Position numbers and translations under genes: made by a program. The notes beneath the pieces were generated by a model. The model was given only the letters and a program-made list of their open reading frames with translations. It did not search any database and had not been told where the DNA came from. Positions 1 to 64,000 of a stretch of DNA of 64,000 bases are shown one piece after another. Each line of letters begins with the position of its first letter. Position 1 is the first letter of the stretch. The stretch is from Coffea arabica (taxonomy: Eukaryota > Streptophyta > Magnoliopsida > Gentianales > Rubiaceae): contig NC_092322.1 in the NCBI RefSeq assembly GCF_036785885.1, positions 12,670,466 to 12,734,465 on the forward strand. Reading direction: 5' to 3'.

Positions 1-3000
1 GATCATTCTGTACATCTAAAGCAAGAAATGGTATGGAATAAAACATAAACATCAATAATAAATAGGTTCAAGGAAAGAATATAAGATCATTTCCATGAAA
101 ATTTTCTTTTTATACCAAAATAAATAAATACATACATAAAATAAAAAAGAAACGGGTGAGGTCTAATATGGACATAATAATTTTGGTTGATCAAGATGAG
201 AAAACTAGCTCTTTTTTTTTTTATTAACCTTTTTCACATATATCTACCTTAAAAGTGATGGTACACATAATATGGACTAAATCTAATGCTTTAGTTACAC
301 AAAATATAAACATATAAACTACCCATATGCATCACATATTCACATAAATGTATTATAAATAATGCTTCCCAATACTGTAGGCATTTTATTAAGAAAAAAA
401 AGGTATAATTTGACGTGTTTACTAGTTAGCTTCTTGGTCAAATCTAACAATATGCTGCCATGCCATAATGGTCTGGGATCTAGGAAGCAGCCAGGCAAGA
501 AAATTAATCATGAGAAGACAAATGTATGACATGGGGAGCTTTTAACTTTTTTTTAAGACTTTGTAGATTATGTTTTATAGTCATTGTTTAGTCATTACGT
601 AAAGAAAAAAACTGTCTTGATACTTCTAATAATACGAAGTATTATACGATTAAAGATGAAGAGTCTGACATGATTTCGTAGTATATATGTCATGCAGACT
701 TTGTTTTAACCACTTCATAGACATTTGGAAGTTACATGTAGTTTATCTCCATGTCTTTATTCCTTCTTTCTTTTCAGGTCATAAAAATATTAAATTCTTG
801 TTTTCAATTCAACTTAGGTCACCAATCTTGCAGGTGGTTTCCCATCCTTCACCAACATTACAATAAATGAGTCTAAAAATTGTAAGATTATGATCATGTC
901 TCCTAGAAGGTGATCAAAATTAGAATCAGCATGTGAACAATTAAACTAATTACCTAACTATAGTTTTGACCAAAAGGTTTCATAAATATCAAGCTCTAAG
1001 CATTTTGTCAGCAAGCAAGCTGAGTGACATCTTCTTTATATATAGTGAAAATCAGCCATTTGGCACATTTTCACTGTGCAAGCCTGGCTTGAGAGATGAC
1101 CTATCTGCTAGTTGAATTTTTGAAGTGAGCTCAGCATATAAATCTTAGATTAAAATAATTACAATAGGGTTCGAAATTTATTACAAGAGTTTACAAATTC
1201 AATCATGTAAATGTGGAAGTTGATGGATGCATGCGCCTAATTACGCATGGTTGATGATTTAAGGCCGATTCTTTTTTTTTTTTCCCCTTTTCTGTTCTAT
1301 TTTTTCCTCTCAGTTTTGCATAAACTAATTAAGGGACTGCTTAGAAAAAAGGGTAAGTGGAATAATGGTACTATGACTGATCAGTTTTGATTCTTCGTAA
1401 GAATGACTATTTGGAGCCTGTATCAGAATTAAATTGTACTAGTTAGCTAGGCAACATGTCTCGTTGGATTGTCGAGAAGGTCTTGATTTAATAGTTAAAA
1501 TTGAGGGTTTAGAGATCAAAGGTCCTAAATTCTAATTAAAAGTCTCGTTGAATTTTCTGTCTGTGCAAAGATAGCCGGTAGATTGATGTCGTTCTCCATT
1601 AAAAGAGGGAAAAAAATGGAATTCTTGGTAGCTGATTCTTCACTCTAGGTGGAGAAAATGTATGTTAGTTTCTTTCGATCATTGTGAGAAAAGCATCCAA
1701 ATTCAAAATAATTGGAAAACTATTGAAGTTGAAAAAAAACACCTTTTACTTCCAAATCTAGATCTAATTAATATTGAGCTAATTACAAGCATTTCAATCC
1801 AAACAAGTGCCATGCATGGAGACGGCAATTTTGCCGAGATAGCACTTTAACAGATAGTATAAAAACAAGCTAAAAGAAGAGTGGGAACTGGGAAGACATA
1901 TATCTTCATGGATCTGAACCAGTGGATTTCCTTTTTGTGATGATGTATTCGGACATTCAATTTAGCCTTGAGATAAATTAAAATTCACATTGCAAGTTTG
2001 GCAATGGATGGTAATGATTAGCATATGTACACAAAAACAGGGTTTTGCTTTATCTTAATAGCTAGTTAAGACCTCTAAAATGTACAAGACTCCTAACTAT
2101 CAAAATTATGTCTTAGAATCTAAAGGAGGATGATTTGTTCATTAAAGAAGTATAGTTGGGGTTTATTAATTTCTTTAAAATTTAATATGTAGGCCAGCAA
2201 AAGTAATAGTTTCCTTGTCATTCTTTTTTAAGTCGGATGAGACATGTAGAATCTAAAGAGGCACAACAAATAACAATTAAAGAAGAAATGAAGCATATAT
2301 GCTTGTCCAGTTGTCCCACTCCATTTGTTGTTGCTTTTTTCAGCCGTAGTAGATACCCTGTTATTGGCATGAAACTGAAAGCAAAACCTACAATGCTTTG
2401 TGCATCAAGATATATATATATATATGTATGTATGTGCCTAGCTATTTTAACTAAGGGAATTGATCCAAACACGTAAAAGGCAACCACCATTTTCAATTTT
2501 GGGAAAGAAAAAAGAATGATTGAATGTAGTGAATCTTGAAATGAAAATTGAAAAACTTCCATGTTTTTGCTTTGCGCCTTTAAATATTGTTGAAACTTGA
2601 AAGATCAATTGTAATTGGAGACAAGAAGATCAAACAAAATTCTTGACACATCTTATAGGGGAACCATCCATGTCCTTTCCAAACATCATTTCCCATCTAG
2701 GGTAAGGCAATTTCCCATGCATGGGAAAATCTCTACCATTAAATCTAAACTCAGTTATATTGTGTTCATGCATGCACATGCACTTGCACTTGCTTTAACT
2801 TTCTTCATCGAACTTTTGGTCATCTGCTTTGAATGTGTGGACTGCATATAATGCGATCTAAGCCAAGAAATATTACTGGACAGTCAAAATATACCATAAG
2901 CTGCAGCATCGGATAGCAATGAACAATGTGGGAGACTATATTCTGTTGAAAATTCTGAAGTTGGAAGAACTTTTTGGACCACTACTCTACTGCTCTAGGA

Positions 3001-4242
3001 AGAAAAAGATTCATGTTCTGCAGCAAAGAAAGTATACGGCACCACCAGCTCTTCGAAATCTGCATCTTGTACTCTAGATATCATGCCGAAGAAGCATCAA
3101 GCCTGCTCAAAAAAACCCAAGTTGGAGATTAGTTAAAGAGTAAATTGATAGAGAAACTCAGGTGTAATGAGACATGAATGAAGCTATTAATAGTCGATTA
3201 TTTTCTCTTCAATTGATTGAGAAATTATTGCAACGAGACATGAACTACACATGTATAGGAGTTAGGACCATGTATGATGTATCTACTTTCATTGTCTGAA
3301 TAACTCCTATGATTTGTAAGTCTTCGACCTCATGTATCTAGCCAGATAAGCTTTAGCTAGTGATTGGAAGGCCTTACAACTGAAAAGACAAGCTATATAT
3401 AAAATACAATTACTACTGTGTGTAACAATCTACCACGTACTGACATTAATTAAAGAATTCCAGATGAATATTTTCCTTTTCTTTTCTTTTTCCTTTTCCT
3501 TTCTGGTTTTAGCTGAGGAATAAATCCTCTCGAGAAAGGATGGGGCATGGAATTCTGAAAAGAAAATGAAAATAAAATAGGAGTTTTGGGGCTGTGTAGG
3601 ATTTGATGCTTGAAATTGCTATGCAACCACATGTTCATGGCTTGATGCTTTATATCTCAGATAACAATTGCTTATAAATGTACACCTTGTAAACATAAGT
3701 GTACATCAAATCCTTATCAATTTGACGATATTTGCTGTAAACAAAGGCCAGGACAGATCAGGCTAGTTAGGTTGTCAGTTGGTGAACATTTTATCCTTCA
3801 ATTGACCAAAAAGGCGGTTGTACAGGACTGTAGCTAGCAGAGTGCCAATCTGATATCAGCCTTTAGCTTATGGAGTATCTGATGGTGGGGATTCACTTGT
3901 TTAACAAGTGGAAAATATTGAGGGAGCCTGCAAAAGCAAAAGAAACACTAATACTACATAATTTAAACCAAATAAATCTCTTCAAATGTTATAAAACCGT
4001 CATATATTTAGTTACTAATTAATGTGGCCGTTTGACCTGATCAGGAAGATGTTGAATAATTTCACAGAACCAGCTATCTGCTACTGATATTCAATTGGAG
4101 ACATCAGCTAAAATTTGAATAGGAATTTCTTCTGCTACAAGATTCTAGACTTCCCTTCTTCCTTTGCATGATTTCTTTAATTATCAGGTGATATTTTCAT
4201 TTGTTTTCTCTGTCAACATCAGACCGCCTTTCCACTACTTTC
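1..4242. other. gene-free AT-rich flank
   Basis: No coding region can be supported here. The open frames are short, lack recognisable domains and overlap on opposite strands, for example around 2218-2562. The DNA is AT-rich with poly-T runs near 211 and 1270 and a short TA/TATG microsatellite at about 2410-2432. The last part before the NF-YB gene probably contains its promoter and is CT-rich. Confidence 0.6.
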
Positions 4243-4248
4243 TATATA
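4243..4248 (+). promoter_or_regulatory. candidate TATA box of NF-YB gene
   Basis: A TATATA stretch lies about 145 bases before the NF-YB start codon, followed by a pyrimidine-rich and C-rich leader (AACCCCCCCTCACCCC near 4280). The spacing fits a transcript start near 4275 and a 5' leader of roughly 115 bases. This is inferred from composition and position only. Confidence 0.4.
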
Positions 4249-4389
4249 TTGTTCCTTTATGCCTTCTTTGGTTAGCTTAAAAACCCCCCCTCACCCCATC
4301 CCTCATTTCACAACATTCCACAAGCCCAAAAAACTCTTCCAAACGTTTAAACCTTTCTTCCACAACGTCTCTGCATTGCCTACTCAATC

Positions 4390-5055
4390 ATGACCGGAAA
4401 AAAGAGCCAAAACAGCCCAGTGGGAAGTCCATTATCGGGTAACGTCTCCGATTGCTCATCTAAGGAGCAAGACCGCTTTCTTCCGATAGCAAATGTTAGC
4501 CGGATCATGAAGAAATCACTCCCTGCAAACGCAAAAATATCAAAAGAAGCGAAGGAAACCGTCCAAGAATGTGTATCTGAGTTCATTAGCTTCATCACGG
4601 GCGAAGCGTCGGATAAATGTCAAAGGGAAAAGAGGAAGACCATCAATGGTGATGATCTTTTGTGGGCTATGACAACATTGGGGTTTGAGAATTATGTCAG
4701 TCCATTGAAGGTTTATCTCAACAAGTATAGGGAAAATGAAGGTGACAAAAGTTCCATGGTCAGAGAAGAGGATCAGCTTCCACCTATTAGTCCGAACAAA
4801 ACCAGTAGTGGCCATGGTGAAGTGTCTAGAGGTAATGATCCCATATCAGCAAGGCCTAATTTTCAGACTCTTTCCAATGCTTATTATTCACTTGATTCAA
4901 AGGGGGCCTCAAAAGGCCATGGAGATCCAGGAAGGATGATTGGCTATAGTGAGAATTTGATGGCCGGTGCCTACAATATTGGCAAAATCCATGAAATTGA
5001 GGGAAGTGGTAATAGGGTCATCACCACTAATCTTCATCATGGGATTGAGTGGTAG
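4390..5055 (+). CDS. NF-YB transcription factor subunit (intronless)
   Basis: The product is the B subunit of the heterotrimeric CCAAT-binding factor NF-Y. It pairs with NF-YC through a histone fold, enters the nucleus, and joins NF-YA or CONSTANS-type partners on DNA. The 221-residue protein has a short Ser-rich N-terminus (residues 1-25), then the conserved core from about 26 to 118: [15 protein letters not shown], the helix around [20 protein letters not shown], and [14 protein letters not shown]. The D of the DRFLPIANV block, usual in non-LEC1 types, is present. The tail (120-221) is low in conservation and rich in Ser, Gly and Asn. The core resembles the NF-YB2/NF-YB3 group with some NF-YB1/8/10 traits, so no number is assigned. 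The gene has no intron, as is usual for several NF-YB members. The ATG chosen begins the only long frame and follows a CT-rich leader. Confidence 0.95.
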
Positions 5056-6413
5056 ACTTGGGAATATATATACATATATATAAGATGCCACATATATATA
5101 ATATTAATAATAATTTATGACTTTTTTGTTTGGACTTTAATTTTATTAGCTTTTTGTTACCATGACTATAATTATAATGAAGCATTTTGACTAGAATGCA
5201 ATTTGGGGGACTATTCATGTTTTCGATGTATATTAGGCTAAAATATATGTATTTCTTTTTTCAAGACTGTCTTCTTGGTGATTATATCATATTACTTGTA
5301 ATGGGATTTTCATTTCACGGTTATGGAGTAACTACTTTGGCAGCTAAAAAGGGATAATTCCTTGAGGGATTAATTGCAATTAGCCGCTTGAATGTGGGGC
5401 TTAATTCAAGGTTAATTTCACGGCTATATTTGCACTTTGCCTCACTTAATGTATACAATAGGCACTTTACACGTAATTAATATATATATATATATTATGC
5501 ATTAGGAGTGACAGTGGGGTGCATCGTAGATCTAATTGAGGGGTAGGGAGGGGCCGCCGCACCAAGATTTGAAAATTTCTTTCATAGTCTTTGAAATTAA
5601 TTAAATTTTCACTTATATCCTAATAGAAATAAGATTTTGTCCCTCTAAAATTTTGTAATAAAATTTTGTAAATCCTTCAACATCCCCTTAAAAGTTAACA
5701 TTTTCCATGTAAATAGTAGTGTTTACTCCTCAAAATTTTTAAAATACATAAGGATACCTTCTTAAATGTACAGTTTTACTAATGTTGCTCTCCAGTCCCT
5801 TACCCACCTATGTTTTGAAACTCGGACCAAGTAATGACTCAATAGAACTCAGAGGTTAATGGATTCGATTGGTTAGGCTCAAGGTCGAACTGAATAACAT
5901 TATAATGATGTCATAAATATATTTGTAATTATATATATGAAATAAATATATAGAATAAATATATACTCATAGTGATTTCTCGTACATATTGAGGGGTCAA
6001 ATTAATGACAACCAAGTCAAACACAATTGATGGTAAAGTATACAAAGCACTCTGGCAAAAACATTTTTGAGTAACATATAATAATATTAATAAGTCTCTA
6101 ATTCTATAAGATGAGAAATTTATAATGAAAATATGAATCATTGTCAAAATGAAAAAACTAAGGTTGCAATTTGCAAATGAGTAATAAAAGAATTCCATAT
6201 GTGTAATTATAATTGTTCAACATATTAAGGGGTCAAAGTACATAATATGAGAAAAGTTTTCCTTCTTCTTTCTTCTTCTCCGCCCGTCCGCCATTAAGAG
6301 CTTTCCACATTCTAGATCTTTATGTCGCGCGCCACAAAGTTTCCAGTTCACGTGCTTGGTTTTTTTTTTTTTTTTTTTTTTTTCTAATGGTTTCTTTTAC
6401 ACTCTCTTCTTCT

Positions 6414-6438
6414 TCTCTCTCTCTCTCTCTCTCTCTCT
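6414..6438. repeat. (CT)n microsatellite
   Basis: A pure CT run directly follows a long poly-T tract and TCT-rich DNA, giving more than 150 bases of almost strand-pure pyrimidine. Confidence 0.9.
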
Positions 6439-7573
6439 TTTTAATCTTTCTTTTACCATTCTTGATTTCTTTTTCTTTTCTTTTGATTTTAGATCTTTTC
6501 ACTCTTTCTCACGTGAGACTTCTTCATCTCTTCTTCTTTTCCTTTCATACATTTTTCTCTTGATTTCAAATCTATTAAACATTTGACCAAATCTCGAGCT
6601 TTTAGCTAGAGTTGCAATGGAAATTCAGCAAAAATAGAAAATGGCAAAAAACCCAAATTTTTTGGATTTATTGGTTCACGGTCAAATCGGGTTCTGATCG
6701 AGTTCCTTGCAACTGATTTTTAATATTCATTTGGAAAAGAGAACTAGCCGATTCTCAATTAAATTGATTGAACTTACCAATCCATTTCGAATTTAAAAAC
6801 ACAGCTGCCCACCCCATTTAGGGTAGGGGAGAGAGATGGCCCACCTGCTTCGTTGGTTACCTACAGAACATGTACTACGATTATCGGATGCTTGTACGTA
6901 TTGTCATTTCTAATTGTAGAGGACATAGTATAAATGAGCTCCAAATTCAAAGTTACTAAATTAATTATGCAACCTTGTTTCCCCAAAAAAAAAAAAAAAA
7001 AAAAAATCTAATGCATGCTTTCCTTAGTCTAAGTATTCCACATTTGAGATAATGGCCTGTATTACACTTCTTTGCCACTCGAAATCAAGGAAGCCAGAGG
7101 CTAGAAACCTCCATAATTTAGCAGTGGAAAAAGTGGAGAAAGCTAATGTTATATATCACCCATGTCTCCCATGAGCCAGCTTTTGGTGATGCCCCAGTGA
7201 TTTAGACTAAAAGAGAAGTTTAATCATACTCAGGATGCATCTTCCATCACGAAAAACTTGTGGTCCTTGAAAAGTCATTACAACTAATCTCAATAGGAAA
7301 AGATGCACTCTTGTTGTCATATTGACAAGGTTCATTTATTTAAGGAGGAAAAACATGTAAATCACTCGTGTAGTTATATGATAAGATTTTGTACACAATT
7401 CATTGAATATATAAACTTTTTTTTTTTTTGAAAAAAAAAACAACTTTATCAATGCAATTGTTAAAAATCGTCCAGCACTATTTGCTTAACAAAATCCAAA
7501 AAAGAGTTTCAAAGAAGCTCAACTTGATTAGCGACTCTAGAATATTGGATTAAAGTGTGTGCGCTCTCTCAAT

Positions 7574-7708
7574 GAGTGTGTTTGGATCCAGATGATTTGA
7601 GATAAAATAATTTGTTTTACAAATTTTAATTATTTTTTTTATCTTACATACATCACATCACAAAAAGTGTTACAATAATTATTTCAAATAATTCATCCAA
7701 ACAAACTC
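7574..7708. mobile_element. short MITE-like inverted repeat, GTTTGGAT family
   Basis: The two ends are inverted copies: GAGTGTGTTTGGATCCAGAT on the left, and on the right, read in reverse, GAGTTTGTTTGGATGAATTA. The middle is AT-rich. The 135-bp size and lack of coding capacity fit a MITE. A relative with the same end motif lies at 49195-49340. No convincing target duplication was seen. Confidence 0.6.
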
Positions 7709-8300
7709 CTGTCCAAATAAACTGAGTGTATAAGTTACATCCATCTCAATTACAAACCCTATATCTGAGAAAATTTCCTCAGAGCTATTGATCAAGCGTA
7801 ACAACTGAGCTAGCATCTCCCTCCAAGATAAAACTAGGACATGAAGTCTTGTGAGTAATTTGTGTAGATCAATTTCATTCCATTATAAATGAAATAAGTG
7901 ATGAAAAAAACGAAGAAAGGAAAGAGAAACAAAAACCAAAAAATACAAGTCCATCCAATATGGCATCACAAAGAGGGAATTTCCAAGAGTCAAAATTAAA
8001 AATGACCCCACCAACACAACACACATATTCATAAGCATATCCAAAACCATTATTATGTCCCCGAAAAAAAAGGTGGAAAATCAGCAACCCGTTGACCAAG
8101 TTACCGGTGTCCCTTTCATAACTCACAGTTTTTTGTATGAGTGTTTCGATAAATGGACTCTGCGAAGACACTTCAAAAGCCGGCAACTTTTGAAGTGCTC
8201 CGCAGCACTTAACTACTAAACCCCCCAAACCCCCCCAAGCGATGTGGGAACTTAACCCCACAGGACCGGTGTCCAATTCCCCCAAATTTGTTGAAACACT

Positions 8301-8818
8301 TAGGCCTGTCAACGGGTCGGGTCTAGATCCGGATCCGTGAAATTAATGCGGGTATGGATAGGGATTTAATTCCGTTTTCCGGATCCGGATCCGGATCCGT
8401 TTTGTCAAACAAAAAAACGGGTCGGATACGGAATATAGTATTCCGGTCCGTATTAGACCCGGATCCGGATATAAATGAATTAATAATTTAAAAAATATAT
8501 ATTTATCAATATAATTTGATTAGGATGATGTATTTTAATAAAGTTAATTTGATTTCTTTTCTTATTTGATTTTTTCTTTGCATTAGTTAGAAATTAGTTT
8601 ACAAATATATTTTTTTCTCATTTTTATTAGAAATTATAAAATTTGATAAATTTGTTCGGATAGACCCGGATCCGGATCCGGGACCGCCGGATCCGGATCC
8701 GAAACGTAGAATAAAGGACCCGTCGGGTAAACGGGTCGGGTCCGGATCCGGCATAGTAATTCGGGTCCGGGTCCGAAATAATGAATTCCGACCCGGACCC
8801 GGCCCGTTGACAGCCCTA
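8301..8818. mobile_element. hAT-type MITE with CCGGAT-rich arms
   Basis: The ends are near-perfect inverted repeats: TAGGCCTGTCAACGGGTCGG on the left, and TAGGGCTGTCAACGGGCCGG on the right in reverse. The element is flanked on both sides by the 8-bp duplication GAAACACT (8293-8300 and 8819-8826), the length made by hAT transposases. The arms are built from repeated GGATCC/CCGGAT units around an AT-rich centre (about 8470-8640). It has no transposase. It sits about 300 bases upstream of the presumed first RKP exon, so it may lie in that promoter. The open frames on the minus strand here are by-products of the repeats. Confidence 0.9.
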
Positions 8819-9089
8819 GAAACACTGTTCTCCGTTCCATTCGCCGTCATCCAGAACCCAAAAATAAAAAAATCCGCCACGTCATCCTTCAAGCATTTAA
8901 CCGACACGTGCCAGTTAGGGTTTCTTCTTTTAGTCCCCGACCCAACATATCGTTTTGACTCTCCGGACTTCTTGTAGTTCGTTCTAGCAGTAGTCTTCTA
9001 CCAAAAGAAGAAGGGGGAAAAAGGAAAAAAAACCTCAAACACAAATAATTACAAATAATTAAACCAAAAAATCAAATGTGGAAAAGTCG

Positions 9090-9262
9090 TTTTGTTTCCC
9101 ACTTTTTTCTCTCTTTCTCTGCCACTGCATCAATGGAGTCTTCGTAAAAACCCTAGTAATTTCATTTACTATTCTTCTTCTTCTTCTTCCGCCGCCTCTA
9201 CTATTTGGAGGAATTTGACCGTAAGAGGCTTTGGAGCTTATTTATTTGTGTCTTCTTCTGCT
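9090..9262 (+). other. probable 5' leader exon of RKP
   Basis: A CT-rich stretch with TCTTCTTCTTC runs, typical of plant 5' UTRs, ends in a good donor (GCT|GTAAGTAA, exon end 9262). A matching acceptor, TTTTTTCAG, ends at 9574, 130 bases before the RKP start codon. The intron of about 310 bases between them is T-rich. This is inferred from splice signals; the transcript start is not defined. Confidence 0.45.
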
Positions 9263-9704
9263 GTAAGTAATTCAAAATAACGTTTTATCCGTGAGGATTA
9301 TTGCTGTTTTTTACGCATATTCAGGTGTTTGTTTTGCCTTTGCTAATGACTTGTATTGTTTAGGATAGAAAGTTTGATGTTTGTTGATTTATAGGCGGGG
9401 TGGAGTTAGTATTTGCTTAATTGATCAGGTGAACTGGGGGGTTTAGGAATTTTGCTGAGTTAATGATTGGATTATGGTTGATTTTTCGATTGAGTTGATT
9501 AGGCATTAGAATATGCTTGTTTTAAGTGGAAGATAGTGAGATATTTGTTGTATGTTTTGGATTTCTTTTTTCAGGTGTAGGTGGGTAAGTTGTTCCTATG
9601 GTTGTGGAACGTGTTGGATTGTATAGATGTTTTGGTGAATTTAAGGTAAGGTAGGATAGGTTGCTTTTGGAATTCTGTTGTGGTGGTGTTTTGTTTTGGC
9701 GGGA

Positions 9705-12700
9705 ATGGCTGAGGACGGCCTACGAATTGGTGGGCTATCTCCTGGGTTGGCTGTAGTGTTAAACGGTGAAGATAGGAGAGAGGGCTCTCAAAGAAGTCGT
9801 CTTGTTTCGTACTGTGATGATTTTGGTGATCAGTCTGTGGAAAGGACTCTTGAACACATATTTGATCTTCCTTATAAGACCATTAATCAGCTGACATGTG
9901 CTGTAAATACTGGAGTAGTTCGTTCTATTATAAAGAATCACTTCAGGAAGTACCATGTAGATTTGGGGAGTGGTCGTGATGTAAATGGGGATGGGGTGTG
10001 TACCACTGCTGATGGTTGTGGTTCACAAGTTGTTGGGATTGAAGAGTCGAGCATTTGTGGCGATATTCGAATTACTAAGCCATCTTTGCTTTTGGAGAGT
10101 CATGCCTTGTTCAGCAGCGTGAGGGCGAATGCCTGTGTGTGGAAGGGGAGATGGATGTATGAAGTAACACTTGAATCTTCTGGTGTACAGCAGCTTGGTT
10201 GGGCTACTCTTTCCTGTCCTTTTTCTGATCATAAAGGTGTAGGGGATGCTGATGATTCCTATGCATATGATGGGAAAAGGGTCTGTAAATGGAACAAGGG
10301 AGCTGAGGCTTATGGCCAGTCTTGGGTTGTTGGTGATGTAATTGGGTGTTGCATAGATTCGGATCATGACGAGATTTCATTTTACAGAAATGGTGTCTCA
10401 CTTGGGGTTGCATTCAGAGGGATTCGTAAGATGGTTCCTGGATTGGGATATCATCCTGCAGTTTCATTGTCTCAAGGCGAATGTTGCGAGTTGAACTTTG
10501 GGGCATACCCTTTTAAATATCCTGTTGACGGTTTTCTTCCTATTCAGTCTCCCCCCAAAGTCAACTCCTTTGCTGTTCATTTGCTTTGTTGCTTCTCCAG
10601 GCTGTTAGAATTGCAGCATGAAGCGAGGGTGGGATTTGGGTCAGTTGAGAAATTTAGAAGATTGAAAAGATTTGCGTCATTCAAGGAACTTAATCACCCT
10701 GTCTCTCAAGGAGTATCTGAGGAATTATTTTCTTCTCTTGATATTGAAACTGGAAGTGCAGCATACATTGCAAGGGGTCCACTTTTGTCGTTCTTTTTGG
10801 AAGCCTTTAAAGTGCATCCACCACATGACTATACAAATTTGGACAGAATAATTGATTGCTTCCTAGAGATTCAGGACTCACGAATACTTTTTGAGCATCT
10901 TATATTAGCCCTTTCATCTGCATGCAAAACTGCTGTGTGGGTCCTTTCTGACTTTCCCTATTCAGGATCATATATCTATCTCGCTTTGGCATGTCATTTA
11001 TTAAGGAGAGAGGAACTGATGATTCTCTGGTGGAAGTCTGCAGATTTTGAATATATTTTTGAAGGATTCCTATCACGAAAGAGTCCTAACAAGCAGGATC
11101 TTCAATCTTTGATGCCTTCTGTCTGGTGGCCAGGTTCATGTGAAGACCTGTCCAGCGACAGTAGCATGGTTCTGACGACTACAGCTTTATCCGAAGCCAT
11201 CAATATGGTATGCCTTTGAGTGATTGCTTCTGATTACTTTTTTCCAACCTCTTGCTTTTGGAGAAATAATCACCTCGTTCTGCACATGCTCCTCTATTCT
11301 CACTGAAATTTAGAAAATCAATTACTGATTTTTTGGGAAGTTGAGACTTTAGAATGAACAGAGCTTTCTCCACTGATTAATTTAGAGAAGTAAAAAACTC
11401 TTTAGAAGAGCGATTACACATGTAAAAACTACTCATGGGTCATTTCTTGAAAATGAAGAACTTAAGTGTATCGGTAAGTTGCTTTGAAAAGGTAAAACAG
11501 TTGATTAGACAGAAAATGCACACTCTTCGATGTTTTTCTTGAAGTTTTCCGTTTCTGACAGGATTGCTTCATATGTTGATAGTATTTGGGTTCGGTATTG
11601 TATAAAAGGCGACACATAGGTTGATTGCATAATGGTACCTTAAATCATTAATAAAACTATAATATAATGGTGAAATGGATTTTTGTGGAGACACTAAAGG
11701 AGCAGTCAGTGATCTGTTCTCTATATTGTCCGTGCCCTTTCAATCTTCCTATTTTTTCCAAATGTACAAATACAATATTGTCCTTAGGTTCTTAGTATTT
11801 GTTGTAGTACTAGTTAAAAATTAGGCATTGCATTTTTCTTGAACGATCCTGAAATCTAGTTTTTAAAGGGGGGGACTAATATTGAGAATAGAACGAGCAT
11901 TTATAGTGGAAATGTGGCTGAAGCTGAGATTCCTGGATTGATGTTTGCCGCGTTTAAGTTCCATCTTTTGCAACTATTGTTCGAAAGATCAATGGAATTC
12001 TTCCAATTCTGTAAAAAAATATCTCATGGTCAAGGGACTTTATTTTTTGGAGGACCTGCAACTAAAAAGAAGGGGAAAAAATACTGGGGAAATTAGGAAT
12101 CTTAATTTTTAAACTGCATAGCTGGAATGCATTTATCCTTCAGCTTTGATTCTCCTGTGTTTGTCCTTGTAACTTACATTTCTTTGAGACTTAATCGAAT
12201 GGCCTGGAATACCTGATTTTGATTGAACTCTTTAGTGCATGGACTCTCTCTCTCTCTCCCTCTCTCGATATTCCCTGTCCACTATTATTCTGTAAATCTG
12301 GGTAGCTGCCAAGTATTTGGGAGAAATATTGCTTATCATAACAAGCAACTGTTGCTTTTTTAAAGTACCTTATACAATGCAATTGTTCAGTTCACTTTTG
12401 CTTTTGGACTTTTTTATTTTACAAAGTATGGCTTATCTTGATTTCCACATCCCAAAATAAATTGGGTTTGATTTGGGTGAAGCAAAATTTTGCATTATAG
12501 TTAAGCCGTTAGAAGACTAAATAATGTGTTTTTACAGGTTGAAGAGAAACATAGGGACCTGTGTTGCTTGGTAATGCAATTTATACCACCTGGAGATCCA
12601 CCACAGCTTCCAGGCTCAGTGTTTAAGACATTTTTGCAAAACCTTTTGCTCAAAAACAGGGGTGCAGACCGTAACTTACCGCCTCCTGGGGTTTCAAGCA

Positions 12701-15700
12701 ACTGTGTCCTTGTTTCATTGTATACAGTCATACTTCATCTTTTATCAGAAGCATCCACATTGAGGGGCATTTGCGGTTGGATGAAGAGCTGTGGAGCTAA
12801 TTCTGAACTTGATGTGGGTTTTCTTCACAGGGGTGGCCAACAAAGTTTTTCTGTTGGCTTACTTTTGAAGAATGATCCTCATCGAGTTGACTTTTCTAGA
12901 CTTGGAGGATCATATGGCCATTTGGCTAAATCTCATCCTACAAATGATGAGCAAGAAGAAGAAGTTATCAGGTGGGAAGAAGGTTGTATGGATGATGAAG
13001 ACTCTAGAGTAACACATTTTGGTAGGCTGCAGCCGTGCTGCTGTTCGAGTTATGACAGTGACTTTGCAAAGATCTCAAAGCATCCTATTAGGTATATGGC
13101 CAAAAGTGCTCGCGGTCACTGCAGTTCTATTCAAGAAAGATCTGCTCATGTTGCTGCAGAATGCAGTGCTGAGAATTTGAATGATGAGATAGAAGATAAA
13201 CCTGGTACAAGTGACCAATCTGAATCTCAGTTTGATTTTCGGCCTATGCAGCAGATGAGGATTATACCCCCTAGGGATATCAATTTGTCTCCAGCTACAT
13301 TGAAAGAAGAAGAGCTCTTGGATGCTATGCTGTTGCTATATCATTTGGGAGTGGCACCGAATTTTAAGCAGGTGACTGAGGATTTTTTTAATAAGGTCAT
13401 AATACCCCAATAAGAATTGAATTATTCTTCTTCAGGCAAGAAAATAAACTAAAGTAGAGTAAATGGAAAATAGAAAATAGATGTACAAAGCAAACTTCAT
13501 CTGCCACTATGTAACAGAACAGAGCTCCTATGTATGCATGATTGGAAGTGATGTTTTTGTAGCTCCATCTTATTGACATATAAATAAGGAATGGAATGAT
13601 GTTTTAGATTTGGTTGTTGATGAAATAAGAATGCATACAATTAAAGTGGAATTGATGCAGATGAGGTCGAAGTTTTTGTAAACAGTCGTAACATATGTTT
13701 TTTAATGGTATGATGCTTTTTGCAATGTAATGAGCAAATTAATGATAGGGTCTGGTTTTTGCAGTACATGGCCTCCTTAACGTGGTATTCTTTCTTTAGT
13801 TACCTTCATTTTCTGGTGATTTTCCCCTTCCTTTGTGGTTTTTGTTTGTGAAACATGAATGCCCGTGCTGGGAATTACGGTTGGTCACTAGATCTTTTGG
13901 ATTTATACTTTTACGCCATAATGATTTAGGAACTTTTGATGTAAATATCTAAACTGATTATTCTTGCTATAGGCATCTTCTTACATTGCTCGACAGTCAC
14001 AATCGATAGCTCTCCTTGAAGAGACTGATAAACAAATTAGAGAAAAAGCTAATGGAGAACAAGCAAAGCGTTTAAAGGAAGCTCGAAGTGTATATAGAGA
14101 AGAAGTTATGGATTGTGTCAGACATTGTGCCTGGTATAATGGTCTCTTCTAGAATGTGGTGATTTGTGAAATTGGAAGTGTATTCGTTGTTGACTGCATG
14201 CAAACATCAGCTTATAAACTCATTTTATTTTCATCCGCCATCAATATTTGCTGAAAACCCATGGATCATTTTTTGTGCTTTAAAAAGTATGCATTGGTTT
14301 TCATAAATGTAATATATTTATAATTATGTTGATTTAGTTATGATAGGAAGGTTCCTTGCTTGAAGTGGTTAATTTCATTTGGTTGTTGATTGTGCCGTCC
14401 GTTCTTCATCAACATCTATGATCTCCTGGTTTCTTTCAAGTCGTAGTGCAGAGTGCACTTTGATCAACAAAATAAGCCATTCAGAGCAGTAGAAACATCA
14501 ACTCACTTAAGATTAGTGTTTGATGATCTTAGGACCTTACCTTGCTATTCACAGTCTGGGAGTTAACATTGTAGATTCTGAGACTGACATTAAGCTTTAC
14601 CAAGAGAAGGTATTGCATTCTGCATTGTCATGGCTACTCTTCTGTAATTTTGATGGTGTGATTAGGATGTTTTAGTGGTTCTCAGATTTTCATATCAATC
14701 ACTTCTCTATATAAACTGAGGTGATATGCATAATGCGATGGTTAGAACTTATGAGTTATGCCTATGCATGTTTAAGATTTTTGTTGTTTCATGATAATAG
14801 AGTGTCTCTGTCCATGTAAAACATATTGGGTGATTGGAGTGGTTGAACGCTACAGCAAGGTAAAAGCATTTGAATGGCTGGTTTCATTAAAATAACATGT
14901 TGCAATTAGGTTTCTTGTGTTGGATTATCATGTCGCTCCTTTCTCTTCTTCGTATGTCCTCTGCACTGATTATGGGAACGTGTCATATACATCATTTGCC
15001 TTTGATTCTTTTGTTGCTTTATGAAAAATAAGCTAAAAACAAAAGTCAAGGACAAATGAGAACATCATAAGAGCTTTTAGTTTAACAAAAGCTAAAATGA
15101 GCATATCTTTGAAAATCGATAGCAGGCTTTGAAGCTTTTGATTTTGAAAATGATATTTTTTCATTGGGTTTGCTTGTAGCTTGCCAGCATTGGTCAAGTT
15201 CTTTTTAAAATTGTCCCTTCACTAGTACCGTCATAATTTCAGTATATTCCTTCAGGTTTTGCAAGAAGGTTATCCCGTTCAAAATAATAGGTCAATAAGA
15301 ACAAATAGCAGGTTTTCTTTTTTTTTTTTGGGGGGGGGGTGTTGTGTGTGGGGTTGCTAGAAGAATTTGTAGCCAACTCCAAGATAAAAGAGTTATCATG
15401 GTGAGCATTTTGCTAATAATAATGCTTTTACAACTTTGGTCCTCCTTCAGTTAAACAGGAAAACTTTTTCCTCTTGCATTAAATGCAAGAACACAAGTTC
15501 ACTGAAACGATGTTAGTACTTTTGTTTGCCTTCATTTTAAGTAGTTTTCACGGGGAAGGTTTAGATGTCACTGTGTTTACTGGTATTATTTCTTGTCTGG
15601 ATGAATCGTTTCATTTTTTGGATTATTGCTAATGTCTGCCTTGAAGTAACTTTTTGCTGATGTTAAAGTGGGTCTAATTTTAGTATGCCAGGATGGCTCT

Positions 15701-18700
15701 ATCATAGAATTTTTGGCACAGCGGGGCAATAAAATGAATAATGGTTTAATTTAACACTTTTACAGTATGACAAACTGAGATTTACTGACTGTTGTAAATT
15801 TTGCTTCTAAATTCAGATTTCTTTGGCAATAGGAAACATATTAACTGCAAGGCTAAGAGTTCCAAACAGATCTCAATACTTACTTTAAAACCCCTCAATA
15901 ATCTGAGCTGTCTGGCAAAACATCTGATAAGACCTATCATCTTTTTATTAAATCCTGATTAATATCAATGATATGTAATGATTATTTGTTTCCAAATGTG
16001 GGACAGCTAAGCTGTAAATGGTTTTATTTCAAATTTCTTAGGCATGAAAACTTCCACTTTATGCTTGGTTGGATTAAAAAAAATAAATTATGTTGGGTTT
16101 TTCCATACATCATGATTGGTGATTTTCAAGTGTTCATTGTGCTGAGGTTTCACAATTCTTAATTTTTTACATGCATTTATTACTTTTGCTTCCAAGAGAG
16201 AAGCCGTATAGTTGTGTAGGACTAACATTCATGTATGAATGTGTGTGCGTGTGTATTTGTTTGTAATGAGAATAATTCTTCTCACAGTTTTTTGCTGAAC
16301 TTTGTTTTATAGGTATCGCATATCTCTTTTTTCTCGATGGAAGCAAAGGGGAATGTATGCGGCATGCATGTGGATCGTTCAATTGCTGCTTATTCTTAGC
16401 AAATGGGACTCTATTTTTATTTATGTTCCTGAATATTATTTGGAAACTCTGGTATTTAATCTCTTCTTCTCCTCCCTGCCTAATGGCAATCTGACTTTGC
16501 TTGTTTTATAGCTCCAAAGTAATTGTGTAATTTTCATGTGCAACAACCCCCAGCACACGAAAAAAAACCCAGTTCAACTCTAATATTGTGTGACAGTGGT
16601 TGTTTTGAGTATAGATGTAATTTACTCCTACAGATATTGCTTTTTCAGCTTTTTTGTTTTTGACGTGATGTTCTATAAACAGTTTGACAAAATGGGGCTG
16701 ATGCTCCTCATGCATGGCTCTCTACGTTTAGGTTATGAAAAGTTTAAAACAATTGGCAAAGAGAACCTGACTGTTGCTGTACATTCATGGGAACTTCTTT
16801 CGCTTGCCTCTTATAAGATAGTAACTTTCTGCTATTCTTGATTTGCCTGGCAACAAAGAATGTTTACGTTGTTATTATAAGATGTCCTGCATTTTACTTC
16901 TTTAGCCTTTTGAATTGCTCTGTAATTGTACTTCTGTCCCATTGTGTTACAATTCCATCTGAATTTCGCTCCTTGAATTACCTTTTCCCTTATGTTTGGC
17001 ACTTTATGGCTCTCTCTCTCTCTCTCTACATATATATATATATATATATATATATCAACATAAAGAAACAAGAAGAGGAGTATAAGGATTTGATGTCTAT
17101 AACTGACATGGCAAATCAATGAATGGATAGATAAAATTTAATATGGCAAAGAGAAAAAGGAAAATCTTCCGGTAATTCTTCCTATATTTCTTTTCAAATA
17201 TCCATGGGATTCTCAAAAATTGGCTTTAGATAAATGGCACAATCTTTTTTTAGAATGGTAGAGTGGGTAGAGTTTTTATTGTCCTGTACCTAAAACCATT
17301 GGATTCTTTTCTTTTGGTTGTAAGTTGCCCTTTTAGGTGAGCTATAACCAATGAACAACGGGGATCAAACTTAGGTGGTGGTGTGGTTGAAAATGGAAAT
17401 TGAACCTCAGGTTGGTTTGAGTAGCTTTTAATCATATGATGAAAATAAAACCATTTGTGTCTACTCTGTAGGCTTGGGCCCTATGGCTGTGAATATGTTG
17501 TATATCAATGCTAGTTTTACATGGATCTTAGTTCATTTGTTTGTCTTTCTTTTGCTGTTTAGGTGTAGAACTGACATTGAATTGTGTTTATTGGCATTTT
17601 CTGCGTCTTCTTATATGTTATACTTATGCACATGGCAGGTTGACTCTTTCCATGTGCTGCGTAAGAGTGATCCTCCTTTTGTCCATCCTGCAATATTCAT
17701 GAAGCAAGGACTCGCTTCTTTTGTACGTCTGAAGCCTCTCCCCCCTCCCCCTACACCTTTTCTATCTAATTAATATATATTATACCATGCATATGTGCCT
17801 TGTTTTTATTCCCTTCAAACTTTCAAAAGTTGACTGTGATCTGATGTATCACTATTTTTTCTGGCAGATATAGTTTGTTGAAGATTTATGTCTCTTTAAG
17901 CATGTCTAGCTAGTATTAATCCAAGATCTGTTTGAATGTGGTATTTCTAGCTAGTATCAAGTGAAAACATTACCCTTGTGCCCCTTGCCATCCATACCCA
18001 CATGCCCTTCTCCGATGTCCTGCTGGGAGAGGATTGTCTCAATATGTGTAACCTTCCAAAATGATTGGCTTCTCATTTTGATCATTGAGTTTTACCGTAG
18101 AAAAACTTAAGCATTTTGCCGAGAAAATTATATATTGGATTAACTTTGTAGTTTCCTTGCTTCATTGGTTAGTGTTGCATATTTTGCCTTGCTTTTTAGG
18201 ATCAATTGCATGTATATCTAGGTCTATTATTTAGTTGCTTTGGGCATTTTGGGTTCAGGTTACTTTCGCTGTCACCCACTTTAATGATCCAAGGATATCG
18301 AGTGCCGAGCTGAAAGATCTTCTTCTGCAGTCTATATCCGTCTTGGTACAGTACAAAGAATTTTTAGCAGTTTTTGAGCATAATGAAGCAGCAATACAGA
18401 GAATGCCCAAAGCACTATTATCAGCTTTTGATAATAGGTCCTGGGTCCCTGTAACAAATATTCTTGTGCGGCTTTGCAAAGGATCCAGTTTTGGTTCTTC
18501 CAAGCGTGGTGAGTCATCATCATCAGTTGTTTTCCAGGTAAGACCCGTCATGCTTTCGTCCTTTTGATAATATTTTGATCATTAACTCTTTTATTTTACA
18601 TCCATTAACAAATATAGTTGAAGTGTTCTTTTACTTTTTACAGAAATTGCTGCGAGATGCTTGTGTTCAGGATGAAGAACTTTTTTCAGCTTTTCTCAAT

Positions 18701-20970
18701 CGTCTGTTTAACACCCTGAGCTGGTCAATGACTGAATTCTCTGTTTCAATTCGAGAAATGCAGGAGAACTATCAGGTAGTTGGCTTGTGAGGCTGTACAT
18801 ATTCATTTTATCACCCCTACTGTGGTTGATTTTCATGTTCTTCCCATGTCAGTAGTTTTTTCTAATTGATTTAAATGGATAATGAAATTATCTCCTGTTA
18901 TTGACTTCATTTATGCATAGACTGCATGTGAGTTGGATACGAGATAGAGGTAAATACATTCTTCAATAGGCCAGGCCATATCTACTGCCAGTGAAGTTTT
19001 TAGGGAAATAACTGAATATTTGGATCAAGTTATTGTCTATTTTTTCCTCCATCTGTTTCCTTGACATTCTTGTGGCATCCTTTTTAGGTGGTGGAGTTTC
19101 AGCAGAGGAAATGTAGTGTTATATTTGATCTCTCTTGTAACCTTGCAAGGGTGTTAGAGTTCTGTACTCGTGAGATACCCCAAGCATTTCTTTCGGGGGC
19201 AGATACAAATTTGAGAAGGCTGACTGAATTAATTGTGTTTATACTTAACCAATTGACTTCGTCAGTTGATCCAGAATTTCTAGACCTGTAAGTTTGTGGA
19301 TGTTCTTGTTACATTTAACATGTTGTCACTTATGACGAATCTCGACTTCTGTGGTGTGCTATCCTAATCTTTCTTGCTGCTCTTCATTCATGTACTGTTT
19401 TCTTGGATAGATGGATGATAACATTAGTTAACATATTTGTGGTGGTAGAAGTGCTGTTATAGTTTCCTAAATTTTTTGTGTACTGCATTTTGGTTTTGTT
19501 AGGTTTAGCAACGAGGCTTTGTAATTTCTTGTGGTCTAGAAATTTACTAATTCATCTCAATCTAAAGCCTTAGTACCTGCAAAGCAAACAATGGAAGAGC
19601 AAGAATTTATTTAGATTGTATATACTCATAAGGCTAACTAAAGATAGGGAAAAATCCAGAAGCTTAGTTGATGTTTCCCTGAAATTTTGGTTTCCATGTT
19701 GACTTGATATCTAGGAGAATGCTTATAAGTATAAACCACAGAAGTTGGTTATCGACAAATTTCAATTGATGTGCATGCAGTGTTGTATATAATTCCTCCA
19801 CATGTGATACTGCTTAATCATATTGATCAGTTCATTTTATCCTTCTTGCATATGAAAGTGGACTATGCTTTAAAAAAAAAATTAATGAACTACAGGAGTT
19901 TGGTTTATCCCTCCAAGTTTGATGCAGTTATAAAAGTTTCAAGTTCAGATGACTGAATTTAGTGGTATTGCAAGATTTGCCCTTGTATGTATCTCAATGT
20001 TGGTTTTTCACAAAACAAGTTTGTTGTGAACTTCTAGGAGGAGAATAAGTTGGTTGCAAGATTGGAACTTATGGGAATAAGATATTTCAGAACTTATTCT
20101 TCAGATTTCTTTATGCTATTCTTGCAGGTCCATTAGGCGTCCTGGTCAGTCTCCAGAGAAGGTTAATGGTGGCATGATCTTAGGACCGCTGGCTGGTATC
20201 ATTTTGAATTTGTTGGATGCTAGACAAGAGGCAGACTGCGGAGATCATAATGACATTGTCAATATATTTGCTAGCATGGACTGTGCTGAGACTGTCCTTC
20301 GTGGATTCTACCTCTTAGAATACAATTGGGTTAGTAATTGATTCTGTTCTCTGCTTAGATCCGTTTGGAGTATTACATAATACATTAATAGCTTGTCTTT
20401 TTTTTTTTTTTCAATTTATTTTGCTTTTCAAGTTGGTAGAATTATGCCCATGGGCATATATGGTTTTTTTTTTAAAAAAAAAAATCAGGGGCAATGGAGT
20501 TCTTGGGGGCCCAGATTGTATGTATGGTTTGTTTAGGGCGATAGCAACTCTTTTCTTGGTGGTATAATAATTCAATGTTCAACTTGTGGTTTTCGGAAGA
20601 TTGTATATCCATTCTTTCCACTTTATCTTTTTGCTAAATCTTGTTCATGAACTTGTAGGCTGGTTTGGTTAAGGGTGTTGATGATATCTCAAAGCTCAAG
20701 CAGCTAGAGACCTTATCAAGCCTGCTGATATGCCAGAAGGAGTCTCAAGAATTTGAGGGGATGGTTTGTGCCGGAGAAAGTAATTCTGATGACAACATAT
20801 GCTGCATCTGTTATGCATGTGAAGCAAATGCTCAGTTCGTACCTTGTTCTCATTCTTCTTGCTTTGGATGCATAACGAGGCACCTCCTTAACTGCCAGAG
20901 ATGCTTCTTTTGTAATGCAACTGTCACAGAAGTTGTGAGAACTGAAGCAGAAGCAGCAAATACGGCATGA
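9705..20970 (+). CDS. RKP: E3 ubiquitin-protein ligase RKP (KPC1-like), 10 coding exons
   Basis: RKP is a RING E3 ligase related to animal KPC1. In Arabidopsis it promotes turnover of the CDK inhibitor KRP1. My spliced model uses 9705-11207, 12538-13371, 13973-14133, 16313-16451, 17639-17722, 18259-18537, 18644-18775, 19088-19287, 20128-20329 and 20659-20970. All junctions are GT-AG and all phases agree, giving 1281 residues, about the family length. A SPRY domain lies at about residues 115-270 (WKGRWMYEV, QQLGWATL, YRNGVSLGVAF). The middle part is conserved and helical (DCVRHCAWYRISLFSRWKQR). The C-terminal C3HC4 RING (about 1226-1268) reads CCICYACEA, PCSHSSC, CITRHLLNCQRCFFC. The start MAEDGLRIGGLSPGLAVVLN matches the family N-terminus; an in-frame ATG at 9678 would add nine residues without family support. 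Introns are large, up to 2.2 kb (14134-16312). The gene looks intact. Confidence 0.97.
17010..17055. repeat. compound (CT)n(TA)n microsatellite in RKP intron
   Basis: A CT run (17010-17027) is followed by an AT run (17030-17055) inside the RKP intron between 16451 and 17639. It gives rise to spurious overlapping open frames on both strands. Confidence 0.9.
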
Positions 20971-22455
20971 GGTCTTCCTCTCAACACTCTCTTTTTTGTT
21001 TTTTCTCATTAGTGGTAGTTTCTTGTTGTTTCTTTTCTTTGGTTTCGGATTGGGGCTCTTCCGTGAAGCTTCTGACTGTATCTAAGAGGAAAATGGTATA
21101 CCTTATAGGTCAAACATACTACATTTTTAGCTTCATCATCGCAAGGCAGAATTTTATCAGTGTATATAGATAGATGGATAGGGTTTGGAAGGAGATTTAA
21201 AAAAAAAAAAAAAAAACAAATCACAGGGGATGGGAAAATTGGGGTAGGGCTGAAGTTTTGTTAGCAGAATTTGAGGGCATTACATTGTAAATACACGAGT
21301 TTCAATTGAAATGAAATCTTTCCAGCCCTCTGTGTTTGCCTGCTCTCCTCTGTTCCTGTTCAAGAACACAAGTTTGTGTGTGTTTGCATGCTTTCCTGTG
21401 TGTGTGTGCGTTCCTGCTGGGCCTAAAGCAAAGATAGGACATAGTGCAATATGCTGAATATGAGGATTGATATGTAGATTACAAAGTTTCTGTATTGCAA
21501 TTTTCACCAAAATTTTTTCTAATTATTTTTTTGATCTCACAGACATCGAATTGCTATAGTACATTTGTCTAAAAAACTTTTAAAAATAGGAATTTAAACA
21601 GGTTTTTACTATTTATTTCTTGAAATAAAGAAGTTTTAATTTTTTTTACCAGTATTGTAAATCATTCTAAATAGTAGGGCTGACAGCGGTTCGATGGCAA
21701 TAGAAGAGGTTTTGGTCTGAAAAATTTCGCCTTCATTCAAGTTTGAAGTTACAGTTGGCTCTGCATTCAATTTTGAGAAACTCTTTCAACAATTTGTAAT
21801 TTGTTAAAGACAATTTTTGAAACAGTAATGTGTTAAAACCTAGCACTCAATTGTCAAAAGTACGTGTCAACTTAAATTATAAAATCATCCTACGTGAGAT
21901 TAATAGAACTTGTTTGAAGTTTGCTCTAATTCGAGCTTGTTTAGCTCTTGAAAGTCGAGCTCAATTTTATTTTGCCTTGTTCAAACTCGACATCGTGCAA
22001 ATTGAATCCAATCCAAGTTTAACTCGAGCTTAATTAAGCCTAATTGAGTTTAAGAAATATAAATTTCTATTTCATATTATTTTAAACAAGGGACAAAATA
22101 GACATTTCAACAGTTCCCTTAGTACCCGAACAAATCATGGTCTGCAAAAGCCAATAACGACGATGCTTCTCGACTTCACGTGCGGGCAAGCCAACTTAAA
22201 TGACAAAATTACCCTCAGCCTTGATTCTTACGGTTACGGCTGGCTCTTGCAAAATCCTTCAAAAAACTCATCGGTGCCAGTGTGCCACTTCGAAGATGTC
22301 GAAGAGAGAGAGCAATTCCTTCAGACTTCAGAGGAGTGAAGCGCTTTTTCTCTCACACACAACACACAGTTGGCAGTACTTCACGCTTATTAATTATTTG
22401 TTTGTTACTGTATAGCTACCGTGTGACTGTGTGAGAGAGGGGTGGTGGAAGGAAA
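20971..22455. other. RKP 3' UTR and intergenic spacer
   Basis: The first 300 or so bases are probably the RKP 3' UTR, rich in T and with poly-A at 21199-21216. From about 21890 to 22035 the DNA repeats TCGAGCT-type words (TCGAGCTTGTTTAGCTC, AACTCGAGCTTAATTAAGCC), a composition typical of decayed hAT-type MITEs, but no clean ends were found. The last 250 bases are the likely promoter and leader of the next gene. No coding region is supported. Confidence 0.5.
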
Positions 22456-24353
22456 ATGTTGAGTACACTGAAAATTCAGCCGAAAACGACGCCGCCTCGA
22501 GTTTATCCCAGGTGTAATGCCGGAGGATTCAGTAACCATCGCCGTTTTAATTTACCGTTGAATAGAAACCGGCGGTTTGTGTCCGTGTCTTTGGAGCAAG
22601 CTGAGTCGTCGGATTCATCCTCTCATCTGACCTCCACCGTCGGATCATCATCTTCTTTATCTCCCGTTCAATGGACCCTGCCCAGTCGCCACCTTAGCAT
22701 TCTCAATTACACCGCTTGCGCGGTACGGTTTCACTCTCTCTAATTTATTGTTCTTATTTCAATTCTTCATATTTTGATCTTTACCGCTTTCATTTTGGTT
22801 TGTTTTAAGGGAATTAATGAAATCAATTGATTAAATTCCATGATTTTGTGGGAGTTATTAGAACCCTGAATTGGGTTTAAGTGTTTTAGATGATTGTGTT
22901 AATGTAGATTGAAAATTTATATTACTGAATTCACCCGCCGACGCGGGGCTCCCAAAAAAAAAAAAGAGTGAAATAAAATGGAAGTTCATCTGAATGGGGT
23001 TTGATGTTTTTAATTGAAGTGATTTACCTAATAAATTAACAGTTTTTGTGTGTGTGTGTAGTGTGTGCGAGTGTTCCCTCTACATTTTGATTGAAATGAA
23101 GCACAGAAAAAGAAAAGCCCATTTATGGCGCATAATAACTTCCCAAAATTCTGCGCAAAGTTGGAGTTATGTAATAAAGCTAATGAGTAACATGAGGAAA
23201 GAGTGGGAAAGATTTACAAATTTTCAGGTTTGCTTAATATGGGATTCATCGATTTTTTTGCAGGTAGCAATATCAGCAGCCTGGCTTTTCTGCTGGGCGA
23301 TTCCAACAATGCTGGTTAGTAATGGGATTTGTTTTTTAGTTGCAAGCATGTTCTGTTCATTGGGTGTTTTGTCAACATTTTGGTTGAAATTCATGCATTC
23401 ACTATAAAAGGGAATTTAAGTTTGATGGCCCTCAAATTTCTTTAAGCAAATTGGAGATTGAATTTTAATATATTAATCATGGTTTAGGTGTAATTGATTG
23501 ATAATCTTGGATCAGAGAGCTGTGATTTGTTAGATGCATCATTGCTACAGTCTTGTACTACCAAAGAATTGACAAACTGGATTCAACGTGACAAGTCATT
23601 GAATCCCAAGGCCCATTGTCATGTTAAGCAATTTCGTTTTTCCAAATAAAGTCAATGCAATTATGATGTAAAATGTGTTTGAATTTTAGCTTTTTAGAGT
23701 TCGTACTGGCAAATAGAACTAGCTTCTGTCAGGAAAATAATAATTGACTATTGTGATATTCTTGAAGGCTTTTAAGAGAGCAGCTGAGTCTTTGGAGAAG
23801 TTAATGGACGTCACAAGAGAGGAGCTTCCTGATACAATGGCTGCAGTTAGATTATCTGGGATGGAGATAAGTGACCTAACCATGGAGCTTAGTGACATTG
23901 GGTGAGGATAATATGGTGAAGCTTGAATTTTGCTTGATAAGTTGTATCATTATTTTCAGATTTTATATTTGACTTGTCTCGATGATTTTGCAGTCAAGAA
24001 ATTACACAAGGTGTCAAAAGTTCTACTCGAGCTGTTCGGGTGGCGGGGGAAAGATTGAGGCGGTTGACTAATATGTCTCCTTCAGGTTATTAATTTGAGA
24101 ATTGGCGGTGTCTTACTGGTTGTCTTTAATAGTAATTTGGGGAGATAAATTTCACTTCATCTTTACTTGTTTAGTGCCCGTGCAGGTGGTAGCTCCGATG
24201 GAGGCGAAGGATAAAGTACCAGTTCTAGCTAGAACAGCAAGAGGCATAAGGATTGGGATTGTAAAGGGTCGTGGATTTTTTCAAATGATTTTCACCCTCA
24301 CTCATTTTTATAGGATTGTCTTGAACTTCGTCAAAGGTCGAGCTAAGGCATGA
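22456..24353 (+). CDS. plastid-type membrane protein, DUF948-like, 5 exons
   Basis: I recognise this as a conserved plant protein of unknown function, not a named enzyme. Model: 22456-22722, 23264-23314, 23768-23901, 23994-24085 and 24193-24353, with 234 residues and consistent phases. The N-terminal 60 or so residues are rich in Ser, Arg and Pro and poor in acidic residues, as in chloroplast transit peptides. A hydrophobic span (about 80-106: YTACAVAISAAWLFCWAIP) follows, encoded across exons 1-2. Next is an amphipathic region (AFKRAAESLEKLMDVTREEL, SGMEISDLTMELSDIGQEIT) like the coiled helices of DUF948 proteins. Near the C-terminus a second hydrophobic stretch (FFQMIFTLTHFYRIVLNFV) ends in KGRAKA. 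The last acceptor must be the AG at 24191-24192: the stronger-looking AG at 24184-24185 leads quickly to a stop. Plastid location is inferred from composition. Confidence 0.85.
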
Positions 24354-27300
24354 ATTGAGATCTTGGAAGTCACATGTTACTGGGAGAATCATTTAGTTCT
24401 GTATATATCTTTTTGTAGTAATGTGTGGTTGCTAAGTTGCTATTCAATTACCGCTGATTTTATGGATTGTTGATCTTATTTTTTCGAGTAGAAACAATAT
24501 GAATATTTGGAACCTCGTGCGTTTCTTCTACAATTTGCTCAACTAGCGGAGACGTTTTTCATACTTAAAAATGTCGATAGGAGCTTCGATGATATGTTTG
24601 CTTCAGGGACAGAAAATTTCAGATCTTATGACGGAATATACCAGATATAGAAGGTTTGTGCAGTGAAGGAACATAAGTTGGGCTTTTCTATTGAAAATCT
24701 TGATGGGATTAACTCTGCCTGGTTATATAGCGTTTCAGGCGGGTATGGTTAACATATGTACATGGTTTTCTCAGGCATATCTGGCGATGGACCTCGTGTC
24801 CATCTGGATCAGAGGGAACTGTTGGAGATTGTATTGACTCTTGAGCTTCATGTAAGGGGATTTGCTGCATTATGTTTCTCTCGTACCCACCAAATAAAAA
24901 AAAAAAATCAAAAAGGGGAGAGAAAGGGGATTTGTTTAATTCTGATTCTAAATGTACTGATTGCGGGTTGTGTTCTTTGTGTGGGCGGGGGGGGGGGGGG
25001 GGGGGGGGGGGGTTTGGACGAATTGGATACATGTTCATTGTAAAGCATGAAAAAATTAGAGATACCTTGCTACAGGTTTCTTGCGAAGCTACAGGCCTCA
25101 ATAACAAGTTTCAGTAATATTTTCTTGCCCACTTTTGTGGTTAGGTTGCTCTTGCCTCTTGGCATTCTTTCTTGATGCCAAAATTAAGGGGAAGTTTTAA
25201 CAGCTGAAGCATCCTCTGTCCATCGTTGAAATGTGACATTCGGATGGGTTCCGGAGTTATCCCATCAAAGAATATAATCCACATGCCGTTATAAGAGTAA
25301 TTAATCAATGCCTACAAATCTGTCAGCATCTTTTGCTTGACATTTACATTGGAGTTGTCTAACAAATGTCCGATAGACATTATTTAAGTTGTATTTCATT
25401 CATGTGTTAAATTTTTAAAAATAAAATTAATCTAAAAATGTATATAAATTCAACGGAGGGTAATAATTAATTATCATTGTGTGCGTGTACATGATAAGTT
25501 ATGTGTATGTGTAATTGAAGTACGTTAACGAATTTCTATTGACCATCCTTTGCTTAAATTTGTTTATTTACTGAAATCTCGAGGCAAAGGAGTAATACAA
25601 CATCTGATCTTCCTTAACTGCAGTACTTCACTCTATAGAATTTCGAACCCACATAGATAATTCAATTCCCAACTAGTATTTTCTTAAACAAGTTTTTGTA
25701 TTCAGTAGTATGAAGAGACTCTGGCTAAGAGTGATTCTGAGAATCAGAACATAAGCTGTACTAAGGTGAACTGAGACCTGTTACATATGGAGTTAGGAAT
25801 TTCTTATGCTTGCTTCGTGCACCTGTTCTCAACTCCTTGTACACGCTTATTTCTTTCTCTCCATCAATGGTGGTGCAGTATAACCCAAGAATATCCATCA
25901 ATATAAACTTCAATTGTCAAAAAAAAACTCTGCAGACGGTACGTTATCGTTTGGATCCAAAATCTCTAATTTTCAATTTCTTACGACTAAAAGGTGATTA
26001 AAAGGTGACTTTGATTCAAGTTTGACAACAAATGACTTGACTTTAGTTTACAGACATTATATAAGACAAAGTGTTACGGCGTTATTTTAACAAAATTTCT
26101 AAATTGTTTTTTTCTATAGCAGTAATATTAGTCCAACTACATATTACTCGAAAAACAAAAATGGCGACAATTAATGACAATGTTAGACTTGGCACACTTG
26201 AAGATTATTGGAATAACTGTCATACAACATACAAACCACTGCAGGAAATTTTCAACACTATCATGCTGGATTGTATTCAAATAATTTTTGTTTGATTGTT
26301 TTTATGAGTTTCAATTGTAAAATTAAAATGAATAATAACTTAATGATGTGTTGATATTTTAGTACTTGATTATTTATTAAAATTTAACTATAATAAAATT
26401 TTATTAACCCAGCGGGAAAAATTTTATTAACCCCGCGGGGACGGGGCGGAGCGGGGGGAGTTTGTAGGTAGCGGGGCGGGGAATGGGGGAGGGGTCCCCC
26501 GCCCCAACCCCGGCCCGTTGCTATACCTAGATATATGTGACAGAAATTTTGGTATTAGCTTGTAAATTGTTTTGGCCTTTTTCTAATCAAATAAACTTGA
26601 GCTGAACATTCCTGCATGCATGATTGCCTTCTCCAGCTACGGTGTCACGATAGCAAACCAACCCCAAGCGGTGAGATTTACAACGGTATATACCACATCT
26701 TGGCTGTTGGAGGGCAAAATAATAGTCTAGAGAATTAATAGAGAAGGGGAAGAATTAAGAAAATCACCGGTTGTTCCCATGCGTTGTTCTGAAAAATGTT
26801 GGAATTTAAAACTCATGCATTGAGTCTCTATTCTGTCACTGATCGATCAAACTTCTTGATTAGTTGCAAGGGATCTTTTGAGCACTAAGAAATCAAGAAT
26901 TACCAGCAATAATTGTACTAACCCTAAAATATTATTCGAATATCCATGACTTGGATTGGTAAGGATATTCTATCTTCTATTACACTTCTTGATACTACAC
27001 AATATTTTTATAACATGTGAAAATAAGCCAGTGGCAGCGGGGTACTAAATGTGTCAGCAAATGGCATTTTCAGAGACTCGATCAGTCTATGATCGTCAAC
27101 TTTCTTGTTCGACTGCACATAAAAGAATATGAAGGTGCGAAGATCTAATGAATCTTAGGATTATGACTTCGAATATATTGTAATGAGAATTGATTTTATT
27201 CCACCCCCTTAATAACGCTATTTGTTTGAACTAAAGTTGAGATTTCACGAGTTAGAAATTCTGAGTTCAAATTTCATTACGTGTGAAATTTTTTTTTATT

Positions 27301-27483
27301 ACTATTTACGGGTTCATTTTTATCGTTACTGAATTGTAATTCCTATCATATTTGGATTAGATTTGTTAATTGCATTAGATCTACAAGGACAACCTCCTTG
27401 TAATTAATGTTGTAAAAAAAAAAAAAAAAAAAAAAAAAGAACTTAGGTCGACATAATCACATGACTGCAAAATTCAAGCAACA
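24354..27483. other. intergenic spacer with decayed repeats
   Basis: The start holds the 3' UTR of the preceding gene. A run of 26 G occurs at 24987-25012, which explains Gly/Pro-rich open frames there. A GC-rich patch at about 26405-26530 (GGGGCGGGG, CCCCCGCCCC) ends in CGGCCCGTTGCTATACCTAG. This looks like one end of a hAT-type MITE of the CAACGGGCC class, but the other end was not found. Poly-A lies at 27415-27438. No coding region is supported. Confidence 0.5.
24987..25012. repeat. poly-G homopolymer (26 G)
   Basis: An uninterrupted G run. Its exact length may be a sequencing or assembly artefact. A second run of 24 G lies at 49604-49627. Confidence 0.9.
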
Positions 27484-27490
27484 TATATTA
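27484..27490 (+). promoter_or_regulatory. candidate TATA box of PROPEP-like gene
   Basis: TATATTA followed by TAGAG lies about 220 bases before the chosen start codon. It would put the transcript start near 27515-27520, downstream of the in-frame ATG at 27497. That is one reason to prefer the start at 27707. No complete W-box (TTGAC followed by C or T) was noticed in the 300 bases upstream. Confidence 0.3.
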
Positions 27491-27706
27491 TAGAGAATGC
27501 AAGTAAAAACGTGCATCATCATGTCAATTCTCAATTTTACACGAAATCAACTTCATATGTTTAACATTTATTGCACATCACATTATGGCGATTTTCTTGC
27601 TAAGAAGAACAAATCCCACAGCAATATACAGAACATAGAGTTCAAGAACAATACAACACACAGTCGCATTACAGAGAGGAAAGGTAGTCTGAGGAAATTC
27701 ATAAAG

Positions 27707-28864
27707 ATGGCAAATGATGATTCATCTTCTCGATGCTTTCCATTTGACTTCCAAAAACTGCTTCAATGCTTGGGTCTCCAGAAGAAGATTCCCGGGTCAG
27801 AGGAAAACCCTTCTGCCATTGAACCCACTGCAGCAGTACGAACATCCCCCTATTTTACTTGTTTTATTGTTCATAATGACCTTTTTTTTTTGGGTGAACC
27901 AATAGTTTAGTATTAGCAGTCACAGCTAACGATGGCCTGGGTAGCCATTAGGGATTTGAAGCAAACTGGGATTGCTTATAACTCTCTTTTGTTTTTTTTT
28001 TTTTTTTGGTGAGTAATTTTCTATGGTTTCGAGGGAAGGGAAAGTATAAGGGGACACAAATCCCACCTTTAATCCAAGAATTGCAATGGTATTACTCTTT
28101 TTCCAGATTTCACCAGCTGAATAGAGGTTCCAGCTACTCACGTGTCAATAGGTAGAGTCTTAATTAAATGCTCTCCTCATGACTTAAACTGGTTGGTACC
28201 TGTTTGGCACACAAGCTTTTAGCTTGGTTTTTAATAGACAAGTTTTTTTTTTTTTTACTATTTTGTCTAAAGTAATCCTCTAAAAAAGCACAAATTTTGA
28301 AATATACATATCCCAAAATATCTAAAAACACACAATTTTTTCACTTTCTTTCCATCCTTTTCCTCCACCTCCCCCACCTCAATCCACTCCCAGCAGCCGG
28401 CGCTTTGCCGAGCTGGTAACCCGGAGAGTTTTACACGACCTAAAAGGTTGAGTTTGCCGGTGAATTCTATTTGGTAGAGACAAAAATGTTAAGTCTTTGA
28501 AACTCTTAACATATTTAGCATCACAATTTTTAAGATTTAGTTGTGGCACAAATAAGTATGTCACGATTAAGTGCTATCAAAGTTTTTATGATACTTTTGA
28601 CAGTGTCGTGATTTTTTTCTATACGACTTACAATGACGCTTCGTTCTAGCGTCGGAATACCACCACTATAAATTATCTATGGCGCTTTTTCACAACCCTA
28701 AATACCCTAGTCTATTTTCTTGTAATGAGATGATTATAATGCTAAGAATAGCTCATATTCTAGGCTGGTCACTTTGAATCTGAATTTTGTTTCAACAGGA
28801 GATTACTCTGCGAGCTGCGCCTTCAAGACCTCCAATAAAGACGAAGCCTGGCCAGAGTCATTAG
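27707..28864 (+). CDS. PROPEP-like precursor of a plant elicitor peptide (2 exons)
   Basis: Proposed precursor of a Pep danger signal, which in Arabidopsis is cut from the C-terminus on wounding and sensed by the PEPR receptor kinases. Exon 1 is 27707-27835, exon 2 is 28799-28864, and the 963-base GT-AG intron is in phase 0; the product is 64 residues. Residues 15-24 (FQKLLQCLGL) match the family helix seen in AtPROPEP1 as AILKCLGL. An acidic linker (GSEENPSAIEP) follows. The end LRAAPSRPPIKTKPGQSH compares with AtPep6 as I recall it, LRRRPRPPPYSSGRPGQNN: same length from LR, shared PP and PGQ, basic throughout. The last residue is His rather than the usual Asn. Context supports it: RKP is upstream and DUF617 and SEP2 are downstream, the Arabidopsis neighbours of PROPEP6. 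The frame is open upstream to an ATG at 27497, judged 5' leader. The donor CA|GTACGA is only moderate. At 64 residues it is short for the family. Confidence 0.65.
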
Positions 28865-30311
28865 TAGAAAAATCTCCATCGATCTCACAGGATCGTCTCA
28901 GCCCTTATGCCTCTTGTTCCTGTTATAATACTCCCTCTACATTTCTACAAGACCAACCTTATTTCCATGGCCCTTGTTACTGTATTGTAAAATAACTGAA
29001 CAATAAAGACCATGTCATGTACAGTTTTTTCTCTCAATAATGATAGTACTGATAATGAAAATTATTGACGAGTGTTAAATTATTGACAATGTAAGATTAA
29101 TTTAGAAAAAGTGTATAAATGCACGAGAGGATAATAATTGTTAACGCTATATATATAGGTAAAATTTAGATGTGTTATCGGGTGTCCAGAAAAATTTGAA
29201 TTTTAAATTGATGAGCCAGCATTTCCTTAGTTAGCCTCTCAACTCTCAAGTACTCCAATTTTTGCTTTCTGATTTTGAATATATATATATATATATATAT
29301 ATTCTTCAATCATCCTACAAGAGAGAGATGGGATGCGTAAACAAAAAGGCTTAATAAATAAACTTAAAAATAAAAATCCAAACACAAACTCTCCATTTGC
29401 TGTTCTTCACTAGGCATAAAGATCAAAAGAGAAATTGGTTAAAACAGCAGAAGCAGAAGGGCTGCAATTATGCACTCTTTCCCAACAAATTAACAAATGA
29501 CAAATTGTCCTTCCTGAATAGACAGCAGCCATAGATTAATTAGATTGCTGAGTTCTCAATAAACGTACTAGAGTTACCTAGTTTCTGGAGCCAAATTACA
29601 GTGAGATGTGAATATGGATTACAAATTGGTACAATTGACAAAGCTAATTCTACTTGGATTAATCCATCCACCGCCCAAAGACTGACTGCAATCTTTTCCT
29701 GCAAAAGAACCAAGTCTAGCTAAGAAAAGAGAAGCTCAATTCCTTATTTCAACATAAGCATAGGAAATGTCCAGTCATCTTTTTCTCTACTTCTAGTAAA
29801 CTTCTCTACTAGTCCCCTCTGCATTATATCCCTTTACTTTCCATGGAACTTCTATCTATTAAATCAAGACAAAAATCTGACCAACTAATAGGGAACAACA
29901 TTCTTTCAACCAAGTGTTCAGTGGCTCATGCTGTCTGCAGTCTTAACCATTTTTTCCTAGAACTCCATCCTACTCGTAGCTAAAGGCTTCAAGCAGAGTG
30001 CATACAACGCTGACCTTTATACCCGTGTTGAAATTTTCAAAAGTTTTAAAAATACTACATCTTATTTTTAAATTTATACTTCGACATTTTTCTTATTTTG
30101 TGAGATATTGACCTGGTCCAGAATGAAATGTCCAAACATCAATGCTCAATCTTAAATTTCATTTGGACCAAGGAACAAGCAAACCAATAGGTGATGTGCA
30201 TTTTTCCAGCATAAGAATATCCATGTGATATAGACAATTAGGTAGATGGAAGGCACCATTGGTTCATTAATGTGGATGAGCCGTGCATGAGAGAGAGAGA
30301 GAGCGCACACC
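28865..30311. other. 3' UTR of PROPEP-like gene and convergent spacer
   Basis: An AATAAA at 29002-29007 fits a poly-A signal about 140 bases after the PROPEP stop. A TA microsatellite is at 29281-29302 and a short GA run lies near 30290-30303. The region up to 30311 includes the 3' UTR of the minus-strand membrane protein gene, which points toward it. No other gene is seen. Confidence 0.5.
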
Positions 30312-33300
30312 TTAGTCTTCCTTTCGATGTTTACAACTGCGAGATCTCTCAGAGGTATAACCTAAGCCAAAACACTTGAGAATAGCCTGTTTAGCAAGAT
30401 TCATATAATGGCAGGGGTGGTTTCCCTGTCCCAAAAGCCTCAGAAGAGCTATATCCTTTACTGACGCTTCATCTCTTTCGTCAATTTCTTCTCCTATGGT
30501 AGCTTTATATGCACTTGCCTCCGTCTCCCTTTGAATGCTTTGACTTTCTTCAACCTGCAGGAAACACTAAGTTCATAAGCCTTTCTTTGGATCAAAACTA
30601 CATAGACATGCAATATGAGCTGGAACTTCAGGTTTAGTCATACAAATAGCATGAAGGATGTCCGGAAGGAAATAGTGCAAATAGCTGATTATAGCTAACA
30701 ACTCTTGTTATCAAAGACAACCATTTTAATCATGCATCTGCTCACTGACTGCAATATCAACTTTCCTTGCCTTAAGCAAGTAATTCCTTATATGACAACA
30801 AAAGTACTGCTATATGTTATAGGAAACGATTTAATTGCTACATGACAATACTCAGGACGCTAAGTTATGCTTAGTTTCAGCATTTGGTTTAAGTTACAAA
30901 GTCCCTATATACTTGAGCATTCAACATATGAGGAGTTGTGTTTGATGGTGTTTATATATGAGAGATATTTTATGAAACAAGTTCTGGAATGTCCTAGATC
31001 ATGAGAGAAATTAAACTCAGAAATGTCTTGGTTTAGTAGGTTTTTTGGTTGTGAGGTTCTATTCATTTCACATTCTCAGTAAGAAGTCATGTTCACAATT
31101 CTTTACTTGTCCAATTTGAAAATTAAAAAGAGAATAGATGCTGCCACCTTTATTTTATCTGTAATCCACTATTTTCATTCTTAAGCATTTAAACAGAAAC
31201 AAGCATGTAACTACAGCAGTTGGTCAACTTATTAGTTCAACAACTTCAAGCACTTTTCATGTCCTAGCAAAAATTTTAAGTTCTATAGCAGTTATTCTTC
31301 TTGTAGGAGAAAGATTTTCTTTTCTTTTTTTTTTTAAAAGGTCAAGCATGCCTGTTCAGTTCTCGGCTATTTGGGATAAGGGATTCAAGAAAAAAACAGG
31401 CGCACATCTCCAATTGTTGGAAAAAAAAAAGAAAATTAAATCACAATCAATATAAAATAAGTACACTTTAATGACCGTCAAAATGAAAACTACAATTTTA
31501 CATCAAAGAAAAAAAAAAGGTAGGTGACCTGTAGAATCAGTGATTGTCAAGACTAGATAGAAAATTTTAAAAAACACGAGTTCTACAGCTTGTTTCTTCT
31601 ACTATTGTTAACCCAATTTCAGCTTTTCTTCAATAATGTTCTGAGAAGAAGTTTTCTGCTTCAATACCTCCCAACTAAAAAGATGGTTTCCAGAGCAGGC
31701 AAACAGTACCATGGGTCAGTGATCAACTAGTACCTCTCAAGAAAACATTACAGGAATAAAACAAGCTACAATCTAACATGGCTTAGGATCTATAAACTTC
31801 TCTTCTAGAAAATAGCTCAGAATGCAAATAGAACAGCTTCTATTAGCCTGATTCCACCGCAATAACAACCAAAATTTTTTTTGGTCACCTTTTATAAAAA
31901 TATATTTTTCCAATTTTGGCTCAAGTTAAATTGATTACTTTTCTATAACCTGTATATATGTTAGCCGTTTTCTGTAACTGGTTACACTTTTAGAGTTGTA
32001 CATTATGTTAGTCCTAAAAATTCCCAATTTTTTGGAAGCTGCATGTCTAAAGTTAGAACACGTTTTCATTTTAGTAACACCATGCACAAAAGGAACTTAT
32101 ATATAATTCTGAGTTTTCCTTTACCGTCGGTTGTTCAACTAACACTCGAAATTTTTTTTTTTAAAAAAAGGTAGATTTCATTAAAGGCATTGTAAAGTAA
32201 GAAATTATTATGATATAGAGTTGTCCAGTTGGAATCGGACTGCTTAAGCCATTCATGATTAGCCACAAATATTCAAAACTTTAAAAAACAGTGGAAATAT
32301 TCTATTCGGAATTCACAGAAACAGAGGCAAAATCGGAAAGACATCAGATATGCTAAGAATATTAGCTTCAAGAGAATACTAAAGTCAGGAAATTTAAGCA
32401 CCCATATTCCAGCATAGAACAAGCAATATTTTAAAGAGCTTAGAATAGAAACAGTAAAAGCTATTTCAACCTTTTGTAAAGTTCAAGACCCTATCAATTG
32501 ACGATCAGTTTCAAGAGAATAACATAGCTCAAAAAAATTTAAACAACCATGTTCCAGTATAGAACAAGCAATATCTTGAAGTACTTCAAACAGAACAGTA
32601 AAAGCTATTTCAACTTCTTGAAAAGTTTAATACCTTATCAGTAGTGATCAGCTAGATTCATAGACAAGCTTGTACCACATAGGAAAGCAGATCACTATTT
32701 TCAACATATTCCAGCTAATAAAAACACTCAAAGTATGTTCCATTCCACTAAGACAAGATATCCTTTTCTTTGTCCTAAGCATTCAATTTGAGATACTATT
32801 CAAGATTATGACTTTTGCCAATGGAAATTACCTCTAAAAATCTCATTTAGCAATTATTAAATGCAGTTTGATTTGTATTGCAGATACCCAACAAAAAGGC
32901 TCATACTTTTTAATAAGAACTACACAGCCACCGGCAATTTTCTGAAGATAGAATTTTCTAACCATTGACCCCCTGAAAATCCATTATCTCAGTCTTGACT
33001 CCATAAGCTCCTTCTGTGAAACTTCTACTTGCCAGGCTACCTCATTAAATTCCAGGTTATAATGTACAAAATTTTGGTCAAACCACCATGTTTACTACAT
33101 ATGCCATCCTTCAACACGTTTACCACATTTTCTTTTGAATAATTAAAACTCCCAACCCCACACAACCACCCCCACCACCAGCACCTCGAAAAAAAAATCT
33201 AAAAGCTTCCCAAAATCCCTACTCACAGCCGACGGAAAAAAGCAGCAACAATAATTGACCACTTTCGCCAACCAAATATAGTACCTAAATTTATTCCAAT

Positions 33301-33791
33301 ATCATGTTGCTTTACGAAAAAAAAATTTAGCTGCAAAAAAAAACGACGGGGCAAATTAAATCAAGAAATGTCCTAACTTTGCTACTCAGCAATCTTTCAA
33401 TCTCAATTCCCTCCTGGCAACTACACCAAAAGTAGTAATGGAAGAAAACAAACAGAAATTTTTTTTTTTTAAAAAAAGGATATTCAATGAGGAGGAAATA
33501 CTGAAAAGAATAGATTTGGCATCAGAAATGTAAAGACAAGAAAAGAGATTAAGTTGAACAAACCTTAGAGCCATGTGAAGAGCTGGATTTATTGAGCAAA
33601 GCGTCTTTGCCATGGGATTGAGAGGAAGAAGATGCAGAGCTGCAGGAGGGATTGTTGAATCGATCCAAAGCAAAGATGCTGAATCCAAAAAAAAGTATAA
33701 CAACAAGAAGAATCGTGACAAGTAACTGAGCCCATACAAGCCATGGAACACTCTGGCTCTCAATCACAAATTCATCACCAAAATCGAACAT
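30312..33791 (-). CDS. conserved plant single-pass membrane protein, 2 exons
   Basis: A plant protein of unknown function. Exon 1 is 33791-33564 and exon 2 is 30554-30312; both junctions are GT-AG in phase 0 across a 3009-base intron, giving 156 residues. Residues 1-14 are acidic and hydrophilic (MFDFGDEFVIES). A strong transmembrane span follows at about 16-42 (VPWLVWAQLLVTILLVVILF). Next comes a Ser-rich linker (about 48-76), then a charged part. The conserved C-terminal signature HPCHYMNLAKQAILKCFGLG is followed by a basic tail ending CKHRKED. I recall similar uncharacterised plant proteins starting MFDFGDE and ending HPCHYFRLA..LKCLGL. The C-terminal LKCFGL motif resembles the PROPEP helix motif of its neighbour. 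The function is unknown. Confidence 0.85.
32367..32651. repeat. two-copy tandem repeat, period 143, in intron
   Basis: Two diverged copies start at 32367 and 32510, both with TTCAAGAGAATA. They share blocks such as AGAACAAGCAATAT and ACAGTAAAAGCTATTTCAAC and end in GATCAG. They lie in the large intron of the minus-strand membrane protein gene. Confidence 0.85.
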
Positions 33792-35359
33792 ATATGTCTA
33801 TATGATGATAAATAGCAGAAATATTACTAATTCCAAGCAGAAAAAATGACGAAAGAATATTGATGGGTTTTCAATATTAGGGAGGAAAAAGTATGAAAAG
33901 ATGAGTGAAAGCAACTTCTTCGATGGACAAAGAAAGATTTAAAACTTGGAAGTTGGAAAGGTTAGCTTAGAAATATTTCTCCCGGCGGTTTTCTTGACGA
34001 GAAGTGGACTTAGAATTGAAGTTGGAATTATTACAAGTTCAGAAGTATGCTGCCTTATTTGGACTAATTGCATTTTGCTCCCCTTAACTCTTTAAAACTG
34101 GTATTTTAGTTTGTAAGGTGTCAATTGTAGTATTTAAGTACCTCAAATTTTTAGCCAAGTAGTGTATAACGAAGTATTGAGTTTGGTTTACCATTCATGA
34201 GTTTAAGAAATGGCAAAGAAATAGTTGTGTAATTTCCAAATGAATTTTGCAGAAGAAAAAATATATGTACATTTTTATGCTTATTAATTACTAGAAAGTA
34301 AAATAAAATTGACCAATTTTTGAGGCAAATGACACTCACCTGCACTAAAGCTCCTCAAGGCTGGGTTGCACGTACTATTGGTTAGAAGCACTTTTAATTA
34401 ATATGAATCATCATGAACCCACGATTCTCAAGTGCTTTAATTCTAGCAACAACCTAATATGGATAAACTAGGAAGGTATGCTATAATTTTCAAAATCTAT
34501 TTGCTATTTATTATTATAAAAAAAAATCACAGTTTTTCAAATGTGACATTTCTTTAAACGTAGGCAGCACTATTTATATGCACAAGAGAAGCTAAGTAAT
34601 TAGGCACGACTCACATTTGAATAAACTTGATCTTTAAAGATCGAATGATCCAAATTGAGACATACCATTATCAAATGGTACAACACAATCTGAATCGTTG
34701 AATTTTTAAAAATTGAATCTACTCAAGTTTTTGGTCAGTAGACAACCATGGTAAGAATGACAGTTTAGGAACTTCACCAGAGTAGAGCAGCAGTGCTTAC
34801 ACAAATTGGACTCACGAAGGCAATCCAAATTCCAATACCAACTTTCTCATTGCATTACCTTGCAAGAGATTAGATTAGAAGTTTAAGGTAGTATAATGCT
34901 AAAATTGAAAGTTCATCGATGATAAATCGATAATAGTGAACAATGTAGGGGATAAAATGTAACTAAACCATTATATAAAAGACGCGGCCTTGAATCGATG
35001 CTGACTAATGGGGCGACGGGACAAAAGAGGGCCGTGTTTGGTAGATCCCCCGTGGCCGAGCAGCCGCCAGCTAAGCAAGGGAACCGGCAATATGCGGTTG
35101 TTTGTATAATTTAGTCCAATATTATTATTATTAACTAGGCTCCAGAAAAGAGCGTTCATTTTCATCATCCGGAGGATCTAATACCATCATCAATCTAAAC
35201 AATGCGATCCACAAGATACAAAAATTGCATAAGCGGCAACACCAAGCCAACATAGTTTTGACTTCATTTGGATGGCCTTTCTTGGCTTTGTGCAAAGGAC
35301 GGTGGATTCAGGACAGTGGTGTGGTCCATGACCACAAGACAAGGTCTCATGCACGTAAC

Positions 35360-35394
<35 letters not shown>

Positions 35395-36240
35395 GGTAGG
35401 CTAGGGATAACCAAAGAATATTTTTTGTTCTAGTTTACAGGGTTGTAATGGGTTTTTTCTTTTTTTTTTCTTTGTTTTTTTTTTGTATTAGAGTATGAAA
35501 GTAACTTTAGCACGAGAGAGAGGTTAGGTTAGATGATAAGATGGGACGGATTGTAAGTAGAAGATGTTGGATTCAATACGTCATCCTTACTACAAAAAAA
35601 TGTACATATAAAAAAGTACATTTTGCATATTTCAAATGATTAATCTAGTAGGACACTCATTAGCACATTTAAATTACATGAACAGGGAGGAGGGGAGACG
35701 AATTGTAAGTGAGAGGTACTGATTCAAGGCTTCTCACTTACACACAATTACAATCGTTTCACTCTGTTGTATTTAGATACTTCTATAAATTAATGTACTT
35801 TTTTAAAAAAAAAATTAACACCTGAAACTTCTCTTAAATAGGCACCCATTACCCAAAACGTATTTCAAATTAGCAGCTCTCTCTCTCTTTGGCTTTGGAA
35901 ACATCGTTTAGTGCACCTATTGCAGTAATTTGATATTTTTAGCTTGTAGGGACAAATTTTTTGGCACACATAAAATTCATTTAATTTCTTTGAGTTACGA
36001 GTTACATGGAGCAAACAAGAATGATCGTGACAACAACACAAATTACAGGATTGGATGATGTAATCCGACTTCTTTTACAACTAATTTCACTCATCCAATA
36101 AACCAGTTTCCACGACTTTATATATCTCTTTTGAGAAAACATCTACCGGTTGGAAACATGAACATTAAGCAAAATGCAGCTCCTAGATTGCTTGCATACC
36201 ATACATGTTAATTAAGTAACCATTAATATAACCTATGTTA

Positions 36241-36432
36241 GACAAGTTTTTGAATGATTCTCTTAGAATTGAAGAAATTGTAATCCCCTTTCTTACCTTG
36301 AAAAAGGATTTCTAGAGCATTTGTTGTACCTTTCTCTTTTTTTTTTTTCAGCAAAAAACAAGCCAATCAGCAGGACAAGTTTTTGAATGATTCTTTTAGA
36401 ATTAAAGAAGTTCTAATCCCCTTTCTTACCTG
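36241..36432. repeat. direct duplication of about 59 bases, 133 apart
   Basis: 36241-36299 and 36374-36432 share GACAAGTTTTTGAATGATTC and AATCCCCTTTCTTACC with only a few differences. The spacer contains a poly-T run. It is a local duplication without coding content. Confidence 0.85.
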
Positions 36433-39095
36433 GAATGATTCTCCTTTTTTCAGTCCTGAGGTCCTGATTCAAATCTCCTTGCCATTTTTCCGCTTTTTAA
36501 ACTCCACCCCACTTCTGTTAGGGAAAAAAAAAATCAGCAGAGCAAAAGAGCTAAGAAAGAATGTGATTTTTTTGGAAGGTTAAGAGTAAAAAAAAAAAAA
36601 AAAAAAGGCATGTGCTCAATTCTGACCAAATATTGCTCAAAATTTACAACCTGAATTGTTTTGTATTTCTCTGTGTGTTAGTGTGTACAATGTCTGCAAT
36701 ACCCTGTACATTGCAAGGAACAATCACCAAACAACCCTCCTGCGGGTGATTATTGATGCATCTGTCCAGCCTCACCCTGCCTGCCAAACCCGTCCGTGAC
36801 ATGCTTAATGGATCCACGAGGAACGAGTTTGTTTTTTTTGTTGAGCCCAAAACAAGTCTTTACTAAGCCCGGACGAGAATATAAAAGCTCTAGCCCCAAA
36901 AAAGATGTTGACATGAAAAGTCTGCCCAGGCGAGAGGTGAAAAGGCCCATTAAGGACCATGTCAACTCTCTATAAAATGGGAGAGTGCAGTTTCATTTTT
37001 CTTGTATGATTTTTTTTTTTTTTGGTAAAACTATTTTTCAAATTCGGATGACAGAAGCATTTTTTTTTTGGTGTCATATCAGCATTTCAATTCCTGAATT
37101 AAATTGCCAAGAGCACAAGCAAGACAACACTTTACTGTAATTAGTTGATAAATAATGAATAAATTTTAATAAAATGGTGCCAAACCTAAAAAACATCTCA
37201 AGTCACTTGTGCATATTCAAATATTAATGTTTTAAGTACACAATTTTTTTTTGAATTAATAAAATTTGTTTAAATGAATCCAAAAGCAGTAAATCAGGTT
37301 CAGAAATTCGATTATCAAATGAGCAATAATACACTAAGTTATTGTGATATACATATTAGTATTTGAAGAAAAAAAAAACATGTTAGAGGCCAAATGTGTA
37401 CAATTGAAAATTTTTGTATCATAAAGTCATTTTAATGATCTCATGAGGGAAAAATTTGAACTTGCCAAAATTATACACATTTGAAAATCAAATATCCAAA
37501 TGTTCCAGACTATGCCTGCAGGCTCATTTGATTCTCTTAGTATATTGTACATTCAAGAAAGCATCTTAATTGAATCCCTCTATACAAAGCCATGGAATAG
37601 AAAGCCTTGAATCCCCTTTCTGAGTTGAATTCAAGTTCAAGAATTCATTATTTTGGGTTAGTGAGGTAGCTAGAGTAGGGGAAAAAAAAACAAGTTTTTC
37701 AACTTAATTGTACGCAAAAAATATTAGCTAATCAATATAAGACTTTGGAAAAAAAAAAAATACAGCTTTGCTATTTAGCTGTACTTATCTTTAAATTGGA
37801 TACAGTGATACAGGAAGATGGAGTGTAAGTGGGAGGTCTTGAATCCCACTTATAATAAAAAATAAATGGATTTATCGGATTCTTGAATTTGTCAAATTTT
37901 CAAATTAATACAATAAACTTAGTAACCACAAATCAAAATGGGCTCTATTAGGTGAGATGCATACGTTGCAACAAAAGGGATTATCGTTCCCTTAATTTGA
38001 TTAATGATTTGGTTAGAAACACGCACCGTCCCTTTTCAGGAAAAAAGGATACAAATCACAGCTAATGAGAAACCAACTTGCCAATGCACTGAGGGCGGGT
38101 TGAATTGGGTGATAAGGGAAAAAGATTATAAGTAAGGGGTTTTCATTTACCAAAAAAAAAAAAAAAAACTTGCTATTGCACTTTCCTAATTAGGTGCATA
38201 TTGTTTTTCACACTTTTCCCCTACAAATCTGTAATTACAACTGGCCATAGCATTTTTCTTCTCCCCCTAACGAGCTTTTTTATTTTTTAATTTTTGGGGA
38301 AGAAGAGGGGAAGGGGCTGTTACATCTATCAGGTAGTTGTCATCTGCTGCTTGGCGTTTGTATCTGGTTCGTCTGCACAAGCAACATCCAACTATTCGGT
38401 TTTATTAATCAATAATAATTAAAGTAATCATTCGTAGGAGTTCAGACAAGAGGGGAAAAAAAACAGATAGAGGGTTGTTGGGAAAGAGAGAAGCAATTAA
38501 AATTGAAGATCAAATGGTTTTAGGTAAGGCAAAGGTATGCGTAGTAAGCGTGATTAGTCTAATAACTAAGATTGAAACTCTAGAATTTTATTTTGTAAGT
38601 TGGATATTTCGAATTCGACGTAAAACTTCAGAATTTAAAAGTTCTACGTTTAAACTATCGTTTTGCTTGTTCGCGCCTTAAATCTTACCCTTCTCTTGTT
38701 AAAAAGACAAAAAAAAAAAAAAAAAAAAAAGTCTGGTGAAGGAGTTGAATATGCCACTCAGGACAAAAACGTTATTCTCATGGCTCAAAGCACGCAGGAA
38801 GAAGAAAAAGGCCGGAAGTTACTTTGTTCTTACAACGCAAAGTGCTGGACATTTACTCTTTGATTAATTATTAAGAGTATAAAATCAAATGGAGAGTCAA
38901 AGCACTATTGGCAGTCCTAAAGGGGCTGCAGAATCCAAGGAATTATTAGTGCTTTTCTAAAAAGAAATTCCTGTCATCCCACCAACCAGACACGGTCAAT
39001 GAGGCAGGGGCAGAGAAATCGTGGTACGTCTGAAAACATGCATGTAGTGCTCTTTTGGACTTAAAAAAAAGAAAGAAGGGATAGTTAAATAGAGA

Positions 39096-39409
39096 GCAAA
39101 TTATCCGAATGGTCACTAAGTTTTTTTAATTATCAAGATTTGATCATTTAATTATTAGTAGTATGTTTTTATCCATTAAGTTATTAATAGTATAAATTTT
39201 GGATCATTACGTCTAATTTCGCCTTTAATTGCATGATTTATGAGACATATTATTAATAGTTAGATCTGGTAGAGTCAACGATAAAATCAGACGGAATGAC
39301 ATGAAATTTACAATTTTAATAATTTAGCAGATAAATATCGTATTATTAATAGTTGAATGACCAAAACTCGACTATTCGAAAAGTTTAGTGGCTTTCGGGA
39401 TAATTTGCT
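39096..39409. mobile_element. Mutator-like MITE with long inverted repeats
   Basis: The left arm begins AGCAAATTATCCGAATGGTC. The right arm, read in reverse, begins AGCAAATTATCCCGAAAGCC. The similarity runs about 60 bases inward (ACTAAGTTTTT / ACTAAACTTTT, then a GGTCATT-type block). The flanks TTAAATAGAG (left) and TTAAATAGGG (right) look like a 9-10 bp target duplication with one change, which suggests Mutator-type insertion. There is no coding capacity. Confidence 0.7.
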
Positions 39410-39999
39410 TTTAAATAGGGAAGGAAATTATATGTCAAGCGTAGTGAGTAATGAAGCGGAAGCTTCTATCCCAACAAATCTCGAAGACCTTGACTAAATT
39501 CCACACTATTCCAAAGGTAAAGGACCAAGTACTTTAGTAGGAAATTTCTAAATTTTTTACCCATTAAAAAAGTATGAAACTTGTAATTCTGATCAATTAA
39601 GTCAACCAAACTTCTGATTTGCACAACACCCTGAAGCCTGAAACCCGTATTACCCTCTCAGCTATCCCATGTTTGTGCGAATAATTCTCAAAAAACCCAC
39701 AAACTATATAACTTGTTTGATTCGCCTTTTCAGTCAAAAAAAAAAAAAAAGATATTTCAAATACGTTTTCTAAATCAATTTTTTTCAATTTAAAATGAAA
39801 GTCATGAATACGCTTATCTTAAAATATACTAGAATACTAGCATTGAAAAATAAATAAAAATTTTCCCGGCAGAGATATATAACTTGAGATATTCAACAAT
39901 TTCCTAATCATTTCTACAAAATTAAAGTATATAACATCCACTGAACCTTCTGTGCAATATATCGCATCCCTGTGTACCCCACTGCCGCTCATCACCCAC

Positions 40000-40006
40000 T
40001 ATATAA
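40000..40006 (+). promoter_or_regulatory. candidate TATA box of carboxylesterase gene
   Basis: TATATAA lies 134 bases before the carboxylesterase ATG. It directly precedes an out-of-frame ATG at 40007, which would then be upstream of the transcript start. Position and sequence fit a plant core promoter. Confidence 0.5.
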
Positions 40007-40133
40007 TGGCGAGCAAACATGTTGGAACCACAATCCATAGCTCCCCACAAAAGCTAAAAACCATTCTAGTCCTCTCCGAGGCCGAAATATCAAATATTCA
40101 TTTTGAGATTAGTCCTGACAGCCAAATCAAACC

Positions 40134-41159
40134 ATGGTCGAAGAGAAAAAGGTTGTTGAAGATGTATCAGGATGGCTTAGAGTCTTTGACGATGGTTCGG
40201 TGGATAGAACATGGACTGGACCTCGAGAGGTGAAGTTCATGTCTGAATCTGTTCCTCCCCATGAATAATTTATCGATGGGGTCGCCACCAAGGATGTTGT
40301 AATCGACCAGGAATCAGGCCTTCAAGTTCGAATCTATTTCCCTCAAAACACCGATGACAAGAACTTGAACAATCATCATAAACTTCCCATCATTCTTCAT
40401 TTCCATGGAGGCGGATTTTGCATCAGCCAAGCTGACTGGTTCATGTACTACACAGTTTACACTCGCCTGGCTCGTTCTGCCGGAGCCATAGTTGTATCCG
40501 TCTACCTCCGGCGCGCGCCTGAGCACCGCCTCCCTGCCGCCTGTGACGATGGATATGCAGCGCTCCTGTGGCTAAGATCTTTAGCCCAAGGTAAAGTTGA
40601 GCCTGAGCCCTGGCTCGGGGAAAATGCTGATTTTTCCCGTGTGTTTCTTATAGGTGATAGCTCAGGGGGCAATATAGTTCACCAGGTGGCTGCTCGATCA
40701 GGGAATGATGATTTGAAACCTGTAAAAGTTGCGGGGGCGATCCCAATTCATCCGGGATTCGTCAGGAAAGAAAGGAGCAAGTCCGAACAAGAGCAACCAC
40801 AGTCGCCTTTCTTGACTTTGGATATGGTGGACAAGTTCTTGAACTTGGCTTTGCCAATTGGAAGCACGAAAGATCATCCCATAACTTGTCCTATGGGGGA
40901 TGGTGTTGTGCCAAAGATTCAGAATCTGAATCTCCCGCCTTATCTCTTCTGCGTGGCGGATTGTGATCTCATCAAGGATACTGAAATGGAGTTCTATGAG
41001 GCCATGAAGAAAGCAGGTAAAGATGTGGAATTGCTCCTCAATTCTGGCGTTGGTCATAGCTTTTATCTGAACAAGATTGCTTTTGACAATGATCCAACTA
41101 CTGCCAAGGAAACTGAAAAGCTGTTCACAGGGATTATAGAATTCATCAAGAAGCATTGA
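40134..41159 (+). pseudogene. HSR203J-like carboxylesterase with one premature stop
   Basis: An alpha/beta-hydrolase of the plant carboxylesterase (CXE) family, related to GID1 receptors. The N-terminus (VSGWLRVFDDGSVDRTWTGP) is close to tobacco HSR203J, a hypersensitive-response gene. The frame spans 341 codons without intron, the family norm. The oxyanion motif HGGG is at 91-94, the nucleophile Ser at 176 in GDSSGG, and Asp 278 (DLIKD) and His 308 (GVGHSF) complete the triad. Codon 45 is TAA (40266-40268), in the block PPHE-FIDGVATKDV, where relatives have an acidic or polar residue; one base change from GAA would create it. Everything after it is intact, so the change looks recent, or it could be a sequence error. 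Restart at Met 78 would keep the triad but lose the N-terminal lid. Confidence 0.85.
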
Positions 41160-42240
41160 ATCTTGTAACAGTCTTGATTGTCCTTGCTGTTTTTGTTAGT
41201 TGATCAGTCCACTTAGTTCAAGGATTAGTGTAATGGTAAAATAAAGGACCAGAAACCATTCGCTCTTCCGGTGGCATAAATGGCCCCTCCAATATGTTAC
41301 AATTAGGGGTGTAAGGAAGTCAGATTAAGTTTGATTATTTATTTTAATGGTTTTGAACTTGTGTTTAGATTTAGCTTGTTTATTAATTGAGTCCGAGTTT
41401 AAACTGGATTTTTATTCTAAGCGAGCGTGAGTAGCTTAAATTTTTTAGATATAAATTTCAAAATTTTATACTAATCTAACCAAAAATGTTTTGAGTTTAA
41501 ATTTTATTAATTGACGAATCAAATTCAAATATATAGAATCATAGCTGAATTCATATAAGTTTAAATGTATTTCAGGCCTGGTTACAGGTCAAGCTCAACA
41601 GTTACGATACACAATTTTTATAGGACGCGGGGTTGGAGCGGTTGAAAGGTGTAACATCATCTGTACAAGGTGTAACAATTGAACAATAGTTAGTAAAATA
41701 GAATAATATTTTTGTAGGCCCCACACAACATGAAAATCGAGTTACAAGACGTGATTTGAATCGCACAAAATTTTAAAGCTTCATCCTGGCCGTGAACTGC
41801 CTGGAACGGTTGTCTCTGACAACCGTCCAGGCCCCTCGTCCATTTTTATATGCGCCAAAAGCGATCGTGAAGTATCAGTGTAGGGTCTTATCAGTAACAG
41901 CAAGCAACATGAAACTGACAAAATGTTAAGTATTTCAACAAACATTTTTTAATAGCGTGCCCCTTTTGGTTTCCATTGACCTGTAATCTATAGTTAATTA
42001 ATCTGGTTTGGATAGAGCACTAACCAAATGTACGACAATTTTCTTGTTTTTCTAATGTACGCTTGTAAATAATTTAGAGAGCACCTTAAAACTATACATG
42101 TGTACTTGAGTGTAAACACCGAGTGTGTACATAATGAACGAGTGTGTACATAAAAATAAAAGGGCACTAGTGTGTACATAATTAGATACTTTTAAAAAAT
42201 AAAAGGGCACTGGTGTGTACATAATTAGCCAGAAAAAATA

Positions 42241-42415
42241 AATCTTAATTTTTTATACACTGACAGTACAAAGATTTTTTTACAGTCGATTTTGAATTTA
42301 TGTTATATGTGTATAATTTGAATTTCAAATTTAAATTCATGTTATGTGCTGCCATGATCTAAACCTGCTATTGTAAAAAAAAAAAAAAAAAAATTTATGC
42401 ATTGATAGCGTATAA
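42241..42415. mobile_element. MITE with TATACACTGACAG-type ends
   Basis: The left end is TTTTTTATACACTGACAG. The right end, read in reverse, is TTTTTTATACGCTATCAATG. The inside is AT-rich with AATTTGAATTTCAAATTTAA. A relative with better ends lies at 52755-52905 and shares the AAATCTTA...TACACTGACA start and the CAAATTTAAATT core. Confidence 0.5.
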
Positions 42416-43753
42416 AAAAGTTATTCAAAAAATAAACATGCTTTCATCCATACGAATAATCACAAATTTCACCCTTAGTTTACACCGATCTCTCGCAGTC
42501 CAGCCACTACCTGGTTTTGGTTTTTACACCTCTCTCAGGCTGTCCAACCATTACCGGGTTTTGCTTTAAATAAATCTGTCCTTGAACATCCAATTTATCA
42601 CTTAATTTCTTTAATCTCCAACACCTTGCTCTTTCTTGAATCTCTATCGCGTTACCCAAAATTCACTATATAGTGATTTCTAGGTAATTTCAGGTGTTCG
42701 ATGACTGCCACTGTACCTACGCCTAAGTTCGAAAATCACCCCACAGAAATGGCAAGCAAAAAAGATCATAAACAAAGCTGGCAAGTAACAATCACTCCAT
42801 TATATAGAGGCATGTAAAGTTCCAACTCCCAACACCATCCATGTGCATGTCCTAATATGGATATATGTACTGTGGCAAAGTGGCTTGGTATGGTATAGCA
42901 ATTCATTCATCTACCCGTCATTGTTTTGGCATTATGGGAAAAACCAAATAATTGTTGTTCATGCATGTCCACACGTTATAAAAAGTCTGATGAAAGTTCT
43001 TGAAAAAGCAAATGTGAAACATATCAATCTGTTGGAGTATCGGTAAAAGAATGAAAAAACATGGCGATTCTTCTGCCCTACTTTCTATCTATCGTACTCT
43101 CAATCCCATTTTTTATTATATTATATAATTTCTTCTTTATAAATATCTTATCGTATAAGTATCTGTGTTTTTGTTTCCCTTCGCTATTATATCGTCCAAT
43201 TGCTTGTGTTTTTACGAGAACAAGGCAAAATGCGTAAAAGAAGAGTCGTCATCGCCATTAGTAATCTTTGGCGGAAACTGATTGAGCACGGGGGTGATAA
43301 CGAGTTAAGATGGACTCAAGTAGCGGTACGCTCATGTTCGAAAAGTCTACTCGAGTTCGAGCTCGATTTGACTGAATAGAAATTATACAATTCGACTCGA
43401 TTCGAGAAAGAATAATTGAAGCTCGAATTCAACTCGATGTAAATATTAGGTATAATTTAGGTGCGTTAATGCATCTGCATCGGACCCTCATTAAAAAAAA
43501 AATCCTTTTTTACATAATATGCTTCAATCTAGATAAAATCCTTTTTAGATCTAGATAAGGTCTAAATTTCAATCTACATACAAGCTTGGATTGTACATTA
43601 CCAAGACCTTACCTAACCCGTATAACTTTTTGCAGGGCTTGGATCTAGGCAGCCTTTAAGTTAAAAATCTGAATCCGGACCCATTACATAAATATAGCTT
43701 TGAATCTTTAGCAAAATCCGATTCATTGATATGTCTACATCAAAGTTCAATTT

Positions 43754-44023
43754 ATGAACCCCACTGAAAATGATAACAACGACAAGCCAATGGAACATCC
43801 CCAGTTCAGCAGCCAGCGGCAAGTTTGCTTCAAGATGCTCAGCACATTCTCTTGCTATCCTCCGAGAACCGGCACGTTCCCCCGATGTTGCTTTCTTGCT
43901 TGCTTTCCTATAGCATGCAAAATCCATCAATTTCACCACTTCAAGATGTTCAAGGCGATGAGGTGCAAGATATATAAGCCTGGGAATCCTTGCTCCTGTG
44001 ACAAAGAGAGCGTCCACTTTTTC
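43754..44023 (-). pseudogene. unidentified exon-like fragment
   Basis: On the minus strand a well-formed acceptor (TTAATATTTACTGTCAG) precedes an open frame with protein-like composition: EKVDALFVTGARIPRLIYLA, then HRLEHLEVVKLMDFACYRKA, then ERAGSRRIARECAEHLEANL. Charged and hydrophobic residues are mixed as in a folded domain, unlike the AT-driven frames around it. No start, donor or neighbouring exons could be fixed, and I do not recognise the family. It may be a gene fragment carried by a transposon, a decayed gene, or chance. Confidence 0.25.
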
Positions 44024-45565
44024 CTGACAGTAAATATTAAGGAAGGTTAACATATGGTTATAAAGAAGAAGGTCAGAACTATCAAACATAAATACTTGTG
44101 GAAATTTTCTTGTCGATTCCAACGTGCAATACTTCTTTCCTGGATTGAGTATATCCCAAATTGAACTGTGGAAAACAAGGAATACCATTTATCGTACCAC
44201 ATAATGCAAAAAAATGAGAATAAAAGTCTAAAACAAAGTAGACAACTGGAACAAATATTAGTAACTCAGTAAAAAAAAAAGTACTCAGTAAATGCGTTTT
44301 CTAAGAAATACATGCACGTACAAACCAAAAACCGCCTGAATACGGCTTTTACCATTTGACAAAAAAAAAGGTTTGAAAAACAACACCCTGTGGCTTTCTT
44401 TTTCTTTTTTTTTTCCCCCTTTTTAAACTTTGTGAGAATTCACTTACATAAGGTAACCTGCAGGCAATATTTACTTTGTAAGAAGTTTTGAAGCAGACAA
44501 TTATCTACTCCTCCAGGCTCGCTGGATCGAAGCCAAGCATGAGCTCGATTGAGTTTCAAAATCAAAACTCAAGTTTAACTCGTCTTATAAGAGTGAGATT
44601 AAACTCAACATCGAGAGTCAGACAATTGATTGAGGTTGAGTCTTTATTTGAGACGAACTCAAGCTCGAACTTAAATAAAAGAAATAACATTTTGCTTCCC
44701 AAACATCATTGTGGTAGGCACTAAAAGCAAACATAGAGAATAAGAGATACTAATGTGTAAGAACATACTAAACTTTATCATCCATTCATAGTTGTATCCC
44801 ACAATTAATTTCACATATGGCCATCAGAATCCGGATCCGGTCCTTATCTTTGTGATGACTAATACAATGACAATGCAAACTTTAATTTAACCAGTAAATT
44901 GTACACTTAACCTCTAGCAGTGTCCAGGGTAACTTTTTCGTTTGTTTGAACTACATTTGAGTTCAAAGGTTTGGTTTGTTCATTTGGTACCTTTCTTAAA
45001 CAGTCAGAGCAGTGGCAAAATGTCAAAAAATCAAAAGCTATCCACCCCTATCTTTTGGACATGTTATTCTGTATCCACTCCAAATTAGCCTGTAAGTTTT
45101 TCTATAGTTGTAGAACTTTTGATGTTTGTCTTGGAAAAATCGCATATGAAAGCTAAAAACCAGAAATTGAATGAATATTTTCAGCAATCAAAACTGAGGT
45201 ATTTGGTTCATTGGTTTATTCTCCTATACATTTCGTGATATACCAAATTGGATTCTCTAACTATTTTATTTGTTTGGGTAAAATTGATGTTAGCCCTCAA
45301 AAATCTTGGCTGCAAAACGATTCAATGAATTTGAATCTTTGGTGCCCCAACACCTGTTAGAAATATCCAGTTGGTATTTACGGTGGAAATCTTTGAATAT
45401 TTAGTTCAAATCCAAGTCCTAAGTGTACAAATACCAAAAAAGCAAGGGGATAAGCTAGGTCTAATCACCATCGAAATTGAGGAATCAGTCTATCAACACA
45501 TAATCTTGTACCAGTAGTATTTTCTAAATTAAATATATAATGATGATAAGAATAACACTTGACAC

Positions 45566-46166
45566 CTGTGTTTTCAAACTCGGACCGGACCGGCCGGTCC
45601 GACCGGTTGAACCGGGAACCGGCCAAGTGTCCGGTCCGAGTTGGTCATCAGAACCGGGAGATTCAAGACCTGGTCAACTCCGGTCAAAAACCGGGTTTGA
45701 CCGGTACAAAACCGGAAAAACCGGTCCAACAGGAGCTTTTGTAAAAAAAGTTCAAACTTTTTTAATATTATGTTTTGGCCCCCTAAATTGTGAAAACTTA
45801 TTAATATACCTCAAATATTTCATACTTTATAAATATTGTCCTAAAATTTGATGTTATTTTTCAATTAAATCCATAATTTTAATTATAAACTTGTTAATGT
45901 TTATTAAATAATATAAATTGTTACTTGATTGTTCTAATTTTTTTGTATTTTCTTGTTAAATATATTTGAAACATCAAATATATATGAATATACCTTTATT
46001 AATATCAATATGTTATTGGATATTTTATATACAATAATTTAATTTTTAAATAATTTTTATTTATGACGTCATCCGGTTCGACCCCTATCGACCCCCGATC
46101 GAACCCATTGACCCCTGACCCCTGACCTCGGCCGAGTCGATATCCGGTCCGGTTCTGAAAACATAG
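45566..46166. mobile_element. hAT-type MITE with perfect 8-bp target duplication
   Basis: The duplication CTTGACAC flanks the element exactly (45558-45565 and 46167-46174). The ends are inverted: CTGTGTTTTCAAACTCGGAC on the left, and CTATGTTTTCAGAACCGGAC on the right in reverse. Both arms are rich in CCGG (GGACCGGACCGGCCGG); the centre (45730-46060) is AT-rich. No transposase frame exists. The perfect duplication suggests a fairly recent insertion. A truncated relative starts at 5818. Confidence 0.92.
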
Positions 46167-46458
46167 CTTGACACAGATACAAATATAACGTAATCTAGTT
46201 TCCAATATTTCAGGTTCCTAAACCCATGGACATCAAACTTAATTCAAGCAAAAGATCCAAAAAAATATCACCAAGTACTAACACCTGAAAATCAGCTCTA
46301 CAAAGACTTGGCCATAAACTTCAGATCAGCCACTTGATTTGACAACCAAGCCTAGTCTCTCTCCCCCATCTTCTGTCCCTCCTCACTCTCTCTCCATTTC
46401 TTTTTCTTTTTCTTCCCTCTCATGGAATTTCTCCATTGCTGGTTGTGACGGACCGGTA

Positions 46459-47175
46459 ATGGGGGAGCCAAGAGTTAGCACTAGCTCTCAATCATCAACC
46501 TCATCAAAACCTCCTCCACCTGCGCCACCATTGTCCCTTCTTCAACCATCAACAAAGAAAAAAAACAAGCCAAAAGTTCTTCGCGTTTTTCGATCTGTTT
46601 TTCGATCATTTCCCATCATATCACCTGCATGCAAGTTCCCCACTCTTCCGGGAGGCAAAATACCGGATGGAAGGAACAATGCCGGCTCGCGAATCACGGG
46701 CACGTTGTTCGGATACCGGAAAGGCCGCGTTAGCCTTTCCATACAAGAAAACCCTAGGACTCTCCCCACGTTGGTTGTAGAGCTGGCCATGCAGACCACC
46801 GTATTGCAAAGGGAAATGAGCATAGGGATGGTTCGGATTGCATTAGAATGCGAAAAGAGGCCTGAAAAAGACAAGACAAAAGTGTTAGAGGAGCCCATGT
46901 GGACAATGTATTGTAATGGGAAGAAAGCTGGTTATGGGGTCAAAAGGGAGGCTTCAGAGGAAGACTTGTACGTCATGGAAGTTCTCAAGGCCATTTCCAT
47001 GGGCGCCGGCGTCTTGCCTGGGAAATCAGAGGTGGAGGGGGCAGATGGGGAAATAGCATATATTCGGGCACATTTTGAACGTGTGGTTGGATCAAAGGAC
47101 TCGGAGACACTGTACATGTTGAGCCCAGAAGGGAACAATGGACCTGAATTGAGTATTTTCTTTGTAAGGGTATGA
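46459..47175 (+). CDS. MIZU-KUSSEI1-like DUF617 protein (intronless)
   Basis: A member of the land-plant DUF617 family founded by MIZ1, which is needed for root hydrotropism and associates with the ER. From the chosen ATG (MGEPRVSTS) the product is 238 residues. An N-terminal part rich in Ser, Pro and Lys (1-50) leads into the DUF617 domain at about 70-238: GSRITGTLFGYRKGRVSLSI, TLPTLVVELAMQTTVLQREM, GMVRIALECEK, EPMWTMYCNGKKAGYGVKRE, and the C-terminal SEVEGADGEIAYIRAHFERV and LYMLSPEGNNGPELSIFFVR. The frame is open 40 codons further up to an ATG at 46339, but that part is CT-rich and reads like a 5' leader. The absence of introns fits the family. In Arabidopsis a DUF617 gene (At2g21990, from memory) neighbours PROPEP6 and SEP2, as here. 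Confidence 0.93.
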   Translation: MGEPRVSTSSQSSTSSKPPPPAPPLSLLQPSTKKKNKPKVLRVFRSVFRSFPIISPACKFPTLPGGKIPDGRNNAGSRITGTLFGYRKGRVSLSIQENPRTLPTLVVELAMQTTVLQREMSIGMVRIALECEKRPEKDKTKVLEEPMWTMYCNGKKAGYGVKREASEEDLYVMEVLKAISMGAGVLPGKSEVEGADGEIAYIRAHFERVVGSKDSETLYMLSPEGNNGPELSIFFVRV

Positions 47176-47872
47176 TGATTTTTAGGTCATCTTGGTTATG
47201 GTCTCTTTCCATCTCTAATTCATAAGGTGAGTAGTTTTTTGTAGATATATTAGGCCTAGAAAAATATTTGTAGGGGAAAGATTCAATATATGATCAACGA
47301 GGTGCAAAGAGAGGGACCGTAAAAGTAATTCATTTATCTGTTCGTTCTTTCGAATATATGTACTCTGCATCTGATTTCACATGGCCATAGACAAATCATT
47401 TCATTTTGTTCATATATTGGGGGAAGGGGGGAGAAGGGTGTGGTTAATTAGCTACCTTGATTTCTATATTTCCTTAGGCTTTATCTTGTGATCTGGATTC
47501 TAAAAATATGAAATTGCTCAAATTGTATCTTCCACAATTTGGGAATTGACAATAGATTTAATATCTTCCAGCACTTGTGCACTGAATGCAGAAATGGCTA
47601 ATATTCCACGATTAAGGCGAAAAAGAACCTGTAGAGAGGCGATAATAGCACATTATGGATCAATGTGATGCTTCCCTGAGATTCTAAATCTTCAATGTCT
47701 ACAGAACTTTAGAAGATGTTCAATGATGGTGGCGAATAAGAAAAAAAAAAAAAAAAAAAAAAAGAAACTCTACTTCCACGTACTGTCAGATGCTGGGATG
47801 ATTCATGAAGCCATAATGGACCATAAACATGTAGTTGTATTAGGCTCTGATTTGGAGTCAACTTTAATAGAT

Positions 47873-48144
47873 GGTGTCGCTTGAGCAAGATGATAGAGTT
47901 GGTGTCATGTTTTTTTGTTAACCCGAATTCGAATCTCTTTTGGAACATTCATCCATCGGACAAGGCTTGCCTAATACGTCTTACTCTTTCATGTGGTTAG
48001 TGGGCTATTACACAGGACAAGATTTACTCAGTATACAAGCTTTGTGCGTCTTATTCTTTCGTGTGATTAGCGGACTATTACACAAGATAAGGTTTATCTA
48101 GTGTATACTCTCAGATAGCGGCTACAAGTTCTCTTTTAAAAAAA
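47873..48144 (+). mobile_element. tRNA-derived SINE with 13-bp target duplication
   Basis: Perfect direct repeats AACTTTAATAGAT flank the element (47860-47872 and 48145-48157), and it ends in a short A tail. Near its start GTCGCTTGAGCAAGATGATA resembles a pol III A box region; about 45 bases later AACCCGAATTCGAATCTC resembles a B box. The body carries two diverged copies of a 70-bp unit (GCGTCTTATTCTTTC-type, offsets 47977 and 48047). These are hallmarks of SINE retroposition. It cannot move without LINE enzymes. Confidence 0.85.
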
Positions 48145-48641
48145 AACTTTAATAGATAGTAATCAGTTTGATCATGCATGGATTCTCGAGATTGTCAGCT
48201 GCAGTCCTGTTCATCTCTAGCAAGCTGCATTTATTCACTTCTTTTTTCCTTTAAAAAGTTCTAAATGAAGAAGCTATTAACTATGGACATCCAGGGAAAA
48301 GTTTGATTTACACGTACATAAACTGTTGTACTTTTTAGAACATATGGGTTACACGAACAAAATCAGCATTCTTGCCAATAAAAACAAACCAAATTTCACT
48401 TGTACAATTATTTAATGCAAGTATAATACCAAATCACAAACTAAGTACAACAATACTAGCTAGTACACAATTGCACCTAACATAAAACGTGTATGATCGA
48501 ATTCTCTCAAGTATAATAGATTTTGAGTCGTCAACTAATCATAGAGTAGTTGGTCACGAGGGAGAGTTTTAAAATTCCCTTGACCTGCAATCTTATTCAG
48601 GATTTTCTAAAAATTTACCAGCGGGTGCAAATGCACCCGTC

Positions 48642-48800
48642 TGATCTGGTGGCGGTTCAGTCCCCTCCGAGTTCTCATTAACTTCTTTGGATCTACCCTT
48701 TCTCTTAGTATAGAGTATAAATAGGTGATCCGATGGCGGTTTAATCCTCTCCGAATTTTTCATTGATCCCTTTAGATTCATTCGTATAAAATAGAATTTA
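48642..48800. repeat. diverged two-copy tandem repeat, period about 84
   Basis: TGATCTGGTGGCGGTTCAGT at 48642 recurs as TGATCCGATGGCGGTTTAAT at 48726. The following text is also duplicated (CTCCGAGTTCTCATTAACTT versus CTCCGAATTTTTCATTGATC). Most differences are transitions. It has no coding content. Confidence 0.75.
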
Positions 48801-49194
48801 TCGTGTCCAGAAAAAAAAAAAAAAAGCTTTTGAGTAAGAACTTATCTAATGGTGACGAGTGCATTGATTGGGACCAACTCCTGTGGCTAGTTCTATATTG
48901 CATTGTGGGCCTTCTGAGCGGGGGCAGTTCTACAAGTACATTGTTGCTTAATCTACGAGCAGATAAACCCCAGCACCAGATGTCCTCTAGTTCTTAGGTC
49001 TCCAATCGCAGGCTTACCGTATCCAGCAATGCCAAAAATGGGGCTAAAGCTCTCTTCTTTTTAAAATCAAGAAGACACTTTTGATCAGAAGGGGTGGGCT
49101 GGACCCCTTTTTGAAACATCTTTTGCATATGGGCCAACAGCTAAGCGACCAATCTTCCGCTTTCAAATGCAATTTTTGAATGCAATATTTGAAT

Positions 49195-49340
49195 GTGTTT
49201 GGATAGTAGATTACTTGGAATAATTTTAAAAAAATTATTATAATATTTTTTTGATGTGATATATTTAAAATAAAAAAAGTAATTAGAAATGTATTGATAA
49301 TACAAGTAAATAAATTATTCAAAATAATTTACAATCCAAA
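49195..49340. mobile_element. short MITE-like inverted repeat, GTTTGGAT family
   Basis: The left end GTGTTTGGATAGTAGATTAC pairs with the right end, read in reverse as TTTGGATTGTAAATTATTTT. The middle is AT-rich, with a TGATGTGATATAT block like the one in the element at 7574-7708 (opposite orientation). Confidence 0.5.
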
Positions 49341-49603
49341 AAAAGAAAACTTTTTTATTTTTCTAATGGAAGTGACATCTTGTTTTCAAATTAGCCAACT
49401 ATCTTTTTCTCTGAACTACAGTTTTCCTACATTTCAGATCTTCTTTCTACAAAGTCTTCTAATAGCTTTTTTCCTCTACGGGAAGGAGATCACGGTGCCA
49501 AGCGAAGGTCTCTTTTCCTATGTTTTTACTAGTAAGAGAGTTGTTCCCTTTCTTAGTGTTTTTTCAGTGAGTAGTTTTTTTTCTCTCCAAAGACAAACTG
49601 ATT

Positions 49604-49627
49604 GGGGGGGGGGGGGGGGGGGGGGGG
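49604..49627. repeat. poly-G homopolymer (24 G)
   Basis: An uninterrupted G run in intergenic DNA, creating a short Gly-rich open frame. Its true length is uncertain. Confidence 0.9.
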
Positions 49628-50455
49628 TTTGTGGGTTTTGTTTAGATTTTTGTCTTTTCTTTATTATTATTTTTGTCTTTTTCTTTATTAGATTTAAGAA
49701 TTTTTTAAGTTCTCCATATTAGATATGGGATTATATATATATATAGCCTTGACACTCCTTAGTGATATTTTATTTAGTAAATTAACGTTAGAGAGTCTAA
49801 TTTAAGAGTGCGAATATCACTTTTCCTTTTTCTAAATGTGAATGATCATTTCTATTTTCTCGGCGCATCAACTCTTCCTGTCAAGTCGAATAAATCACAT
49901 TTCATTTTTCTGTTCAATTTTATGAACCAACAATTTTTTTTTTTTTTTTAAAAAGAACCCTAATAGCCATTCAATTAGAGTTAAAAAATTAGATGGATGG
50001 AAAATTAAAAAAAAAAAACTAAAATCAATTATCAAAAGTTCAAATTCTTCCCCTGTGAGAGTTTCACCAATGTGAGTGGGATTATCTGGACATCACTTTT
50101 CTGAGAAGACTTGATGATTTAATTCAACCACCATTATTATTATTATTATTAACATGTTTAACATGGATCATCAATCTTCTCAAAAGTTCCATCGACAGCA
50201 ACTTCTACGACCAATTATTCTTCCACGTATCTCCCATACAGACAACAAACAAGAGGCAAGACACCCCACCAATCACAAATCCACACCTCCCATGCGCCAA
50301 CCTTTCTATCGACGTGGACTCTACAGTGACGACCAAGCCTTGGATAGCTAAAGATTCCTTGGAGACCCAAAAAAGAAAAGAAAAAAAAAAAAAAAGGAAG
50401 AAGAAGAACATTCACTTCTGAATCAACCCAGATTCTATATTCTTGTTCCAAGAAA

Positions 50456-51922
50456 ATGGCCTTGGCTAGGCCGGTTTTTTGTGAGTTGAAGTCCCAGAAT
50501 CCGGTTGTGGAGAAGAGTAGTAGCCTGGGGTTGAATTTGCAGGTTCAGAAGGCTAGAGTTCCTGCTGAGGTTACACAAACCAGTGGAGAAAATGGTGGTA
50601 GTAGTACTAGTAGTAGCAGTGCTAAGATTGTGTTGCAGCCAAGACTCTGTACTCTGAGGACTTATGGGTCTGATCGTGTTGGGGTGATGAAAACTAAGGG
50701 CGTGAACGGGGAAGATGATCAGATGCCTCGGTTTTTTGCTACTTTGTCTGAGTATATTGAGAGCTCGAAGAAGAGTCATGACTTTGAGATCATCTCTGGT
50801 CGTCTTGCCATGGTAAAATTCGACTTTTCTGCTTCATGGTACTAAGACCATATATGCCTTTGTCTCTTTTTTCTCCCATTCTCCATGCTATTGAGATAGA
50901 TAATATAAATGGTGCAAAACTGTTCATTTTTGTTTTGGAGATTTGACGCAAGCGATTGATTGGTCAAGCGAACACTTAGTATAGCTGGGGAAGAGTTTCT
51001 CATAAATTGTCACACAATAGTAGAATCAATTCATGGAGGAGAGATCATCTTCCTGTTTAAATTTTGTGCTGTGGGGATTGAGAATTGGAGAGAGTTTAAG
51101 AAACTGGAAAATCCCATAGTTTAACAGTAGTGAATATTAGTCGTTTATTATTTTAGTGTCTACACTTTCTCGTGCTATTTATTGGCATCGAAAATTGTTA
51201 ATGTCTCGGATCGAAAATTGTTCTATGGCATGATCTTACCTTATAGAAAAAGGAGACAAGATAAAATAATGCACTCAAAGATGAAAAAGAACAGAGGACT
51301 TTACATGTAAGTGGAAGCAATTTGGTTGCAGTGATGATTGATGAGTTGCAGTTTTATATGCTGATTGAGGAGGTGATCACTTGATAACAGAAAAAGGTGG
51401 ATTTTGACTCCAGTAAACGTAGATTGTCATTTGTTCATCAAATCTAATATGGTGTATGTTTATAAATACACTTGGTAACATGACTAGCTAATATCATTTC
51501 TCCATTTGTTATTTATTTGGATATGCACGAGCAGGCCTAAAATCACTTTTAACTCCCTCACAAAATTAATCACATAAATCATCTGTAAAGTTTCTTGATT
51601 CATTCCTCATAGTCTGAAGTATTAGTTTCATCCCTTCTCTATCTTCCAGGTTGTGTTTGCAGCCACGGTTGGCACAGAGGTAGTGACAGGCAATTCCATA
51701 TTCAGAAAGATGGATTTACAAGGCATTGCAGGAACTGCAGGGTTTTGTGTGGCAGCTGTAACTTGTGCTGCAGTTTTCGCCTGGTTTTCCAGTGCTCGCA
51801 ATAGAGTGGGTCGAATCTTTACAGTCAGTTGCAACACGTTTATCGAATCACTGATCGATCAAATCATCGATGGCTTGTTTTATGATAATAATGATTTCGA
51901 CGATTGGTCTGATGACATCTGA
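50456..51922 (+). CDS. SEP2: stress enhanced protein 2-like, two-helix LHC-type protein
   Basis: SEP2 belongs to the light-harvesting-like (LIL) proteins of the thylakoid membrane, induced by high light and thought to bind pigments for photoprotection. Exon 1 is 50456-50812 and exon 2 is 51650-51922, GT-AG in phase 0, for 209 residues. The N-terminus (1-55) is a likely plastid transit peptide rich in Ser, Val and Gln. The family block IVLQPRLCTLRTYGSDR is followed by SKKSHDFEIISGRLAM, the first chlorophyll-binding helix motif (E..SGRLAM), split exactly at the intron. Exon 2 continues the helix (VVFAATVGTEVVTGNS), adds a second hydrophobic helix (GFCVAAVTCAAVFAWFSSAR) and ends with the SEP2-type tail RVGRIFTVSCNTFIESLIDQ and DDWSDDI. 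It looks intact. Its Arabidopsis counterpart (At2g21970, from memory) lies close to RKP and PROPEP6. Confidence 0.96.
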
Positions 51923-53688
51923 GAAATACGGCAGGAAGATTTAGTCATCATCTATCAGCACTCAGAAGCAATGTGCAGCAACTTTGGTTTCTGCAGTCTG
52001 AATCTTCCATTTAGCAGTCTACAGAAAATTAGAAATGGTCTAAATGACAACTCGTTATACTCAAAGAAGATTGTAAATTAGTGATCATGGCTGTGTAAAG
52101 CATAGTTAATACAGAGAGAAGGATTAGGCAAAAGCATATATACATATACATGTGTATATATATGTGTGTGTGTGTGAGATCAACTCATCTTTGTCCTGAG
52201 GGATCATGGTTCATTAATCATATTATCTATGATTAACTAACTGAAAGGATCCAGGACTTTAATAAGGTTAAGCTGTAAGAATTCAACAAGTCTGTAGTCA
52301 GTCTGAAGAGCTTCTTGATTATCTCTTATTTGGCTGAAGAGCACAAGGGGTTGAAGCCTTGAAGGTTCCTATTTCCAACAGTATTTGGTCAATTTCCATG
52401 TGTGATGCAGAAAAACAAGATGCTTGATAGAACCTTTGGTTATACTAATTGGTAAATCATGATTGGCAAATACAACTTCTTGGTAATTTGCACTAGAGAT
52501 GGTTTTGATGTTTTTGCACTGAGAATGTGAATGAAATTCTTACTAAATCTATTGTTTCCATTGATATGCAATCAATTTCAGGTACATATATTGACTAAAT
52601 CAGTGAATTGAAAAGGGCTATGAAGCATCAAAAACATGATAAAATTTCGGCTAAAAATAGATCATAGAGGCTTTTAGCATGACTTTTTTGACAAATGTAA
52701 CATAGGCTGGATAACAATCCTCAAGTTTCTTTGAAAAGTATATACTATAAGGATTAATCTTCTGTACACTGACATGATATATATTTTTATTATTAAATGT
52801 ATGACACATAATTCAAATTTAAATTTAAAACTCAAATTTTGCATATGTATCGTTTATCCAGCCGTGATTATGTATACACCGTCAGTGTATATAAGATTTA
52901 TTTATACTACAAACGTGTAACATTTTCAAGAAAAATATGAAAACGTGGGGGGAAGTAAGAAAGAAGTTGCCAAACAAAAATGCCTGTAATATTAACTATT
53001 GAGGTAAGAAAAATTCCACCTTTTTTGTTCGTTTCCCTGCAACAATCAGCAATCAGGTCAAAAATAATCATTGAGGGGGGAAAGAAAATCGTTTACGAAA
53101 ATTCATAGGTAATTTGTGAATTGTGATCGATATTTCGATACAATAGTAAGAAAATGACAAGATTATCCCTCTCCAGGCAATTTGTGAATTGTGATGGTAG
53201 TTGATTTGACTTGTTTTATGGCAGTTTTGCTATCATATCAGTGGTAAAATTTATGGTGACAATAATAAAACTTGAGACTTGATAATTATGCGAGCCTACA
53301 TAAATTTTAATTGTCTCGCGCGCAATTAAAACAAAAACATTATAATTTTACACAACAACAAGTCAAGTCACTTTCTTCTTTGCTTTTTTGTTCAAATTAA
53401 GTAGAAAACAAATTTGGAATTGGATTTAATATAGTAAAATTGAATAACAAAATTTTGAATTTTTTCCAGTATGGAATTTAGTAAAAATCAAGAACCCGTT
53501 TGAATTGCTATTTTTGTGAGTTTTTTTTTTTTGTTGTAAGGAAATGTACTATAGTGATTTGATTAACGTTAACGTGAGATAAAAATTGACAGTTATAAAA
53601 TGTGTTCATAAAAAATATAAAAATGCTTCTGCAAAAAACTCTAATCTAAAGAAGGGCCAAATTTAGATGGTAATTTAGCAACTTGTCT
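51923..53688. other. SEP2 3' UTR and spacer
   Basis: The 3' UTR probably runs to about 52160, with TA/TG microsatellites at 52138-52177. A MITE lies at 52755-52905. A fragment starting CCCGTTTGAATTGCTATTTT near 53488 resembles the start CTGTTTGGATTGCTGTTTCT at 54850 inside the first DPE1 intron, so both may be remnants of one MITE family. No coding region is supported. Confidence 0.5.
52755..52905. mobile_element. MITE with TACACTGACA-type inverted ends
   Basis: The left end TTAATCTTCTGTACACTGAC matches the right end read in reverse, ATAAATCTTATATACACTGA, over about 20 bases. The inside is AT-rich with CAAATTTAAATTTAAA. It is related to 42241-42415. Confidence 0.6.
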
Positions 53689-53691
53689 TTA

Positions 53692-54137
53692 GGCACTGTT
53701 AGCATTGATGGAATGGGAGGGAAAAGAAAGTAGAGGTATTGGAAGGATTTGGTTTTTATTATTTGGATTTATTTTTGAGAAAGGAAAGGAAAGAATAGGG
53801 AGGAAATGGGTCGAGTTATTTTATTGAGTTATAACTTCCATCAAAAAAATAGGCAGAAAAGGGAAATGAAACTAAATCAATTGAAATAACTTAAAATTTT
53901 TTTAAAAGATCACTTTTTCCTTTCCTTTCAATAAATTAACACTTGATATTTTCCTTTTCTTTCTTTTCCTTTTTCAATCCAAATAAAAATTCAGTATTTT
54001 TTTTTTCCTTCCATACTTAATAATTCAAACAAAATGGACAGAAATCACTTTCTTCTACTTTCATTTCTTTTTTTTTTTTTTCCCATTGATATCCTTTCCT
54101 TTGCTTTGCCTTCCCTTCCTTCCATCCAAACGGCGCC
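53692..54137. mobile_element. Tourist/Harbinger-like MITE with TTA duplication
   Basis: TTA flanks both ends (53689-53691 and 54138-54140). The ends are GGCACTGTTAGCATTGATGG and, in reverse, GGCGCCGTTTGGATGGAAGG. The left arm is almost all purine (GGGAGGGAAAAGAAAG) and the right arm almost all pyrimidine (CCTTCCCTTCCTTCC). It has no coding capacity. It ends about 235 bases before the DPE1 start codon, so it may form part of that promoter. Confidence 0.75.
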
Positions 54138-54373
54138 TTAGCAATAACTTTTCTTCCAGTGTCCACGTGTATTCACGTGTTCTCTGCTCCCTGCCTACAC
54201 TCCTCCCACTCCACTCCACTCTGAGCTTCCATTTTAAAAACGCAATTTTCAGGGAAAAAAATTATAAATCCTACAAACATATAATTTCAATAAATAAAAT
54301 AAAATAAAGATTCAGAAGTTTAAATACATCATCGAATCCCTATGGAAGCTTTTTTCCTAGTTTCGGAGTTGGA

Positions 54374-57300
54374 ATGGTAATTCAGATGTCTTCTCTTTTA
54401 CAGATACCGACTCTTTTTCCTCCACCTCAGTTGTCACCGCCGGCCACCACCAACGCCCTCGCCGTACCTCCATTTACCGCCAAATTGACTCCGAACTTGA
54501 CTAGCCGGAAAAAGTGTCTTACTGCAGTGTATTTCCAGAACGGCCGCGGCGGTGCGGTCGTCGTCGGTGAGGACTTGCCGCCTGACTACGAGGACTGGCA
54601 TCCGAAGGAGGCTTCTGATTCTAGTAGCCGTAGAAGAGCCGGTGTGCTCCTCCATCCGACGTCGTTTCCTGGACCTTATGGAATCGGTGATCTTGGTCCT
54701 CGGGCCTTTCGTTTCCTCGATTGGCTTCATCTTGCCGGCTGCTCCGTTTGGCAGGTATATTCTCTACAAGTTTAGCATTTTAAGTCATACTGGTTATTGA
54801 AGCTTTTTCCTGAGAAAAATTCAGTGCTGGGAGTAGTCAATTGGGAGAAGTTGAGGCTCTGTTTGGATTGCTGTTTCTGTGCGTATTTTTTTTTTTCTTT
54901 TGCTGTTTCTGTAGGTTGTTTTTTTTTAATAAATTTTTATTTTTACTGTAGCACTTTTTTCAGATTAATGTCATATGAGTGTTTGGATTAAAAGAAAAAG
55001 CAGTGGTTGTAAAACGCAGGTATGGAATTTTCCAAGATATGTTTGAGCGTTTGATCATACCATGACCCTCATTTTCGAGCATTTCCATCGGAAATTTAGA
55101 TATGTTGGCACTGGAGGCAGTCAATCATGAAAATAGGCTGATAAAGTTTTGACTTTGACAATACATGTGTATATAGTATATATTTTCAAGGTAAGGTTGA
55201 CCATGTTTAAACTTTGTTAAGTTTTTTAAGGTATGAAATGAACTAATATATTCAATTACTCAGGAAAGTGACAAATTTGTTAAGAAATATCAGAGAAAGC
55301 AATGATTTTGGAGTGCTATCTCTAGTAATTTTCATTCTAGTAGCTTATAGTCTAGAAAGTTTTTTACTTCTAGTTCACATCCTTTTCGGTCCCAATACCT
55401 AAAGCAATATGAAAGAGTATGCCATAGCAGTTTGCTAGAAGATGTAGTACACTCTTTTGTATATAACTTTAGATTCCTCAACTCAATTTTGTGACTTCAG
55501 TTGATGAGTGGTTTGAGGTGTTACATTACATGTGTGGTTGCAGGTTCTTCCTCTAGTTCCACCAGGAAGGAGAGCCAATGAAGAAGGCTCACCCTATTCT
55601 GGCCAGGTGATTGTAATCTCAGTTTTTTTCCCAATTTCTATGAAGAAGCAAATATTAGGACGAGCAGTAAATAAGGAGAAGATCTAATTTGGGAAATTTA
55701 ATCAGCATAAAGTTCTAAATTGTAATGTGAAAAGGCAGATTTTCTAGATGTCTTTCTTCTTTTTCCTATCTGGGAAAGTGAAATAAAATTTAATTCGTTC
55801 CAGAGAAGGATAGAACTTTTGTTTTCTGGAATGCATCCCTTAATCTCTCATCTGCTTTGAGTTCAGGACTAAGGGATTCATGTATATGCTTTTCTGTTTT
55901 ATCATGTACACTCACATCATGAAACACATCATGACACCATGTCCATTTTCTTTCTGAGCTCCCTTACGACAATTAGTGGTGTAATTGAGTCTAGTCAAGC
56001 TCGAGTTTTACCATACTCGAGCTCAAACTCGACCACTAATAGCTATGATCGAGCTTGAGCTCATCAAGTTTTAAATTTTGCAACTTGAGCTTGACTTGCG
56101 GCATACTCAAGCTCAAGCTCAAGCTCAAGTTGAGCAAGTCACAAACCCAGGAATTTCATGTCTTAAATCTTAAAAAAAAGAGTTTTCACAGCCAAAAAAA
56201 AGTCAAGAAATTCCAAAACCTTAAAAAATTCAACTGCATATTCAGATTCATAGGAACCCAAAAGACGCACAAGAAGGTTCATTGTTGCCTATGTTCTCAA
56301 GAGTCCAGATCATCAGAAATGAGTGAAAGACCTTTTGTAAACCAAAATTTTGTCCTCATACAATTTTCAAAAATGAAAATACAGATAATAGAAATCTAAT
56401 AGTACCTGTAAATCCTGTAGCACCCAGATCAGTAAAACGAACAATCATGTAGGTTTGCATTTTCTACTTTGGACTCTGATTATGAACCAAAGTACCAAAA
56501 CCCAAAATCTAAAGCAACGATGACAAGACATGAGGGCAAGGGAGTGATGAAGAAGAGGTAATTAAGAGCATGAGATGCAGAGATCGGGGGCAAGAGAGTT
56601 AGTAAGCAGAGGGAAAGAGAGATGAGGGGATTTGGGGGTGGTGGTGGCTGGAAATTAACGAAAGCAAAGTGAGAGAGAAGGGTGGGGTGTGGTATACATG
56701 GGGTAGCTTTAAGAAGGATTTACAAATAATTTTTCACACACACACACACACACACACACGCATATATATATATATATAATTGATATGTATGAAGCTTGAT
56801 AAGGCTCGCTAGTAGCTCGAGCTCGACTTGATTTCTTAATCAAGCTACTTGAACTCGAGCTCATGCTCGAGCTCAATTTTTATCGAGTAAAGTATTCTTT
56901 GAGCTGAGTACCAACGTACTCGCGAGTAGCACCCCTAATGATAATCCCTGTTAGTTATTGTGTAGCAATTTTTTCTTAAGCATGGAGGGGAAAAGCTAAT
57001 TATTTGTTGTTTATTTTTGTTGTGCTGATGGTAACCTTGTTAATCATCATTTTTAGGATGCAAATTGTGGCAACACCCTTTTAATCTCTCTTGATGAACT
57101 TGTGGAAGATGGTCTTTTGTCGAAGGATGAGCTTCCTAAACCACTGTGAGGATTCTTACAGTATTGTTCTGGTCATCTTGATTTATTTCTCAAAGGTTGG
57201 AATTTCCCCTCTTTTTCTTTGTTCATGCAGAGATATCGACCATGTGAATTTCTCAACTGTTGCTAAGATAAAGGATCCATTGATAGAAAAGGTAAAAGTT

Positions 57301-60300
57301 CCCACATCTTTTCTGCTAGATTCCATGGTTTGGCATGAGTTATTGGCTCTTGAGTGACTTTAAGGGTATGTTTATGAAACCTAAATTGAACATTACTGTT
57401 GAAAATGGAGGAAATGTTTGGGCTTACTTTATATTCCTTTTTCAAAGAAGGCCTCAGGTTTGCACTTTGATGGGGCCTAACTTTTTCTTACTCAAAATAT
57501 GGTGTAAAGCCATTTGATGGCTGTGTACTTGCTCAAACGATTACTACAGAGCTTGGTTTGTCTTCTCTATCTGGCAGCTAGAGTTGATTCAGAAAAAGAA
57601 TTCAGGAAACAAAATAACTAAGAAAATGGAAACCTAAATGGTATGTATCCCCCTTAAAGTGAGTTGTATTCCATTTTAACATCAAATAACTTTCAGAAGA
57701 TGAGGCTGAATCTAGAAATAGTGCTGTGCAGTTGTGTATAGACTGAAAGATTATTTAGGCGTTTATCCCTGGTGCTCTGCCTTTTATGGTTCTTCAGGAC
57801 AAGAAACTTTTATTCACAAGTAGCAAGGTCTTATGGACCATGAAAACCAATCGCTATTTGGTAATGCAAATTATGCTTATGGATCACAATTGAAACCCAG
57901 AATTAGTAAGTAAAGTTCAGTTCCAGCACTGTGCAATTTTGCATTTAACTCTTCTTTGTACTATACTAATTCTGAACCAATCTGATAATTTCAGTCTTTG
58001 TTCTCATATACCCTTTTTTTACTTGCTTTCTGATTAGGCGAGCAGTATATGCCCTTCTCTAGCCTGGCTAAAGCAGCAAACTCTAGAGCTAGGGCTTTGT
58101 TCACCTTTGGACACGAACATTATTCCGTTCTCAGCGGAAACCCACCTTACAAATTGAACGGCAATAAGATAAGCTGACCTTCAATCTAAGACAGCGCTGA
58201 GTGCTGATAGCTTGTAGTGAAAAGCCCCCTTATGAAACCAGTTGAAAGCAGCCTTTGGTACTTAAGTAGTTAAGGTTTGGAAACCCCCCCCCCCTCTCCC
58301 CCAAGCGGCTAGAAAGCTGTAACTAAAGGACTTTCAGTTTGAATAGGATAGCATAAAGTGTATTTGTACGAATGGAAACACTCTGTCAAAAGAAGCTCAT
58401 GCTAACCTGCTTCAACTTTATTCTCTAACTTTTTGGCATGTTGAACTAATTGTACTTGGTTAAAAGTTATATGAAGCACGGGAAAACAAAGTCAAAAGAA
58501 AATGGATACAGATAGGAGACGCACAAGAAACCATGCTAAGCAGTTTTTGGGTTCTGTGTTCTTTCAGATTCTTAGTGTAAAACTTTTTCTGTATTTGTTT
58601 TATGCTAAACCTTGGCTCATGGAACAATTGGCAACTTTAAGGTGCAACAAATGTTTTTGTGCTATATTTTTCTACTGACTCATTTTTTTCCTTATGTGTC
58701 TGTGTATTTTCGCTGTGCGATTTGTTTATCATTTATACATTCCGCAAACCAGAACTATATTTTACTTACATGGGGACTCTTCTCCACATATGTACTTAGG
58801 CTGCAAAGAGGCTTATTTTGAGTGGTGGTGAGCTCAAAAGTCAGCTTGAGCGTTTTCGGAAGGATCAAGATGTTGCAAGTAAGTGGCATATCCCTTTGTG
58901 AATCATTTTTGTATCAAGCTGAGAAGCAACTTTGTGATATCTCTGATGCTCTTACTCTAGTTTGCACTCTAGTTTAGACTTTTGTTGGCAATGGTAGTGA
59001 CAAGTACTAGTTATGGAAGACAGTGGGGATTATGATTTCCCCTTTCCTAATGCAGTACATCTGCCAGGCTTCTGGTCAGGATGACATTGATTTTAAGGAC
59101 TTCGAGGTATAACTTTTCTTTTCCTTGTGTCCCCGTACAAGACAAACCCATAGGTATGTTTTGGTTTGGTCAGTTGTGTAGTGTTTTATTTAGTTGATTG
59201 GTGGAACTTATTTTTGTAGTGGTGCTTTATACACTGAAACAAAATGGTTGAATGTGTCATAATTTTAACATGTTGCCTGACCTTAAGCACAGAGAGTTTC
59301 CTATTCTGCATTATCTAAGCCAATCAATGCTGTAAGTTTTCGGTCTTAGCTGCTTTTGCCTTAGGACATTTTGGAATGTTCCTTCAGTTTACTTTATCTA
59401 TTCATGAGATACAATTTTGCAACGAGAGAGACGCTCCTTATATTCCATTTGGACATGCAAATACCAATATTAGCCGTACACTTAACAAGCAGTTATGCAA
59501 TACTCGCAGGCTTTTGGTAATTATGGTCCTCACTTAACAGGTTGGCTTGAAGATGCTGCATATTTTGCTGCTATTGATGATTCTTTAAATACTTTTAGCT
59601 GGTATGATTGGCCTGAACCACTGAAAAATCGCCATCTTGCAGCATTGGAAGAGATTTATCAAACTAGGAAGGATTTTGTATGGTCCATCTTAACTTTCCA
59701 GTGCTTTCCTGCCTTATGCTTCTTTTAGTTGTCAAGACTTGATTCTCAACTACCTTGTGACGATTAATATTCACTTTCTTGCACAGATTGACATATTTGT
59801 CGCTCAACAGTTTTTATTCCAGAGGCAGTGGCAAAAAATTCATGATTATGCTCACAAGAAAGGAATTAGTATAATGGGAGACATGCCAATTTATGTTGGT
59901 TATCATAGTGCAGATGTTTGGGCAAATAAGAAACAGTTTTTGCTGGTTAGTCATTATTTGATAAAATATTTTGATCTTCGAAATTATTTTGACAAGGTTC
60001 TAAAGGCTATTCAACTTCCTCTAACTTCCTATACATGCTATGACAGAATAGGAGTGGTTTTCCTGTCCTAGTAAGTGGTGTTCCACCTGATGCTTTTAGT
60101 GAAACCGGTCAACTTTGGGAGAGGTACTATTGATTCCATAACTAGTGTGCAAGGATGTAAAGATATCTGCCTTTCATATTAATGCTTTTCAGGGAGTATA
60201 ATGTTATTATGGATTATATTTGAACACTAAGACCATGCTTACCAATAATTTTCAATAACTCATTCATCTAAGATTGATCATTTACTATTTGCTTAATTAT

Positions 60301-63300
60301 TCTACTCCTACATTAGTCAAGTGATCATCATTCTCGAACATTTTCAAGTGCTTTAGTGTTTGGTATTTATCAGAAATAAGTATTTAGCATTTGCAGCTGG
60401 CTAGTCGCGAATGTAATGCTTGTCAGAGATGCACATGCAGATTTAGCAGTGCATCTGTGATTCTTGCTTCAGACTCGTGTAAAAGCTTCTACACCGTTTG
60501 ATAGTAAGGTTAATTTTAAAAAAGGCCCTTAGTATCTATTGTTCTTCTATGGATGGAAGTAATAATGATGAAAAGTGTGAAAGAAAAATATTTTGGTGAC
60601 ACCGCTAAAAAAAATGATAGTATCCAGCTATGGTTTGTTTGCAGTCTGTGCTGTAGGGGATGATTCTTATAGAAGGTTTTGGTGGCCTTTCCTTTGAAGT
60701 TCTTTACCAATTAGTGCACGTAAAATTTAGATACTTTTGCTGAAGGAATTTAGTCTTACCATACACCTTTTACTTGATTTAGATGTGGAAACATATATCC
60801 ACTGATTGCAGTGAGAAACATGTTAGAATGCCTTAGTTTTCTTGGATCTGAAATGCGTTGCTATTTTAAATACCATGGAGGGACCTTGTTGTATGATGAG
60901 AGAGTGCTTTACTGCTTATATGCTTAGCCAGTGTGTTTTGGCAGGTTCTTGAAGAGAGAGAAATTAGTTTACCTGTTTTAGAATTTAGCCTTATGAAACA
61001 ATAAGATCTGCACCTATTGAAGTTATAAAGCAATAGAGGTAGTTCCCTTCTCTTAGTGGTTTTGGTGGTGGTTCTACTCTAAATCTCTCTTTGACATTCT
61101 TTGTTGATTTTGGACTATCTTTAATTGACAAAATATAAACATTAGGCGGTAGCTTTCATTCAAATATGGCTTGAGAGCATGTATAGAATTTGGAGAAAAC
61201 AAATGATCTCTAGTCTTGTAGATCATATATTTGACTTGATTATTAACTATGAGCTCTCTCTGTAAAGCCCCCTATATGATTGGAAAGCCATGGAGAAGGA
61301 TGGATTTTCTTGGTGGATACGCCGCATTAGACGGGCTCAAAATCTGTTTGATGAATTTCGGATTGATCACTTTAGAGGATTTGCTGGCTTTTGGGCTGTT
61401 CCTTCTGGTGAGGCCATTTTCAGTTTGCTGAATTTCTGGATTGTCTGAATATCTTATTGAACTACCAATATTTTGTGTCATGCCACTTATGCAGAAGCAA
61501 AAGTTGCAATGGTAGGAAGATGGAAGGTCAGATCTTTTTATCAGTATTTTTGGTTTTACATTTTCTTAACTATTAAAAGTAGTCACTGTGATTGTTTTTT
61601 AATTGCTGGTAGGTAGGACCTGGAAAACCTTTGTTTGATGCCATATTCAGAGCTGTTGGAAAGATCAATATTATAGCAGAAGACTTGGTATGTATGGGAA
61701 AAAAATTGGTTCTTCGGACATGTCCCTTTCAATTTTAGCTGCAACCATAGTCAGAATTTTGATTATTACTTACAAGGTTGTGGTGTCATTGACATTGTAT
61801 GCAATCAGCACGCATTGGTGAGGAGAATTTATATCTGAGAGCTGGATGGAAGTTTATGCTGCACACCATTCATCTTTAGCCTTTTTGTTTTCTATATAGT
61901 GCTCAAGTCTTATGCTTTCGTTATAAGGAGATCTGAGTTGACATGACTCGTGCCTATTGCCTTGACTACATGAATGGGTTACTATAGCTAATTATCGTCC
62001 TTGGTTTGCACTGCTTCATTTGCTTTATAATTTCTTGGCTAAGAGTGTTCTCAGTTATGTTTCAAGACTATGGCTTTAATTTCTCTGCATCTTGTATGTT
62101 TTGCTTCTTAATCCTGTAAATGAACCTCATCCTACTTATAATTTTCCTGAAGCTTATACTTGCCAAAACTAACCCTTTAAAGGCAAAATGACAGGGAGTG
62201 ATAACTGATGATGTGGTTCAGCTAAGAAAATCAATAGATGCACCAGGAATGGCTGTGCTTCAGTTTGGTATTCAGTCAATTTTCACTTTCTCTTGTTGTA
62301 CTCATAGTGAACGTCAATGGCTCTGAAAAACATTTTCTCTTGGTTCCTGTGTAGGGTTTGGAAGTGATGCAAAGAACCCTCATCTGCCTCACAAGCATGA
62401 GCACAATCAAGTTGTGTACACTGGAACTCATGATAATGACACTGTAATATCTCTATCTTTGTCTACGAAGTTGTAACTAATGATTTTCTTATTAAATCAA
62501 TTTATTTTTTCTTCATGAGGATCATATCAGGAGAGGATATGAGCCGTGCTGTTCAAATCGAAGGCAAAGACCCTTTACAGGATTAATTAATAAAACGAAT
62601 CACAATTTTGCCACCAAAATATAGCCAGTAAAATGCAATGGTTGTACAAAGCTGGACCACCTTTTGTCAAGTCAGTGTGTCTTCTGTCAGTAGAAGATTT
62701 ATTCCTCTCACTTCTTTCAGTTTACTACTCTTGTGGGAAAAATGTTTTGAAAATGTGCCAAAATGCTTTCCTTTCTTATTTATATGGTACAGTACTTGTT
62801 TATAGTTTCAAGACCAGCCCTTTCATAATTGCTAAGCAGTTCAGACCAAAAGCAGCCTCTGACAGTTTATTATGTGTTTCAGATCCGAGGATGGTGGGAT
62901 GTATTGCCGCAGTGGGAGAGAGACAATGTGAGTGTAGAATTTCTACAATGTTTAATTTCTGAAAAATTTTAGCTACACTTGAATGTGTATCCTGTCAATT
63001 CCCAATCCCCAGAAAAAAAAAAAAGAGAGAGGAAAGGATGCTTGTGAACTATTATATGGTACTTTTTCCCGAAAAGAATATGATTCCTTCTAGGATGCAT
63101 TCCTGTTATTATATTTGGAAAAATTCCTGTTATTATATTTGGAAAATTGGCGATACAGGTTATAAAGTATCTTGGAAGTATTGACCAAAATGAAATTTCA
63201 TGGGCACTGATCCGGGCTGCGCTTTCTTCGGTCGCTCGGACTGCAATAATACCAATGCAGGACATCCTTGGATTGGGAAGTTCAGCTAGGATGAATATCC

Positions 63301-63798
63301 CGGCAACTCAGGTAAAGATTAAGCTGCAAATAGATGAATGGAATAATTATTTGGCTCTGTATCCTTGTGGAATAACTATTATGCTGAAAATCCTCATTAT
63401 GCATCTTCCATTTGAAGTTTTCTTTTTGGCGGGATATGCTGCACTGCAGTAGCTTTATTTTTGGAGTCATATAGTGTGGATCATTTTTCATTAGCATTTG
63501 CATTGGATGACATGAAATTGACATGATTCAACCTAATTTTACTGCTTCAGACTGCCTGTCTTTTAAATTGGAGAGTAATTGTGTGAAGATGGTTCAAAAT
63601 AATGGAGTTTTTGGAGCATCAGGACCAGATAATTTCAGTTTGAAAGATGGCCTATGTTAATAATAATGTTCTTTGTCCCTCCCCCTATTGCAGTTTGGAA
63701 ATTGGAGTTGGAGGTTACCCAGTTCGATGGGTTTTGATGAGTTGAATGGTGAGGCGGAGAGATTGAGAGGAATGATTGCAACATATGGGCGGTTGTGA
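54374..63798 (+). CDS. DPE1: chloroplast 4-alpha-glucanotransferase DPE1, 16 exons
   Basis: Disproportionating enzyme (EC 2.4.1.25, GH77) transfers glucan units between malto-oligosaccharides, turning maltotriose into glucose and longer chains in plastid starch breakdown. Exons: 54374-54754, 55544-55606, 57057-57145, 57231-57291, 58800-58878, 59541-59677, 59787-59945, 60047-60123, 61268-61407, 61495-61526, 61613-61687, 62195-62267, 62355-62443, 62883-62927, 63159-63311 and 63694-63798. All are GT-AG and in phase: 585 residues (Arabidopsis has about 576). Residues 1-50 form a Ser/Thr/Pro-rich transit peptide; an ATG at 54386 is an alternative start. Landmarks are RAGVLLHPTSFPGPYGIGDL, SWLEDAAYFAAIDDS, and GISIMGDMPIYVGYHSADVW. 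Catalytic residues: nucleophile Asp 382 (FRIDHFRG), acid/base Glu 429 (IIAEDL), Asp 482 (THDNDT). The end RLRGMIATYGRL matches the family. Intron 2 carries a MITE. The gene appears intact. Confidence 0.98.
55974..56937. mobile_element. hAT-type MITE in DPE1 intron 2
   Basis: The ends are TAGTGGTGTAATTGAGTC on the left and TAGGGGTGCTACTCGCGAG on the right in reverse. The flanks ACGACAAT (55966-55973) and ATGATAAT (56938-56945) look like an 8-bp duplication differing by two C-to-T changes. The arms repeat CTCGAGCTC words. Inside are a CA microsatellite (56735-56759) and a TA run (56762-56779). There is no transposase; the 964-bp element lies in the same orientation-neutral state as other MITEs here and is removed by splicing. 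Confidence 0.8.
58035..58260. other. possible organelle-derived insert in DPE1 intron 4
   Basis: This stretch is richer in G and C than the intron around it and reads unlike nuclear intron DNA (GGCGAGCAGTATATGCCCTT, CTCTAGAGCTAGGGCTTTG). The style recalls plant mitochondrial DNA, but I could not match it to a named organelle gene. It lies between DPE1 exons 4 and 5. Confidence 0.25.
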
Positions 63799-64000
63799 TG
63801 ATTGGTTTGCATATCTGCAATGCAACTCTCAGTTACAAATGTTCATCTTGCATTTGGCTGGTGCAGCAAAGTCATCCCTCTTCAAAGCTCCCTATTTCTT
63901 CCAGACGACTCTACTTCTTTGATGCTAGGAATAGGAGGAATTGGCCCAAAACATGCTGCCGTGCAAGACCGTCTACTTCACACTCCTTGCTTGCCTGGAG
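63799..64000 (+). other. DPE1 3' UTR
   Basis: Sequence following the DPE1 stop codon to the end of the window. No AATAAA was seen before the window ends, so the transcript end may lie beyond it. Confidence 0.5.

Follow-up and report, generated by a model that had tools for sequence, protein, structure and literature searches.

A predicted PROPEP gene with a diverged Pep at a probable counterpart of the AtPROPEP6 locus in Coffea arabica

PROPEPs carry a motif of the [IL]L[KQ]CLGL type in their N-terminal part, and the LKCLGL-type segment of these precursors forms an amphipathic helix. In the gene layout described for the family, the Pep and the N-terminal part are encoded on two distinct exons (PMC5782389). 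In Arabidopsis, AtPROPEP6 is reported to lie alone on chromosome 2 and the other AtPROPEPs on chromosome 5 (PMC12893677), with PROPEP1 given as AT5G64900 and PROPEP3 as AT5G64905 (PMC4526914). Among AtPep1-8, according to PMC4526913, an SxG signature is strict; it is critical in the case of AtPep1, whose last 15 residues suffice. In the same paper other plant families have motifs of their own, and Peps diverge strongly among families, with SlPep6 having Gly at position 15 and ZmPep1 ending in His23. Divergence among PROPEPs is such that sequence trees leave their orthology unsettled, which is why PMC11289955 doubts a proposed link between AtPROPEP6 and Solanaceae.

The candidate considered here lies in a window (the whole stretch of 64,000 nucleotides of Coffea arabica DNA that was analysed) on a contig that we call C13. 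We assign it to this known peptide family, with a Pep that has diverged. It is very probably a real plant gene of two exons, related to a known Arabidopsis gene, and the small peptide that it encodes would signal danger and boost immunity. With a probability of roughly 0.8 we regard it as a functional PROPEP gene whose locus is equivalent to that of AtPROPEP6 and perhaps also to the AtPROPEP1-3 cluster. The basis for this as the best explanation is the anatomy of the gene, its sequence resemblance, the conservation of two copies and the presence of one clear PEPR-type receptor pair.

The coding part of exon 1 (27707..27835, + strand) comprises 43 codons (MANDD...EPTAA), translates as MANDDSSSRCFPFDFQKLLQCLGLQKKIPGSEENPSAIEPTAA and includes FQKLLQCLGL. 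It is followed by a phase-0 GT-AG intron of 963 bp (27836..28798, +) and by the coding part of the predicted Pep-bearing exon 2 (28799..28864, +), the 21 codons of which translate as EITLRAAPSRPPIKTKPGQSH before a stop. The two exons and the splice at 27835/28799 proposed in a preliminary description of this DNA agree with the translations and with an in-frame product of 64 residues ending in KPGQSH, and the junction falls immediately 5' of the Pep-like block, as in the two-exon PROPEP layout. The start codon context, AAGATGGCA, is a good one; inspection of exon 1 by eye, with no predictor, revealed no signal peptide, and an AATAAA polyadenylation-like signal (29002..29007, +), present in the second copy discussed below too, stands 138 bp 3' of the stop codon. 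The AtPROPEP6 promoter is described as W-box rich (PMC12893677), whereas the 1 kb upstream of the candidate holds no TTGAC W-box on the + strand and two instances of GTCAA.

Splice sites were scored with a rough matrix of our own that uses approximate frequencies. On this scale the acceptor at 28799 (tttcaacag/GAG) is the best of the 15 candidates listed, and the donor at 27836 (gca/GTACGA) is the second of eight, scoring 2.02, below the 4.94 of an alternative donor after position 27795 (cgg/GTCAGA). The higher score of that donor, together with a product shorter than AtPROPEP1 (92 residues), would fit a real gene that is spliced in another way, through the 27795 donor, by intron retention or with a missed exon, so that its product is not the 64-residue model. 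We consider this quite unlikely: the 27795 donor joined to acceptor 28799 leads to a frameshifted tail, RLLCELRLQDLQ, in which the Pep is lost; the three frames of the intron, inspected by eye, contain no convincing extra exon and nothing PROPEP-like; and both donor 27836 and acceptor 28799 are preserved in the second copy.

For comparison of the predicted tail with known peptides, a reference set of ten Peps was assembled from AtPep1-8 (PMC10902123), REF1/SlPep (PMC12283378) and StPep1 (PMC12734062), with AtPep2, 4 and 5 trimmed to the conserved Asn before scoring; literature searches supplied neither a further asterid Pep nor an account of the N-terminal motif that was used here. When alignments were anchored at the stop, the tail ranked first among the 2040 open tails at both gap settings (at 7/1 it scored 41 and the runner-up 32, at 11/1 34 and 28), and its score was reached by 0/60 shuffled windows at 7/1 and 2/60 at 11/1. 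The tail is basic, as expected of a Pep (about 23 residues), with 4 K/R, 1 D/E and 4 P in 21 residues. Because local alignment ranked it first of 2040 at 7/1 and only second of 2040 at 11/1, the tail alone is not decisive. AtPep6 was its best partner in both local and stop-anchored scoring and at both gap settings, and composition shuffles reached the AtPep6 score in 5 of 5000 trials at 7/1 and 12 of 5000 at 11/1. Thus, the resemblance to AtPep6 first noticed from the letters alone held up, and the end of AtPep6 given in the preliminary description is the same in print (PMC10902123). SlPep (REF1) and StPep1, from Solanaceae, share with the tail a PSRP core and several prolines, but they end in GSGPPPQNN and their local score is 29, against 36-41 for AtPep6, a score of 29 being reached by 223/5000 shuffles at 11/1 and 389/5000 at 7/1.

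The N-terminal part offers a second signal. LLQCLGL in exon 1 is of the motif type expected of PROPEPs and is the only match in the window to a strict form, [LI]L[KQR]CLG[LF], that occurred once in total over 150 shuffles. It resembles the ILKCLGL of AtPROPEP1 of the chromosome 5 cluster, and when exon 1 was aligned with our working AtPROPEP1 sequence, LQCLGL fell on LKCLGL with a score that 12 of 5000 shuffles reached. The highest hydrophobic moment over 11 residues, 0.51 (calculated with no control), belongs to RCFPFDFQKLL, which contains a proline and adjoins LLQCLGL without covering it, so that an amphipathic helix at the motif is at most putative here. A lenient form of the CLGL motif, with 3 matches in the window and 145 summed over the 150 shuffles, is not rare, nor is PGQxx-stop by itself, for which the counts are 1 and 69. 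The strict motif followed within 3 kb by PGQxx-stop was found once in the window and in 0/150 shuffled windows, with patterns that were composed after the candidate was known and, for the strict motif, also with AtPROPEP1 in mind. Searches with the 64-residue product gave 0 families in Pfam, 0 in NCBIfam (a bacterial and archaeal library) and 0 matches among PDB sequences at E up to 10; in viral_contigs 16 stretches fitted a pattern, with no relatives among them.

Two unrelated open stretches of non-coding DNA could in principle mimic a PROPEP gene, since the exons are short, PGQxx-stop is common by itself and the tail is only second in local rank at standard gap costs. We regard such a coincidence as very improbable, given the pairing of strict motif and PGQxx-stop, the phase-0 junction at the best acceptor, the location near an RKP gene and the existence of a second copy on another contig, C14. 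The PROPEP family assignment of the preliminary description is thus upheld by the gene model, the ranks in Pep alignment, the C14 copy and the absence of the motif pair from all 150 shuffles.

The second copy was found by searching the source assembly (1.198 Gb, 131 contigs) with the 64-residue product, which gave four exon matches in all, some in the window itself (on C13) and the others at C14:14370950-14371681. The C14 copy has an open frame and retains the splice sites that correspond to donor 27836 and acceptor 28799; exon 1 differs at 0/129 bases and exon 2 at 1/66, a change of Ile to Thr at exon 2 residue 2. The count that follows leaves out gapped columns and, in the middle of the intron and at the edges, 189 positions of poor alignment, 56 of which differ. 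On this basis the copies differ at 1/195 coding positions vs 56/1436 aligned positions of the surrounding non-coding DNA (one-sided Fisher p 0.0056). Support for coding constraint is modest, because 50 of the 1162 overlapping non-coding segments that span 195 aligned positions likewise show no more than one difference and because the RKP region at 18600-20600 diverges little from C14 (35/1997 differences). The copies on C13 and C14 may reflect two haplotypes instead of a duplication, since several contigs pair consecutively with matching hits in the PEPR1 search described below (C1/C2, C5/C6, C7/C8, C9/C10 and C17/C18). Beyond these two copies no other PROPEP was found in the genome with queries so short that more distant members could escape them. 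Our working AtPROPEP1 sequence gave a single genome match (E 9.2) with two internal stops, which we took as chance. The intron of the candidate is about 430 bp longer than that on C14, where some 88 bp face positions 27963-28480; either the C13 copy has gained sequence by insertion or the C14 copy has lost it by deletion.

The candidate departs from the Arabidopsis peptides at the C-terminus. AtPep6 has 23 residues and ends in SSGRPGQNN (PMC10902123), whereas the tail here has 21 residues and ends in KT-KPGQSH; near positions 15-17 it lacks SxG, the aligned residues being K, T and a gap, a point missing from the preliminary description, and it has His for Asn. AtPep1-3, with SSG and the conserved Asn (PMC10902123), differ from it in the same two respects. 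A terminal His (...SH) is within what is expected of a PROPEP, which ends in Asn or, in Poaceae, in His. Because PMC4526913 gives family-specific motifs outside the AtPeps, we do not take SxG as defining the whole PROPEP family; and since Peps vary widely across families, its absence speaks against recognition of the Brassicaceae type more than against membership. The missing signature, together with the lack of a basic residue near the exon junction, could also indicate a decaying relic, of PROPEP descent and with a Pep that no longer acts on a receptor. Precursors with a conserved N-terminal part and a divergent Pep are described from Nicotiana otophora and Coffea humblotiana, and the N. otophora Pep is suggested to be dysfunctional (PMC11289955). 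We think a relic unlikely here: open frames and splice sites are kept in both copies, differences are fewer in coding than in non-coding positions, and the Gly of SlPep6 and the His end of ZmPep1 (PMC4526913) illustrate how Peps vary between families.

The basic residues of the 64-residue product are R9, K17, K26, K27, R48, R53, K57 and K59, with none between K27 and R48 and none directly at the exon junction, the nearest being K27 upstream of it and R48 within exon 2. A cut after K27 would leave 37 residues and a cut after R48 would leave 16, so that the earlier assignment of the last 20-23 residues as the mature peptide is unproven; on the positions of the basic residues, a metacaspase cut would most simply leave the 16-mer AAPSRPPIKTKPGQSH, and the Ile/Thr difference between the copies lies outside it. 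AtPROPEP1 is longer than the product here and is reported to be cut at R69 (PMC13157962); our working AtPROPEP1 sequence, of 92 residues, has Arg at position 69, matching that site.

A functional Pep calls for a receptor in the same genome, and a PEPR-type receptor kinase pair is present, at C8:360792 (L010, 709-3744; reading frame on the minus strand) and C7:410940 (L011). The query was an AtPEPR1 sequence that matches chain 5gr8_A over its 710 residues, and scores were obtained for 63 of the 2756 candidates from a first look. Each member of the pair has 52% identity to the AtPEPR1 ectodomain over query residues 1-709 of 710, the next match by E-value having 38% over 31-638 and shorter ones up to 43% among the 35 matches listed; the C7/C8 pair is the one that stands out. 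Among solved structures the C8 reading frame matches PEPR1 best (7.9e-211; next 1.5e-148), and in that alignment it has the same residues as AtPEPR1 at D441 and R487, which we take to be contacts of the Pep terminus. Judged from sequence, the pair is probably the cognate receptor of the candidate Pep. The precursor would be cytosolic, with its N-terminal part attached to an inner membrane, for which the tonoplast, the membrane in the case of Arabidopsis Propep1 and Propep6, may serve as a model. Upon wounding, metacaspases would cleave the precursor behind a basic residue; R48 is the likeliest and would give the 16-mer, and the alternative, K27, would give a 37-mer. The freed peptide would bind the PEPR ectodomain on neighbouring cells and amplify pattern-triggered immunity. 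A natural Pep without SxG, in a genome that also encodes a PEPR, would probe which residues are needed for recognition by PEPR.

The gene neighbourhood provides a further constraint on identity. Upstream of the candidate, and like it on the + strand, is an RKP-type E3 ligase gene (9702..20970; Pfam RKP_N 9.8e-61, SPRY 3.8e-31, RING 5.2e-07), in which the exon with RKP_N and SPRY and the RING exon are counted as one gene by inference, and the first exon of which is matched twice in the genome, once on C13 and once on C14. Downstream, also on the + strand, are a DUF617 reading frame (46318..47175, stop to stop with a start codon inside; Pfam PF04759 6.7e-72) and the exons of a DPE1-like 4-alpha-glucanotransferase of family GH77 (54308..60071; Pfam PF02446 2.7e-07 and 2.8e-18), a gene that may extend past 60071. 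Between these two, exon frames at 50348..51919 (+), with no significant Pfam match, presumably resemble Stress Enhanced Protein 2 (SEP2). A probable multi-exon gene at 22435-25100, with four frames without a Pfam match, stands between RKP and the candidate, and a carboxylesterase (Abhydrolase_3) gene at 39883-41159, the top solved-structure match of which is the strigolactone hydrolase CXE15 (1.2e-51), stands between the candidate and DUF617.

In Arabidopsis we take RKP, DUF617 and PROPEP6 to be At2g22010, At2g21990 and At2g22000, with RKP and DUF617 as neighbours of AtPROPEP6 in the order RKP-PROPEP6-DUF617-SEP2, and DPE1 to be At5g64860. To our knowledge that order includes neither a carboxylesterase nor a gene between RKP and PROPEP6, and the locus here differs in having additional genes between the shared neighbours. 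The order RKP-PROPEP-DUF617-SEP2-like would match that of AtPROPEP6, with RKP and DUF617 identified by Pfam and the SEP2 likeness and most Arabidopsis gene numbers provisional; SEP2 is given as AT2G21970 (PMC9820578). In literature searches, neither At2g22010 nor At2g21990 was among the matches listed, At2g22000 occurred but not alongside PROPEP6 among the matches listed, At5g64860 occurred in a number of the matches listed, of which several concern starch, and 'propep' was absent from the best matches listed for PROPEP synteny.

The name 'PROPEP6 counterpart' in the preliminary description is favoured by AtPep6 as best partner and by the RKP and DUF617 flanks; it may be too narrow, as the DPE1-like gene suggests a further link, to the AtPROPEP1-3 cluster. 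If the Arabidopsis gene numbers given above are right, the window unites neighbours that lie in two separate blocks in Arabidopsis, and co-orthology to AtPROPEP6, possibly also to AtPROPEP1-3, is the most fitting description of the candidate. We tentatively suggest a scenario that we hold to be possible rather than probable, in which the window represents a single ancestral eudicot PROPEP locus that an Arabidopsis genome duplication split, leaving PROPEP6 beside RKP, DUF617 and SEP2 and PROPEP1-3 near DPE1; the Pep here would have replaced SxG by the shorter ending K-T-K-P-G-Q-S-H, and its own PEPR would have co-evolved to recognise that ending. Neighbourhood can serve as a test of PROPEP orthology that is independent of the sequence trees, which PMC11289955 finds to leave it unsettled, and this evidence, largely provisional on its Arabidopsis side, is what the present locus adds. 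It is also a route to PROPEPs with very short exons.

Elsewhere in the window, a frame at 4351-5055 encodes an NF-YB-type histone-fold transcription factor (Pfam 3.8e-27). The stretch at 8329-8795 looks like a dispersed repeat because L006 9366-9810, from the region on C14, matches it at 91% in inverted orientation; DPDPDP-like repeats are encoded in open frames of both strands in the same stretch (8591-8997).
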